A DNA stretch of 64,000 bases from Geosiphon pyriformis. Its lineage: Eukaryota; Glomeromycota; Glomeromycetes; Archaeosporales; Geosiphonaceae. Shown piece by piece: positions 1-64,000 of the stretch. How positions within the stretch are numbered: position 1 is the first letter of the stretch; each line of letters opens with the position of its first letter. Position numbers and translations under genes: made by a program. The stretch covers positions 802,018 to 866,017 of the forward strand of contig JAAOMT010000135.1 in NCBI GenBank assembly GCA_016748015.1, read 5' to 3'. The notes beneath the pieces were generated by a model. The model saw only the letters and a program-made list of their open reading frames with translations, ran no database searches and was not told the origin of the DNA.

Positions 1-968
1 AACAGGAAGCAAATGAGCTTACGATATGATTTTTCGCGGACAATAATTCATTTATAGTATACTAATTCGCCATTAGCTTTCTTAACGATTGCATTCATTT
101 GTTTTATCCTTCGAAAAATTATAATATATTCTTAAATTTTTGTCATTGTGAATAAATTAACAAATTGCACGAAGATAATTAGAACACATTGGATTGGAAA
201 ATTCAGAATTTTTCAGTTTCAAAGTTCAAATATTTAATTCAAGGATTTTTAAAACCCGTTTTTATAATGAATAAAGTTTTTATCATAATTTATTTTTCAA
301 TAAAATCAAAGTTTAATTATTTCTGTTATTTTTCATTATAGAGAATATTAATTATTGTATTAAACCTTTGTAATTCAGCAAATATTCCTCTAATCCCAGC
401 TTCCCAATTTGATTTGAAATTCAGACGTTGCTATGGTTGGAATAATACTCGATTTTAAAGAATGATAACGAAGCACCAGTCGCAATTTTTTGCATTGATT
501 ATAGAAAAGAGATAGGATGGGCAAACTGTTTGCTAACCCCGAAATTTGGTTGAAGGGAGATAGTTTTTTCAAAGCGCACAAATCACTTAGGAACAATTAG
601 GTTTGTAATTCAGATTGTCCTATAAATTCAAGGTTTTTATCAGTATAGGATTTCATTTAATGCTATATCATGACCTTTTAGGAATTCGCGTGAAAAATTA
701 AGCTTAAAGGAATGACTTCCCATTTCATAACATGTTATTCTAAAAAAAGTTTATTAATTCCTTACCTAATTCTTTAATGACAAAAAATTTTATTCTAAGA
801 AATCAATTAATTGTTGATAATAATAGAAAAGGCCTGCATAAATATAATAGGTAGTAAGAGTTCTTAATGTACATTTTCAAATTATTTTTAAAAATGATAT
901 ATTACAAAAAGATATTCGACCAAAAAAACCCATCGTTGAAGTTTAGTGCTTGCGGTAACCATTCAGGA
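1..968. other. AT-rich region downstream of the RPC7 gene, no gene seen
   Basis: This stretch contains only short open frames with no recognisable motif, splice pattern or repeat. It holds the 3' flank of the minus-strand RPC7 gene that ends at 969. I see nothing else in it. Confidence 0.6.
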
Positions 969-2157
969 TTACTCATAGTATGCTCCCTCCTCATCTAATG
1001 TGTTTTAGGTTTAAATCAGAAAATTGATTTAAAATGAGCAAACGATAATAACTTTCTTACCTCCTCTATCATCCATGTCCCAAAGATCATCTCCTTCCCC
1101 ATCATCAAAGTAATTATCTGCATAATCATTTTCTTCTTCGTACTCTTCTTCGTCCACGCGATTCTCCAAAGGTTCCTGGTCATCATCCTTATCATCCTAT
1201 TTCAACATAATACAATCAAATGATGTGATTAAAAATAAGAATCCTCTGAATAAATAGATAATTAATTCGCAAAAGTAAAAAAGATAATTAACCGATGGTT
1301 TTTCTTTACCCTCCGCAACGAGTAACGCGTCAAAGTTTGAATTGATATCTATTCGGGTTTTCCTTCTTCTGGCTGTATAGATATTTAATCAGAATATCAG
1401 CGACATATTTGATAGCAATGAGGCTGACAGGAAGAAAGACCAATAGAGTGAATACCTTCGGCTTGCACTGCGACTGATGGATCAAGTACGGAGTGAAGCT
1501 CATCAGGAAAAAATCGGATATCTGTAGATTCATTACATTAATATATGCTCCAATCAACTAGGAAATATTCTAAACAAATGACAGAATATCCACATGGAAC
1601 CCGTGTCTTTACCTGTCTTGATATCTCGCAATAAGGGTTTTATGGGTTTTGGAACGACCAAATCAGTATACTTTTCAATAGCTATTCAAATAACCAAGGT
1701 CATTACCAAAGAGTAACATGAAAAGAAATCCAGCTTGCTTTCTGAGGGTGTAGTAAATACCAGGGGGTTTTATAGGAGGTATCATATGAGCAGCGGTCTC
1801 TTTGAATATAACCTTAAAATGGATGAGCCGCTTGGTCATTTCTTTTTGATCTGCGGACAATCTTTTATGAGGTGGAAGTTCCATTTCCTGTTATATAGAG
1901 TGGGAAAAACAAGAAATGGTCTTCAAAGCGGCGTTCCTAGACACTCGGGGTGACGAACTTGGAAAAATAAAAGTACGAGCACTACGTACAGGAAATGCGT
2001 CCAAAGGCCCTTCTGGTTGATACGCTTTTTGTATATCACTCCAAGAGACGCCATCCATTGCCAAAGGCCGGCCAAAGGCCCCACTGCGACCTCCTCTACC
2101 GCGAAAACCACCTCGTCCTCGTCCGCGTCCGCGACTTCTTGGGGCAGCCATAGCCAT
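969..2157 (-). CDS. RPC31: DNA-directed RNA polymerase III subunit RPC7 (Rpc31-like)
   Basis: A seven-exon minus-strand gene: exons 1990-2157, 1761-1887, 1613-1681, 1456-1521, 1293-1372, 1061-1196 and 969-994. They join in frame to 223 residues. The N-terminus is rich in RGRGRGG/RGRGG, and residues about 30-56 read as a YQPEGPLDAFP-type segment. The middle contains a PDELHSVLDP motif followed by a basic patch. The C-terminus is highly acidic, with a DYADNYFDDGEGDD motif and a terminal YYE. An RG-rich N-terminus, an 'FP-EL' core and an acidic tail with a 'YFD-GE' motif are the hallmarks of Rpc31/RPC7, a member of the Pol III heterotrimer needed for initiation at tRNA and 5S genes. Most introns are GT-AG; the donor after exon 5 (GTTAAT) is weak and could be wrong. 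The start is the first ATG upstream of the RG repeats. Confidence 0.85.
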
Positions 2158-2380
2158 TTTATTTGTGTTCTATTCTACGAGAAATAGCTAATTTGGGAAT
2201 AGCATTTAAGGCAGAGCAGTATATATAGGACTTGACTAACCTTCTTTCGTTCGTGTATTATGTCTTCCAGTAGGCTTGGAAATCGTTACTTGAACGTTTA
2301 ACTTCGATCTATCACGAAAACAATAACGATAAAAAGTTATTCTCAACAAAACCGAACTTCAAGCAATGATGATGGATGAG

Positions 2381-3194
2381 TCGCCAGGATGAGAGCTGAT
2401 GCTCTTGGGACAGGATAAGAGCTGGCCAAGAGTCCCTTTAGTTAAACATCAATTAAAAAAAAGTCCTTCCTCAGCCTTTAGCAGGTATTCTCATAAGAAA
2501 AATGTTCATTTTAGAAATGGATTTATTAAATATAGGAAATTTCGGTTCAATAACTATTGGGGAGTTTGAGTTTTTTTTATTTCTGTAACGACTTTATCAA
2601 ATGATAAATTCTCCGATAGTTCAGTACACGACTTTTGCATTTGTATACTCTAATTGGCCTTAGGATTTCTTCAACAAATTATGAGTGTGCCAACCCCATT
2701 TTGGTGATTTTGACAGTATATTTTGACAGCCACTTGTTGAGAGAACCGTTCTTTAATATAACATTATTTTAAAGGGAACTTCAGTTGCGAAAGTCCTGAA
2801 AGAGCATTTGAACTTCTTGGACCGTATGTGTACTTGACAGTCAAGCTATTTTTAGATGGTTTTACATAGCCAAAACAGCCATCGGGATTGGTACAAATAG
2901 GACCCTTGTAATAACTTAGGTAAAGTAGTGGCCACATGCGTGATTGGATGACACGAAAAAATCTCTTCATACACGCGTTTGTTTTCGTACTTCCAAATCC
3001 CTATATAAAAGCTATCATATAAATCACAAGACGCAATTTTTTAAAACACATTTACATTTTTTGTTTTTTGCCTGACATTGCAACGCTAATACCTCGTCTT
3101 ACATACGCATCCTTCTATCACCAGCTTTCAATGTCTTGCTTGGAACTAACAACTTACATGGTCAAGAGGCTCAAATGCCCTCGTAATTACTTAT
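2381..3194. repeat. 814-bp direct copy on the left of the assembly gap
   Basis: This sequence appears identical to 3215-4028. Both copies begin TCGCCAGGATGAGAG and the left one stops exactly at the N run, in the middle of an exon/intron of the unknown gene. The inverted mate at about 38295-39110 has only one copy. This is the pattern expected when two contig ends that should overlap were scaffolded with a gap instead, so the true locus probably has a single copy. Confidence 0.9.
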
Positions 3195-3214
3195 NNNNNN
3201 NNNNNNNNNNNNNN
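3195..3214. other. Assembly gap (20 N)
   Basis: A run of 20 undetermined bases sits between the two identical 814-bp flanks. The length of 20 is likely a placeholder rather than a measured gap. Confidence 0.99.
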
Positions 3215-3597
3215 TCGCCAGGATGAGAGCTGATGCTCTTGGGACAGGATAAGAGCTGGCCAAGAGTCCCTTTAGTTAAACATCAATTAAAAAAAAGTCC
3301 TTCCTCAGCCTTTAGCAGGTATTCTCATAAGAAAAATGTTCATTTTAGAAATGGATTTATTAAATATAGGAAATTTCGGTTCAATAACTATTGGGGAGTT
3401 TGAGTTTTTTTTATTTCTGTAACGACTTTATCAAATGATAAATTCTCCGATAGTTCAGTACACGACTTTTGCATTTGTATACTCTAATTGGCCTTAGGAT
3501 TTCTTCAACAAATTATGAGTGTGCCAACCCCATTTTGGTGATTTTGACAGTATATTTTGACAGCCACTTGTTGAGAGAACCGTTCTTTAATATAACA

Positions 3598-3804
3598 TTA
3601 TTTTAAAGGGAACTTCAGTTGCGAAAGTCCTGAAAGAGCATTTGAACTTCTTGGACCGTATGTGTACTTGACAGTCAAGCTATTTTTAGATGGTTTTACA
3701 TAGCCAAAACAGCCATCGGGATTGGTACAAATAGGACCCTTGTAATAACTTAGGTAAAGTAGTGGCCACATGCGTGATTGGATGACACGAAAAAATCTCT
3801 TCAT
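3598..3804 (-). CDS. Small uncharacterised ORF, 68 residues, divergent to the unknown gene
   Basis: An ATG-initiated 68-residue frame with aromatic and basic character (starts MKRFFRVIQSR, ends SQLKFPLK). No family recognised. It lies head to head with the gene starting at 3965, about 160 bp away. The same frame is unchanged in the left gap copy (2764-2970) and in the inverted mate (38519-38725, plus strand). That shows recent duplication but is not proof of coding. It could equally be a chance open frame in promoter DNA. Confidence 0.3.
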   Translation of the reverse strand: MKRFFRVIQSRMWPLLYLSYYKGPICTNPDGCFGYVKPSKNSLTVKYTYGPRSSNALSGLSQLKFPLK

Positions 3805-3834
3805 ACACGCGTTTGTTTTCGTACTTCCAAATCC

Positions 3835-3846
3835 CTATATAAAAGC
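3835..3846 (+). promoter_or_regulatory. TATA-like box for the gene at 3965
   Basis: The sequence CCTATATAAAAG lies about 120 bp before the ATG at 3965. No other ATG occurs between it and 3965, which supports that start codon. The same box is present in the inverted mate. Confidence 0.5.
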
Positions 3847-3964
3847 TATCATATAAATCACAAGACGCAATTTTTTAAAACACATTTACATTTTTTGTTT
3901 TTTGCCTGACATTGCAACGCTAATACCTCGTCTTACATACGCATCCTTCTATCACCAGCTTTCA

Positions 3965-6070
3965 ATGTCTTGCTTGGAACTAACAACTTACATGGTCAAG
4001 AGGCTCAAATGCCCTCGTAATTACTTATTATTATTTATCTATTTTTTGTATTTTCTTCATTCGTTAACAAACATAATACAGAATACTGGAAGCGACCCAT
4101 CTCCAGATGGGGGAGTATTTCAAAATGGGATATGATTTATAGCCAAAAGAATTCGATGAAGGGTTCTCATGATGCCTTGTCAAGCGATATCAGGCGCTTG
4201 ATTAAGTGGTTCCCAGATCACAAATCAGCTGTCCTGAAACTGAAGGCATTTGAAAAAAAATTGGTTAGTGTTTTTTCCTCTTGCTAAAATGACATCGCGT
4301 GATGTAGTTCCTTGCTCACAAAGTAATATTTGCACGCATTCTCGCTGAAATACTCAATTGTGAAATTTCAGCCGAAAACTAATATTGAGGAAGAAACGTC
4401 AAAGCGCAAAATTACAGGTAAGGAGTTGGATTGGGAGGTATTCTTTTTCAACTCTCAATCAATCTTTCATCTTTAAGTTGAGAAAAAGAGCGCAAAGAAG
4501 CCTCGCATTGAGGCAACAGAAGCTGATGAAAGCAGCTTAGACGAGCAGGAAGAGAGTCAGGCGTCAGGGAGTGATGATTTGCTCAATCGGCCGTATGAAA
4601 AGGTCCTTGAGCAGATTAAAGCCGTTCAAATGGACGACACAGCAGCCTTCATTAAGTAAGGTCTTTCCTATTAAAATTTAACTTTCCTTTGATTTATTGG
4701 TAAAATATTTGATTTTTTGAATTCCCTTGTACAGCCCTTTGTACTGGGGGGTTATTGATCTTCGCCAGGCCAAGATTTCCCCAAGTCCATTTCTTCTCCG
4801 AGGAAAGGAGCTTTTACCCCAGCAAGAATATGAACGGCTTTGTAGCCTTATGGGCAACATAGTCGAAGAGGAAAGTCATTTAAACGATTCATCGGCCGGA
4901 TTTTTGGAGGCCATTGAAATTTCGGGGAATAAAAGTATTGGGGATCTTGGTATGCGGTTTCGGGCCAATGGTACTGCGGGCATTGGAAATCTAATTCGAG
5001 AAGGAAATCAAAAGGCAAAAGCCTTATTACGGAATTTCAATGAATTTGATGAGGACACCCAGTACATTGCAGAATGTTTTTCAGCCATGTAAGTTTTTTT
5101 TATTGGTTTATTTTTTAAATTAACAATTTAAATATTAATTTGGATATAAAAGTGCTAGATGGCTAAAAGATTTCAATGGTGACACACATTCTGAGAGGAA
5201 CGTGGATGGGTTTGCTCTTTTGCAATTAGCTAAAGTTCCCGGTGCAAGATTCGATTAGTATGTTGATTTCTTTTTTTATTTTTTATTTTTGTATGAATAT
5301 AACAATTATGCTTTGACATGTAGTGGTGAAAACCATTCTCAGGCGGATAAAGAAGAAAAGGAATCTCGCTCTAATTTGGCTAGGATTGGAAAACCCTGTG
5401 ATTACCTTTTTCGTGTATATAGTTTTTTTTATTCTTATACTTTTTTTATTAATGGATTTTTAGTCCTAATTTTTTTATTAATGCGTTTTTAGTCTGGCCA
5501 TCAAGAAATTGGATGTGGTGAAAATTCAGGTCCAAAATGCAAAGATTCCATGGATAAAGCAAATACAGACTTTATCGATGTTGTGAAAGTTGCCCGTTCA
5601 CAACATATCGCTTTTCTGACAGAGTGTACTGAAACCAGTGGTCTCGATCCTCTTTCAACCATTGTGCAAGATGCATGCGAGCTGATTGTGATTCCTTTTT
5701 TTCAGCTAATAGGATATCGTATTCGGTTTTATATTTTGCTGCAAGTGAGTGGAGAATTATATGCAATCTGGCAGTGGGGATCAGAGTTATTGCCGACTCA
5801 TGATGACCATGTGAAGAAATTATTGTCAGTGTGCAAATTGTTTTTTCTTTATAGGGTGAGTACCAAAAAACTTTTGTTTATTTTTAATAATAATCAAGGT
5901 CTTACTCTGGAATTTTATGTTCTTTGTAGAATCTTTTGGCTAGAGTACAAAGGTTGGGAACAGCTGCCATTGATAAAGCGAAAGGAAGGCTTCAGTGGAA
6001 TTCTGTGGTTTTGGAAAGGAAGGCAAAAATTCAAATAAGCGGGTTGATAGAAAAAGAAAGATGTGAATGA
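3965..6070 (+). CDS. Uncharacterised nine-exon gene, 503 residues, probably lineage-specific
   Basis: Exons 3965-4016, 4082-4263, 4372-4417, 4478-4655, 4735-5088, 5153-5257, 5324-5414, 5493-5855 and 5930-6070 all join with GT-AG introns of about 65-110 bp and keep one frame (1512 nt, 503 residues). An acidic, lysine-rich linker with an nuclear-localisation-like KKSAKKPR follows residue about 90. Then come a globular region with NPLYWGVIDLRQAKISPSP, an Arg/Lys/Glu-rich part, a conserved-looking EIGCGENSGP motif, and an aliphatic/aromatic C-terminal half containing YRIRFYILLQVSGELYAIW. The end is coiled-coil-like (ERKAKIQISGLIEKER). I do not recognise a named domain. The style matches multi-copy hypothetical families of arbuscular-mycorrhizal fungi (recollection, not checked). 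The start is the first ATG after a TATA-like box. A second, partly decayed copy lies inverted at about 36490-38358. Confidence 0.75.
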
Positions 6071-8728
6071 ATATTAATTTGTAATACTAGAGTAGGCTCT
6101 TTTGTTTCCGCAAAAAGTAATCATGTAAAAAAAAAAGAAGACAATGCGAGGGAGCAAAAGGAAAGGTCTAAAATACATAGAAAAAGTAAATGGATATAAA
6201 AGCCTAAAGATAAAAGTATGAAAAAGACTTGTGCAATTTTTTCACTTGAAGGATACGCTGTCTCAAAAATTAAAAATGATGGAAAACCTAAAAACTTAGA
6301 TATTCTATGTAAAACGAGGAAAAAAGTGCAAAACTTTTCGCGAAAATAATATGTTGATCCAAAACTTTGTTGCCATTGTGTGGCACCAAACAGAAAGTCT
6401 ACCATCAATTCGTAAGAAAGAACCCTTGCCTGGATCCGTGAATCTCAATGGATTATCCAAACATTCATTAAAACTTGTAAGGTTTATGATTCATTTTCAA
6501 AAGAGGGATACTCCGCAGATTTCTGATCTATTTGGTCTTTATTTCCACAAATAATATTTTGTATAAATTTTTACCAAAGTTTACTCTCACACATGATCCC
6601 CTTTACTTTGTTGCTAAACTGCAGCACCGTTTGGAATGCTCCTTTTCTTTGGATTAACAATAGTCAATACATGGAGGTTTTCTTCCCTCTCAGGAAATAA
6701 ATACTCGGACGTTATCGAAAGTTTATATTTTCAATCAAATTGCTAATATTTGATGCATTGTCATTTTTGATCAAAAATATTTAGCTGTTTTTCGCAATGA
6801 GGAGCAAAATTTTTTTTGTCATTGTAATTATGTGCCGGATTTCACGTGATGTTAGATTTAATCTTTTTTTTTGGTTATTTTGAATCTATTTTCCCTTATC
6901 ATGTTTCTATGGATTTTATCGATAGTAAATTTTTAAAAAAAGCAGAGGGATTTAAAATTGATGTTTTGATTTCATTATAATGCGAAAAATGAGTTTAATT
7001 AAAAGAAAAACAAGAAAGAAAAAAAAACAAACAATGAAACAAAAAAGAATTCTGGGACTTATCATTTCCAGTTATGCGCCTCGATAACATGCAAGATGAA
7101 TATGGAAAATTTTAATAAGATGAAATGGCCTAAAAAAATTCGGAATCTAATTAGCATTCACATACCGATTCGCTCATTGTTGACAGTTTAAAAATCCCAA
7201 AAATAATTTTTTCTAATTTGAATTCCCAATTTTGAAAGAATTTCTCTCAAATGTTTGTAATACATGAATTGTGCTTTAAATAGTATTCATGCTAAACTTT
7301 TTTGGATCCTGGGAATCTTGGCGATTTTTTTCAGTGCTACAAACTTTTCTTTCACTATTTTTTTTTTTTTTAAAAAGTTCCCATTTATGAATTTATCATT
7401 ATCACTATTATTTTTATTTTTATTTTTATCAACAATGAATCATGATATGAAAAAATTCCTATTGCATTCTATTTTCTGATAAGTCTTAATTATCATCGAC
7501 AATTATAATTCGAAAAATGGAATTCTGCCAAAAATTATTCATGGGTGCAATCATTTACGGGTATTTACCCATTAAAAACTACCATTACCAATGGTGCAGC
7601 GGGGAAATAAATTATTAACGATTAAATGCAACAAAGGAAATTAAAAAGAATAGTTTCTTATTCATATTTGAAGATCTTTAGTCCACCCTTCCATATAAAG
7701 ATTCATAATAATTAAAAAGGAAATCATTAGCACTTTTCTTTTATAATTAAAAGAAACGAGAAAAAGGTTGTTCCTGTTGCTCCTCTTCCTTTAACATAGT
7801 TCAAAGATGATATTCTTTATCGCATTAGTAGAAAAATATACCTTTTTAAGAATTTTTTTAATTTTTAATACATGAAAAAAACGCTACCTTTTAACTTGTA
7901 AAAAGCCAGAAATTCGATTTGAAAATTTATCGGCGATAGTACATTTGTTATTCGCTCATTATTACCGAGATTTTTCATCATCCTTCTCTGGTATCATTAC
8001 TTTTGAAATGGTTGATAAAAATTAGGAGACAAAACTTCATTGCACCAATCCTGCACCCATAAGTTTTGAACAGGTAGAAATTTCAAGCGATTTGTTCATG
8101 TCTACAGTATAATGCATGTGTCCATACAAACGGCGAATACCACGATTATCATGCAGTTAAAAGTGCAAGTGGATGGACACGTTGTAACCGGATTTCAAAA
8201 TCATTACCAAAAAGAGCCTTCAAAAACCGGACATTGTAGTAAGAATGACGTTCTATCATGAAATTTTGACGTTTCTTACCAAGAAGGATGATGATGAAAA
8301 TGATGATTATGAGTTTATTTTTATCGTTTAGCTTCTTTTTATTGTGTGTACCCGGTGATGCGGCGGCGTATGTTAATCATAATTTCAAAAAAATTTGTGA
8401 TATAATAAAAGGTATATATTATGCTTCTCACCAGAATTGATTTATACATCAATTAATGGTTTATTGTATTAAAATCTAGCTTCTAAAATTGGATAATAAC
8501 ATGTAATTTATTGCCCGAGGTTTGTGTTCCAAAACTTTTACTGGCCAAGTCATTCTATTTAGGTATGTAATTTTATATTCATATGTTCCTGTAGGTCAAC
8601 TGTTCTGTTCCTCTCTATCTTCATTAATTCCTCTCCTTTTTTTTGTTCCCCTCTACCCTTTAAAAATACCACTCTTTAAACCCGACCCGTTGTCGTTCCT
8701 TGGGCTGGTCTTTAAAGAACTCCATTAA

Positions 8729-8766
8729 CAACAACAACAACAACAACAATAATAATAATAATAACA
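8729..8766 (+). repeat. AAC/AAT trinucleotide microsatellite
   Basis: A run of AAC units passes into AAT units. It creates an artificial polyasparagine frame and is listed only as a simple repeat. Confidence 0.9.
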
Positions 8767-9285
8767 AAACCACAACAAAAACAACATCACTCCAAAATAA
8801 ACCCCTAGTTACTCTTATCCTTTTACACGCGCGCGACTATCCCGACTACGACCACGGGCTCGAAAGTTCCTATTCCTGTTATTAACTAGTTAAGTGCGAA
8901 CAAACCCACTAACTCAGTTCTCCCTCTTCCCCATCACCTCTTTCTCAAATTTTTTTAAAGAACCTTTTTCTTTCTTTCTTTCTTTCTCACTCTCAACTAA
9001 TTTTACAATCACCTTTTTCTTTACCTAAAAAAGGTTACATTTTATAAGTTAGTCTTTCAAATCAACTTCCTAATAAAGTTCAAAAAAGGAGTTTTTTTTG
9101 ACATCTCAATAACAGAAACTGTTTATACATATCCCGGAAAAAAAACTTGAGATTCTATGTATGATCCTGAATTTGTGTTGTAGTCTCGAAACCAAAAATT
9201 TTCACTCCCTTCCCTTTCACATCAAACACCTGGACGCTTGTTATCTAATATAATAACCAAACAATTCGACAACTAAAAAAATAAC

Positions 9286-9330
9286 CACCACCACCACCAA
9301 CAACAATAACAACAACAACAACAACAACCA
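9286..9330 (+). repeat. ACC/AAC trinucleotide microsatellite
   Basis: Tandem ACC units followed by AAC/AAT units, lying upstream of FKS1, probably in its 5' untranslated region. Confidence 0.85.
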
Positions 9331-9627
9331 AGTCGACAACAAATAAGAATCTAAAACCAAGAAGAAATCACCGTCAAGAAATTCCCGAAAGCCCAGACGA
9401 AAGAATCAAGTGTCCGTCCGTGACTGTATGTGCCTATCTTTGTGTACGTGTTTATGTGAGAGAGAAGCAAGGGTCATTTAATCTTTGGAAAAATTCAAGT
9501 ATTATCAAATTTCTTTCTTGCCAATTGTTTTTTATATATATATCACATTCTCCTCCTCTTTTCTACCTTTTCGCGTTTCTTATTTTTGGTGGTAAAATTT
9601 GAATAAAAAGTCTTATCTATTATAAAT

Positions 9628-9628
<1 letters not shown>

Positions 9629-9661
<33 letters not shown>
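9629..9661. repeat. (TA)n dinucleotide run upstream of FKS1
   Basis: An uninterrupted AT/TA tract of about 30 bp, roughly 300 bp before the FKS1 start codon. Likely length-polymorphic. Confidence 0.9.
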
Positions 9662-9663
<2 letters not shown>

Positions 9664-9954
9664 TATATTTATTACGTTATTCAATTCCACATACGCACTA
9701 TATTAAACAAACGAAACGCCATCTTCGAATTTATATTGGATTTATCTTCTGACTTACTTTTTTATCTTCTTCTTTTTTTTTAATTATTACTATTATTATT
9801 ATCGCCGGGATTCACACTTTGCCTGTCGATTGTATATAAAATTATTTGCATCTGATATATAAATATAGACTGGACCTTTCTCTTAACCAAGAATCAACAT
9901 TGATCTTGTCTAAAAACCAAAAATTTAATTAAATATTCAATCCAAAAATTAAAA

Positions 9955-12900
9955 ATGGCCCAAAATTACAACCAACGAAGCAATTCTGGTAACTCTGGCT
10001 CTAGTAACAGTAGTGATAGTAGTAGGATACGATACAATCATCACCAAATTGAACAGCAGCAGCAACAGCAACAACAATATCGACAACGATCATCGCCACA
10101 TTCACCCTCTCGACATGAACCAGTATTACCACCGCCAATTCATCCTAATTATCAAAGGAATCCTAACCTTTCGCCAAATTTTCCTCATGCTGCTTACAAC
10201 AACAACAACAATTATTCACAACAACAAGGTTATTCTCGTTCACCTCCAAGTCAAGATAATGGATCTGCACAATATCATAATCACCCTAGCCCAAGGCTTG
10301 AAACACCAACAACTCCTCTTCCTCAACAATACCTAACATCACCATCTACCACTTCACCTCGCTCTCCCTTTAATTATCCTCCTTATGCATCACGTGAACA
10401 ATATCCACCGCGTACGGTGAGTCAACCAGATCCAAAGGATGTGTACCCATTGGATGATATAAATGATTATTATGAGGATAGTGATTTGGACGATTATAAT
10501 CTTGATCGAAGAACAAATCAACAACCCCCCGTAACACAAATTGCTTCCAATCAATATTATAATGGTGCCCGATATCTTGCTCAGGATGATCCTGCATACC
10601 CTGCTGAAGCTTATCCGGCTCAAACTGACCCAAATAGAGGTAAATTATTTTTTAAAATTCTCCAACAAATGTTTCTATGCATTCTATATCGTGATTCAAC
10701 TTTTCTTTATTTTTTTTCGTTAGGTACCTCTGAAAATCAGATGTCACCTTTTTATTCACGACCGACCAATGGTCAAGATCGAGCAGATGAAAATAATCGT
10801 AAGGGTAAGGGACGTGGTGAAGCAGATTCCGAAACAGAAACAGACAGCGTGAGTGATCTTACCCCGAATTCCGCGTATTCTGGTGAAGCCGACAATTATG
10901 ATTATGGAGCTACGCGTGGGGTCGACGATTCAAGCCGCTATACGATGTACGCCTCATCACAAGATTCATTAATGCACGTATTAGACCCCAAAAAGCCTCA
11001 ATATTATTCTCCCTCTCAAACCACTTACAATGGTGAAAATTCCTCGACGGCATCTGGACGTGAGACACCACAATACTATGGTCTAGATTATCCACATCTT
11101 CCACCTGGTAATCAACGCTCAAAGGAACCTTATCCAGCTTGGAGATCCGATGATCCTCAAATCCCTTGTTCAAAAGAAGAGATTGAAGACATTTTCCTGG
11201 ATTTGACAAACAAATTTGGATTCCAGAAAGACAGCATGCGAAATATGTATGATCATTTAATGATAATGCTTGATTCACGTGCCTCTCGAATGTCTCCAGC
11301 ACAAGCACTTTTGACTTTGCATGCTGATTATGTTGGTGGAGAGAATTCCAATTATCGCAAATGGTATTTTGCCGCTCAAATGGACATTGATGATGCCCTT
11401 CACAATCCACATAAGAATGGGATTCCGATCGCGCGACAAAATTTCGAAGACGTCCGAGCAAGCGAAGAGATGTGGAAAGAACGTATGAATTCAATGTCAC
11501 AATATGATCGTGTTCGTCAGTTGGCATTATTCTTGCTTTTGTGGGGTGAAGCCGCTCAGATTCGATTCACGGCGGAATGTCTCTGCTTTCTTTTCAAGGT
11601 GGCCGATGATTATTACCGAAGTCCTGATTGTAAAGCAAAAGTACAACCGGTACCTGAGGGGGAATATCTCCGAAACGTTGTCACTCCACTATATCGCTTC
11701 ATTCGTGAACAAGGTTATGAAGTAATTGGTGGAAAATTCGTGAAACGGGAAAAAGATCATGCAGAAACGATCGGCTATGATGATATCAATCAATTGTTTT
11801 GGTACCCAGAATCGATTGATCGTATCAGACTACATGATCGTAAAACACGTCTAATGGCGATGCCACCTAGTCAACGATATCTTGTCCTGAGTCAGGTCGA
11901 TTGGAGTCGCGCGTTTGAGAAAACTTACAAAGAAAAACGTACATGGCTTCATTTGGCCGTCAACTTTACTCGAATATGGATAATTCATGTTGCCGTTTTC
12001 TGGTATTATACCGCGTACGTTGCTCCATTTCTCTACATGGACGAGAATTCAAAAGAACCGGCTGTTAAATGGTCCGTTGTCGCTCTTGGTGGGGCGGTGG
12101 CTACTCTTTTCATGATCGTCGGATGCATTTGTGAATTTTTCTTCATTCCATTGAAAGGTGCTAATGTAAATGGTTTGGTGCAAAGACTACTCATGCTGTT
12201 TATCATTCTGGTAATAAACGCCGCACCAACCTGGTATATAGTCAAGATCAAACGTACTGGATCAACCGCGCTGATGATTAGTCTAGGACAACTCTTTATC
12301 TCTTTAGTCACGACTCTCACTTTTGCCGTATTGCCGAGTTCCGCACTGTTCGGTGGGCCATCAATAACTTCAAGGAAAAGTTTACCTCGTCAAAGTTTTA
12401 CCGGAAATTACCCGCCGCTCAGAGAAAGAGATCGCATTCTATCGATTGGTTTATGGGTCTGTGTGTTTGGATGCAAGCTGATCGAATCCTACTTCTTCTT
12501 GTCACTTTCTTTCAAAGATCCATTGAAAGCTATGCATGGTATGAGGGTTCTTAATTGTGGTGATAAACTTGCTGGCAGTACCCTTTGCACCTACATGCCT
12601 GTGATGGCTATCGTAATCATGTTCTTCATGGATCTTGTATTGTTCTTTTTGGACACTTACCTTTGGTATATCATCTGGAATACAATCTTCTCTGTGACCC
12701 GTGCTTTCTACCTTGGAATCTCCTGTTGGACGTCTTGGAAAGTTATTTTCGCAATGTTGCCTAAACGTATATATGATAAAGTTTTGGCCACATCAAACAT
12801 GGACATTAAATATAAGCCAAAAATCCTAGTATCTCAAGTTTGGAACGCCATCATCATTTCAATGTACCGTGAACATTTACTCTCGATTGAAAACGTTCAA

Positions 12901-15900
12901 AAGTTACTTTACCAACAGGTGGGTCAAAATCGATGATTTTCGTCGTCCGTCATTCATCACAAATTTCAATTGTCTAATATTTTTCCATTTTCTCTATCAA
13001 GGGCGGCTCTGAAGACGATGGAAAGCATGATCTAAGAGAACCAGAATTTTTTGTTGCTCAGGCTGCTAGTTCCAACAAAAGTAAATACTTTCCCGCATTA
13101 AGCGAAGCTGAACGTCGAATTTCTTTCTTCGCCCAGAGTTTATCAACCCCGATCCCTGAACCTCTCCCCATTCCCAGCATGCCCACTTTTACGGTATTGA
13201 CTCCCCATTATTCTGAAAAGATTCTTCTATCATTACGTGAAATCATTCGAGAAGAGGATCAAAATACTCGGGTCACTTTGCTGGAATACCTAAAGCAATT
13301 GCACCCAATCGAATGGGATAATTTCGTCAAGGATACGAAAATTCTCGCCGAAGAACATAGTATGTACCCCGGAACTACTGGTTTCTCGGCATTTCCGAAT
13401 ATTTCAGAAAAGGACATTAAAAGCAAGAAGTTGGACGATTTGCCATTTTACTCTGTTGGTTTCAAATCTTCTGCGCCAGAGTTCACCTTAAGGACACGAA
13501 TATGGGCTTCGCTACGGTCTCAAACCTTATATCGCACGATATCCGGCTTCATGAATTATTCAAAAGCTATCAAACTTTTATATCGTGTCGAGAATCCATC
13601 AGTTGTTTCAAGTTACGCCAATAATCCGGAAAAACTGGAGCGCGAACTGTCTTCAATGGCCCGTCGAAAATTCAAATTTTTGGTCACGATGCAGCGGTAC
13701 AGTAAATTCAACAAGGAAGAACAAGAAAATGCCGAATTCTTGTTACGAGCTTACCCTGATCTTCAAATTGCCTATCTTGAAGAACAAGCACCGGAACAAG
13801 AAGGTCAAGAGAATAAGATATTTTCAGTCTTGATCGATGGTCATTGTGAGGTTCTTCCTGATGGTAAACGGAAACCCAAATATCGGGTTCAATTGCCTGG
13901 AAATCCAATTCTCGGTGACGGCAAATCGGACAATCAAAATCATGCCATCATTTTTTATCGAGGCGAGTATCTTCAACTGGTGGATGCGAATCAGGATAAT
14001 TATCTCGAGGAATGTCTCAAGATTCGAAACATTTTGGGCGAGTTTGAACAATTCGATGCCCCTCAAACTTCTCCCTATTCGCCCGCTTCAGAACCGGTCA
14101 ACAAAAACCCGGTGGCCATTGTGGGTGCTCGTGAATATATCTTTTCGGAGAATTACGGTGTGTTGGGTGACGTGGCCGCTGGCAAAGAACAGACTTTCGG
14201 AACCCTGACGCAACGTATCATGGCAATGATAGGCGGTAAATTACATTATGGTCATCCAGACTTCTTGAATGCTATTTTCATGACGACTCGTGGTGGTATC
14301 TCTAAAGCTCAAAAAGGTTTGCATCTGAATGAAGATATTTATGCGGGAATGAATGCATTCTGTCGTGGTGGACGCATCAAACATACCGAATATTATCAGT
14401 GTGGTAAAGGTCGTGATCTTGGTTTCGGATCAATTCTCCATTTCACCACCAAGATTGGTACCGGTATGGGTGAACAGATGCTCTCCCGTGAATACTATTA
14501 CATCGGCACCCAACTTCCGTTGGACCGTTTCTTGACCTTTTACTATGCACATCCTGGTTTCCATGTGAATAACATATTCATCATCTTATCGGTACAACTG
14601 TTCATGGTTGGTATGATGTTTATTGGAGCTCTGGCCACCTCACTCACCCTCTGTGATTACAATCCTGACCCTCAAGCAAGACGAACCCCAGAAGGCTGTT
14701 ACGATCTCGTACCGGTCTACGACTGGATAAAACGCTCAATCATTTCAATTTTCGTCGTGTTCTTCATTGCTTTCTTGCCCCTCTTTTTACAAGAATCGAC
14801 CGAGAAGGGATTCCTTCGAAGCCTTACACGATTAGGGAAACATTTTATGTCACTCTCTCCATTCTTTGAAGTCTTTACCACGCAGATCTACGCCAATGCT
14901 ATCATGACCAATCTAAGTTTTGGTGGTGCTCGATACATCGCCACCGGTCGTGGATTTGCTACCGCTCGTATCCCATTCTCCATCTTGTATTCCCGTTTCG
15001 CCGGCCCGAGCATCTACTTTGGAATGCGGATCTTGCTAATTCTGCTCTTTGTCACCATGACCATGTGGATACCGCATCTCATCTACTTTTGGGTTTCTGT
15101 AATTGCTTTGTGCATCTCACCTTTCCTCTTCAACCCACATCAATTCTCCTTCACCGACTTCATCATCGACTATCGAGAATTTCTGCGATGGATGTCACGT
15201 GGTAACTCCAAAACGCATGCGAATTCTTGGATAGCGTATTGTCGGGTTTCAAGAACAATGATCACTGGTTATAAACGCAAAAGATTAGGACATCCTTCAG
15301 AGAAACTGGTTGGGGATGTATCTCGACCAAGTTTCGCGGTTATCTTCGTATCTGAAATTTTATGGCCATTCTTCACCGCCGTGCTTTGTGTGATTGCCTT
15401 CATGTTCATTAAAAGTTTTGATCAACAGACACTGAACACTCCTAAAAAGGGCACAAGTGCTCTCATTCGTGTGGTCGTGATTGCCCTGGCTCCCATGTTT
15501 TTAAATGCGGTGATGCTGGCCAGTTTATTCCTCATTTCTGTATGCATGGGCCCTGTTTTCAATGGTTGTTGCGGTAGCAAATTCGGGGCGATAACCGCCG
15601 GCATTGCTCATTCGTGGGCTGTTGTCAATTTAATCGGCGCTTTCGAGGGATTATGGTATATCGAATCGTGGAAACTTAATCATGCAGTCCTAGGTATTAT
15701 TGCTACAACAGCTATTCAGAGATTTGTCTTCAAGGTGTTGATTACTTTGTTTTTGTCACGTGAATTCAAACATGATGAAACGAATCGAGCGTGGTGGACC
15801 GGTTCTTGGACTGGTCGAACTCTGGGTAAATCTGCGATCGTTCAACCATTCAGAGAGTATATATGTAAAATAGTGGAAATGGGTTTATTTGCCGCGGATT

Positions 15901-16169
15901 TTATTCTTGGGCACATTATATTATTCATGCTGGCACCTCTCTTACTGATTCCTGGTATAGACAAGATCCACTCGACAATGTTATTTTGGTTGAGACCTAG
16001 CAAACAGATTCGTTCTCCGATATTCTCGATAAAGGAACGTTCGCGACGGAAGCGTATAGTTTGGACTTATGGGTTAATATTTTTGGGTATGATTGCTATT
16101 TTCGTTGGGTTAATAGCTGGGCCATTGATGGTTGGCTCGAAGGTCAAGAAAATTAATGTACCAATATGA
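9955..16169 (+). CDS. FKS1: 1,3-beta-D-glucan synthase catalytic subunit (GT48, FKS1-type)
   Basis: Three exons (9955-10639, 10724-12918, 13002-16169) give 2015 residues, a little longer than yeast Fks1. The enzyme polymerises UDP-glucose into wall beta-1,3-glucan at the plasma membrane, activated by Rho1 (family knowledge). Residues 1-400 are a low-complexity Q/N/P/S-rich cytosolic tail. The FKS1 N-terminal domain follows ([19 protein letters not shown]), then a first membrane cluster. The central cytosolic glucan synthase domain runs from about residue 1024 ([20 protein letters not shown]) through [20 protein letters not shown] and [21 protein letters not shown] large C-terminal membrane cluster ends in a basic tail. 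Hot-spot-like segments are FLSLSFKDP (820-828) and DWIKRSII (1534-1541). The first intron is 84 bp with no stop in frame. It lies upstream of Sin1 on the same strand. Confidence 0.97.
10640..10723 (+). other. In-frame, stop-free first intron of FKS1
   Basis: The intron begins GTAAAT and ends TTAG, is 84 bp (28 codons) and has no stop in the FKS1 frame. Its AT-rich, hydrophobic translation is unlike its surroundings, so I call it an intron. Retention would nevertheless yield a full-length protein with a 28-residue insertion. Confidence 0.75.
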
Positions 16170-17191
16170 ATTTAAAGGAACAATAGGCTAATTAAGTAGT
16201 CAAATTTGGATTTTTTACCGATTCAAAGAACGTTGGACAATAATTTCATACGTCTTTTTCGGTCTTTTTTATTAATCACAGTCTAGTAGAATATGATTGA
16301 TTTTTTTTTTTTGGGGGGGGGGGTCAAAAATGACACTTTTGATTTGACAAATTTCGTCTCTGTAATAATGTTTTCATCCCAACCTTTTTCCCATTCCCCT
16401 TGTTTTTGGTAATTGATTACTCTTAGAAATTCTAGTTATCATTTTAATATTTTTGTTTTTTGTTTTTTTGATCGCCAAATTTGGAAATTGTACGAATTTA
16501 TTTTCTATATAATATTTAAATTATTTTTTAATCTCGTCAGATTTTGAAAAAGTTCACCAAATAAAATGCTTTGGTTCCTTTCATTTTTATATTGTGGTTG
16601 TTTTCTCTTTTTAATAATTAGTTTGATGATGGCATTTAACCAAAGTCAGAGTGAACCATTAAGAATCAATTGTTTTCTTATGAATTTCAAAACTTGAAAG
16701 TTTCTTTGGTCACTTCCCTTAATAAGAAAGATTTTCTCATATGGCCTTAGGGGAGATAGCACGTGAATCCAATTTCAAAATGAGTCTGACGATCAAGACA
16801 CCATTACCTTTACCAAAAGAGAAATCTTGCAAACAGGTTCTCGGTTGGACATCTCTCAACCAATCATTGGGTAGACTCACATGCTGCTAATGTGACGATA
16901 ACCGTTGTATTTTTTCCAGGTGATCGGTTCTAATACATCTTAAATTAGTATGCCATCTTTGGCCAAGCTGTACGACTGTGTGTAAGGATTAAATCAAATT
17001 AGCATCAACGGTCCTAGGCAAGATTTAGCCATTGATACACCAACACCTGATAAAGATTCAAGCTCTATGCATTTAAAAGAGTATTACGGTAGAATATTAT
17101 TCAACTTCCATAACACCCATACAGCCCAAGTTTTGCGCGTAAAAGCAAACTTCAAATCAACTTCAACAGTTTGTTTTCACACCTTTTTCAA
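16170..17191. other. Intergenic region between FKS1 and the Sin1 gene
   Basis: Contains the FKS1 3' untranslated region, a T-run followed by a G-run near 16300-16322, and the promoter of the next gene. I see no coding frame or RNA gene here. Confidence 0.6.
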
Positions 17192-20100
17192 ATGTCGTTA
17201 CTCAATGATCCCGAGTAAGTTTTGTGATAAAGACTAGCAATGGAAGGGAGAACTGTGTATACGGTGTCATTTCCTTATAGTCGTTCCTCTTCCTTCCGCA
17301 CATAACGATCAAGCCGGAAAGAAGGCTGATTTTTTCTTGGTTTTCTAGGTACCTCGTCCATAACCTCCGAATCGGATATTTAAGACGGGTAGACGACCCG
17401 TATGCCACACAAATCATAAGTTTTTCACCAACGGTTTTATCAAATGACTACATCAAGATAGCAGCGTCGTCGTACCCAGAAATGCAAGAGTGTCATTCCC
17501 CGAACACGAGTATGCTCTTGTCGAGCTCTGGAGATTATTTTGACTTACGACCTTCTGGTAACGGTGCTGGTGTTTCTCCTATCTCTACCATCAACAGTGC
17601 TGGCGGAAAACGCACTAGAGGCTTAACCAACCAAAATAATCAAAACGGTTCAAGAGGACGAAGGAGTGATCCATTATCCGGGCAGAATACGCGTGACTCC
17701 GATGGCAGTAGAACGGTTAATGGGGAGACTGCAGATAGTGATGATGGAACAGATCCGGAAGTGGAAGATAACAAGTAAGTAAGGGAATAGTGGTGATCTC
17801 TAGCATATTTCGAACATGTCTCGAATGGGCTCCTATCTGATCTAATAAGATCTGTGATCAAACATTCTATTGTTGTAGATACATCATCTTTTTGATTTCC
17901 TCTGTTAAATCTTCGTCTCATGATCTTGTTATCTTTTTAGCAGACCACATCGTCACTCTTTCGCCAAACTCAATATCACGCATCCACCGACCAAAACACC
18001 GCCTCCTGTAGTCATAACATCTCCTTCAAAACCACCCAGGTCACGTCCTACATCGCGTAATCCTCACCTGGTTGGAATCTCATACTCACCGCCGTTGGCT
18101 GCTCTAAAAACATCACCCGACAGTATAATTGGCTTATCATCAACCGAACAAACTCCGATACTCTCACCCAACTCCTCACCAGAACTTGATAAGGAAATCA
18201 TCAATGATAGGCGTGGCTCCGAAGCATCAATGCTGACGGCGGATGAGGGGATAGAATTGCCACCTGATACTCCACCACCCCGGGCGAAATTATCCGAAGT
18301 GGAAGAAAAAGAATTCATCCCAGAAGCACCAAAATTTATTCGTAGGCCGAAAGCATTTTCGGCTCTTTCGACTCTGATTGAAAATCAAAAAACTAAATCG
18401 CGTAATCCATTTAGCGAGGATTATAGCTTTTTTGCTGGTAAAGGTGAATTAAATCCGATGAAGCTCAAGATATTCTTCCCGTTCAGCTCTGAGCCACTAC
18501 GCCCGCTTGTTCTTACGGTAAAACGCGAGGCCACCGTCGAAGAAGTAATTGGTTATGCACTTTATCAGTATTGGGAAGAAAAACGGGAACCGACGCTTGA
18601 TGAACGAGTATGTAGTGTCGTTCACTGGAACATGAAAATAGTGGAAGATGACGGAGAAATCGATGAGGATTTTCCAGGTAAATTGATGATCGAATCTTGC
18701 TTATAGAAGGAAATCTTTTAAATCCCATCTTTACGTTTCGAGTGTTCCCTTTGTCAATTCACATTTCTGCACGATAATGGTCGATTTTCATTTCCCCACA
18801 GCTTTGGACAGAACCAGTAAAATCTCCAAATTTCTTTTCAATCAATATGGCTTATGTGAAGCTCCTCCAGATCAAGGCAAGCCTTTCTTACTTTTATTAT
18901 TATCAATATTATAGATTGATCATCTTATCTTCATTCGGAAATACTAGTCATATCAAATCAACAGCTTCAAAAAACGAGGCTTCCGCCAAAAGAAGTCTTG
19001 TCTACGCCACCTGTTTCAAAACCCAATAGGGATACGTCTGTACCTGTTTCGACAAAAACCGACACGATAGTCAACACAAACGGAATCATACCAATTGTGG
19101 CTGCTCCAGCCCCAGTGGATCTCAGCAACCAGGTTTTTCTTCGAGTACGGTTGACTCCGTATTCAGATTCCGAGGTTGCTCATACCACTACGATAAACGT
19201 CATGGGTGAACAACGCCTGTATGATGTCCTTGAGAATGTCTGTCGAAAACGCAAATTGGCTAGCAAAGAATATACCTTTAAGGGTACAGAAAAAAATCTA
19301 TACTTGGATTTGGAAAAGACGGTCGATAGTTTAGGAGTTAATCCCGAGCTTGCACTAGTTAAGAAACCACCGAATGGTAAGTCTATATATGCCATCCGTT
19401 TCTAAAGAGCATCAGACATTCGTCGAAACAGAAATCAAAAGAAACATTCCATGTTACCATGACTTTTATTTAGATTTCTCTAATAAAGAATTTTAATCAT
19501 TATATTTTGCAGGTTTTCGGATGCCCTCAAAACAATCGCGAAAGACATTAGAAGAACCGATCTATGTATCTTCTACTGAGTACATGTCGGTTTATCAAGT
19601 AAGAAAATGGCTGATCTAATAATATCTAATTGCCTAATCATCTCACTTGCCAAGTGACTAAAATCCGTACCACCCAATTATACTTGACAGAAATATACGG
19701 TAAATCGTAAGATGCCAATGTTTGTGGGCCGACATGAGCGATCACTTGCAATCGATGGTGATTACATCCACATAATGCCGTCCGAGTCGCGAACCATGTT
19801 CGACTCAATGAAGACGGTAGGCCTACCCCTAAATTTTGGGTTCGCTGTTGTCTACTGATGTTGATTACCGTGGCCCCTGGGGCATTTGTGATTAGAAATT
19901 CGTCAATTCACAAAGGTTTTGCTTTATTCAAAACCAGTCCTCATATCACATCTCATCGGTTGCCTCGTGCAAGCTAACTAAGAAAGTTCCAACTAATTTC
20001 AAGTTGATTATTTACCGAGATTCCGGGAATAAAACTTATGATTTTGAAGCCGCAGACTCGAAACAAGCTGGTATCTATCCGATCTTATTTCATCAAGTGA

Positions 20101-20220
20101 GATTCATCAATACACAAATTTTTATTAATTTTTATCAATATTGCTCCAGCTGAAATTTGCACCAAAGTAAAATTTCTAATGGGCCTTTACAAAGGCGAAC
20201 AGAACAAAACGCGATCATAA
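17192..20220 (+). CDS. SIN1: TORC2 subunit Sin1/Avo1-like (CRIM and PH domains)
   Basis: Nine exons join in frame to 715 residues: 17192-17214, 17349-17774, 17941-18677, 18802-18876, 18948-19376, 19513-19598, 19691-19816, 19896-20070 and 20150-20220. Sin1 is the TORC2 scaffold that recruits AGC kinases to the membrane (family knowledge). The N-terminus (YLVHNLRIGYLRRVDDPYA) resembles the Sin1 N-terminal region. A Ser/Pro-rich linker follows, then the CRIM domain at about residues 290-390 (SALSTLIENQKTKSRNPF; acidic WNMKIVEDDGEIDEDFP near its end). A ubiquitin-like Ras-binding region lies at about 480-560, and a C-terminal PH domain (VGRHERSLAIDGDYIHIMPS, then a KLIIYRDSGNKTYDFEA strand set). 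The intron at 18877-18947 has a GC donor (AAG|GCAAGC). Exon 5's start is therefore the least certain boundary. Confidence 0.92.
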
Positions 20221-20691
20221 TTCTTACCATAATATCTCCTTCATTTTCTTCTTTCGATTGTACCCTATCCATCTTCCTCCCTCCTGTAACTTATTGACCC
20301 TAAATATAACTAACCTCCCTTGTACAGTTTTTTTCTTTGCGTGTACCTGTAAATAAAAGTAAATAAAATCTTTAAAGAAATTTAAAGCTTTGTACGGCAA
20401 CTTTTTGACAAGAACGATTTAACTTTTTTCCCAGTTACGAATACCGCTGACAAAAATAAATTTCATCCACTGTAAATTATGATTTTTTCTATATATTATT
20501 GGGGCAAAGAAGTATTGGTCATTTCCTTTCGTCTTAAGATGGGTCAGAACCTCGAAAATGATTATGAATTCATCATTCTGATTGGGTGAGAATACGTTCT
20601 CCGATAGTAGTGGATGATTTATTGAACTTTCAAAGTCATTGATCCTAAATAAATAGGAGTTGGGTTTAAAACTATCTTCACCAGAAGAACA
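20221..20691. other. Intergenic region between Sin1 and SOSS-B-like genes
   Basis: An AT-rich spacer with the Sin1 3' end and the promoter of the next gene. I see no convincing coding sequence; open frames on the minus strand have no recognisable content. Confidence 0.6.
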
Positions 20692-21996
20692 ATGCAAAAC
20701 TACGTGTTCAACCAGTCAACACGTCCCGGACGTCCTGAACGTATAGAACGTGGTGGTGACCGGCAGAACCGGCTAGATCGTCAAGAAATTATAAAAGAAG
20801 CGGAGCAAGGCCCAATAACTGAGTTGGCTCCACGAGAGGATTTCCTTATCCTGAAATCCGGTTATCTCACGATCCTTGAGTTGCGACCTCTATTTCGGGG
20901 CTTTGACCTTCGGTGCATCATACTTGAGCAATGTAAGCCTTGAACGTAAACAAATCAGCCTTTGAAAATTTGTGAGTCGAATTTATTGCTCTGGTTTTGA
21001 ATCGATTAAAAGTTAGAACCTTAATTTTTTTGTAATCTTTGCCATTCTTCTGTGTTAGTATCAAAGAGGTGTACCCAAGGAGGCCAAGAAATGTACCATT
21101 TCAGAGTTGCCGATCATACGGCTGTATGTACTCTGGTAGTATGGGAGGAAGGAAGTTGTTTAAAATCGGGAGATGTTCTCAAGATCAATAATGGGAAAGT
21201 AGATGAAATTATTGAGTTGGGTTAGTCTATCGCGTGTTCTAAATCTTTAATTCTTTTTCAGGGAGGTAAGGCTTTACAACGGAAAATTAGAATTAACGCC
21301 GGTGAAGAATGTTGGGAAAGTTCGACGATATGATCAGTAAGTTTTCATATACAAAAATGTCTGCCATATTATTTTAATTTTTATTGCAGCTATTTCCGTT
21401 TTAATCATTAATTATTATTCAGGTATTGTTTGAAATTTGTGGAAAATGAAAAACCTAACCTTTCGATGTTCAATTGGATAAAGGATGTAAAGGATGAAAC
21501 GGATAAGAATTTTGTAAGTACCATATACTTCTAGTACTGGATAATTGAATATAACCAATTTCAAGGTTTATTTTTATTAAAGATAGCAGTGTATGGTCCC
21601 AACATGACACCTTTTTTTCCTAAAGATCGTGAAGCTAGACAGCAAGTGCCGCTTCCATCTTTTTCGACATCACAACGAACACCTGGTGCAATGCAACCAC
21701 AGCGACAAGCACCTATAGGCTCGACACATCAACTAATTCATGAAGCTCGTCCTCGTCCGCCATTACGTCAAGGATCGTCTCGTCGAGACTCCTATCGCGG
21801 GAATAATGATCGGTCTAGAGGCGATCATGATTATGATCGCAGAGATTTTGATCGTAGTTCAGGGCGTGACTTTGAACGAAAGAGTTTCGTTCATCGAGAC
21901 CTGGATAAACCTGAGGAAGATGATGGAATGCAATTTGGAAGTTCCTCAGGCAACATGAGAAACCAACAAAGTAGGAAGAAGCAGAGGTTTGAATAA
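20692..21996 (+). CDS. SOSS complex subunit B-like single-stranded DNA-binding protein (OB fold)
   Basis: Five exons: 20692-20932, 21059-21220, about 21261-21336, 21423-21513 and 21583-21996, about 327 residues. Residues about 45-190 form an OB-fold: LKSGYLTILELRPLFRGFDLR, then a basic loop, VADHTAVCTLVVWEEG, SGDVLKINNGKVDEI, VRLYNGKLELTPVKNVGKV. This order matches hSSB1/SOSS-B, which binds ssDNA in double-strand break repair and, with Integrator, in RNA processing (family knowledge). The tail is Arg/Asp-rich with RDFDR/RDFER repeats and a basic end (RKKQRFE), suiting a nucleic-acid-binding disordered tail. The exon 2/3 junction needs one base more than canonical GT-AG sites provide (GGTTAGT donor, CAGGG acceptor), so either a non-standard site or a one-base sequence error is present. 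Confidence 0.8.
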
Positions 21997-22122
21997 TCTG
22001 CAAGGTATTCCCCTTTTGCCATAGTATTCGAAATTAGAGTTTCTTTTCAAATCTAATCAATTCTCTATTTACAAAACTGCTTCTTTGCAGGATTTCAGAT
22101 ATTAAAAGATAATACCAGTATC

Positions 22123-22428
22123 AAATAGGGTAGATTAGATACGGGCGAATAAATTTTGCTAATAGCAGTTTAAAGTTATTTATGTCTTGTAATATTTTTT
22201 CTATAGATATGTAAGTCAGCATTATTTCCATATTAAAATCACGACGAATTGGTTTTCCATCTTTATCCCATTTAGCTAATGAAATTCCCTTCCAAAATAT
22301 AAATGCATATGGTCCTTGAAGAATCGGTTGGCTTCCATTTAATTCATTAAATGAATCGAGTATTGTTTTAGGGAATTGTCCCTTTTCTTCAATTACTAAG
22401 GTGGCGTTAGTGGCTCTATTTTATTTAC
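22123..22428 (-). pseudogene. Isolated coding-like fragment of an unknown protein
   Basis: About 100 codons are open on the minus strand with protein-like composition, including PILQGPYAFIFWKGISLAKW followed by DKDGKPIRRDFNMEI. No start codon, no clean exon partners and no known domain are visible, so it may be an exon of an unmodelled gene or a relic of a duplicated gene. It sits between two plus-strand genes, in the 3' flank of the SOSS-B-like gene. Confidence 0.4.
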
Positions 22429-22576
22429 TTTTGTAGTTGAGGTGGCGGTGGTGTTCCGTTTTGAGAAATGAGGCTTGACTCTTGGATAAGCAATAAGCAT
22501 ATGATATTATGCACATATCAGGGGTGACTCTTACTATTCTTGAAAATATCAGAATTTCAATCGGCACCCCTTTCCA

Positions 22577-24518
22577 ATGGCCGACAAGAAAAAACGTCTC
22601 GTTTTCTCTATATTGCAATTCTTAGAAAGCTCTATCAAAGACGGCACAATAAAACAAGACGATGTAGAGGGCATTGAAGTTGCTGGTTTGGTTTCACCAT
22701 CCGTTCAGAAAGGTTGGCTCATTTAAGTGTTAGCTCAGACTTGTCCCTTTGCATAGTACAATGCATCGGGGAGGCCTTCGGGGTGGATCCACAAGATCCT
22801 GAACAAAAATCTTTATATTCAACGAAACATGCTTTACCAATTATCTTCAACATGGCGGTTGAGGCTGAAGAAAGATTATCGAAAAAGACTGGTCCGGTAT
22901 CGTATTTCCCTATTATGGGTGATTTGATTTGTTGAAAAAATGTTGAACAATTACTTTATATCATAAGAGCGGCACTTTCAGAGCTGTTCCCGTTTCTGGT
23001 ATCAAACCTTTATATTTATTTATAATCATAAGCTAATCATTCAAAGTTTTCCAATATTTAACAATTGCAATTATTCTTTTTACTTTCAATCTAGCAAAAA
23101 CTGAACCTGAGAAAAAGGTATTTGAATTCATTAACCTATATATCTCTTTTATTTTGATTTTAAAGATTAAATCTTACTTCGTCCCCATTTATAGCCAAAT
23201 GAATTAACTGAAGAAGAAAAGAAAAAGTCAGAAGATTTAAAAGCGGCCGGTAAGACTCATTTGAATGAATTTGATAATTTTTTATATTTCTTCACTTTAA
23301 TTATATTTTTACAAACAGGTAATCGAAAAGTGGCCGAGAGAGATTATGCAGAAGCTGTAAAATTATATGGTGAAGCGATAGTTATAAATCCAAATAATGC
23401 AGTTTATTATGCTAATAGGTATTTATCGCTTAGAAATTATTGTATATACTTTATTAAGTGTAGCCTCATCAAAATACAACTATGGAAAACGGAACAAAAT
23501 TTTATTCATCTATCATAAAGGGGTTACTCAGCCCAAAGGCGAAGTGCGACTAGTCACCCGGAACGCTTAAGTTGACTCTTGATAGATAATACTGATCTTT
23601 TGCCCCATCAACCTTATATTCTTTAACCTTTAGAGCTGCTGCATATAGCCAAATGGGACAGCATGAGAAAGCCATCGATGATGCCACAAAATCCACTCAA
23701 ATTGATCCTTCTTATAGTAAGGCTTACAGCAGGCTTGGGTAAGCTTACAAATTATTATTATTATTTTTTAAACAAGATTTCTTAATAAACTCATCACATC
23801 TTGACAATTCAAAAAGTCACGCGTACTACTCCATAAATAAATATCAAGAAGCGGTAGAGGCCTACGAAAAAGGCCTATCACTTGACCCAAACAATACAAT
23901 TTTGAAAAATGCCCTTGCGGCTGCAGAAAAACAAGTTAGTGAGATTAAAAAGGATCAGGGCCCTAACAGAACACCTTCAGATCATAGCTCGCCCACCGCT
24001 CCTGGTGGTGGTCTTCCTGAAGGGCTTGCGGGGCTTGCAGGCTTAGGAGGTGGAGCTTCTGGCGGCGGGATCGATTTTTCTTCTTTGATGAATAACCCAC
24101 AATTGATGAGTATGGCGAGCCAAATGATGCAATCCGGAGCCTTTAATGATCTTCTGAATAATCCTAACCTTGCGCAGATGTTTGTATAACATTTCTTTTT
24201 TTTTTCATCTTAAATGATGCTGAATTTTTCGTAACAATTTTATGATAGGGCGAATAACATGATGCGTAGTGGTCAGCCACCAAATATACAAGAAGCGATG
24301 AATAATCCAGAGTTAATGAATATGTAAGTATATTAAAAAATTCGGGCTTGCTGAAACGGTTTTTAACACCTTTAATAAACTGGCTTGTTGACTTTCAAAG
24401 GGCTCGTCAATTCGCCAATAATAGGCCTAATGCAGATGCACCGGGACAACCCTCAGCCACTAATGATCCTCAAGATGAGGATGAAACCGCATCTTCTAAC
24501 GGCAAGGACAGTAGTTAG
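22577..24518 (+). CDS. SGT2: Small glutamine-rich TPR co-chaperone (SGT2/SGTA)
   Basis: Nine exons join in frame to 360 residues: 22577-22685, 22757-22891, 23095-23117, 23195-23249, 23319-23418, 23634-23738, 23817-24179, 24249-24323 and 24401-24518. The N-terminal dimerisation helix region (KKRLVFSILQFLESSIKDG) is typical of Sgt2/SGTA. Residues about 85-205 form three TPR repeats (LKAAGNRKVAERDYAEAVKL, NRAAAYSQMGQHEKAIDDAT, GHAYYSINKYQEAVEAYEKG) that hold Hsp70/Hsp90 C-termini. The C-terminal part is a Gly/Met/Gln-rich region with repeated NNPQLMSMA and NNPELMNMA motifs that binds hydrophobic segments. The protein hands tail-anchored membrane proteins to the Get pathway (family knowledge). 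Confidence 0.95.
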
Positions 24519-24878
24519 CTTATCTCATTCAATAAATAATTTAAGACTCCTTGATATAATAGATGCTATCCCAATTTCAATGAAAGATTTTTGAGCAGAG
24601 AGCCTTTCTTTTAGGCTGATATTGGAGACAACTTGCATGATATTTGGGGCGATAGTATTTAACCATTTTCCGCGTTTTATATCCGAAACAGGATATAGAT
24701 TTATTCAAGACATATATTAAAATCCCGCCCTTTTTCACGCTTCCGTGCAACCTATATCATTTAATTCTATTGAGGAGTTTCCTCGTTTTAAAGTTGTCTG
24801 AATAAACTTACAAAATATCTTTTGTGCTATGAATTTATTTTACCTCTTAGATTAAATACTTTAAGCCTATAGAATATT
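24519..24878. other. Convergent 3' spacer between SGT2 and Egt1 genes
   Basis: A 360-bp AT-rich stretch where the plus-strand co-chaperone gene and the minus-strand Egt1 gene end towards each other. It must hold both transcript ends. I see no gene. Confidence 0.6.
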
Positions 24879-27403
24879 TTACCTATTTTCAATTTCGCAA
24901 AAACGTACGGCACAAAAAACGAACGGATATCCGCGTTGGTACCAATTTCGAAATGTTCTACGAGTGCTAATTCGCGGATGAGTGGCCCAAGAGCCACCAA
25001 GAATTACAGCGTGTTTCGTATCAAAAAAATCTGAAGAGTAACCTGGATAGAGCTCACTCTTTTTGAAGCCAACGTGCTCGTCAAATTGTGTGTCAGTCCA
25101 CTCCCACCCAGATCCAATTGTGTGCACTTCCTTGGCATCCAAGGGTACATCAATTGGGTGCCAGTGTAGGAACCCAGTGTTCGAAGATAAATCGGTTGCA
25201 TGAGTAAAAAGTTTATAGAATGATTGCAGCTCAGCCTCTGTTGGCAATCGCATTCCCTTCCATTCGGCATATTTAGAAGCTTGTTCATGGCTTAACATCA
25301 CAGGCCAATTCTTTGCCACAGAAATATCGACAGAGCCAAACACTGTCCGCACGTTATATGCAATTGATTGCGATGATATTGATGAGTGATATACAGAGGG
25401 GATCCACGAAGCGGGATAATATTCATTGTTCGCTTGAGTAGTTTCTAAAAAGGTGAGATACTCTTTATTGGTGACTGGACGAGATTGGATTTTGAACCCT
25501 TGTACATCAAGTTTTCTAGAAGGACGTTCATTGTCCCAGCCGAAAGCTAAAGTCAATGGATCTGTATCATCCATTTCTTCGTTATCATCATGACCAAGGA
25601 TCACGGTTTGCGATGGTATATCAATAAGACTTGCTTCTTCTGCTTCCCGCTTTGCTATGTGCCATTTTGGAGGAATGATCCCTTTAGGCGGAACGGTATT
25701 AGGTGATTGAATCAACATATAAAGAATTGTCTCAAGATGCATGGCTTCATGCTCAAAAGTCATCCACAGAACCCTTCCTAAACGCCGCGTCATGTTTTCA
25801 CCATGAGACTCGTACACTTTGAGAAGCCTTTGTCGTACCAGATCACGGAATTCCAAGATAGACTCGAGGGATGGCCATTCGTTTGGGACAATCGAATGTG
25901 GGTGGCATTGAGAAGGATTGTCTATATCAGGATCAATACCACGCTCGAAAATATCCGCGAAATTTTGAGGATCAGTAAATCTTTCGTTAAAGTATTTGGC
26001 CAAATTAATGTCTAGGAATGCGGGAATATGCCCGAGATAAAATATGAAGGGATGTCGAAGAGCAATTGGTTTTTCATTATGCATCTTTGGAGTAATCATG
26101 GTTATCGTAACTGTATCCCAGGACTTCCATAGTTCTTTCCATTCGTCAACTGAAGGCCTGCTTTTTAACTTGATACGGTTAAAGTGGAATGGAGATTTTT
26201 GAACTATATGAAGATCGTATTGTGAAAGCGAATCAGGCCAACTTTCGATAAATTGCAAATGACTGTCATGAATCAACTTGGCGGTTTCGAACGCGTCATA
26301 TTTGTAAGAGTATTCAATATGGATTCGTTCCCCCTCTTTAAGATGAATACTGGTTTTTTTCTCGGTTTCTGGGGAGATATATTCCAGAGTGTGTTCAATT
26401 TTAGCCTGGTAATAGGCCTCGTGCCGTCCCTCTTCACAGTTGTATTTGGCAAGATATTTGAAATTATTACGATTTATAAAAGGTTGACCACCTAGAATTA
26501 TATTAACGTGGTCCAATCCATTCATTATAAACTCGGAAGTTATTCCCTTTCTGTCATTGTATGCAAGAGCCACTTTTTGAGGATCATTTCTCCGGTCTAT
26601 GCCAATCAAGAAAAGATCACCAACTTCCATTGCTCGTAAGCGAAAATTGTTGATAAAAGTGGCAGCATCCTCACGGTTGAAATTACCAATCGAAGATCCC
26701 AGCCACATAATGGTTTTCGGAGTTTCCGGGGTGAGTTTCGAGACAAATTTCATACCTTCTTCATATGTACCCAAGAGACCTATTAAAGTCACATTAGAAA
26801 TTTCTCTGAGGGAAGACAAAGATTTTTTGAGTTCATCCTCTATGAGATCGAGGGCATAATAGGTAACTTCCTTCTTATTTCTTGCAAGAGCATTAAGGAT
26901 CAGCCGAGTTTTTCTTAATGAACTGTTATACGATATGATAATTGCCAATGAAATAAACGAGATAAGTATCATTAATAAGAACAACATCGATCTCCTTTTT
27001 TATATGCCACGTTTGTCGATCCTAATCTAGAAAAGATGCATCCAGAATCAATGATATAAATAAATTTTTACCCTGCCCCCAACTCGATGATGACACTTCC
27101 ATTCTTGACATATTCAACAATTTGATCCACCTTTCGAGTCAATATGTCTATTTCAGCATTGGTCAGATAATACTCTTCCAAATACGTAATTTCATCAAAA
27201 AGTTGCAACCCGCGATCGTTGTATAAAACAATGGTTGGAATCGATTTCATACACGAAGAGTCAGGCGTAAGTCCTTTAAGGATTTCGTCGGCTAAGTTAT
27301 AGGTAGAAGTGGCTGGTTGACGAACATCATAGATTTTAAAGCTTTGAGTCGAGTATAAGACACATTCTTCGGTAATAATCGCTGAAATGGCATTTGGTGA
27401 CAT
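24879..27403 (-). CDS. EGT1: Ergothioneine biosynthesis protein Egt1 (histidine trimethylase plus sulfoxide synthase)
   Basis: Two exons (27072-27403 and 24879-26922) give 791 residues; the intron splits the methyltransferase glycine motif ELGAGSLRKT. Fungal Egt1 is a fusion that makes hercynine from histidine with three SAM methylations and then adds cysteine with oxygen, giving hercynylcysteine sulfoxide on the way to the antioxidant ergothioneine (family knowledge). Residues about 30-370 are the SAM-dependent histidine methyltransferase (MWLGSSIGNFNREDA). Residues about 400-540 form a DinB-type iron-binding region with the HEAMHLE triad (H502, H506, E508). Residues about 560-791 are the formylglycine-enzyme-like domain (EWKGMRLPTEAE, GSGWEWTDTQF, GGSWATHPRISTRRTFRNWY). 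All expected iron ligands look present, so it should be functional. Confidence 0.95.
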
Positions 27404-28504
27404 TTAATAGGGAGTAATCATTCGGGAAGACAGCAGAATACTACTTATTTATAAATTTCACAGGCGCCAAAAAAGGAAATTATATATTACACTATAATTA
27501 GTAAAAATCCGAATAGATATTCAATCATCATTTTATCTGGATCATAATCATGGGAACTCAAGACCTCATGAGCGATAGAAAGTCCCACGTGGAGAGCAAA
27601 AACATTCGATTCTAAGAGAACAAACAGTTTATTTTTGGGCGTATTTAAAACAACCACTCAAAAAAGTTAGCATTCAATTCCTTGAGAAATTTCATAATAA
27701 AATTCAACCAGGAGTTAAGAACATAAAGTAAGGAAGATGACTTTACATCTTTTTATTGTGAGGGCAAAACGCATAAAGCACTTGGAGCTTATCAATTCAG
27801 ACCCGACTATCGGAACAACCTATTCTTGTGCTACGGCCCCTGTCTTTCTTTTTAAGCATAAGTTTTTTGTCATTACTCTTATGTATTATTCCGGTGCAAG
27901 ACTTTGATCAGCAATTTATAAAACCGTCTTATTCGCATTAAGATTAGTTAACATTTATGTTTTACCCGTTTAGGGAAGGTTCCTTAAATTCTTCAGAAAA
28001 TTCTGATCTTCTTGTTCAAAGGGAAAACCAATCAAAAATTCGACATAAAACTAAACAAATGCATTTAATAAGCATAGACTAGATAAAGAATATCACATTT
28101 AAGCAGATGTGGAATATCTTTTCAGAGATCATAATCTCAAAACTGTCTAACAGTTTCTATTGTTTGTTTAATACATAGTATTACAACACCTGAAGAGTTA
28201 TGCAGATATAGGTGACGAGGAATAAGTTATGAGGTTATGAGCAACAAAGAAAATTTAACAAACCCGAGGAAAGATTAGGAAAGACAGCAGATGGTGCAAG
28301 GTCAATGGTTTTCCTCGTGGAAATGATTAAAGGGGCTTTTCGTCCAAGAGACCCATTTATCCATCACGCGATCTACCAAAACCTTGTTTGGCGCGTCTCT
28401 GGCTATTCGTCCTTTTTATACTTTATACAAATAGGTTATATTACAAAGTATGAATAAGATAAATATCACAAGTATAAATTTTTAATTTTTTAAGTTGGTT
28501 GTTT
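27404..28504. other. Intergenic region upstream of Egt1
   Basis: About 1.1 kb between the Egt1 start and the end of the next minus-strand gene. It should contain the Egt1 promoter. No coding frame, RNA gene or repeat is evident. Confidence 0.55.
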
Positions 28505-29484
28505 TTACTTGGCTGTCCCCGCCGACTGTGAGTTCGTGACTTGTGAAGCTTTTCTCAATTCCGTAAAGAAATCGTTCCCGTTGGCCATATGTCCTTCAAG
28601 TGAGATAAAGGAAACATTAATAACAATAAACCGTCAATAATTCAAATTTTATTGCAGGATAATGTTTCAGGGCTCCGAATTTGATTTTTCCCATCCTCAC
28701 TTAGATAATTTCTAATGCCTCTTATTTATGAAACATATCTCACCTCGCGATCCCCAAGCGGGACCTCCTGGTCTACCCCAGACTTCCGGGGGTCTGTACA
28801 ATTCTGGTTTTTCTTTGGAGATCCCCAATGTAAACTTTTTTGAGAATATGCTAAGAGTGGTTATATGAACTCAGAATTGAGTATGCCTAATTACCAGCTT
28901 CAGGTATATTATTATCATGTAGTCTGTCAATTGCCTCCTTCCAACCTAGACAATTTTGTAAGGGATATTCAAGTACCTACAATCTCTAATCGATAAAGAT
29001 TTTAGAAAATTCTTACTGTTACTCAAATAAGTAGTAACTTCCTGTGCGTTGAAATTATTGACGGGAATATGTTCTTTAGTTTGTCGCATGCTGGGCAAGG
29101 CGGGACCAGGACCAGAAGCAAACGAAGAGTTCGAGGCTGTTGAAGTAAGAGTTGTTGGAGAAGGAGAGGCTGCCGCTGTCGGAATGGGTGGCGGAGTCAT
29201 GTGAAGTTCTTTATTTTTACCTGGATAAAATCACAAAAGGGAAGATTTCGAGTCAAAATTTAGTTAAAAAAACTATTGGTAAGTTGACAAATGTCGCTTA
29301 CCGAAAGAATTTTTCCGTTTGGGATTATATTCACGTCGGTCTGTTTGTTTCTTGAGGCTACGATTGAAATTAACAAGGACTGAAAGTTTTAGACGCTATA
29401 GCTTGATCAAAGTAAAGCAGATAGATCTAAAAGCCCACAGCGTTCAACATACTGTTTATCTTCTTCTCGGGTAGGAACAGCCAT
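28505..29484 (-). CDS. Small uncharacterised proline-rich protein, about 179 residues
   Basis: Six exons: 29453-29484, 29302-29357, 29017-29220, 28895-28945, 28744-28850 and 28505-28593. The first exon starts MAVPTREED and is followed by a basic stretch. Then come a Pro/Ser/Ala/Thr-rich part, an HIPVNNFNAQEVTTYL motif, a helical SWKEAIDRLHDNNIP, a PELYRPPEVWGRPGGPAWG motif and a conserved-looking end NGNDFFTELRKASQ. Short proteins with this alternation of disordered and motif-like parts occur widely in fungi, but I cannot name a family or role. Exon 5 (28744-28850) needs one extra G in the GGGG run at about 28823-28826 to keep frame with the last exon, so a sequencing error or real frameshift is present there. 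Confidence 0.65.
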
Positions 29485-32330
29485 TTTATATGTTCTCTAA
29501 AGGGTTGTGAAAAGAGCGAAAAAGTTCCCGATGGAACACAGAAAAAGCAAATTGTTCGAAATTGAATTGGGTATGTGGTTGGGTAATTAAAAAAAATGTA
29601 CCTTTGTTATAATATGATCGATTCTTTAGGCTAAGTCAAGCGACCATCAAAATATCTTTGATAAAAAACCAGTTGCTCGAAATTACCGGATTCTCGGTCA
29701 TAATCGGAAGTGATTTAGAACTTCAAAAGTTATATATGTTTATATTTTCGTTTTATCAATCTTTGCCACACAAAATAACTTATTAATATAATAGAAAACA
29801 AATGTTGAATTAATTTTTTTTTAAAATGCTTTATTGAGTGTACATGTTCTCTAATAAATGCAGCTCATGCCCTTTCTACATATCCAACTACACTATATAA
29901 TACATTGGCATATACTCTACTAGAAACTTGAGTCTAAAAATTCTTAACCTATCAAATTAGAAACATCTAATAATAAGCGCAACAGCTTTCCTTAAACGCA
30001 TAAAACCTAAGTGGTACCACATTTGTTCAACACATTTATACCTAACTTATTACCACATTTTCCTGAAGTTAAATGTGCTATTCTTTAAAAACAAACTTAA
30101 TCAAAGCTGTATAAATGCTTTTATAAACCTGAGTATTTATGTTTTCATACAAAGACATCAAATTTCTCAAATTCCAAAGAATCTTGTATTTGTTATAATA
30201 TGCTTTAAAATTTATCTGCAATTTCATTATAGGGTTTTTTTAACAATAAACAACATATTATATAAAGCTTTTACAACTTATATACAAATTTTAACAGTAT
30301 TTTTATTTGTAATATCAAATTTGAAAATGCTAAATCATAATCATTTTTTTTAATTAACAATATTTATTATATTTCTGTTTAAGAATTTGTTTAAAACAAG
30401 TAAATTTTTATTTTGTATAATGCTTTATTTTATACAAATTTCGAACATAAAATTTAATATTATAATTATTACAATATTTATACTTATAAACCAAATATTT
30501 TTTATATAACTATTAAAAACTATGTACTTATAATTATTAACTTATTTATTTTCGTATTTTTTATAATATTAAAGTGTTTTTTAACTTTAATTTAATATAT
30601 ATTTTTTTCTTAATTATATATTTTTAAAATTAAGTTTATTGATTTTTAATTAAAATATATATAATTATTTTTGAAAATAAAACTTTTTTTCTTTTTTTTT
30701 TTTATAACTACATTTAAAATAAAAAGTAAAAAGACTACAAATATTATAGTATTTTGTATAATTATTTTTTTTAAATAATATTGTAGTAAGTTAATTTTAA
30801 AACATTTTTTTGGTTTTAAGTAAAATTTTTTTTTTAAAGTTATATTAAAGCAATACACTAAAAATAGTTTTAATATAATTACTATTATCTTAAAATATTT
30901 TAAAATATTTAATTATAAATTAATACCCAAACTATTATTTTCTTTTTCTTTTTTTTTTAATTGCATAAATTTTAAAAAAACCAAAACAATAAAAAAACAA
31001 CTTTTTGATTCTTTTTTTAAATTAATTATTAATTTTTTTTGTCTTTTTTATTTTTTGTTAATTTTATAATATTTAATTTTGTTATAATTAAATAATAATT
31101 AATTGTTTGTTCTAAATAATAACAATAAAAATATATTAATTTATCTTAATTTGAATTGGTTTTTGGTTATATATTAATTTTTAATTAATTATTATTAATT
31201 ATAATAAGTTATATTTTAATATATAACTTTAATTATTTACATTATAATATTACTTAATTTAAAAAATTAAGCTAATATTATGAAAATTAAAACAAATTTT
31301 TTTTGTTTTTTGGTATTATTATTGTTATTAAAAAATTTTTGTTTTTTAATATTATTATTAATGCTATTTTGTTATTAATTCTATTATAAATAAAACTGAT
31401 AAATTTCTAATAAGCTAATTTTATTTTAAAAGTATTTTTTTATACTTTAAACTATATAAACTATTAAATTTATAATAAAATAACCAATTTTGTGCTAATT
31501 ACTTTATATAATTATTTTGTAAAAAAAATTAACCTAAATTTTTATTTATAAGTTTCTTAATATGTAATTACTTTATTATAAAAGTTAATTTTTTAATTTC
31601 TTTAAATATTATTATTAAAATTGAGTTTTTTAATTTTATTTGTTTTTTTATACTTAAAATTATTAAGCTTTTAATAATTTTTAAATTTTTTTTATTGTTG
31701 TTATTTGTAAAATATTTTAAAAATTATTTTTAATGTTTTTGGTAAAATTTTAGTATTAAATTAAAATTTGTTAATATTTAACAATATATTATTATTTATT
31801 TTATCTTTTTTAATATCATAATAATTTTGTTTATATTAAAATAAATATATAATATTGCTTTAATTAATTTAAATAGCTGGTTATATGTAAAAAATATGTA
31901 ATTTATGGTTAATTTAAATTATTTAATTTAATATATTGTACTAAATTGTGTTTAGATCTTAATTATTAAATTAAAAAAATTATTACAATTGTATTTATTT
32001 GTTAATCAATTTTAATTAATAAATAATAATAAAATTTATAAATAATTAAATAATTAAAGAAAATTATTACTTTATATAATATTTTTAAAGTTAAATAATT
32101 GATTTTTTAAATTATATAATTTTTAAAATCAGTTTATTAATTTTTTAAATAAATAATTAACAATATTTAAATTATATAATTATTATTTTTTGGTTTAAAA
32201 TTAATATATTAAAAAAAATTAATACTGTTTTAAGTATTAAAATTTAAATTATTTGATTTTTAATCATAAAATGTTTTTAAAAACCTTTTTTTTATTAATT
32301 TTTAAATATAATAAGAATAAAAAATAATAT
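29485..32330. other. Transition into an extremely AT-rich block, origin unknown
   Basis: Up to about 29770 the base composition is ordinary intergenic. From roughly 30350 to 32330 it becomes almost pure A/T, with no open frame that resembles a protein. By analogy with the parts that can be aligned (32330-33450 and 34140-37690) this is probably further hypermutated duplicate or transposon DNA, but I could not match it by eye. Confidence 0.5.
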
Positions 32331-33450
32331 TAAAAATATTTTACTTTATTTTTTATTTACTCAAATTTTATGTAAATTATTTTTATTTCTATTAATATTT
32401 TTATATTTTTAATAATAAAACTGATAAAATTATTTGTTAATACTTTAACTAAAAACCTAATACAAAAACTTGTTTAAATACCAAAAAAAATCAGTTTTTA
32501 TGTATAATTATTTACAAAAATATAAACAAAAAAAATATAAACTTATTTTTAAATCTAATATTATTAATTTATTTATTAGTTTTTTAATTTTAGTTATATT
32601 AAATTCTAATATATTTAATGTGTTTAAATTATAAAAAAATAAAGTTAATAATAAAACCAATAATATAAACAGTATTTCAAATCTTGAAAACTTAAAAAAC
32701 TTTATAATAAAAAAAATTCATTATATAATCTTAGATAAATTAAAAAGTAATAGAAATATAAATAAAACAATTTTATATTATATTTAAACAAAAATATATA
32801 ATCTAATAAAATTATTATATTTATTTTTAATTAATAAAATGTATAATAATAAAATATTTAGCTTTTTTTTACTAATTACAATTAATTTGAAATTTATAAT
32901 TATTTTATTTGTAAAAAAATCAAAAAATTTTAAATCAGTAAAATTTTTTGTATTAAATATTAATATATTAGTTATTGTAAAATAAATTTGAATAAAAAAA
33001 TTTTTTTAGTAAATAAATAGGGGTTAAAATATTTACTTTTTTAAAATTATTAAATTAAATTTTATTTTTAATTAAGTTTAAATTTAAAGATTTGATAATA
33101 GCTAAAAAAATTATAATAAATACAAATTTAAAAAAATTAATATTTAAAATTATTAAAAAAATTTTAGTTAATTTTATTAAATTAGTATTATTTATAATCT
33201 TTTTCAAGTTTGGTAAAATTATCTCTATTAAAATATAATTGATTGATTTATAATAAAAAACTATAGTATAATTTAGTAAAATAATTGTTAAATTAATAAT
33301 TGTTAATTAGTTAATTTTTATAAATAAAAATTTAATATATATAATTAAAACAAATATTAACAAATAAATATAAATATTAGATATTATTATATATTTTTTT
33401 GATAAATATTATAGCTTATAATCTTTTTAATATTTTAAAATTATATAATA
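32330..33450 (+). pseudogene. Hypermutated LINE fragment (ORF1 region)
   Basis: When C-to-T and G-to-A are allowed, this stretch aligns colinearly with the LINE ORF1 region at about 46361-47260. For example, the DNA at 32650-32870 follows 46610-46800, and 33000-33250 follows 47030-47260. The frame is destroyed by TAA/TAG codons. The right end may extend further, but the match fades. Confidence 0.75.
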
Positions 33451-34140
33451 AAAAACTTATATTATTAATTAAAATTTGGTTTTTTATATTTATATTAAAT
33501 ATACTATAATTTGGTTTATTATTAATAAAAACAGAACTTTTATTATTTATTTATTTATAATTTTTTAAAAAAATAAATTATACTAAATTGAATTAAAAAT
33601 ACAAGTGTATATTAGTTCTAATTAACAAAACTATATTTTATTATTTTCTGTTAACAATTTTTTAGATTTTGATTTAATTTTAATTCAAAAATTTATCTTT
33701 TTATAAAACAAGTAAACAAGTTGACAAAAAATTAAATACATTTATATTAGTAGTTTTTTAATCTTATTTTAGATATAAACTATTAATAATTTTTTCTATT
33801 ATAAAATTAAAAAAAAGTTTAGATGTATTTATTTATAATAAAACTGTTTTAATTTATGATTTTTTAAAAATTTAAAATATTGTTAAGTTAAAAAAATATG
33901 TGCAAAATTTATTTAAAACTGTCTTAAAACTTATAACCAAAATTAATTGCTTTAATTTAACTTAAAAATCAAATAATTTTTATTTTAAATAATAAAAAAT
34001 AACCAATATTTGAAGAATAAATAATTCTACAAAACAAAAAAAAATTATAAAATAACATAAAAAATCAAATAATTTAATTTTTATTATTACTAAAACAAAA
34101 TTTAATTATAAATAAGTTTGTTAATATATAAGTTTACATT
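33450..34140. other. AT-saturated DNA between decayed LINE and decayed FKS1 piece
   Basis: Almost only A and T, with no frame. It may be the continuation of the decayed LINE, of the decayed FKS1 copy, or both. I cannot align it reliably. Confidence 0.4.
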
Positions 34141-34643
34141 TTTAACATAAATTTTGGTCATTTAAATTTTAATATTATAATTATTATAAATAATTATTTA
34201 ATTAAATATGTGTGTAAAATTTTTGAGATTGTTAGTAAACTTTTGTTAATTAAATAATATTGTTAAGAAAAAAAAATTATTGGTATTTTAAGTTTTAAGT
34301 TAGAATAATTATAATATTGTACAAATCTATTATTTTGACTTAAAAATAAACAAAAATAATCTTGTTGTTGTAAATAATTGTTGTTGTTGCAAACAACATA
34401 AAAAAAATTTGGTAAAAAATTAGAATTTTTTTAATAATTAGGATAAATTAATAATAATATTATTAATTTATGTTGAAAAAATAAATATAATAATAATTAT
34501 TGTCAATATTGTTGTTGTTGTTACTGTTGCTGCTGCTGCTGCTGTTTAATTTGATAATGATTGTATTGTATGTTATTATTATTACTATTGTTATTAGAGT
34601 CTGAATTACCAAAATTGTTTTGTTAATTGTAATTTTGGATTAT
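34140..34643 (-). pseudogene. Hypermutated copy of the FKS1 5' coding end
   Basis: On the minus strand this reads as the first exon of FKS1 from its start codon (ATG changed to ATA at about 34643), with nearly every C and G transition-mutated. The glutamine-codon repeat at about 34510-34545 survives as CAG repeats. The text following it matches the coding DNA at 10070-10330 after C-to-T and G-to-A changes, and more weakly to about 10490. No open frame remains. Confidence 0.9.
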
Positions 34644-34984
34644 TTTTAATTTTTAAAATTTTTAAGCTGTTAACAATAAACAAATTAGTTGGTAAATACT
34701 AATTAAATTCCGAATTTTTTTAGGCTATTTTATTTTATTAAAACTTTTTATATTTATTTGTATGTTATTAAAATAGATAATTAAAGTAATAAGTTTAAAA
34801 ATTTTTTTTTAATTGATTGATTTTTTTTTCTTGTTTTTCTTTTAATTAAAATTTTTTTTCATATTATAATGAAATCAAAACATTAATTTTAAATTTTTTT
34901 GTTTTTTTAAAAATTTATTATCAATAAAATCTATAAAAAAATAAAAAAAAATAAATTCAAAATAAAAAAATATATATATATATT

Positions 34985-35712
34985 ACATCATTATTAATTA
35001 TTATAGAACTATTTCTTTTTTCTCTTAATGAAATATGTAATCAAACATTTCATAATAGTGTTATTTTACATTATAATAATATGCTATTTATAATACATAA
35101 TTATAAATACATGTATTATAAATATATAATATAATATAATTAAACTTGTATAATAAATATGATCAAACTTATGATCAAAATTATTATAAAATATATTAGT
35201 CTAAATATTTTCACTTACTATATTGTTTTATTTATATAAAAATAATTACAAATTTGTATTTAATCTAATATGTTTTTTATCTTCTAATCTAGTATATTTT
35301 TTATTCATATTTTTTATTTTCTAATCTATTATATCTTTAATATTGTATTTTTGATTTTATTTATTATTAAACTCTTTTAATATGCAAGCTTTTCTAACCA
35401 TACTATAATACAACAAGTTTTATATTTATAAAACTTTTACAAATTAACACCAAAAATTTTATAATATATTTAAATATAATTATATAATAAATACAAAAAA
35501 ATTTATTATATTAAAAGTTTAATTTATATATTATAAATTAAATTGTATTTTTATATTCTAATTAACTAATAAATCATGTACTATTTAAAATTATAAGATT
35601 TTTATATTTTTATATTCTAATTAACTAATAAAAATTCAAAATTATATGCTATATAAAATTATATAAAACATAAAATTTTGAATTTTTTCTTTTATAATAG
35701 CATAATATATGT
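34985..35712. mobile_element. AT-saturated insertion of about 730 bp inside the decayed duplicate
   Basis: Homology to the source arm stops at about 6870 (mate 35712) and resumes at the adjacent base range (mate 34985), so this segment was inserted into the copy or lost from the source. Its content is too decayed to name. Inserted mobile element is the simplest reading. Confidence 0.45.
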
Positions 35713-36489
35713 TTATTTTCTAACCAAAAAAAAATTAAATTTAATATCATGTAAAATTCAATTTATAATTACAATAACAAAAAATATTTTGTTTTTTATT
35801 GTAAAAAATAATTAAATGTTTTAATTAAAAATAATAATACATTAAATATTAGTATTTTAATTATATTTAAGTATTTATTTTCCGAGAAAAAAAAACTTTT
35901 ATATATTAACTATTGTTAATTTAAAGAAAAAACCAATCTAAATAGTACTGTAATTTAATAACAAAATAAAAAAATTAAATATAAATATAAACTTTGATAA
36001 AAATTTATATAAAATATTATTTGTAAAAATAAAAATCAAATAGATCAAAAATTTGCAAAGTATTTCTCTTTTGAAAATGAATTATAAATCTTATAAGTTT
36101 TAATAAATATTCAAATAATCCATTAAGATTTATGGATTTACAAAAGTTTTTTCTTATAAATTAATAGTAAACTTTTTGTTTAATATCATACAATAACAAC
36201 AAAACTTTGAATTAACATATTATTTTCATGAAAAATTTCACACTTTTTTTTATTTTACATAAAATATCTAAGTTTTTAGGTTTTTTATTATTTTTAATTT
36301 TTGAAACAGCATATTTTTTAAGTATAAAAATTACATAAAAGTTTTTTTATATTTTTATCTTTAGACTTTTATATTTATTTATTTATTTTATGTATTTTAG
36401 ACTTTTTTTTTGTCTTTTTTGTATTTTTTTTTACATGATCATTTTTTGCAAAAACAAAAAAGCTTATTTTAGTATTATAAATTAATATT

Positions 36490-38358
36490 TATTCATATTT
36501 TTTTTCAATTTTTCTGGTATTTTTTTTTCTATTAACTCACTTATTTAAATTTTTGGTTTTTTTTTTAAAAATTACAGAATTCTATTGATGTTTTTATTTT
36601 ATTTTATTAATAATAACTGTCTTTAATTTTTGTGTTTTAGCCAAAAAATTTTACAAAAAACATAAAATTCTAAAATAAAAGTTTGATTATTATTAAAAAT
36701 AAACAAAAGTTTTTTGGTATTTATCTTATAAAAAAAAACAATTTACATACTGACAATAATTTTTTATATGGTTATTATAAGTTGGCAATAATTTTAATTT
36801 TTATTATCATATTGTATATAATTTTTTACTTATTTATAACAAAATATAAAACCAAATATAATATCTTATTAACTAAAAAAAAGGAATTGCAATTAGCTTA
36901 TATGCATTTTATACAATGATTAATAGAGAATTGAGACTACTGGTTTTAATATACTGTAACAAAAAACCAAAAGATTATAAACAGGCAATTTTTACAACAT
37001 TAATAAAGTCTGTTTTTGCTTTATTTATAAAATTTTTGTATTTTAGATCTGAATTTTTATTACATTTAATTTTTTGATGACCAAACTAAAAATGCATTAA
37101 TAAAAAAATTAAGACTAAAAATGCATTAATAAAAAATTATAAGAATAAAAAAAATTATATACATAAAAAAAGTAATCACAAAATTTTTCTTTATCTGCTT
37201 AAAAATAGTTTTTACTATTACATGTCAAAGCATAATTGTTATATTTATACAAAAATAAAAAAACCAACAAATTTTGTACTGAAAACTTTAACTAATTGCA
37301 AAGAACAAACTTATCTACGTTTTTTTCAGAATTTGTGTTACTATTAAAATTCTGTAATAAAACTTTTGTCTTTTGATTTTCTTCTTGAATTAGATTTTTA
37401 ATGTTTGCAGTACTATTGGCTCAACATTGTATACCAAGATTCTTAATACTTTTATTTCCTAAAATTTCAATGGCCTCCAAAAATCCGGCCAATAAATCAT
37501 TTAAATAACTTTTTTTTTTAACTATATTGCTCATAAGACTACAAAGCCATTCATATTTTTGTTGGAATAAAAGCTCCTTTCTTTGAAAAAGATCAATAAC
37601 CTTTCAATACAAAGAACTGTATAAAAGAATTCAAAAAATTAAATATTTTACCAATAAATCAAAGGAAAGTTAAATAGGAAAGACCTTACTTAATGAAGGC
37701 TGCTGTGTCGTCCATTTGAACGGCTTTAATCTGCTCAAGGACCTTTTCATACGGCCGATTGAGCAAATCATCACTCCCTGACGCCTGATTCTCTTCCTGC
37801 TCGTCTAAGCTGCTTTTATCAGCTTCTGTTGCCTCAATCCGAGGCTTCTTTGCGCTCTTTTTTTCAATTTAAAGATGAAAGATTGATTGAGAGTTGAAAA
37901 AGAATACCTCCCAATCCAACTCCTTACCTGTAATTTTGCGCTTTGACGTTCCTTCCTCAATTTTATTTTTCGGCTGAAATTTCACAATTGAGTATTTCAG
38001 CGAGAAGGCGTGCAAATATTACTTTGTGAGCAAGGAACTACATCACGCGATGTCATTTTAGCAAGAGGAAAAAACACTAACCAATTTTTTTTCAAATGCC
38101 TTCAGTTTCAGGACCATTTAATCAAGTGCCTGATATCGCTTGACAAGGCATTATGAGAACCCTTCATCGAATTCGTTTGGCTATAAATCATATCCCATTT
38201 TGAAATACTCCCCCATCTGGAGATGGGTCGCTTCCAGTATTCTGTATTATGTTTGTTAACGAATGAAGAAAATACAAAAAATAGATAAATAATAATAAGT
38301 AATTACGAGGGCATTTGAGCCTCTTGACCATGTAAGTTGTTAGTTCCAAGCAAGACAT
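36490..38358 (-). pseudogene. Decayed second copy of the unknown nine-exon gene
   Basis: This is the mate of 3965-6070. Exons 1 to 4 (about 37690-38358) are nearly unchanged, with a few transitions such as AGAGTC to AGAATC. Exons 5 to 9 (36490-37690) are progressively destroyed by C-to-T and G-to-A changes, so no full protein can be made. A 5' fragment could still be transcribed from the intact TATA-like box. Confidence 0.85.
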
Positions 38359-38518
38359 TGAAAGCTGGTGATAGAAGGATGCGTATGTAAGACGAGGTAT
38401 TAGCGTTGCAATGTCAGGCAAAAAACAAAAAATGTAAATGTGTTTTAAAAAATTGCGTCTTGTGATTTATATGATAGCTTTTATATAGGGATTTGGAAGT
38501 ACGAAAACAAACGCGTGT

Positions 38519-38725
38519 ATGAAGAGATTTTTTCGTGTCATCCAATCACGCATGTGGCCACTACTTTACCTAAGTTATTACAAGGGTCCTATTTGTACCA
38601 ATCCCGATGGCTGTTTTGGCTATGTAAAACCATCTAAAAATAGCTTGACTGTCAAGTACACATACGGTCCAAGAAGTTCAAATGCTCTTTCAGGACTTTC
38701 GCAACTGAAGTTCCCTTTAAAATAA
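38519..38725 (+). CDS. Second copy of the 68-residue small ORF
   Basis: Identical in translation to the frame at 3598-3804, within the nearly unmutated end of the inverted mate. Its coding status is as doubtful as that of the first copy. Confidence 0.25.
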   Translation: MKRFFRVIQSRMWPLLYLSYYKGPICTNPDGCFGYVKPSKNSLTVKYTYGPRSSNALSGLSQLKFPLK

Positions 38726-39265
38726 TGTTATATTAAAGAACGGTTCTCTCAACAAGTGGCTGTCAAAATATACTGTCAAAATCACCAAAATGGGGTTGGC
38801 ACACTCATAATTTGTTGAAGAAATCCTAAGGCCAATTAGAGTATACAAATGCAAAAGTCGTGTACTGAACTATCGGAGAATTTATCATTTGATAAAGTCG
38901 TTACAGAAATAAAAAAAACTCAAACTCCCCAATAGTTATTGAACCGAAATTTCCTATATTTAATAAATCCATTTCTAAAATGAACATTTTTCTTATGAGA
39001 ATACCTGCTAAAGGCTGAGGAAGGACTTTTTTTTAATTGATGTTTAACTAAAGGGACTCTTGGCCAGCTCTTATCCTGTCCCAAGAGCATCAGCTCTCAT
39101 CCTGGCGATTCATCCATCATCATTGCTTGAAGTTCGGTTTTGTTGAGAATAACTTTTTATCGTTATTGTTTTCGTGATAGATCGAAGTTAAACGTTCAAG
39201 TAACGATTTCCAAGCCTACTGGGAAGACATAATACACGAACGAAAGAAGGTTAGTCAAGTCCTAT

Positions 39266-40179
39266 GGTACAAACCATTTATAGTCATCAAACAATTTATA
39301 TAATTTTAAATTGTATCTAGTCTTCCAATTTTAATAATATTAAAAAACTAAACCGTAAATATGATAGATTAAGTTCTTCTCTTTCACATTTACGGTTTAC
39401 TTTTTTGAATTATATTATATTTTATAAAGTTATTAAAGTTTAAAATTAGCCACTTTTATTATTAATCTTTAATTTTCGGATGCCGATCAATCAGATTTTA
39501 GCCAATCAGCAATCATTAAAGTCACGTTACCACGTGATAAATCATCATAGTATTATCATTTTCAGAAAGACTTTCAATTAATATTAATCTAAAGATATAG
39601 TATCTTTTGGTTTGTGTGTTTTTTGCTGGTGATATGGCACCATTAACCATAAATATTCTATTTACACCATTATCATATTTAGTTGTCATTATTGGGACAG
39701 AAATTCAGATATCAATATTGTTTATATTAAGTGTTAAAAGAATTGTAAAAGTATTATGAATAATTATTAGAGAATTAGGAATGTTATTTGCACTCTATTT
39801 GTAACCTTGTATTCCTCTTGATAAACATTGAGAACAACTGGCTTTGGTGCTAAAAGCAGCAGATTTAAGGCAAGAATTGGAATAACTGTGACATAATTGG
39901 CTGTCAGCCCAAAAATAATACTATAAGCAAAATATTTGGTATTAAGAGACATTGTAAAAGATTAATCACTTGTCTCAACTCTTATACCTTGAAACAAGAA
40001 TGTGACTCAAAATTTATGAAAAAAATTAATGCAATTAATTTTTTAATAAATAGACTTTGCAGTAAATTATAGATGGGTTACTTTTTTTTAAAGCATCATA
40101 TATACAACATATGTTTTTTAATGACTGATGTTTTAAACACTTCTTTTTCATAAAATTTTAGAAATAGATTGTGTTCTAT
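39266..40179. other. Unique AT-rich spacer
   Basis: It lies between the duplication end and a solo LTR. Two small hydrophobic frames face each other here (plus strand from 39634 with about 42 codons, minus strand 39767-39952), but neither has a recognisable motif. It also has CCAAT-like and ACGTGATAA-like motifs near 39490-39545. I do not call a gene. Confidence 0.4.
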
Positions 40180-40999
40180 TGTTATTCATAGAAGATAGGA
40201 ATCATAGTAGTATATATTAGCCAATCAAAAGTAGACATAGTAAAATAAAAAATTCTAGAATTCTTCTTAGAAAAATTACAGAATTCTAGGAATTACAGGA
40301 TTCTTATATGAGGAATTCCAGAATTCTTGACAGAAAAAATAAAAGAATTGAGGAATCTCAAATATATATATAACAGTAATATTAGAAACAGAAAAAACAG
40401 ATTTTTCAGTTTAGATTTCATTTAAGCAATCTTCTAATTTACAAATATCAATAAATAATTATTTGTTATATCAATTCATTCTTTACTATCAACATAAAAT
40501 GTTGATAGTAACTGATACTTAACCATACTAGAACAATAGCTCTTGATTATAGCTATTGACAGGATATTAACATTCATTGTCTTGGCTTATTTCTTTATTT
40601 TTTTTTATTTTTTATTTTTTTTTGTTATTTCTTGTTGTTGACTAATTGATTAAAAATTAAAGCACTGAGTTATTAACATCAAGAATTGTTTGGTAAAAGA
40701 CTCTTGCAAGTGAGTAAAACACATAAAAAATATGAATTGCTTATCAAAGAATTGCTGACCACCAAACCAAGAAAAAAATTAATGGAATTGCAATTCCAGA
40801 AGACTACTGAAAACAATTATTAAATCTCTGTTCATTATACAAAGAACTCAACCTAAATCTTCAGACAACCTAAACTTTCAGACAACTTAAATCTTTAAAT
40901 AACCAAAACCTTCAGATACTAACATTATTATATCAGCTATTGAGCACCAAATTATGAGTTTATTATTTGTTTTAAGACTTTAAATAATCATCTATAATA
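40180..40999 (+). repeat. Solo LTR, old copy of the window's Gypsy LTR family
   Basis: This 820-bp element starts TGTTATTCATAG and ends ATAATA. It aligns along its whole length to 60107-61005 and to the reverse complement of 56901-57738. Shared landmarks are the AATTCTGGAATTCC-type palindrome cluster, GTTGATAGTAA, TAGCTATTGACA and GAGCACCAA. The flanks CTAT (40176-40179) and CTGT (41000-41003) look like a 4-bp target duplication with one transition. Confidence 0.8.
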
Positions 41000-41003
41000 C
41001 TGT

Positions 41004-42547
41004 TTGATAAGAGAAATAATTAAAAGCTTAAAAATGTAAAGCATAAAAGTAGTATTTATGATTAAAAATTAACTTAATCAGGTCTAAAAAAAAAGAACCC
41101 ATAAATTGTTTTTGCAATCTATAAAAGATAAAAAACATTAAGCAACTTTGAAAATTTTAACCAGTATCATTTTTATTATAATGTGAATACTTACTTTGAA
41201 TTCACAAATAACTTTTCAATAACTATAATATTGTATTTTAAAGAATTACTTGAATTTAAAAGATATACAAAATCCTCTGTAATAAAGGTTTCTAATTAAA
41301 TTTAATATTTGAATAATTAATTATACCAAAGAGAAATATAATAACTAAAATACCTATTATGTATTTGACCAAATTATAATCTAGTTTTAGAATTGGTTTT
41401 CTAGGCTGTAAAAGAAATTTCAATTGTTGAATATTTTAACAACTTATTAGAATATGATATATAATAGCTTATTATAGTAATCAAAAAACTTATATCAGTT
41501 GGTATTAATTTAGGGAAATCAGATTGGAATTGAAAGATTTTTGGCTTTATCTTGATTAAAAGAACTGAAGTTGTCTTAAAGTCTATAATCTTGAATAGTT
41601 CTTTTTTGTTAGTATTGTATATTTTCTAACAAGTTCATTTTAATGCAAAAAATGTATAAAATATAATAGTTCAAGTAGATAAAACCCAGATTTTTTTGTA
41701 AAGGTCTAATAAACTTTTCACTTATAAGAATTTAGCATCTTTGAAAATATGTAAATTATTATTAAAATACATGACATTTTCGAAATCAATTGCAAGTCCT
41801 AATTGAATTCATAAATAAATAATATTCTTTTCAAATTTTTTACTAATGTAATATAGAAAACATATATCAAATATTAAGTAACTAATAGAAAAGAAGTGTA
41901 TAATACCAATCTTAATAATATTTAAGAATCTTGGCTTTTTGATTATATCATAATATTCTGGATATTCTTCTTTGAATGGTAAATCTATAAATAATTTGGC
42001 ATATTATCGATCACTAAATATGAAAATGAGAGATTATAATTAGGCTATAATACTAAAATTGAAATTTATCTCAAATATTCTTATCTACTATCTTTTTGAT
42101 CAATAATCATTTGCAATAAATCTTTTATTAGCTTTAAGAGATCGGCTTCAATTTGAAAATCAGGTTTTTTTGAATTGGTTGTTTAATTGTCAATGTTAGA
42201 TTTTTTTGCCCAAATTTCTTGTTATAAGTCAAAAAATTTTTTGTAGTAACTATTTTTATTGATGTTACCTGAATTTTCAGCTCAAATAATCTCCCCAATC
42301 CCAATAAAAAATTTTTTTTGATGAATGCTAAAAGAGCTTTTTTTGATTGCTTCTTATTCAGAACTACAAAACAAAAATTAAAGTTTAAATTAGAACCAAA
42401 GAGATTTAAAGAATAGATATATATCTGAATTAAAAACATTATTTTTATTATAATACAATTTTATTGTACAACATTACACAGTTTAAATTCTTTAATTCTG
42501 TCCAAGCACCAATTACACACTAGATTAATATTAAATTACATAAAAAA
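41004..42547. other. AT-rich region without recognised genes
   Basis: Contains a 101-codon minus-strand open frame (42134-42439) rich in Lys, Phe, Ile and Leu that I cannot assign. It may be decayed transposon sequence. Nothing else is seen. Confidence 0.4.
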
Positions 42548-44650
42548 ATGCCACTTTATTCTAAAGGAAAAAAAAAGCTAAAGATCAAGTTAGAAATACA
42601 AAAGAATCATATAAAAAAACACATCATACCACTTTAATAAATGATCATGATATTGAAGTAAATAAATTTAACAGACTGGATGTTAGTAATAGAGAGTAAA
42701 ACAACAATAATAATAGTAAATGAGATGATACAGAAGATATAGAAGCTGTAATTAAAATAAAAAAACTCAGTTTAGTATAGAAAAATAACAATTATCTAAA
42801 AAAAAAAGTAAGGCCCTTACATGACAAAAAAAACACCAAAGTTAACCTATTATGATAAATATGAACAAATAATTTGTTCACCATAGCAGCAGCCAGAACT
42901 AAAAAAATTATCATTTTCTTTAATATTAGTGATGCTCAAATTACAGATTTACAATAGTCTGAATCTAATTAATCTTTAAGCAATTCAGAAAGTGAGGTTA
43001 ATCCATATGCTAATTAAATAAAAAAAGAGCAAAAGTTAAAAGAACATTTAGAAAAACAATATGTTCAGTTAACTGTTTTCGAATATAATCAAAAAAGAAC
43101 TATTTTTGAATATCTTACCTTGTTAAATAATAATAATGGACATGAAAAAATTAATGCCAGTTTGAAAATTGTCCAAAAAGTTTTTATTGATGGTAGTATA
43201 TAGAAAGCATAAAAAATTTGATATTTTGCAAAGTATTGGTTGCTTAATAATAAGTTTCTAACATTAAAACATAGAAAACACCAAAAAACAATTAGAATAA
43301 TTAATGATAAAGACATTGCAGAAAGATGTTATATTTGGATTAGAAACCAAAACTTTAATGTCATTCCAGCCATATTTAAAAAATTCATTGAGCATGAATT
43401 GTTTTCTAATATTAAAATAATAATAAAAAAAACTATTAGTCTTATGACTGTAGTAAGATGGCTCAAAATTCTTGGTTATTTATTCTAACAACATCATCAA
43501 GGCTTATATTATAATGAACATAAAAAAAATAATGTCTTACAATCTTGAAAAAAATTTTTAGAAAAAATATTTGAGCATGAAAAATATATAAAAGTGAATT
43601 TATGGATTAAATACATCCTAACTTACTTAATAAAGAGAAAAAAAGAGTTTTTGTAGTTCATAATGAATGTATTTTTTATTCAAATAAAAACAAACATGGC
43701 ATATGAACTGAACATGAAAATTTGCCACTAAGAAAAAAAGGAAATGGAAGATCAATTATGGTTAGTAAATTTTTAACTGAAATTGATGGATGTTTATATT
43801 TACAACAAAATAATATAAAAAACTATTTTAATATACCAGAAAAGGCACAATGCTATTTGCAACCTGATATAAATCAAGATAATTATTGGACAGCAAACCA
43901 TTTTTTTAAACAAATTAAATATAAAGCAATTCCAATTTTTGAGAAATTATATTCAGATTGTACAGCTGTATTTGCTTTTAATAATAGCTCTAAGCATACA
44001 GTATTTAGTAAAGATGTTTTAATTGCAAACAAGATAAATTTAAGTCCAGGTAAAAAGCAATCATTAATGTAAGATACTTCTTTTGAATTAAATAATTAAT
44101 TACAATTGATGATCTTTCTGAAACATATTCAGATAAAAAACTTTGAGAATTGCTTAAAAGAATTAAACAAGTATTAATAAAATGAAAAAAATGGCCATCA
44201 AAAGAATTAGTATTAGAATACCAAAAATGCAAAAAAAAAATCAAAGATTCTTCAAAAATTTCTTGTTGTGCACATTGAGTAATATCTTTGAAATTCGATT
44301 TTCTTGCTCAAAAAAATACAATTGAAGAATTAATCAAAAATATGAGACATGAGTGCATTTTTTTTCCAAAATTTTATTGTGAATTAAATTTTATTAAAAG
44401 ATATTAGAAAGCTGCTAAAAGATATGCACATAACAAATGTGATTATTCATGAAAAAAATTATAAAGAACAGTATCTAAAAGTCTTGAATCAGTATCTTTA
44501 ATAACTATTAAACAATTTTCAAGAAAATATTGGTGTTATATAAATCTTTATAGAAAAGATTTTAGTGGAAAATTAGTAAATCTTATAGAAAAATTCCAGA
44601 TAATATTCTTAAAGAATTAGACAAATTAAATAATATTCAAACTTTGTAAT
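42548..44650 (+). pseudogene. Dead IS630/Tc1-mariner-like DDE transposase
   Basis: Fragments in order resemble the DDE transposases abundant in fungal repeats. The N-terminus is basic (MPLYSKGKKK), followed by a helix-turn-helix stretch (43240-43488, ISLMTVVRWLKILGY), then the catalytic core in pieces: TEIDGCLYLQQNN (about 43777), DCTAVFAFNNSSKHTVF (43950-44010) and CELNFIKRYxKAAKRY (about 44380). The expected catalytic Asp in VFAFDNSS is Asn here and the Glu after LNFI is Lys. Both are one G-to-A change. Many stops interrupt the frame. DNA-binding and strand-transfer functions are inferred from the family. Confidence 0.75.
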
Positions 44651-44829
44651 ACTGTATTTGGTTTTATATTATATAAAATTTACTAAAATTTTATTTTTTA
44701 TTATAAATAATATATTAAAAACACATATATTATAACCAATAAAATTTAATTATATAAATAAAAACATGTAAAGATTATCATTTAAAATTTCGGACTGATC
44801 TATATTTTTGATGATTATAAATGGTTTGC

Positions 44830-46215
44830 ATCATATATATACTGCTCTGCCTTAAATGTTATTTCTAAATTAGCTATTTTTTATAAAAAGTCTAAAATAG
44901 ATGTGATTATAAGAAAAAAAAAATTTTGGACAATATTTTAAGTATTTAGCATTAACAATTAGTTATAACAAAATGTTGAGTATAGTTAAGGATTTGTCAA
45001 ATGACAAAGCCACTAATTTATCTAATATTATTAATGAACTTTAAAAACATTACAACAAATTTGTGTTAATATTATTATTAAATTTGTTGAATTGTTGTGT
45101 TTTATGTAAGTCAGTTTCTTAGTTTTAAAAGAAGGCTTGGATGTTAATAATTTTTAAACTATATGAATAAAAAAAGGGTTTTGATCAACACTAAATTTAT
45201 TGTTTTAATTAAAATATATCAGAAAATTTTATTTAAAATTTTTTTAGACAGAAATTTTTTGGCTTGCAGCAAATTTGAAGTGTTTTATGATAACAATTTT
45301 TATTTTTAAGAGATATATCAATTCAGTTTCTGATTTTTGTAGTGGATTTAGTAATAAAAATATGTTTAAAAAAAATTATAAGATTTAACTGGTCTTATAA
45401 AATATATATAAAGCATAAAATTCTGTTAATTAGTTATATTTAAAAAACAGTTTGGTTAAAATTAAGATTTATAAAAGATTTTTTGGATTTTTTGGAAATA
45501 TTTACCAATTAAATTATATTAGATTTTAAATTAACAAATAAATATAAAATATAGAATAGTTTAGAATTGTTTTAATAATTTTTTTTTGTATAAAGTAAAA
45601 AAACATAAAAATTTATATAAATATTATATTAATATTAAGTTTATAGCCAAAACAGATAAGATTAAAAACTAAATTGGTTTAATTTTTTATTTAATAATTA
45701 AAGCTTTTAATAACATAATTTGGATAAAAAATAATTAAACTGCTATTTAGTATATTTTAAATATTATAAATATGTTTTTTATAATTAATAATATTTTAAT
45801 AAACAATAAAAAAACAGTAATTATTTTTATTAATCAAAAAATTAAGTATGTGTTTTTATTAATTAATAATCTGTCAATTTTTATTGTAAAAAAAATATAT
45901 AAATACTTAGGTATTTTTTTGTTAATAAATAATTTGTTTAAATTTAGTTTATTAAAAACTTATTTTAATATCAAGTTTTTTGTAAATATAATTCTAAAAA
46001 AAATTATATTAAAAAAATAATTTTATTATTTAATTTTTGTAATATTATAATTAATTATTAATTACAAAATTTAGTTTAATTTTGTTTTTAAAAGTATATA
46101 TAAATAAAATACTTTGATCAAAAAAATATAAAAATAAAAATAAATTTATTAAGAAAATTTTCAAGTAAAATTATTTATTATTTTTTTTTGTATAATTTAA
46201 AATTTTTTAAACAAA
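44830..46215 (+). pseudogene. Hypermutated LINE fragment (reverse transcriptase region)
   Basis: Aligns colinearly to 49600-51055 of the neighbouring LINE after C-to-T and G-to-A changes. For instance, 44990-45120 follows 49770-49890. The 82-codon open frame at 45772-46020 translates to the decayed version of the RT region NNNKTVVIPINCQ... YLGIFLSSDGLSKFS. It ends abruptly where the younger LINE starts. Confidence 0.85.
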
Positions 46216-46360
46216 TACAGTGAACTCTCTAAAAAAATCTTTCTCTTGTCAATTCTCTAACTACAACAAGAGCAAAAGATAATTTTGAAGAAATCGTTTT
46301 TCTTTTTCCCTTTCCCCTCAATCCCTATTAATTATTTCTTCTAACTTACCTTTATTTGTT

Positions 46361-48045
46361 GTGATGGAACTGGTGGGCTCATCTGCTGGTGGTTCTGGTT
46401 CGGATTCAGCTGGTTTAGGGACCCGCCAGAGTGCTAAAAACAAGCGTGTTGATACAGTTTATGCCCATAGTGCATCCTACAAGAAGCCTAAAAAGCCTGC
46501 AGCTAGTGTTTCAGTCAAGTCATCCACTGGTCCTTTATATTTAAAAGATTTGGGTGGTAATGATAGTAAGCCAGCGGCATCCTGGGGAAGCAGAGTGGAT
46601 AGTGTTTCTGGTAATGTAAGTGGTCATTTGGATGTCAAGAATTTGGAGAACTTAGTTGCTGAGAAGACAAGCTATGTTGATTCAGGTGAGAATGACGAAA
46701 TGAACAAGACTATGCTGCATAGGACTCGCATTCGGACATATGTGTTGAAACAATCTCTTAAGGCACCTCTATTTGCTACTATGAACAACAATGACAACAA
46801 TTCCGTGTTGCCACCTCCTAAAATCAATAGGTCTAATCAGCTGCCCTCTTCTAAATCATGTGTTTTTAAGAGTTGGAGTTTTGGGCCAGTGAAATTGTTT
46901 GCTCTGGATGTGAATTTGTTAGCTATTCCTAGCAGGACTAATAGTGATAAGTTTATTTCAATCAAAAATTTTTTTTACAAAATTGATGGTTTTGGAGGAG
47001 CTTCAACTCCTTCAAAATTTCCTGGTGTTATCCGTTCAACTTTCACAAGTGAGTCTAGTTTGATCAAGGCCAGAGAAATGGCAGTTCATGAGAAAATTGT
47101 TGTCAATGGTAATCTCAAAAAAGCAAACATTCATTCGAATCGGGAAGTGATCATTAAGGAGATCCCAGTTGATTTTCCAAAGTTGGCTGTGGAATCAGTT
47201 TTTTCTAAATTTGGCAGGATTGTTTTCATCAGAATGCAGTTGATTGGTCTTTAACAAAAAGTCCTGATTGAATTTGAGTCATCAAAAGTTGCCAGTTTGG
47301 TTGCATCTAAATGGTCGGTTCTTGTGGGAAAGAATTTGGTGTGTGTGGTATTGGTGGTTAGTAATAAACAAACATGGTATCAAGAGATCAGCATCAGGCA
47401 TTGCTTTATACTCTTCTAGTTGGCACCACTGCTCATGATTTTTCTGGTCTGTTGGATTTGTATAGTGGGAAGACCTGTGTTATTGGCCATAATCCAGTTA
47501 CGTATGTTTGAGATAGGTGTGCTGTTATTTGTTTTGCTGATGAAGCTTCCAAGTTGACTGTTTTTGGTTCGGTTCTGGGCTGGTCTTTTTCTGGCTTGCT
47601 GCACTGTATGCAATCTGTGTGGTCATACTAGTGGAGTGTGTTTAGTAAGTGAGAATTCTGGTAGCCATGAGAAAAAAGTGGTGACCAATCTGGATCGTGT
47701 TTGTTTGGCCAGTATTTATAAGAAGAAGCAGGCACCTGTTACTCGTCCAGTCTCTTTTGGTGAGAGAACTTGGGCATTGGTGGTTGGTGCTCCTTCAGTG
47801 TGTAGTTCTCATAGTGATGGTTTAATTCTTGGTTCCAACAAAGTTGGTAAACCTCTCCCTTCTGTTGTGAATGATTTGAAAAAGCATTTGGTAAATATTG
47901 AAAGCAGTCTCGTCAGTCTCGTGGGACAAATTGGTAAGTTGGCTAAGAGGTTGGATTCACTCGTGCCAGCAGTTTCCCAGCCTAGCCCTGGATGTCAGCT
48001 GCTAGTAACACCCCATTGCAGAATCAAGGAGAGGATATAGTGATG
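46361..48045 (+). pseudogene. LINE ORF1 (nucleic-acid-binding protein), broken
   Basis: The frame begins at MMELVGSSAGG, has a Ser/Lys-rich basic start and an RRM-like segment near 47140-47240 (KEIPVDFPKLAVESVFSKFG, then RIVFIRMQL). It is interrupted by TAA at 47252-47254 and by frame changes. A zinc-knuckle-like CxxCxHxxxxC (CNLCGHTSGVC) lies near 47596-47640. ORF1 proteins of LINEs coat their RNA (family knowledge). Confidence 0.65.
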
Positions 48046-48227
48046 GGAGTGGGTTTGGGTGATGCCACTGGTAACAAGACTGCTGCCGTTGTGGGTTCAA
48101 CTGCCTCACCTGAGGTTGTGAAATTGGAGACCATGTTGGAGGGTCTTGCTGCTTCAGTTATGAGCTTATTAACATGCTTGGATGGTTTGGCTTTGACAGG
48201 TGATGTTCCTCTTCTACCTCTTTCTTA

Positions 48228-51200
48228 ATGAGTGGTCTAATATGGAAAATTGCTATGTGTAATGTTCATGGATTGAACAATCCTGTAAAGCAAGATGATG
48301 TAATTTATTGGCACAAGGATATGAACAATTTGGTTTCTATTTTTACAGAGTCAAAGCTTAAAGATAAAGCTTGCCCATGGCTGATTGACAAATTTGATGG
48401 TGTTCATGTTTTTACTTCTGGTCTGGATTCTGGTTCTTTGGGTGCTGGGGTGTTAATCATAGTGAATTCTTCTTTGGCAAAACATGTCTGCAAAATCTTT
48501 GAGGTGTCTGGTTGGCTCCTATTCATCAAGTTGCTTTTCAAAAATAAACTTTCAGTGTCTATTTTGGGGCTCTATACTGGTGCTTTATCAGTGGTTCAGT
48601 TTTCTTAGGCTGGTAAAATCAACTCTCTTATTACCAAAGCCATTAATGAGTCTTCTTTTGTTATTCTTGGTGGTGATTTTAATGAGGATAATTCTCACAA
48701 ATGTGCCAGCTTTAAGAAATGTTTTGATTTGGGTTTGATTAACTTTCTGGGGGGGAGCTCTTTTGTGAAGTCACCTACTTGGTGCAATTTTTGTGATATC
48801 TCTAAAACAATTGATTATGTGTTTGTTTCTTCTAATTTGGTTGGTGTGGTGGTAGATTGTGGTGTGGATGGCATTGAAGAATATTTTAATACTAATCACA
48901 AGGCTGTTTATGTTTCTGTGAAACTGAGTGGCCTGCTCAATGTCCAGCTGAATTCACTGCGCAAACAAGCTAATAGAGATCATTGGAAGTATGATATCAA
49001 AAATACCAGTGAGATTAAGTGATCAGAATTCAGGAATGCTACAGCTGCTAATGCTATTATGTTCTCAGATAAGTTTGTTGTGGCTAAGCAGTTTTCTGAT
49101 CTGAATGCAATATGAGACACTGTTCGTAAGGTTATGGTTCTTTCGGCTGGTAGAACGTTCAAGAAAAAATGGTTTAGGAGTTTCAATTGTGTTTTTAATA
49201 AGATATCTTTCCAGTTTCATAAACTGGAGCTACTTGTGTCTAAACTGGTAAAGACTTCTCGGTTGGTTTCTAGTGGAGATTTTGCCTTGTTGTTAAATAC
49301 TTAGAACAGGTTTGATTCTGTGGGCGCTTTGCCAGTGAGATTTCTGTTTCTTTCTGGTGCTGGTTTTGATGCAATTTGTTCTGGACTGGCTAAGGCAAGG
49401 AAGTCTTACCGCTCTTCTAAATTGTTGGAATCTAAGCGTGCTGAAGAATTTAGTGTGAAGCAGGCTATTGAGAGGAGAATGGAGAGTTTTGAGGTAGATA
49501 AAGGTCACACTATTAGAAGTGTTTTGGAGTATTCTTTTCATAAAGTGGTGTTGGATCATTTGGTGGATGGTGGAGAATTAGTCCTGGAGCCTGAGTTGGT
49601 TAAATCTAAGGTGGATAGAATCATGGAGGGTTGGACTAGGAAATGTGCAGTGGCTTCTGATATCTCTGGCGATTGGACAAGGCAATTTCTGCCTTTGGAT
49701 CATGTCTTCGATAGTGTCTTCTCTGATATAATGTATTCAATCAGTTTTGATGAGATGTTTGGTGTTATTTCAAATTTGTCCGATGGGAAAGCAGTTGGTC
49801 TTTCTGGTATTCCTAATGAACTTTGAAAACACTGTAACAAGTCAGTCTTAGATATGCTTTTGGTGCTCTTAAATTTTTGTTTGGGTTGTGAATCAGTGCC
49901 TGGACTTTGGAGGGAAGTCTGGGTTTCAATGATTCTTAAACCCTACAAGTGGGAAGGGGTTTTTACAAATACCCACTCTATTGCTTTGATTGAAACAACT
50001 CACAAGGTTCTTTCCAAGATTCTTTTAGATCAGATCTCTCTGGCTTGTAGTACTTTTGATGTTTTTCGCAGGGACAATTTTTCTGTCCTAAAAGGTACGT
50101 CTACTCAATCACCTATCTTTGCTATTGGTTTGGTGATCAAAAATGCTTTGGAAAAGAACCGAAAGTTGTGGCTGGTTTAAAGAATATGTGCAAAGCTTAT
50201 GATTCTGTTGGTTGGAAGCATCTCAAGAGAAGTTTGATTAGGATCAAAATGTGTGACAAATTTATCAGATTTTTTGGTAGCATTCATAATGGTCGCACTA
50301 ACAGAGTGATAACAGATTTTGGTTTGACTAATGGATATCATGTTCAGGATAAATTGAATCAGGGGGAGGTTTTTTTGCCACTTCTCTGGTGCATATTTTA
50401 TGACTTGTTTTTGTGTGAGGTTAAAAGACAGGAGAGCATTTGTGGTTACAAATTGATTTCTCATTTCATTTCTAAGACTGGCTGGGTGGAATCTCAAGCT
50501 GGGCTGTCATCATTTCTGGTCACTGGTGCTTTTGTTGATGATACTATCTGGGTCAGTAGCAGTCAAGCTGCTACACAACACATCCTCAATGTTGCTAGTG
50601 AGTTCTTTCATTTAAATGACATTTCGATAAACAATAACAAGACTGTGGTCATTCCTATCAACTGTCAGGTTATTGCTCCTTACCTAACTATCAGTGATAT
50701 GCCAATTTTCATCGCTAAAAGAGGTGAACCTCATTGTTATCTGGGTATTTTTTTATCTTCTGATGGTCTTTCAAAGTTTAGCTTGGTTAAGGTGCATTCA
50801 GATATTCAGTTTTTTGTCAATCTCATTTTGAGAAAAGTTATTTCAGATAAACAGTTTGCTTATTTAGTGTCTTCAGTTCTCTTTTCTATTGTCAGCTACA
50901 GAACTCAGTTCAGTTTTATTTTTCTCAGTGTGTGTAATAAATAAGACGCTTTAATATGTAAGGGCCTAAAATCCAAATCTGGGCTGCCTTTGGACTTTCC
51001 TAATGATGCACTTCATCATCTTTTTTTGTACAATTTAAAAACTTTTAAGCAGATTTAGGCTGAAAGCAAGTCAGCTTCTATTATTGTTTTTGCAAATTCA
51101 ATTGGTGTTTTGAGTCACTTGTTTTCTCATAGGTCTCACGATCTTCAGGTTCTCAGCTGGCGTCCTCATCACCCTTTGTTGTTTTCTGTTTGTGTTAGAG

Positions 51201-52910
51201 TCAGCCCTTCAAACAACTTTTTGGCAGGTGTGGTTCATATTTTTTCTAGATGTAATTTGTCTTTGGGTGGTTCTCTGGCCAGTGTTTTTTGTCTTTGGTG
51301 TAGTACTCCTGTCTTTAGTACTTGGTAAGATAATTTTTTTCAAATGTGTCTCTTCCTTCAGATGTTATGGTATTGCTTTTGTAAAACAGCTTTGTGACCA
51401 GAATGACATTGTTTTTGATTGGAAGACTTTCAAGTATTGGAAGAGACTGGACCCCCGTGGCCCGGTCCCTTCTTGGTTTGATCTATCTGTACATTTTCTT
51501 GGTGATATAGCTTCTCCTTCTGGTCATTCCCCTTATAAGGGTGTTGGTGGTTTTTCTGACATCTGTTAGTCTCTTGGTTTTGGTGTTATTTGTAATGATC
51601 TGTTGAGTGTAGGTGCTGCCCACCTTTCTGTGTATACAGATGGGTTTCTGAATAACTTGGGCACTGTTAACATGTTGGCTGGTACTGCAGTTTTCTTTGA
51701 GGACATTGATTTGGGTCAGGGTGTGGAGGTTTTTGGTTTGGTTTCTTTTACTTTGGCAGAGTTGCAGGCCATTGCTTTGGCACTTGAGTGTGTTCCTTCT
51801 TTTTATTCAGTTGACTTGTTCTCAGACAGCCAGACAGCTATTGATGCTTGCAGGTCGGAGTCTTTATCAGTTGGCCCTAATTTCAGGAATTGTTGTTGGA
51901 TTGAGCATTGTCACATCGCCAATGTCATTCATCGCAAAAATTTGAATGTTAATTGAATTAAGGTTAAGGGCCATTCGGGTGTCTCAGACAACAAGCGTGC
52001 TGATGTGCTAGCTAAGAATGCTGCCCTTTTTGCCTGGCACCTGTTCCACTTGATCAGTGAGAGGTTTTTGAAGGCTGGTGTTGATATGGTTTCTGGTAAT
52101 TCAAGGCATTTTGTTTGTGACATATTCAAGTCAATCCATTGCATGCATTAGGAGGTTGGTTCTGGGTCCCAGGTTGTTCCAGGTTGTTTGCATGCTAATA
52201 TTGACTGGTTGAGGTCCTCTCTGGTGTGGCACTTGGATTCCTACATGGCGACTGGTTTTACTAGTATTTGAATGACTGGCTTTCATACATATTTCATGAA
52301 AGCCCTTTATCATCGTCTTCCTGTTGCTGTGCAAAAGCATCTATATAATAGGTATCCCAGTGTGGTTTGTTTGTTCTGTGGTGAGGTTGAAATCTCAGAC
52401 CATGTTTTTTCTTGCTCTTCTGATGCTGATGGTCGCGCCAATTTGTTAGACACTTATGCAGCTGTCTGGGAGGTGCGTTTTGGTCTGTTTCGTTTTTCTT
52501 TGTGCATATTACAGTTGTTGTCGACTTGCATTTCAAATATGACTGTCAGTATGGCTCTGTGTAAGGGTTTTGTTTTCAGCAATTGGTATTGCGAGTCTGT
52601 TTCTGTTTACAAGGATCTTAAGGTGGCAGTAGTCAATATTGTGAATTTTGTACAGGAGTTTTGTCTTGCATTTTGTGATAATATCTGGCTGGTCCATGTG
52701 AAACACTGGGCCATTATGGAGAAGAATAAGTTGATTTCATGTAATAGTTCTATTCCTGTCACTGTTTCTGGTTTTTCTGCACAGCTTTTGGCTGGAGTGA
52801 TTAGGTTGTTGAGTGTTGCTGATGCACTCGGCATTAGTTTTGGATATCATAAGCATTTTTTGTTTTATGCAGATGTTGGTGACATGGCTTCTGTTTATAT
52901 AAGTGCGTAG
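48228..52910 (+). pseudogene. LINE ORF2 (endonuclease, reverse transcriptase, RNase H), broken by stops
   Basis: The endonuclease domain starts near 48228 (MCNVHGLNNP; later LGGDFNED and TIDYVFVSSNL). The reverse transcriptase spans about 49900-50940 with CKAYDSVGWKHL and the catalytic AFVDDT at about 50528-50545. RNase H is at about 51600-52020 (VYTDGFLNN, TLAELQAIALAL, FSDSQTAIDA, KGHSGVSDNKRADVLAKNA). A CCHC-like zinc motif (CLFCGEVEISDHVFSC) lies near 52360-52415. Internal stops occur near 48607, 49020, 49113, 49303, 49824, 50178 and others. The RT centre itself still has the DD pair. Confidence 0.85.
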
Positions 52911-53225
52911 TGTTGTTCTGACTAGTCTGAGTGTCTGGTTATGTGTAGCAAAGGCATGATTCATGCCTAGTTTAGATCATTTGTATGATGTATAACACTA
53001 GGTGGTGTTTGGACTCCACTTGTTAAACTTTAATAATAATAAAAAAAAACTTTCTTTATAATCACACCTTTTAGTCAGCACATTTGTGGTAACTATAGAG
53101 AAATGAGACTATAAAAAATAATTAATATCTTATCACATGATCTATATATCACATACATAATATAATAACTAATTATATATATTTTATTTAAAAAAACTAT
53201 CTATTTGCAACTGTTTTTTCTCTTC

Positions 53226-54742
53226 TTAAATTTTGAGAACAGTATTACAAATTAATGTTCTCAAAGTTTTAAAAAAGTCTGAATCAACTTTTTCACTATA
53301 TTGCTCTTCACAATAGTACAATGTATCTTTAAATGCAATTTTATTTTGATGTGTAGATAGCAAAGGCAAAGGTTTATCTTTATTTTTACTTTCTAAATCT
53401 TTATTTGTATTAGAATTTCTACTATACTTGTTGTTAATAAGATCTACAATTTCATTTTCTGAGACATAAGTGAATAATAGTTCAAACTTGTTAATATTAA
53501 TGAAGTCTATTGTCAATAGCTTGTCAATATCAATGTGCTCAATAAAAACTTGTACTTTTTGTAAGAGTTTTCGTTCAATATCTAATGGATGAGCTGACAT
53601 TTGACTATTATTCAGAATTCCCATATGACGCCAACAGTTTTGGATTGTAGTTGTTGTTACTGCTGACCACGTATTAATTAGAAAGTCAACTATATCCTTT
53701 AATGTTACTGTTGATATTGAAATCATGTCATCATACTGATTAATAAGATAGAAAAGAAACAACTTTCAGTATTGTGCCTTAAAGAATGCAATAATTCCTG
53801 CATTTAATGGTTGCAAATGGGATGTTGTATTGGATAGTAGGTATCTAATCATAATATTAGATAATACGGAAAATTTTCTACCATGGAGACCAGCATTATC
53901 AAGCAATAGCAAAATCTTTTTTTTTTTGTGACGCATTTTTTCATTTAATAAATTAAGCCATTTACTAAAAATATTGGTTTGCATCCATGCTTTTATATTG
54001 TAATGATAAGTAATTGGAAGTGCATTCATATTAATATTGTGAAAACATCATGGCTTTGTAGCTTTGCTGATAATTAAAGACTGCAACTTGATCCTGCCTG
54101 TTGTATTACAAGCAAAAAGTATGATAATTTAACTCTTATCATGCTTGGTGCCAGAAGTAGATCTTGTTGTCAAAGTTGTATTTGGTGGCATTCTAAAGAA
54201 TAATGCTGTCTTATCGGCATTGTAAACATCATTTAAATCATATTCACTAATAATCTCATGCAGTTTCTCTCATTTTTCTGGTAAAATTTCTAAGGAGACA
54301 CTGTTTGCTTTGCCATGCATCTTAATATGATGCAAATTATGATGTTTCTTGAACTTTTCTAACCAACCATCTGATGTTTTAAAGTTATTTTCTTTCAGAA
54401 ACTTTTTAGCAAACTTGAGAGCTTTTGTTTGTAAAATTTTCCAGTAAGAATGCAGTTGGTAGCTAGTGCTTTAAGCATTCATTCTCCTAGTGCATCATTT
54501 ATTTTCAAAAACATCTCTTTTCTGTCCTTTGTCAATTGACCAGAGTTGTCAGATACATTTTTTTCAATCCATTGGTCTGATTTTGCAAATATCTTTGTTA
54601 TAATGAAGTGATCAACCTTTAGATTAAATATTTTGATAAGTCTATTTGCTGAGTAGTCAAGATGCTCTAATTTGTACTGGCAAAGAGCCTTTTTAGTCTC
54701 CAAAAAAATTGCTGCTCACTTTTGGTTCGTGTTTTTTGGCAT
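53226..54742 (-). pseudogene. Dead Tigger/pogo-like DDE transposase
   Basis: From 54742 downward: MPKNTNQK, a premature TGA in place of Arg, then a CENP-B/Tc5-type helix-turn-helix (LCQYKLEHLDYSANRLIKIF). After frame damage come the catalytic core pieces LLLDNAGLHG (in 53766-54029) and LQPLNAGIIAFFKAQY, where pogo-family enzymes have PLDAGII. The Asp is changed to Asn by one G-to-A. The tail (53226-53762) contains the usual C-terminal helical region with TTIQNCWRHMGI. No inverted repeats were identified with confidence. Confidence 0.8.
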
Positions 54743-55258
54743 ATTAATAAGAACACACTTTTTATTGCATTTTGCTTTTATAATGTGTTGATGTATCTGT
54801 TATGTCTCAAATGTCATTTTGCCTTATATCTAATCAGACATGTGAAGTGTCTCATGTTATATAAAGTGCCCCAGATTATAAAAAGTGGCCAAATTATAAA
54901 AATAAAGATTTTAATTCAACTGTAGGATTCTAAGTGCAAATGACAGATTTTTGGTAAAAAGAAACCTAATTTCGATAATACATCTGCAACACTTTTTGCC
55001 TCTTACCCCCAACTAATGATCAATAATAAAAACTGTCAATTTGATCCTCCGTATACTTACATAATTGCATAGAAGATAACACAATATTATGTTGTCAAGC
55101 TCTCCAAATACAGCAATGCCTATATCAATTAGAATATTGATATAAAATACTTTGCACAATGTTAAGGATATTGGAGTAAAAGTCAACTGCAGTTTTTTAA
55201 AAAATGTCCTGATCATCATAAGTTGTGAGATTTAATATGTAATATATATAAGCATGTA
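54743..55258. other. Spacer without recognised genes
   Basis: AT-rich DNA upstream of the dead transposase. It may include the element's outer end, but I found no convincing inverted-repeat partner near 53050-53220. Confidence 0.4.
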
Positions 55259-56050
55259 ATGGCTTTCAAATTAATGTGGCTATATATTGTTTTTAAGGAA
55301 AATCCATCTGTTGAAAGTTACTTAGAATGGGCCCAAAATAAAACAGATTTCATGTTTAGGTTAAAGTATGAACAAGTCTTTTTTTATTTACAAGCAATTA
55401 TTAACTTTTGTACTGAAGTTTGTTTCAATAGGTCTTCATTAAGACTCATGGCTAGACAAATGTTTGCACCAATTTGGTCTGCTTAGCACTATCCTATTTA
55501 CTAATTAATTGAAATTGCTGATGAAAAACAATGGCTATGATTGAAGCCTAAAGTTTGCAAGCTGATTCAAAAAAGAATTGTAATTTCTCAATTTAAACTT
55601 TCAAATCAACATCAAGACCATGATGTAATACTTGAAAAAATTAACAAAATGCTCAAATTGTTGATTCTTTCTACATTTTTACAACAGCATTGGGAAATTG
55701 CAATATGTAACTATATCAAATTTGAGAAATTGCATATTAATCTCTTTAATGTTATTGAATATTCTAAAAGTAAAATATACAGATCTTGTACACGTTCTAG
55801 CTTTATTGCTGAATCAAATTAATTTCAAGTTCAGATAAAAAAGACACAGTTTGTAAATCCAAATATCTCTAATCATGTTTTTCATAATATTGGCCATGAA
55901 TGGATATTAAGCAAAAAAATAAAAAATTCAGTGAAATTGCATGGATGAAAAGAATAGACTTTCTTAAAGCAAGGCAAATTAAGAAAACATTGTTAAATAC
56001 TTGGAAACCAATTCCAGTAACAAGTGAAAAAACAGATCATCAAAAAATGT
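55259..56050 (+). pseudogene. Relic of an unnamed repetitive protein family
   Basis: Three consecutive open stretches read as one protein with in-frame stops: FKENPSVESYLEWAQNK, then FAPIWSAxHYPIYxLIEIAD, QHQDHDVILEKINKMLKLLI, QQHWEIAICNYIKFEKL, and RSCTRSSFIAESN. The stops fit transition changes (for example Arg or Gln codons). It resembles hypothetical proteins that are repeated in glomeromycete genomes, judged from general recollection only. I cannot name a function. Confidence 0.45.
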
Positions 56051-56900
56051 AAATTTGTTAATAAAATCACAACTATTACCTATTATTAACTCTTTAATAT
56101 CTCTTTTAAGTGATTATGTTTTCGAAACTTATCAAGTTAATTGTGTGACAGCCTAATAAATATCCTTTAAGAAGTTAGAAATATATTGTATTGTGTACAG
56201 TTTTGTTTATCTTGGGTTGGGTGTATTACCATTTATAATTGGCATTTTTAAAACATGATATGTTGAGTCTAGGTCCGAATCTTCATTCTGTGTGATTATG
56301 TTTGGATTATGAAAAACATTCAACACAGATTTATTTGCCCCAAAAAAGTTGATTTTTAATATATTTTTAAAACTATCAGTCAAACTTTTGCTTGCTAATA
56401 TTAAATATTGGTCGAATAATAAATATAATTGCTAGTATGGAGTCTTTTTTTAATTGCAGATGTCAAAATTGGTGTGAAAATGTATTTATTGGATATATAT
56501 CAGAATCTTTATGCTCTGAGTTTTATTACTAGTCACATTTCTCTTCCTAAAGAAAAGTAAATTCAAATTCTGTTTCCAGTTGATTTGCTTGAGCAATGTC
56601 TCATTAACAAACTTGTTCCCAGAGAATTCCATTAGGCCATTATTCTCGCTTGTAAATCTGTTAATTCCTTCTCCCAATATGGAGAAAAGTAATCTTGTTA
56701 GCCAAAGTTTGATTCAGAATAACTTCATCAATACCTACAGCAACAGTCTCCAAAGCACTATCAGCCTCTAAAGCACTACCAGTCTTCAAAGTACCAAGAG
56801 CAGCAGTACTGTACTATATGTCAACTATTATTAAAACTCTCATAATATCTACAAACAACAAGCCAGATATAATAGTTCCATCATTGTCTTCTGATGGTGG
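56051..56900. other. Region flanking the Gypsy 3' LTR, no gene recognised
   Basis: Moderately AT-rich DNA with short frames on both strands and no motif. It lies just beyond the 3' end of the Gypsy element and is probably the host DNA or older repeat into which it inserted. Confidence 0.4.
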
Positions 56901-57738
56901 TGTTACAAATGATTCTTTGGGGTCTCGAATCAAATAACAAACCCATAACTTGGTGCTCAAAAGCTATTTCCATTGATGATGTTTTGAAAGTGTTGTATTT
57001 GAAGGTTTTGATGGAGTTCTTTGTATAATGGACAGAGGTTCAATAGTTGTTTTATCCGTAGCTTCCCAAACTTGCAAGTCTGTTAATTTTTTTTTCAGCT
57101 TGGTGACTGGCAATCCTCTGGTAAGTAATCTGTATCTTCTGTACATGTCCTACCCTCTTGCAGAGGTTTTTTACTAGGCAATCCTTGATGTCAGTAATCA
57201 GTGCTTTCAATCAATTGGTTAGTGCACAATAACAAAATCACAGAAAATAAAGAAATCTAAAGAAATAAGCCAAGGCGAGTTTCAGATTAGTATCTTATTA
57301 ATAGCCATGATCAAGAGCTATTGTTCCAGTGTGGTTAAGTATCAATTACTATTAACATGAAGTGTTAATAGTGGAAAATGGATTGAGATATGAAATAATT
57401 ATTTATTTGATAATTGTGTTTCTAGCTAAGGATTCTGTAGTATTAATTCTGTCTTTTTTGTTTCTAATACTACTGCTATATATACATATTTGAGATTCCT
57501 TAATTCCTCAATTCCTTGCAACAAGAATCCTGGAATTCCTGGAATCCTGCGATTCCTGATGAGAGGAATCCTGGAATTCTGGAATCTTGTAATTCCTCAT
57601 CAGGGAATTCTAAAATTCCTGGAATCCTGCAATTCTTCTGAGAAGAATTCTGGAATTCCACATTTACTACGTCTATCTCTGATTGGCTAATATCTACTGA
57701 CTAATAATACTATATTTTTCTATATTCTATGAGTAACA
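56901..57738 (-). repeat. 3' LTR of the minus-strand Gypsy element
   Basis: The 838-bp LTR reads TGTTACTCATAG at its 5' end (57738) and GTAACA at its 3' end (56901), so it is TG...CA bounded. It aligns with the solo LTRs at 40180-40999 and 60107-61005. It lies immediately downstream of a polypurine tract and the integrase-bearing pol region on the same strand, as expected for a 3' LTR. A target duplication cannot be judged because the 5' LTR lies outside the window. Confidence 0.8.
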
Positions 57739-57756
57739 TTATTCTCTCCTTTTAAT
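57739..57756 (-). promoter_or_regulatory. Polypurine tract next to the 3' LTR
   Basis: On the minus strand the bases directly before the LTR read AAAAGGAGAGAATAA. A purine tract at this place primes plus-strand DNA synthesis in LTR elements (family knowledge). Confidence 0.7.
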
Positions 57757-58575
57757 ATTGAGCTCCATCGAAATTTAATTCCTTTAATTCTTCCTTTTGA
57801 ATTATTTTTTGAACTTCTTTTTCGAGTATTACTTGTGTTATTTGAATTTGTAATTCTTCAAATTGGGCGTTGGTCATTTTTCCCAATTGATTACTTATAA
57901 CTGTGTTCATTGCTGTGTTGAATAAAATTTCTGGTCAGTCTTGAAATTTCATATATAGCCGGTAGATGGCTCAAGCTTGTGTGATTAAATTGTTCTTTCC
58001 CACAAATTGTTCCAATTGTCTCAGTATTGTTGTGTTAAATAACTGTTTTGTTCTGTTGGTGTACAAATTCTGGATATTTACGTGTTGTCCCAAGTAAAAA
58101 TGACAATAGTTTTTCGGAAATTGTTGTGTTCACCAAGTCCAAGTTTCTCTGGTAAGGTCTTGGTATAATTTGACTATTTGTTGTTTGTTTATGGCCAATT
58201 TTATCTTGGTCATAATCTTGTCAACAACATTTTCAAGTCTTTTCTGTGCTTTGTGTTGTGGTATCTTTGCCATATTTTTATAACAAATGGTTTGTTAATT
58301 AATTGTAATTTCCATTTCTTGGTGTTAGATCAATTAAAAGAGTTGTTGTGCTAGTAAGTAGATGTTGTCAGTTATTTCCATTTTTCTGGTATCTTTTGTC
58401 GCATTGACCATGTTTTTATATACTCTTTTGTTGTTTAATTTTACATGTTTGGTCTAATAATTATGATTGGTTTCCAGTCTCGTGGAATCTTATCTGGTTG
58501 GATTAGTATTCTTTGTACTCCCAGCTGTAGAATATTATTGGTAAATGCTAATGCTATTTGGTAATATGGTTTTAG

Positions 58576-60102
58576 TTAATCACTATGTGCTGCTTTGGCT
58601 AAGATTCTGTTGTCCAGTTTTAATTTGTAAGCTCTATTTCCTAGAATTTTTTCTATGTGAAATGGTCCGTCCCATTTGGGGTCAAATTTCTCACTCCATT
58701 GTTTTTCCACTTTAGTATGATGTAAAAGTACTTTGTCTTCAATCTTAAATTCAACTGGTTTGTCTGGTAGTTGACTATTGTGTTTTTTTTTCTGTTTTTT
58801 TTGTGACTTTTGAATATTATCAGCTGCTTTTCTTCGTTTGTTTTCCAATGTTTCTATTAAGTCTTATGTTCTTCTCAGCAATGTTTCTTGAAAATTTTTT
58901 TCTGTTATTGGTTTAACTGGATATGTATTAATTTCTCTCTCTACTGGTAATATTGCTGTTCTACCGTATACTAATTCAAATGGTATTGTTTGTGTAGTAT
59001 CTTGCTTCATTGTCTGATAAGCAAATAATACTGATAATATAAACAAATCTCATTTGTTCTGGTTTTTTTGGCTGAGTTTGACAATTGCTTCACACAATGT
59101 TTTATTAAATCTTTCAACTAGACCATTTGTTTATGGATAATATGGTGATGATAGTGGTCTCTTAATTCCGAATCTCTGGCTTAATTCTGCTAATGTTCTA
59201 TTCACAAAGTGGGTTCCTTGGTCTGATAATAGTTCTTTTGGACATCCATGTTGACAGATCAAATCTTGATGAATAAATTCGGCAACAGATTCTACATTTA
59301 CTCTTTGAATTGCTTTCGCCTCTGGCCATTTAGTGAGATAGTTCATGGCTACTGCTATATATTTGTTTCTTCTGCTGGTGATTGTTAATGGTCCGACTAA
59401 ATCAATTCCAATCTGGTCAAATGGTTGTCCTACTTTGATTGGTCTTAATGGTTTACTGGGTCTTGTTCCTCCTTTTTGCTGACAAGCATCACAATTTTGA
59501 ACATATTGAATGATGTCTGGGTACATTAATGGCCAATAGTATCTTTTTCTGGTTCTTTCCATGGTTGTTTCTTTATGAAAATGTCCTGCAGTTGGATCTG
59601 AGTGCATGTTGAACAGTATTGTTTCCTTTTCTGGTTTTGTAATTACTCTGGTTGGTTGATCTGAATCTTTTCTATTTTTCTGATAAAGTATATTTTAGTG
59701 AGTGATAAAATATTTGGATTGTTGTTTGATCCTCTTTTGTTCTGGTTAAGATAATTTCTTCTTGAACTGTTGAGTATCTATATAATGTTGAAGTTGTTGA
59801 TATTTTTGTGTGTTCATCTTTTGTTATATTTTTGTGAGTATTGTTTTGGTTTTGTTATATTTTTGGGTTGAAATGTCCTTAGATTTGTCTCATTCATGAT
59901 AAACCATCAGCATTTCTGTTGTCTTTTCCCTTTTTATAAAGTATCGTATAATTATATGGTGCAAGTACCATTTTCCATCTAAATTGGCAGCCATCATCAC
60001 ATTCTTGCTTTTGAAGTGATGTTAATTCTTTATGATCCATATATATATCAATCTTTTGCTTAAGTATTTGTTCCACTTCATAACTGCCCAATAGATTGCT
60101 AA
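58576..60102 (-). pseudogene. Gypsy pol 3' part: RNase H end and integrase, broken
   Basis: From 60102: LAIYWAVMKWNKYL, then a frameshift, IYMDHKELTSLQ and YKKGKDNRNADGLS complete RNase H. The integrase zinc finger (HxxxHx..CxxC: HFHKETTMERTRKRYYW, NCDACQQKG) and core follow with IGIDLVGPL, LLSDQGTHF and TNGLVERFN, so all three DDE acidic residues survive. A TAA replaces Gln in YYPQTNG (about 59131). The tail has a GPFHIEKILGNRAYKL segment like the SH3-like integrase C-terminus. Confidence 0.8.
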
Positions 60103-60106
60103 GTGT

Positions 60107-61005
60107 TGTTACTCATAGAAATATAGGAAATATATTAACATAATTATTAACCAATCAGAAGTAAGCGTAGTAAATGTGGAATTCCAGGATTCCTCTTAGG
60201 AATTGCAGAATTCCAAGAATTTCAGGATTCCCAACAAGGAATTGCAGGATTTCAGAATTCCAGGATTCCTCTCAAAAGAATCACAGGATTCCAGGAATTC
60301 CAGAATTCCTGTCATGAAGAATCGAGGAATTGAGGAATCCCAATTATGTATATATAGCAGTAGTATTAGAAACAGAAAAGACAGAATTGATACCACAGAA
60401 TCCTTAGCCAAGAAACCAATCATCAAATAAATAATTATTCCATATCTCAATTCACTATTCACTATCAACACTTCATGTTGATAGTAATTGCTACTTAACC
60501 ACACTGGAACAATAGCTCTTAATCATGGCTATTGACAAGATACTAACGGACCAAATTGCCTTGGCTTATTTTCTTTATTTGCTTTATTTTTATTTTTTAT
60601 TTTTTTTATTTTATTTCCTTTCTTTCTTTGATTTTGTTGTTGTATACTAATTAATAAAAAGATTAAGCACTGAGTTATTGACGTCAAGAATAGTCTGGTA
60701 AAAGACCCAGAAATAAGGGTAGGATTTTATATATATTATCGGATAGCTTACCAGAAGGGCACAACTGCCAGACTAAATCTGGCCACCACGCTGAGAAAGA
60801 AATTGGGAAAACCACTTGAGGATACAACCACTATCAATCTTATTGAATCTCTGTCCATTGTACAAAAAACTCCACAACAAAATCTTCAGATCAACCAAAA
60901 CCTTCAGATACTATACCTTCCACACATCATTCACAAAAGTAGCTTTTGAGCACCAAGTTACGAGTTTATTATTCAATTCCACAACAGAAATAATCACCTG
61001 TAACA
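60107..61005 (+). repeat. Solo LTR inserted in the Gypsy pol gene, with 4-bp target duplication
   Basis: A TG...CA bounded 899-bp unit (TGTTACTCATAG at 60107, GTAACA ending 61005) is flanked by GTGT at 60103-60106 and 61006-61009. It is in the opposite orientation to the surrounding Gypsy element. Skipping it and one GTGT joins the pol reading frame into EQEHLAIYWAV, which is the expected RNase H sequence. It belongs to the same family as the 3' LTR at 56901-57738. It holds many GAATTCC palindromes and no gene. Confidence 0.92.
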
Positions 61006-62990
61006 GTGTTCTTGTTCTGGTGTTCCATAGTTTTTTTTGGCTGGTGTTAGACCTCGGCTGGCATATGCTACTGGATGTTCTCTGCTGTCTGGTCCTCTCT
61101 GAGATAGTACTGCTCCCAATGCTTGGCCAGATGCATTGGTGGTAATGATAAATGGTTTGCTGTGATCTGAAAAGATCAGTACTAAAGCTTGGATAAGCTT
61201 TCTTTTCAGAATATCAAAAGCTTCTTGTTGACTTTCTGTCCATTCATATTTTGTATTTTTGTTTTGCAGTTGGTTGAGTAACTGCACTATCTTGGAGAAG
61301 TTCTTGATAAAACATTAATAATAGCTGGCAAATTCCAAGAATGATTTCAGTTCTGTTATATTGGTTGGCACTGGAAAGTTCTTTACTATCTCTATTTTCT
61401 CTGGATCCATTTTGATGCTATCTTTGCTGATTATGTGTTCCAAGAATTTTAGTTCTGTCTTGTTGAAGAAGCACTTTGTTGTATTTAACTTTAGTCCTGC
61501 TCTTCTTAGTCTTTCGAACACTTGTTAAAAATGATGAAGATGATCATCAAACGTTTTTAAGAATACATTGGTGTTGTCCAAGTATACAACTACTGATTTC
61601 CATAATAAGCCAGTATAAACAATTTCCATTAGCTGTTGGAAAGTGGCTGGAGCATTGGTTAAGCCAAATGGCATCACTTCAAATTCAAAATTCCCTTCTC
61701 TAGTGGTGAATGCTGTCTTTTCTTTGTCAGCTGGATTTATGGCTACTTGCCAATAACCACTATCCAAGTCTAATGTTAAGAACCATTTGTTTCCACTGAA
61801 AGCATCAAATAATTCCTGTATTTGTGAAGTTGGATAGCTGTTTCCACGAATTACACTGTTGAGTTTCCTGTAGTTCACACAAAATTGGATTTTTCCATTC
61901 TTTTTACAGACAAGTACTACTAGTGACAACCATGGGCTTATTAATGGTTGAATTAGCCCATTGTCCAGCATTCGGTTTATCTCTTGATGAATGATCTTAT
62001 GACTGGCTGGCAGCACTCTGTATGCTCTTTGTTTAATTGGCATTGCATCTTCAGTCTTAATTTAATGCTGGATAATGTCAGTTTGGCCAAACTCGTTTTT
62101 ATTGACAAAGATGTCCTTGAAATTGTTAAGCAACATTTTGAGCTGCATATGTTGGAGTGGATCTAAGTTTCCTATGTTCATTTGTTCTAATTGTTCTGGT
62201 TGGAGTAAATAATATTTGTCTTGTCTATAGATTGTTTGTGATGTAATGTCAACATATCCACAAAGTTGTAGAAAGTCTAGAATGGGGTTTGGTGGTTGGT
62301 TTTCTATTTCTGTGGTTAAATATCTAATGGTGGTTCTTTTTGGTATGTTGATGACTTTGCCAGTGTTGTTGTAGATAGGAATTTTTATGCGGCTATAGCT
62401 TTTGGCTGGTATGTGGAGATTGATTAGTCCAATCTCTCCTGATTTACAAAGGTTTGCTTCAGCTTCAAAAATCTGTTCTTTGCTCCTTTTCCTTCCTTTC
62501 TATTGCTAGCATGTGCTGACTATATGGTGGAATGGAAATAGCTTGACTGGTTGAGATAATTTCTCCTTGGCCAACAATTTCTTCCTCCATTATATTAACT
62601 GGTACATCTATTCTATCTGTTGACCCAAATCCCTGTATCCCTCTTGCTGTTATTCCTAACTCTTCCCTATTTCCCACTGGTACTAACTGAGCTATCTTAA
62701 CCAATAGTAAGAATATTGCCTATGCTATCTTTTCATTTGGCTCTATTATATAGGCTTTTTTTGAGTCATTTTGTAGCATAGTGATGATATTTCCTACATA
62801 TCCTGCATTAATTATTCTTCTTTTTATATTAATCCCTCTTTTTGCTAAACTACTTCAGAATGCTAGTTGAACCATTATTGTTGCTGGGATTTCCAGTGCT
62901 ATTTTCAGATCAATACAAGTGCGCAAATGTGGTTCCAATTTGATAACATTTTTTTCAGGATATCTCAGCTCAAACTCTGCATCGATATTA
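61006..62990 (-). pseudogene. Gypsy pol 5' part: dUTPase-like end, protease region, RT and RNase H start, broken
   Basis: RT runs about 62043-61525: LDNGLIQPLISPW, KNGKIQFCVNYRKLNSVI, LDLDSGYWQVAI, MPFGLTNAPATFQQLM, and the catalytic VVVYLDNTNVF in place of YLDD (AAC at 61573-61575). The next stretch (61521-61315) is the thumb-like KFLEHIIS..KIEIVKNFPVP. RNase H begins at about 61230 with PFIITTNASGQALGAVLSQ, where Asp is usual in TTDAS. Stops at the F/Q and Y/C junctions near 61522 and 61315 are transition-type. Upstream (62200-62480) a linker with QLCGYVDITSQTIY separates RT from the dUTPase-like part. Confidence 0.85.
62620..62990 (-). pseudogene. dUTPase-like domain within the Gypsy polyprotein, inactivated
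   Basis: Motifs of the trimeric dUTPase fold appear in order on the minus strand: IDAEFELRYPE (motif 1, usually AGFDL), QLAFxSSLAKRGI with a TGA at 62855-62857 (motif 2, usually SRSSLAxxG), IINAGYVGNI (motif 3, usually IDAGY), NEKIAxAIFLLL (motif 4), and GIQGFGSTDR (motif 5, usually GFGSTG). Most departures are single transitions. dUTPases cut dUTP to dUMP and limit uracil in DNA (family knowledge). It lies between the gag-like part and the protease/RT. Confidence 0.8.
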
Positions 62991-62995
62991 TGCGC

Positions 62996-63972
62996 TCATT
63001 CTAACATGATGTTTTCACCATTGTCACTGTACCATTTTAACTCCTGTTCTTTGAAGAGATTTGGTAGGGCAATATATTGTTCGTAGTTAGGATCGGAGTT
63101 TGAATTGTTAATATTTTTGTTGCCACATTGCGCAGAGCTAGAACCAGTGTTTTCATTGTCATCATTGTCAGAGTTTGAATCGGGATTGTAAACTAATTCT
63201 GATTCCAATGCACAGCTGTTGATTGGTTTTTCTTCCTTAAGGATTGTGTAGATCATATGTAATAGTGGATTGTAGATGAGGTTACACTCATCACAATATT
63301 GGAAGTCACATGGAATTAAACAGTGGTCACATAATCTGGTGTTTATTTCTTCTAAGCATTGCGCCTGTTTCTCCCTTGTGGGTGCTAATTCCTGGTAATG
63401 TTCATGAAATTGCTCTGGATCTAGAAGATTTATGACTGGTTTTGGGTCCCAGTCAAGTTCTATGGGCTTTGGGGGATTGTTTTTGATTTTTCTGATTTCT
63501 TTAGGTGTTGCTTTTTTTATTTTGGTGATTGCCATTCTCCAAATTTTGTCATCATCATGTGGACAACTGTCCAGTCGCTGCACGGCTCTTTTCCAGGCTG
63601 TTTCTATTGGAGTTCCTTTCCTTATCCAGTTGCTTATTAGAATTGTGTATTGACATGACATGTCGTACATTCCTCCACATTTTGGGATGTCGTTCCACAT
63701 CCCTTCATCTAGCAGGATCTTCCTACAAGTGAGACAAGATGGTTATCCCATTTTCCTTGCCTTTTTGGTCATCCAAAGTGTTTGAGTAAGCATGGACAAC
63801 AGTAGAACTTTGTTGCAATGTGGTATTCTTTATCATCACCACAGCATGCATCTATTGACGACAGTTTCTTGCTGCAATTGACACATACCAGTCTTGGCTG
63901 TCAATAATTGGATTGTTGTGAAGTGTGGTGGGTGTAGAAATTATAAATGGTGGCGGTTGGTGGCATTCCTTC
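62996..63972 (-). pseudogene. Gypsy gag-like zinc-rich N-terminal region, partial
   Basis: From the right: VCVNCSKKLSSIDACCGDD and FYCCPCLLKHFG (two CxxC-type zinc ribbons), stops, then a 234-codon open frame (63700-62996) with RLDSCPHDDDKIWRMAIT, PIELDWDPKPVINLLDPEQF, LCDHCLIPCDFQYCDECN (third zinc cluster) and an acidic Ser/Asn/Asp-rich stretch. It leads directly towards the dUTPase-like domain. A nucleic-acid-binding capsid or nucleocapsid-like role is inferred from position only. Confidence 0.6.
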
Positions 63973-64000
63973 TTTTTTTTTTTTTTTTTTTTTTTTTTTT
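63973..64000. repeat. Poly-T run at the window end
   Basis: 28 uninterrupted T bases end the window. A homopolymer at a sequence end often marks a contig boundary, but it could equally be a natural A-tract inside or beside the Gypsy element. Confidence 0.9.

Follow-up and report, generated by a model that had tools for sequence, protein, structure and literature searches.

Repeat-induced point mutation (RIP) in Neurospora crassa depends on RID and DIM-2, converts C:G to T:A on both strands, leaves repeats AT-rich and inactivates gene copies inside them. PMC12543289 describes a second pathway that requires Dim2 and Dim5, and RID/Masc1 enzymes are recognized by QT or ET in place of NV in motif VI (PMC6572847). 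According to PMC5381629, a RIP-like hypermutation in Microbotryum and other Pucciniomycotina favors TpCpG. Outside Dikarya, RIP has been suggested from dinucleotide indices for Entomophthorales with no known sex, such as Zoophthora radicans (PMC11105155). For glomeromycetes, long regarded as ancient asexuals, PMC8647823 describes most transposable-element loci of Rhizophagus irregularis as highly CG-methylated and cites a report that RIP was undetected in Gigaspora margarita; a 2025 survey of 1,239 fungi reports RIP-like signatures in Ascomycota only (PMC12543289).

Here we analyze 64,000 nucleotides (the window) of a contig of Geosiphon pyriformis, a member of the Glomeromycotina, as a first-pass annotation had surmised from the letters. 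The window shares with N. crassa C:G>T:A changes on both strands, AT-rich repeats and an inactivated gene copy inside them, but it shows no CpA preference, the readable enzymes lack a RID-type motif, the three low-copy duplicates observed outside transposon DNA are unhit, and LINE copies are still numerous (3346 first-look candidates). As in Microbotryum (PMC5381629), a 5' T and CpG are favored and transposons persist; what differs is that no trinucleotide context of C is spared here, and that the organism is a glomeromycete. The composite dinucleotide index exceeds zero in part of this DNA too, as in the Entomophthorales, but whereas the claim in PMC11105155 is built on such indices, the Geosiphon case is built on polarized alignments. 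In keeping with the transposon methylation of R. irregularis (PMC8647823), the LINE copies are hit most at CpG, and CpG is depleted in repeats and not in genic DNA; the differences are that most hits in the duplicated arm lie outside CpG and that LINE hits occur without transversions.

Results

An inverted copy of the FKS1 5' region lies among decayed LINE pieces

The reverse complement of 34258–39265 is a copy of 2225–10331, which holds the FKS1 5' end and its upstream neighbor (Table 1). The alignment comprises three blocks (39265–35721 to 2225–6877, 34990–34649 to 6847–7204 and 34654–34258 to 9944–10331), and source positions 7205–9943 have no counterpart in it; with these boundaries, it bears out the inverted segmental duplication including the start of FKS1 proposed in the first-pass annotation. 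Beyond the TIR transposon the copy starts again, mutated, with 44886–44835 differing from source 2175–2226 by seven C:G>T:A changes and nothing else. A longer match of this remainder, reaching 44958 in a transition-collapsed alignment (28 of 59 C:G pairs hit, 13 transversions over 126 sites), was dropped past 44886, where plain alignment fails. FKS1 domains were found in ORFs 9904–12936 and 12978–16169, and no Pfam family in the two tested neighbor ORFs. The 814-bp repeat around 20 N is an unmerged contig overlap and thus an assembly artefact, which rules out a tandem duplication at 2381–4028. In the mutated FKS1 copy, ATA stands in place of the start codon and stops occur at 5 of the 119 compared codons.

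Table 1. Features of the window, numbered from its first nucleotide.
Feature	Position	Strand	Basis or remark
Source arm, clean: FKS1 5' end, preceded by gene-like ORFs of unknown family	2225–10331	+	
N gap within identical 814-bp overlap	3195–3214	.	20 N; 2381–3194 = 3215–4028 exactly
AT-rich block, sharp edges, mostly 6–20% GC in 200-bp bins	30200–37640	.	
Short dispersed repeat, 10% GC here	31316–31594	+	
Decayed LINE 3' end	31800–32075	+	31819–32075 vs 52877–53133, transitions collapsed; score 108, reverse control ≤49
Decayed LINE, 5' part	32266–34255	+	matches 46220–47543 and 47917–48531
Mutated copy of FKS1 5' end (9944–10331)	34258–34654	-	alignment
Mutated copy of 6847–7204	34649–34990	-	alignment
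AT-rich insert	34991–35720	.	no match of score ≥58 among sequences compared
Mutated copy of 4711–6877	35721–37640	-	alignment and spectrum
Clean island of copy, transposon at its end	37641–39265	-	substitution counts
TIR transposon, 22% GC, in TATATA tract of copy	39266–44830	.	
Remainder of copy (source 2175–2226)	44831–44886	-	7 C:G>T:A, nothing else
Decayed LINE, later part	44923–46220	+	matches 49704–50358 and 50396–51058
Lightly hit LINE copy used as reference in LINE comparisons, 39% GC	46220–53048	+	

The low-GC block (30.2–37.64 kb) exceeds the duplicated part, and 55 of 575 sampled 250-bp bins fall below 15% GC. LINE pieces flank the gene copy on both sides; they may represent two insertions, 1.2 kb between them being missing. 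Across 1–30000, no LINE match stood clearly above the reverse control (best score 49 vs 40; source arm ≤40). Because the copy sits between decayed LINE pieces and the source arm has no clear LINE match, selection sparing FKS1, which the first-pass annotation had considered, is unnecessary. In the reference LINE, the reverse transcriptase domain of ORF 50060–50944 is barely above the Pfam cut-off (30.2 bits vs 29.6), and apart from this weak domain the non-LTR label is our assumption. The repeat at 31316–31594, which we take to be MITE-like, is also AT-rich in the 12 further copies that were read; two weaker matches (L012 and L018) have 33% GC.

One arm carries one-way C:G>T:A changes

Over 34258–37640, 441 of the 849 source C:G pairs have become T:A (203 C>T and 238 G>A; strand-symmetric, Fisher p = 0.78), compared to 12 A:T>G:C changes and 47 transversions across 2594 aligned sites. 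Tabulated as the first-pass annotation proposed, the substitutions thus show a strong one-way excess, but the share of changed C:G pairs is 52% rather than almost every C or G. Our spectrum claims rest on plain alignments; the collapsed alignments to which we turned where LINE segments were heavily decayed favor transitions by construction. A very permissive collapsed setting was discarded, as it gave matches everywhere and, the true source match apart, its reverse controls scored almost as well; reverse controls were ≤49 at the stricter setting and ≤89 in an all-against-all run.

When changes were polarized by a third copy (the C330 paralog), 155 C:G>T:A changes were arm-derived and 2 source-derived within the 999 block sites that the paralog covers, confirming that the source arm is clean and only one arm is hit. 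Gene-paralog controls had normal spectra, with transition to transversion counts of 92:71 for the source and C330 paralog (2225 sites) and 43:16 for a second pair. The block is very AT-rich, as would be expected if non-functional DNA had mutated neutrally towards AT or if, as raised earlier, this were an unrelated AT-rich locus, but homology is continuous, the transitions run nearly one way, both paralog controls are normal and the edge is abrupt; these observations refute both readings, to which we assign almost no probability. Single-strand cDNA editing of retroelements (APOBEC-like) is likewise out, because both strands are equally hit and non-retroelement DNA is also hit. With distance from the left LINE piece the hit fraction drops slightly, from 0.57 to 0.40 (rho −0.11, p = 0.0015), and then stops abruptly, a pattern that a simple spreading rule would not produce.

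Hits favor C after a pyrimidine and CpG

A 5' pyrimidine was favored in all 15 segments scored (odds ratio 1.94), several of which rely on one LINE reference and one of which, the remainder to 44958, aligns weakly; this preference was absent in the two paralog controls. By comparison, the odds ratio for a 3' A was 0.91, with 3' A favored in 6 of the 15. Within the mutated arm, CpA had the lowest hit fraction of the four dinucleotides (0.47), and every trinucleotide context was hit, TCG most (32/42; CCC 23/31, TCA 66/97). A saturated copy says little about context. LINE copies were hit most at CpG (0.385 vs 0.09–0.16 in other contexts), and in light copies CpA (0.156) exceeded CpT (0.092). The observed/expected ratio of CpG was 1.0 in genic DNA and 0.22 both in the LINE and in the AT-rich block. 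The targets are CpG and C following a pyrimidine, whereas classical RIP targets CpA; of the CpA or CpG preference anticipated earlier, the CpG part is seen in the LINE copies and the CpA part is absent. The composite dinucleotide index was just above zero in the block (0.08) and −0.71 in the lightly hit LINE, so such an index would overlook fresh hits.

Hits and transversions are uncoupled in LINE copies

Transposon DNA beyond the duplicated arm shows the same changes. The decayed LINE at 32266–34255 has 378 of 479 and 173 of 232 C:G pairs hit, with 69 reverse changes and 183 transversions over 1786 sites (collapsed alignment), and the TIR transposon differs from its L008 copy by 94 C:G>T:A changes, 13 reverse changes and 7 transversions over 1107 sites.

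Slow decay, in which silent transposon domains are densely methylated at cytosine and then undergo long, ordinary spontaneous deamination with no dedicated mutator, would fit the excess of CpG hits in LINE copies, the CpG depletion confined to the LINE and the block, the presence of C5-methyltransferase genes in the genome and the methylation reported for R. irregularis transposons (PMC8647823). Only 64 of the 441 arm hits fall at CpG, however, and with 377 elsewhere the decay of methylated CpG alone is insufficient. We also compared 35 LINE copies, from 40 scored among the first-look candidates, a selection that favors lightly hit copies and may even out hit numbers. Both strands were hit alike, and each copy had 53–83 hits among 420–436 C:G pairs and 2–34 transversions, with no correlation between the two (rho 0.007, p = 0.97). 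Three LINE pairs with no transversions differed by 108, 110 and 114 transitions (108–114 per kb), which argues for fast hits rather than slow decay, and we consider the latter unlikely. Among private changes in the 35 copies there were 52 transversions, 48 C>T/G>A changes and 69 in the reverse direction; by column, the 48 fell on 96 C:G columns and the 69 on 488 A:T columns, most C:G columns being already shared-polymorphic and excluded.

Methyltransferases and low-copy duplicates do not follow classical RIP

Of seven PF00145 loci, one (L003) was unreadable and the other six all carry ENV in motif VI; the QT or ET of RID/Masc1 was found in none of these six in an exon-by-exon search, which a divergent RID could escape. 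Three low-copy duplicates are free of hits: the source arm, the C330 paralog and the C318 methyltransferase pair. The C330 paralog adjoins a 300-bp stretch of 7% GC and is still clean, and proximity to AT-rich DNA alone is therefore no cause of hits.

These results bear on classical RIP, by which the arms would have paired in a sexual stage and both been hit, with selection or chance retaining a clean source arm. The spectrum and strand symmetry are RIP-like, both members of the L012/L018 repeat pair are hit (156 vs 123), and the index is slightly positive in the block. Nevertheless, neither the CpA preference nor the RID motif appears, almost none of the polarized changes are source-derived, the hits end at 37640 despite continuing homology, and the C330 and C318 duplicates are unhit, leaving classical RIP a distinctly improbable account. 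The proposal of RIP or methylation-linked deamination stands in its core, a strongly supported RIP-like or methylation-linked C:G>T:A process, whereas classical RIP is improbable and CpG decay alone does not suffice.

A clean stretch within the copy

Only 8 of 599 C:G sites are changed in 37641–39265 (Fisher p = 2.6e-117 for the contrast with the mutated part). Away from gaps, transversions number 0 of 952 sites in 38295–39265, 5 of 630 in 37641–38294 and 29 of 2042 in the mutated block, and the island ends at the TIR transposon. Gene conversion from the source probably restored this 1.6-kb stretch at a later time, as far as the transposon. An assembly chimera that placed source reads in the arm would make the island and its edge artefacts and leave the mutated part real, and is compatible with the other readings; the contig break and the unmerged overlap do fall inside the exactly shared stretch, and the island stops at the transposon. 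However, 13 substitutions separate 37641–38294 from the source, the third copy places some of these on the source side, and we think such a chimera has a low probability.

Discussion

We favor, at a probability of roughly 60% and from sequence comparison, RIP-like hypermutation of transposon domains, with no RID found, in which the gene copy would have been hit because of where it landed, in LINE sequence. New transposon copies would be struck fast, independently and on both strands by C:G>T:A changes, at CpG most and then at C after a pyrimidine, and repeated strikes would turn transposon clusters into blocks of ~10% GC. The segment with the FKS1 5' end and its upstream neighbor may have been copied into LINE sequence and hit there, the source in gene-rich DNA being left unhit. 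Targeting would then follow the transposon chromatin domain and would not depend on the two arms pairing, deamination may be tied to a DNMT1/DIM-2-type enzyme, and gene conversion could lie behind the clean stretch. More tentatively, and at somewhat less than even odds, Glomeromycotina may possess a dedicated, RID-independent burst hypermutation of whole transposon domains that prefers C after a pyrimidine and CpG over CpA, spares low-copy duplicates located in gene-rich DNA and may need no sex.

Index-based screens may detect only the oldest products of such a process. Geosiphon is a relative of the root-symbiotic mycorrhizal fungi; genome defense of this kind is known mainly from very different fungi, and the target letters here are unusual. 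If true, a RIP-like process in a glomeromycete would mean either hidden sex or repeat hypermutation without sex, perhaps without RID.

One arm of the inverted duplication carries C:G-to-T:A changes

Both the inverted duplication rich in C-to-T and G-to-A changes and the restriction of these changes to one arm, as claimed in the first-pass annotation, were borne out by alignment. Left of position 37640, 203 of 395 C had become T and 238 of 454 G had become A (441 of 849 C:G positions), versus 12 A:T-to-G:C changes and 47 transversions in 2594 aligned sites; away from gaps, 389 of 715 C:G and 8 of 1327 A:T positions were changed, with 29 transversions in 2042 sites. To give changes direction, we used a paralog of the source region on contig C330, which is ~86% identical and overlaps 999 of the aligned sites in the AT-rich block (30200-37640). 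C:G-to-T:A changes (hits) numbered 155 in the mutated arm versus 2 in the source, with 7 ambiguous sites and 13 more where only the source has C or G, readable either way.

Relative to the source, the copy lacks source 7205-9943 and has extra sequence at 34991-35720. Decayed LINE sequence in one orientation lies on both outer sides; therefore, the copy most likely landed within one LINE, ~1.2 kb of which was lost, while two separate LINE insertions around the copy may be the alternative. In positions 1-30000, no LINE match rose clearly above the reverse control (49 vs 40, same test). The element has a reverse transcriptase domain just above the Pfam cut-off and, beyond this domain, is in part presumed to be a LINE. 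Within the stretch exactly common to both arms, 2381-4028 consists of 20 N with an identical 814-bp sequence on each side, an unmerged contig overlap. Nested in the TIR transposon is a repeat (about 40190-41010) also present at 56895-57740 and 60107-61010; the transposon copy of stretch L008 (544-1674) does not contain this nested part.

Features of the inverted copy and its flanks
Feature	Coordinates	Orientation	Relation
Inverted copy	34258 (= FKS1 position 10331) to 39265 (= position 2225)	inverted	alignment to source
TIR transposon, 5.6 kb	39266-44830		inserted in TATATA tract of copy
Decayed LINE, left of copy	32266-34255		matches LINE at 46220-48531
Decayed LINE, right of copy	44923-46220		matches 49704-51058

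The hit fraction declines slightly from left to right, from 0.57 to 0.40, and is 8 of 599 beyond 37640. The right part of this clean island has no transversions in 952 sites, versus the 29 in the block. The island stops at the TIR element, after which mutated copy sequence resumes (44831-44886, corresponding to source 2175-2226 with seven C:G-to-T:A changes and no other change). Two origins would fit the island: gene conversion by the source that stopped at the transposon, or a chimera made during assembly, which is considered because the contig break of the source falls within the same stretch.

Sequence context of hits

The base 5' of C had the strongest effect in the block, with hit fractions of 0.68 for T, 0.60 for C, 0.40 for G, and 0.39 for A (chi-square p 8e-12). 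The 3' neighbor had a weak effect (p 0.03), with CpA lowest (0.48), and positions -2 and +2 differed as well (p 1e-5 and 3e-6). Across 15 partly non-independent segments, one weakly aligned, from the duplication, LINE, TIR element, and an LTR-type element, a 5' pyrimidine was favored in 15 of 15 (pooled odds ratio 1.94). The first-pass annotation had named a CpA or CpG preference as support for RIP or methylation decay; in these segments 3'G was favored (1.91), and 3'A was not (0.91; favored in 6 of 15). In lightly hit LINE copies, CpG was highest (0.385), followed by TCA, TCC, and CCC (~0.2), with GCT at 0.04, and CpA (0.156) exceeded CpT (0.092).

AT-rich blocks, methyltransferases, and RIP in the literature

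The assembly comprises 124.7 Mb in 406 contigs, with 29.8% G+C over 16 sampled stretches; for Geosiphon pyriformis, Table 1 of PMC9453076 gives 129 Mb, 795 scaffolds, 29.25% G+C, and 64% repeats. A site resembling the Glomeromycota primer AML2, with one mismatch, occurs once in the genome. In the sampled stretches, G+C was below 15% in 55 of 575 scorable 250-bp bins (65 of 640 were left out owing to N), and low bins form sharp-edged blocks. The block's repeats occur elsewhere in the genome and are AT-rich there too. For a dispersed repeat of ~280 bp (31316-31594), all 13 copies read were AT-rich; two weaker, less decayed matches (L012 1231-1531 and L018 7287-7570) have 33% G+C. CpG is not depleted in genic DNA (1.0) and is depleted in LINE and block (0.22).

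A profile search of the assembly for PF00145 gave 10 matches at 7 loci. The C96 methyltransferase has two BAH matches upstream, the C355 enzyme has a weak one below cut-off, and none of the matches listed lies beside the C318 enzymes. The two C318 cytosine methyltransferase genes (L002 2157-3068 and L003 848-1725) form an inverted pair, are ~32 kb apart and 93% identical over 877 sites. Motif VI is ENV at all six loci where it is readable; the QT or ET that excerpts of PMC6572847 give for RID and Masc1 was absent from these six in an exon-by-exon search, which a divergent RID could escape. By position, the 33 Piwi-domain matches group into about ten loci, and some have in-frame stop codons.

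Among the literature matches listed, no paper describes RIP in Geosiphon or another glomeromycete. Judging by the excerpted sources, RIP reportedly went undetected in Gigaspora margarita (PMC8647823), a 2025 survey confines RIP-like signatures to Ascomycota (PMC12543289), Pucciniomycotina are described as having TpCpG hypermutation (PMC5381629), and RIP is suggested on index values in Entomophthorales (PMC11105155). The composite index of the last study, applied here, was 0.08 for the block, -0.60 for genic DNA, and -0.71 for lightly hit LINE.

Tempo and position of mutation

Collapsing transitions revealed that one block repeat is a LINE having 39% G+C elsewhere. We compared 35 copies from the best 40 scored of 3346 candidates. 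Over 1 kb, pairs differed by a mean of 123 transitions and 10.7 transversions (595 pairs), yet three pairs had 108, 110, and 114 transitions and no transversions; given gene-paralog ratios, the probability of no transversion in 108 changes is ~1e-15 or less. Hits per copy (53-83, an evenness not to be over-read, as the best-scoring copies favor lightly hit ones) were uncorrelated with transversions (2-34; rho 0.007). These LINE comparisons suggest that hits arrive early and fast.

Homology alone does not account for one-sided hits, because the source, the C330 paralog, and the C318 gene pair are unhit: both comparisons gave ordinary spectra (source/C330, 92 transitions and 71 transversions in 2225 sites; C318 pair, 43 and 16 in 877). 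The C330 paralog is clean although an adjoining 300-bp stretch has 7% G+C (L001 7200-7500), which speaks against a simple spreading rule; past this stretch, L001 is N from 8161. Position would account for the one-sidedness, as only the copy within LINE sequence carries hits.
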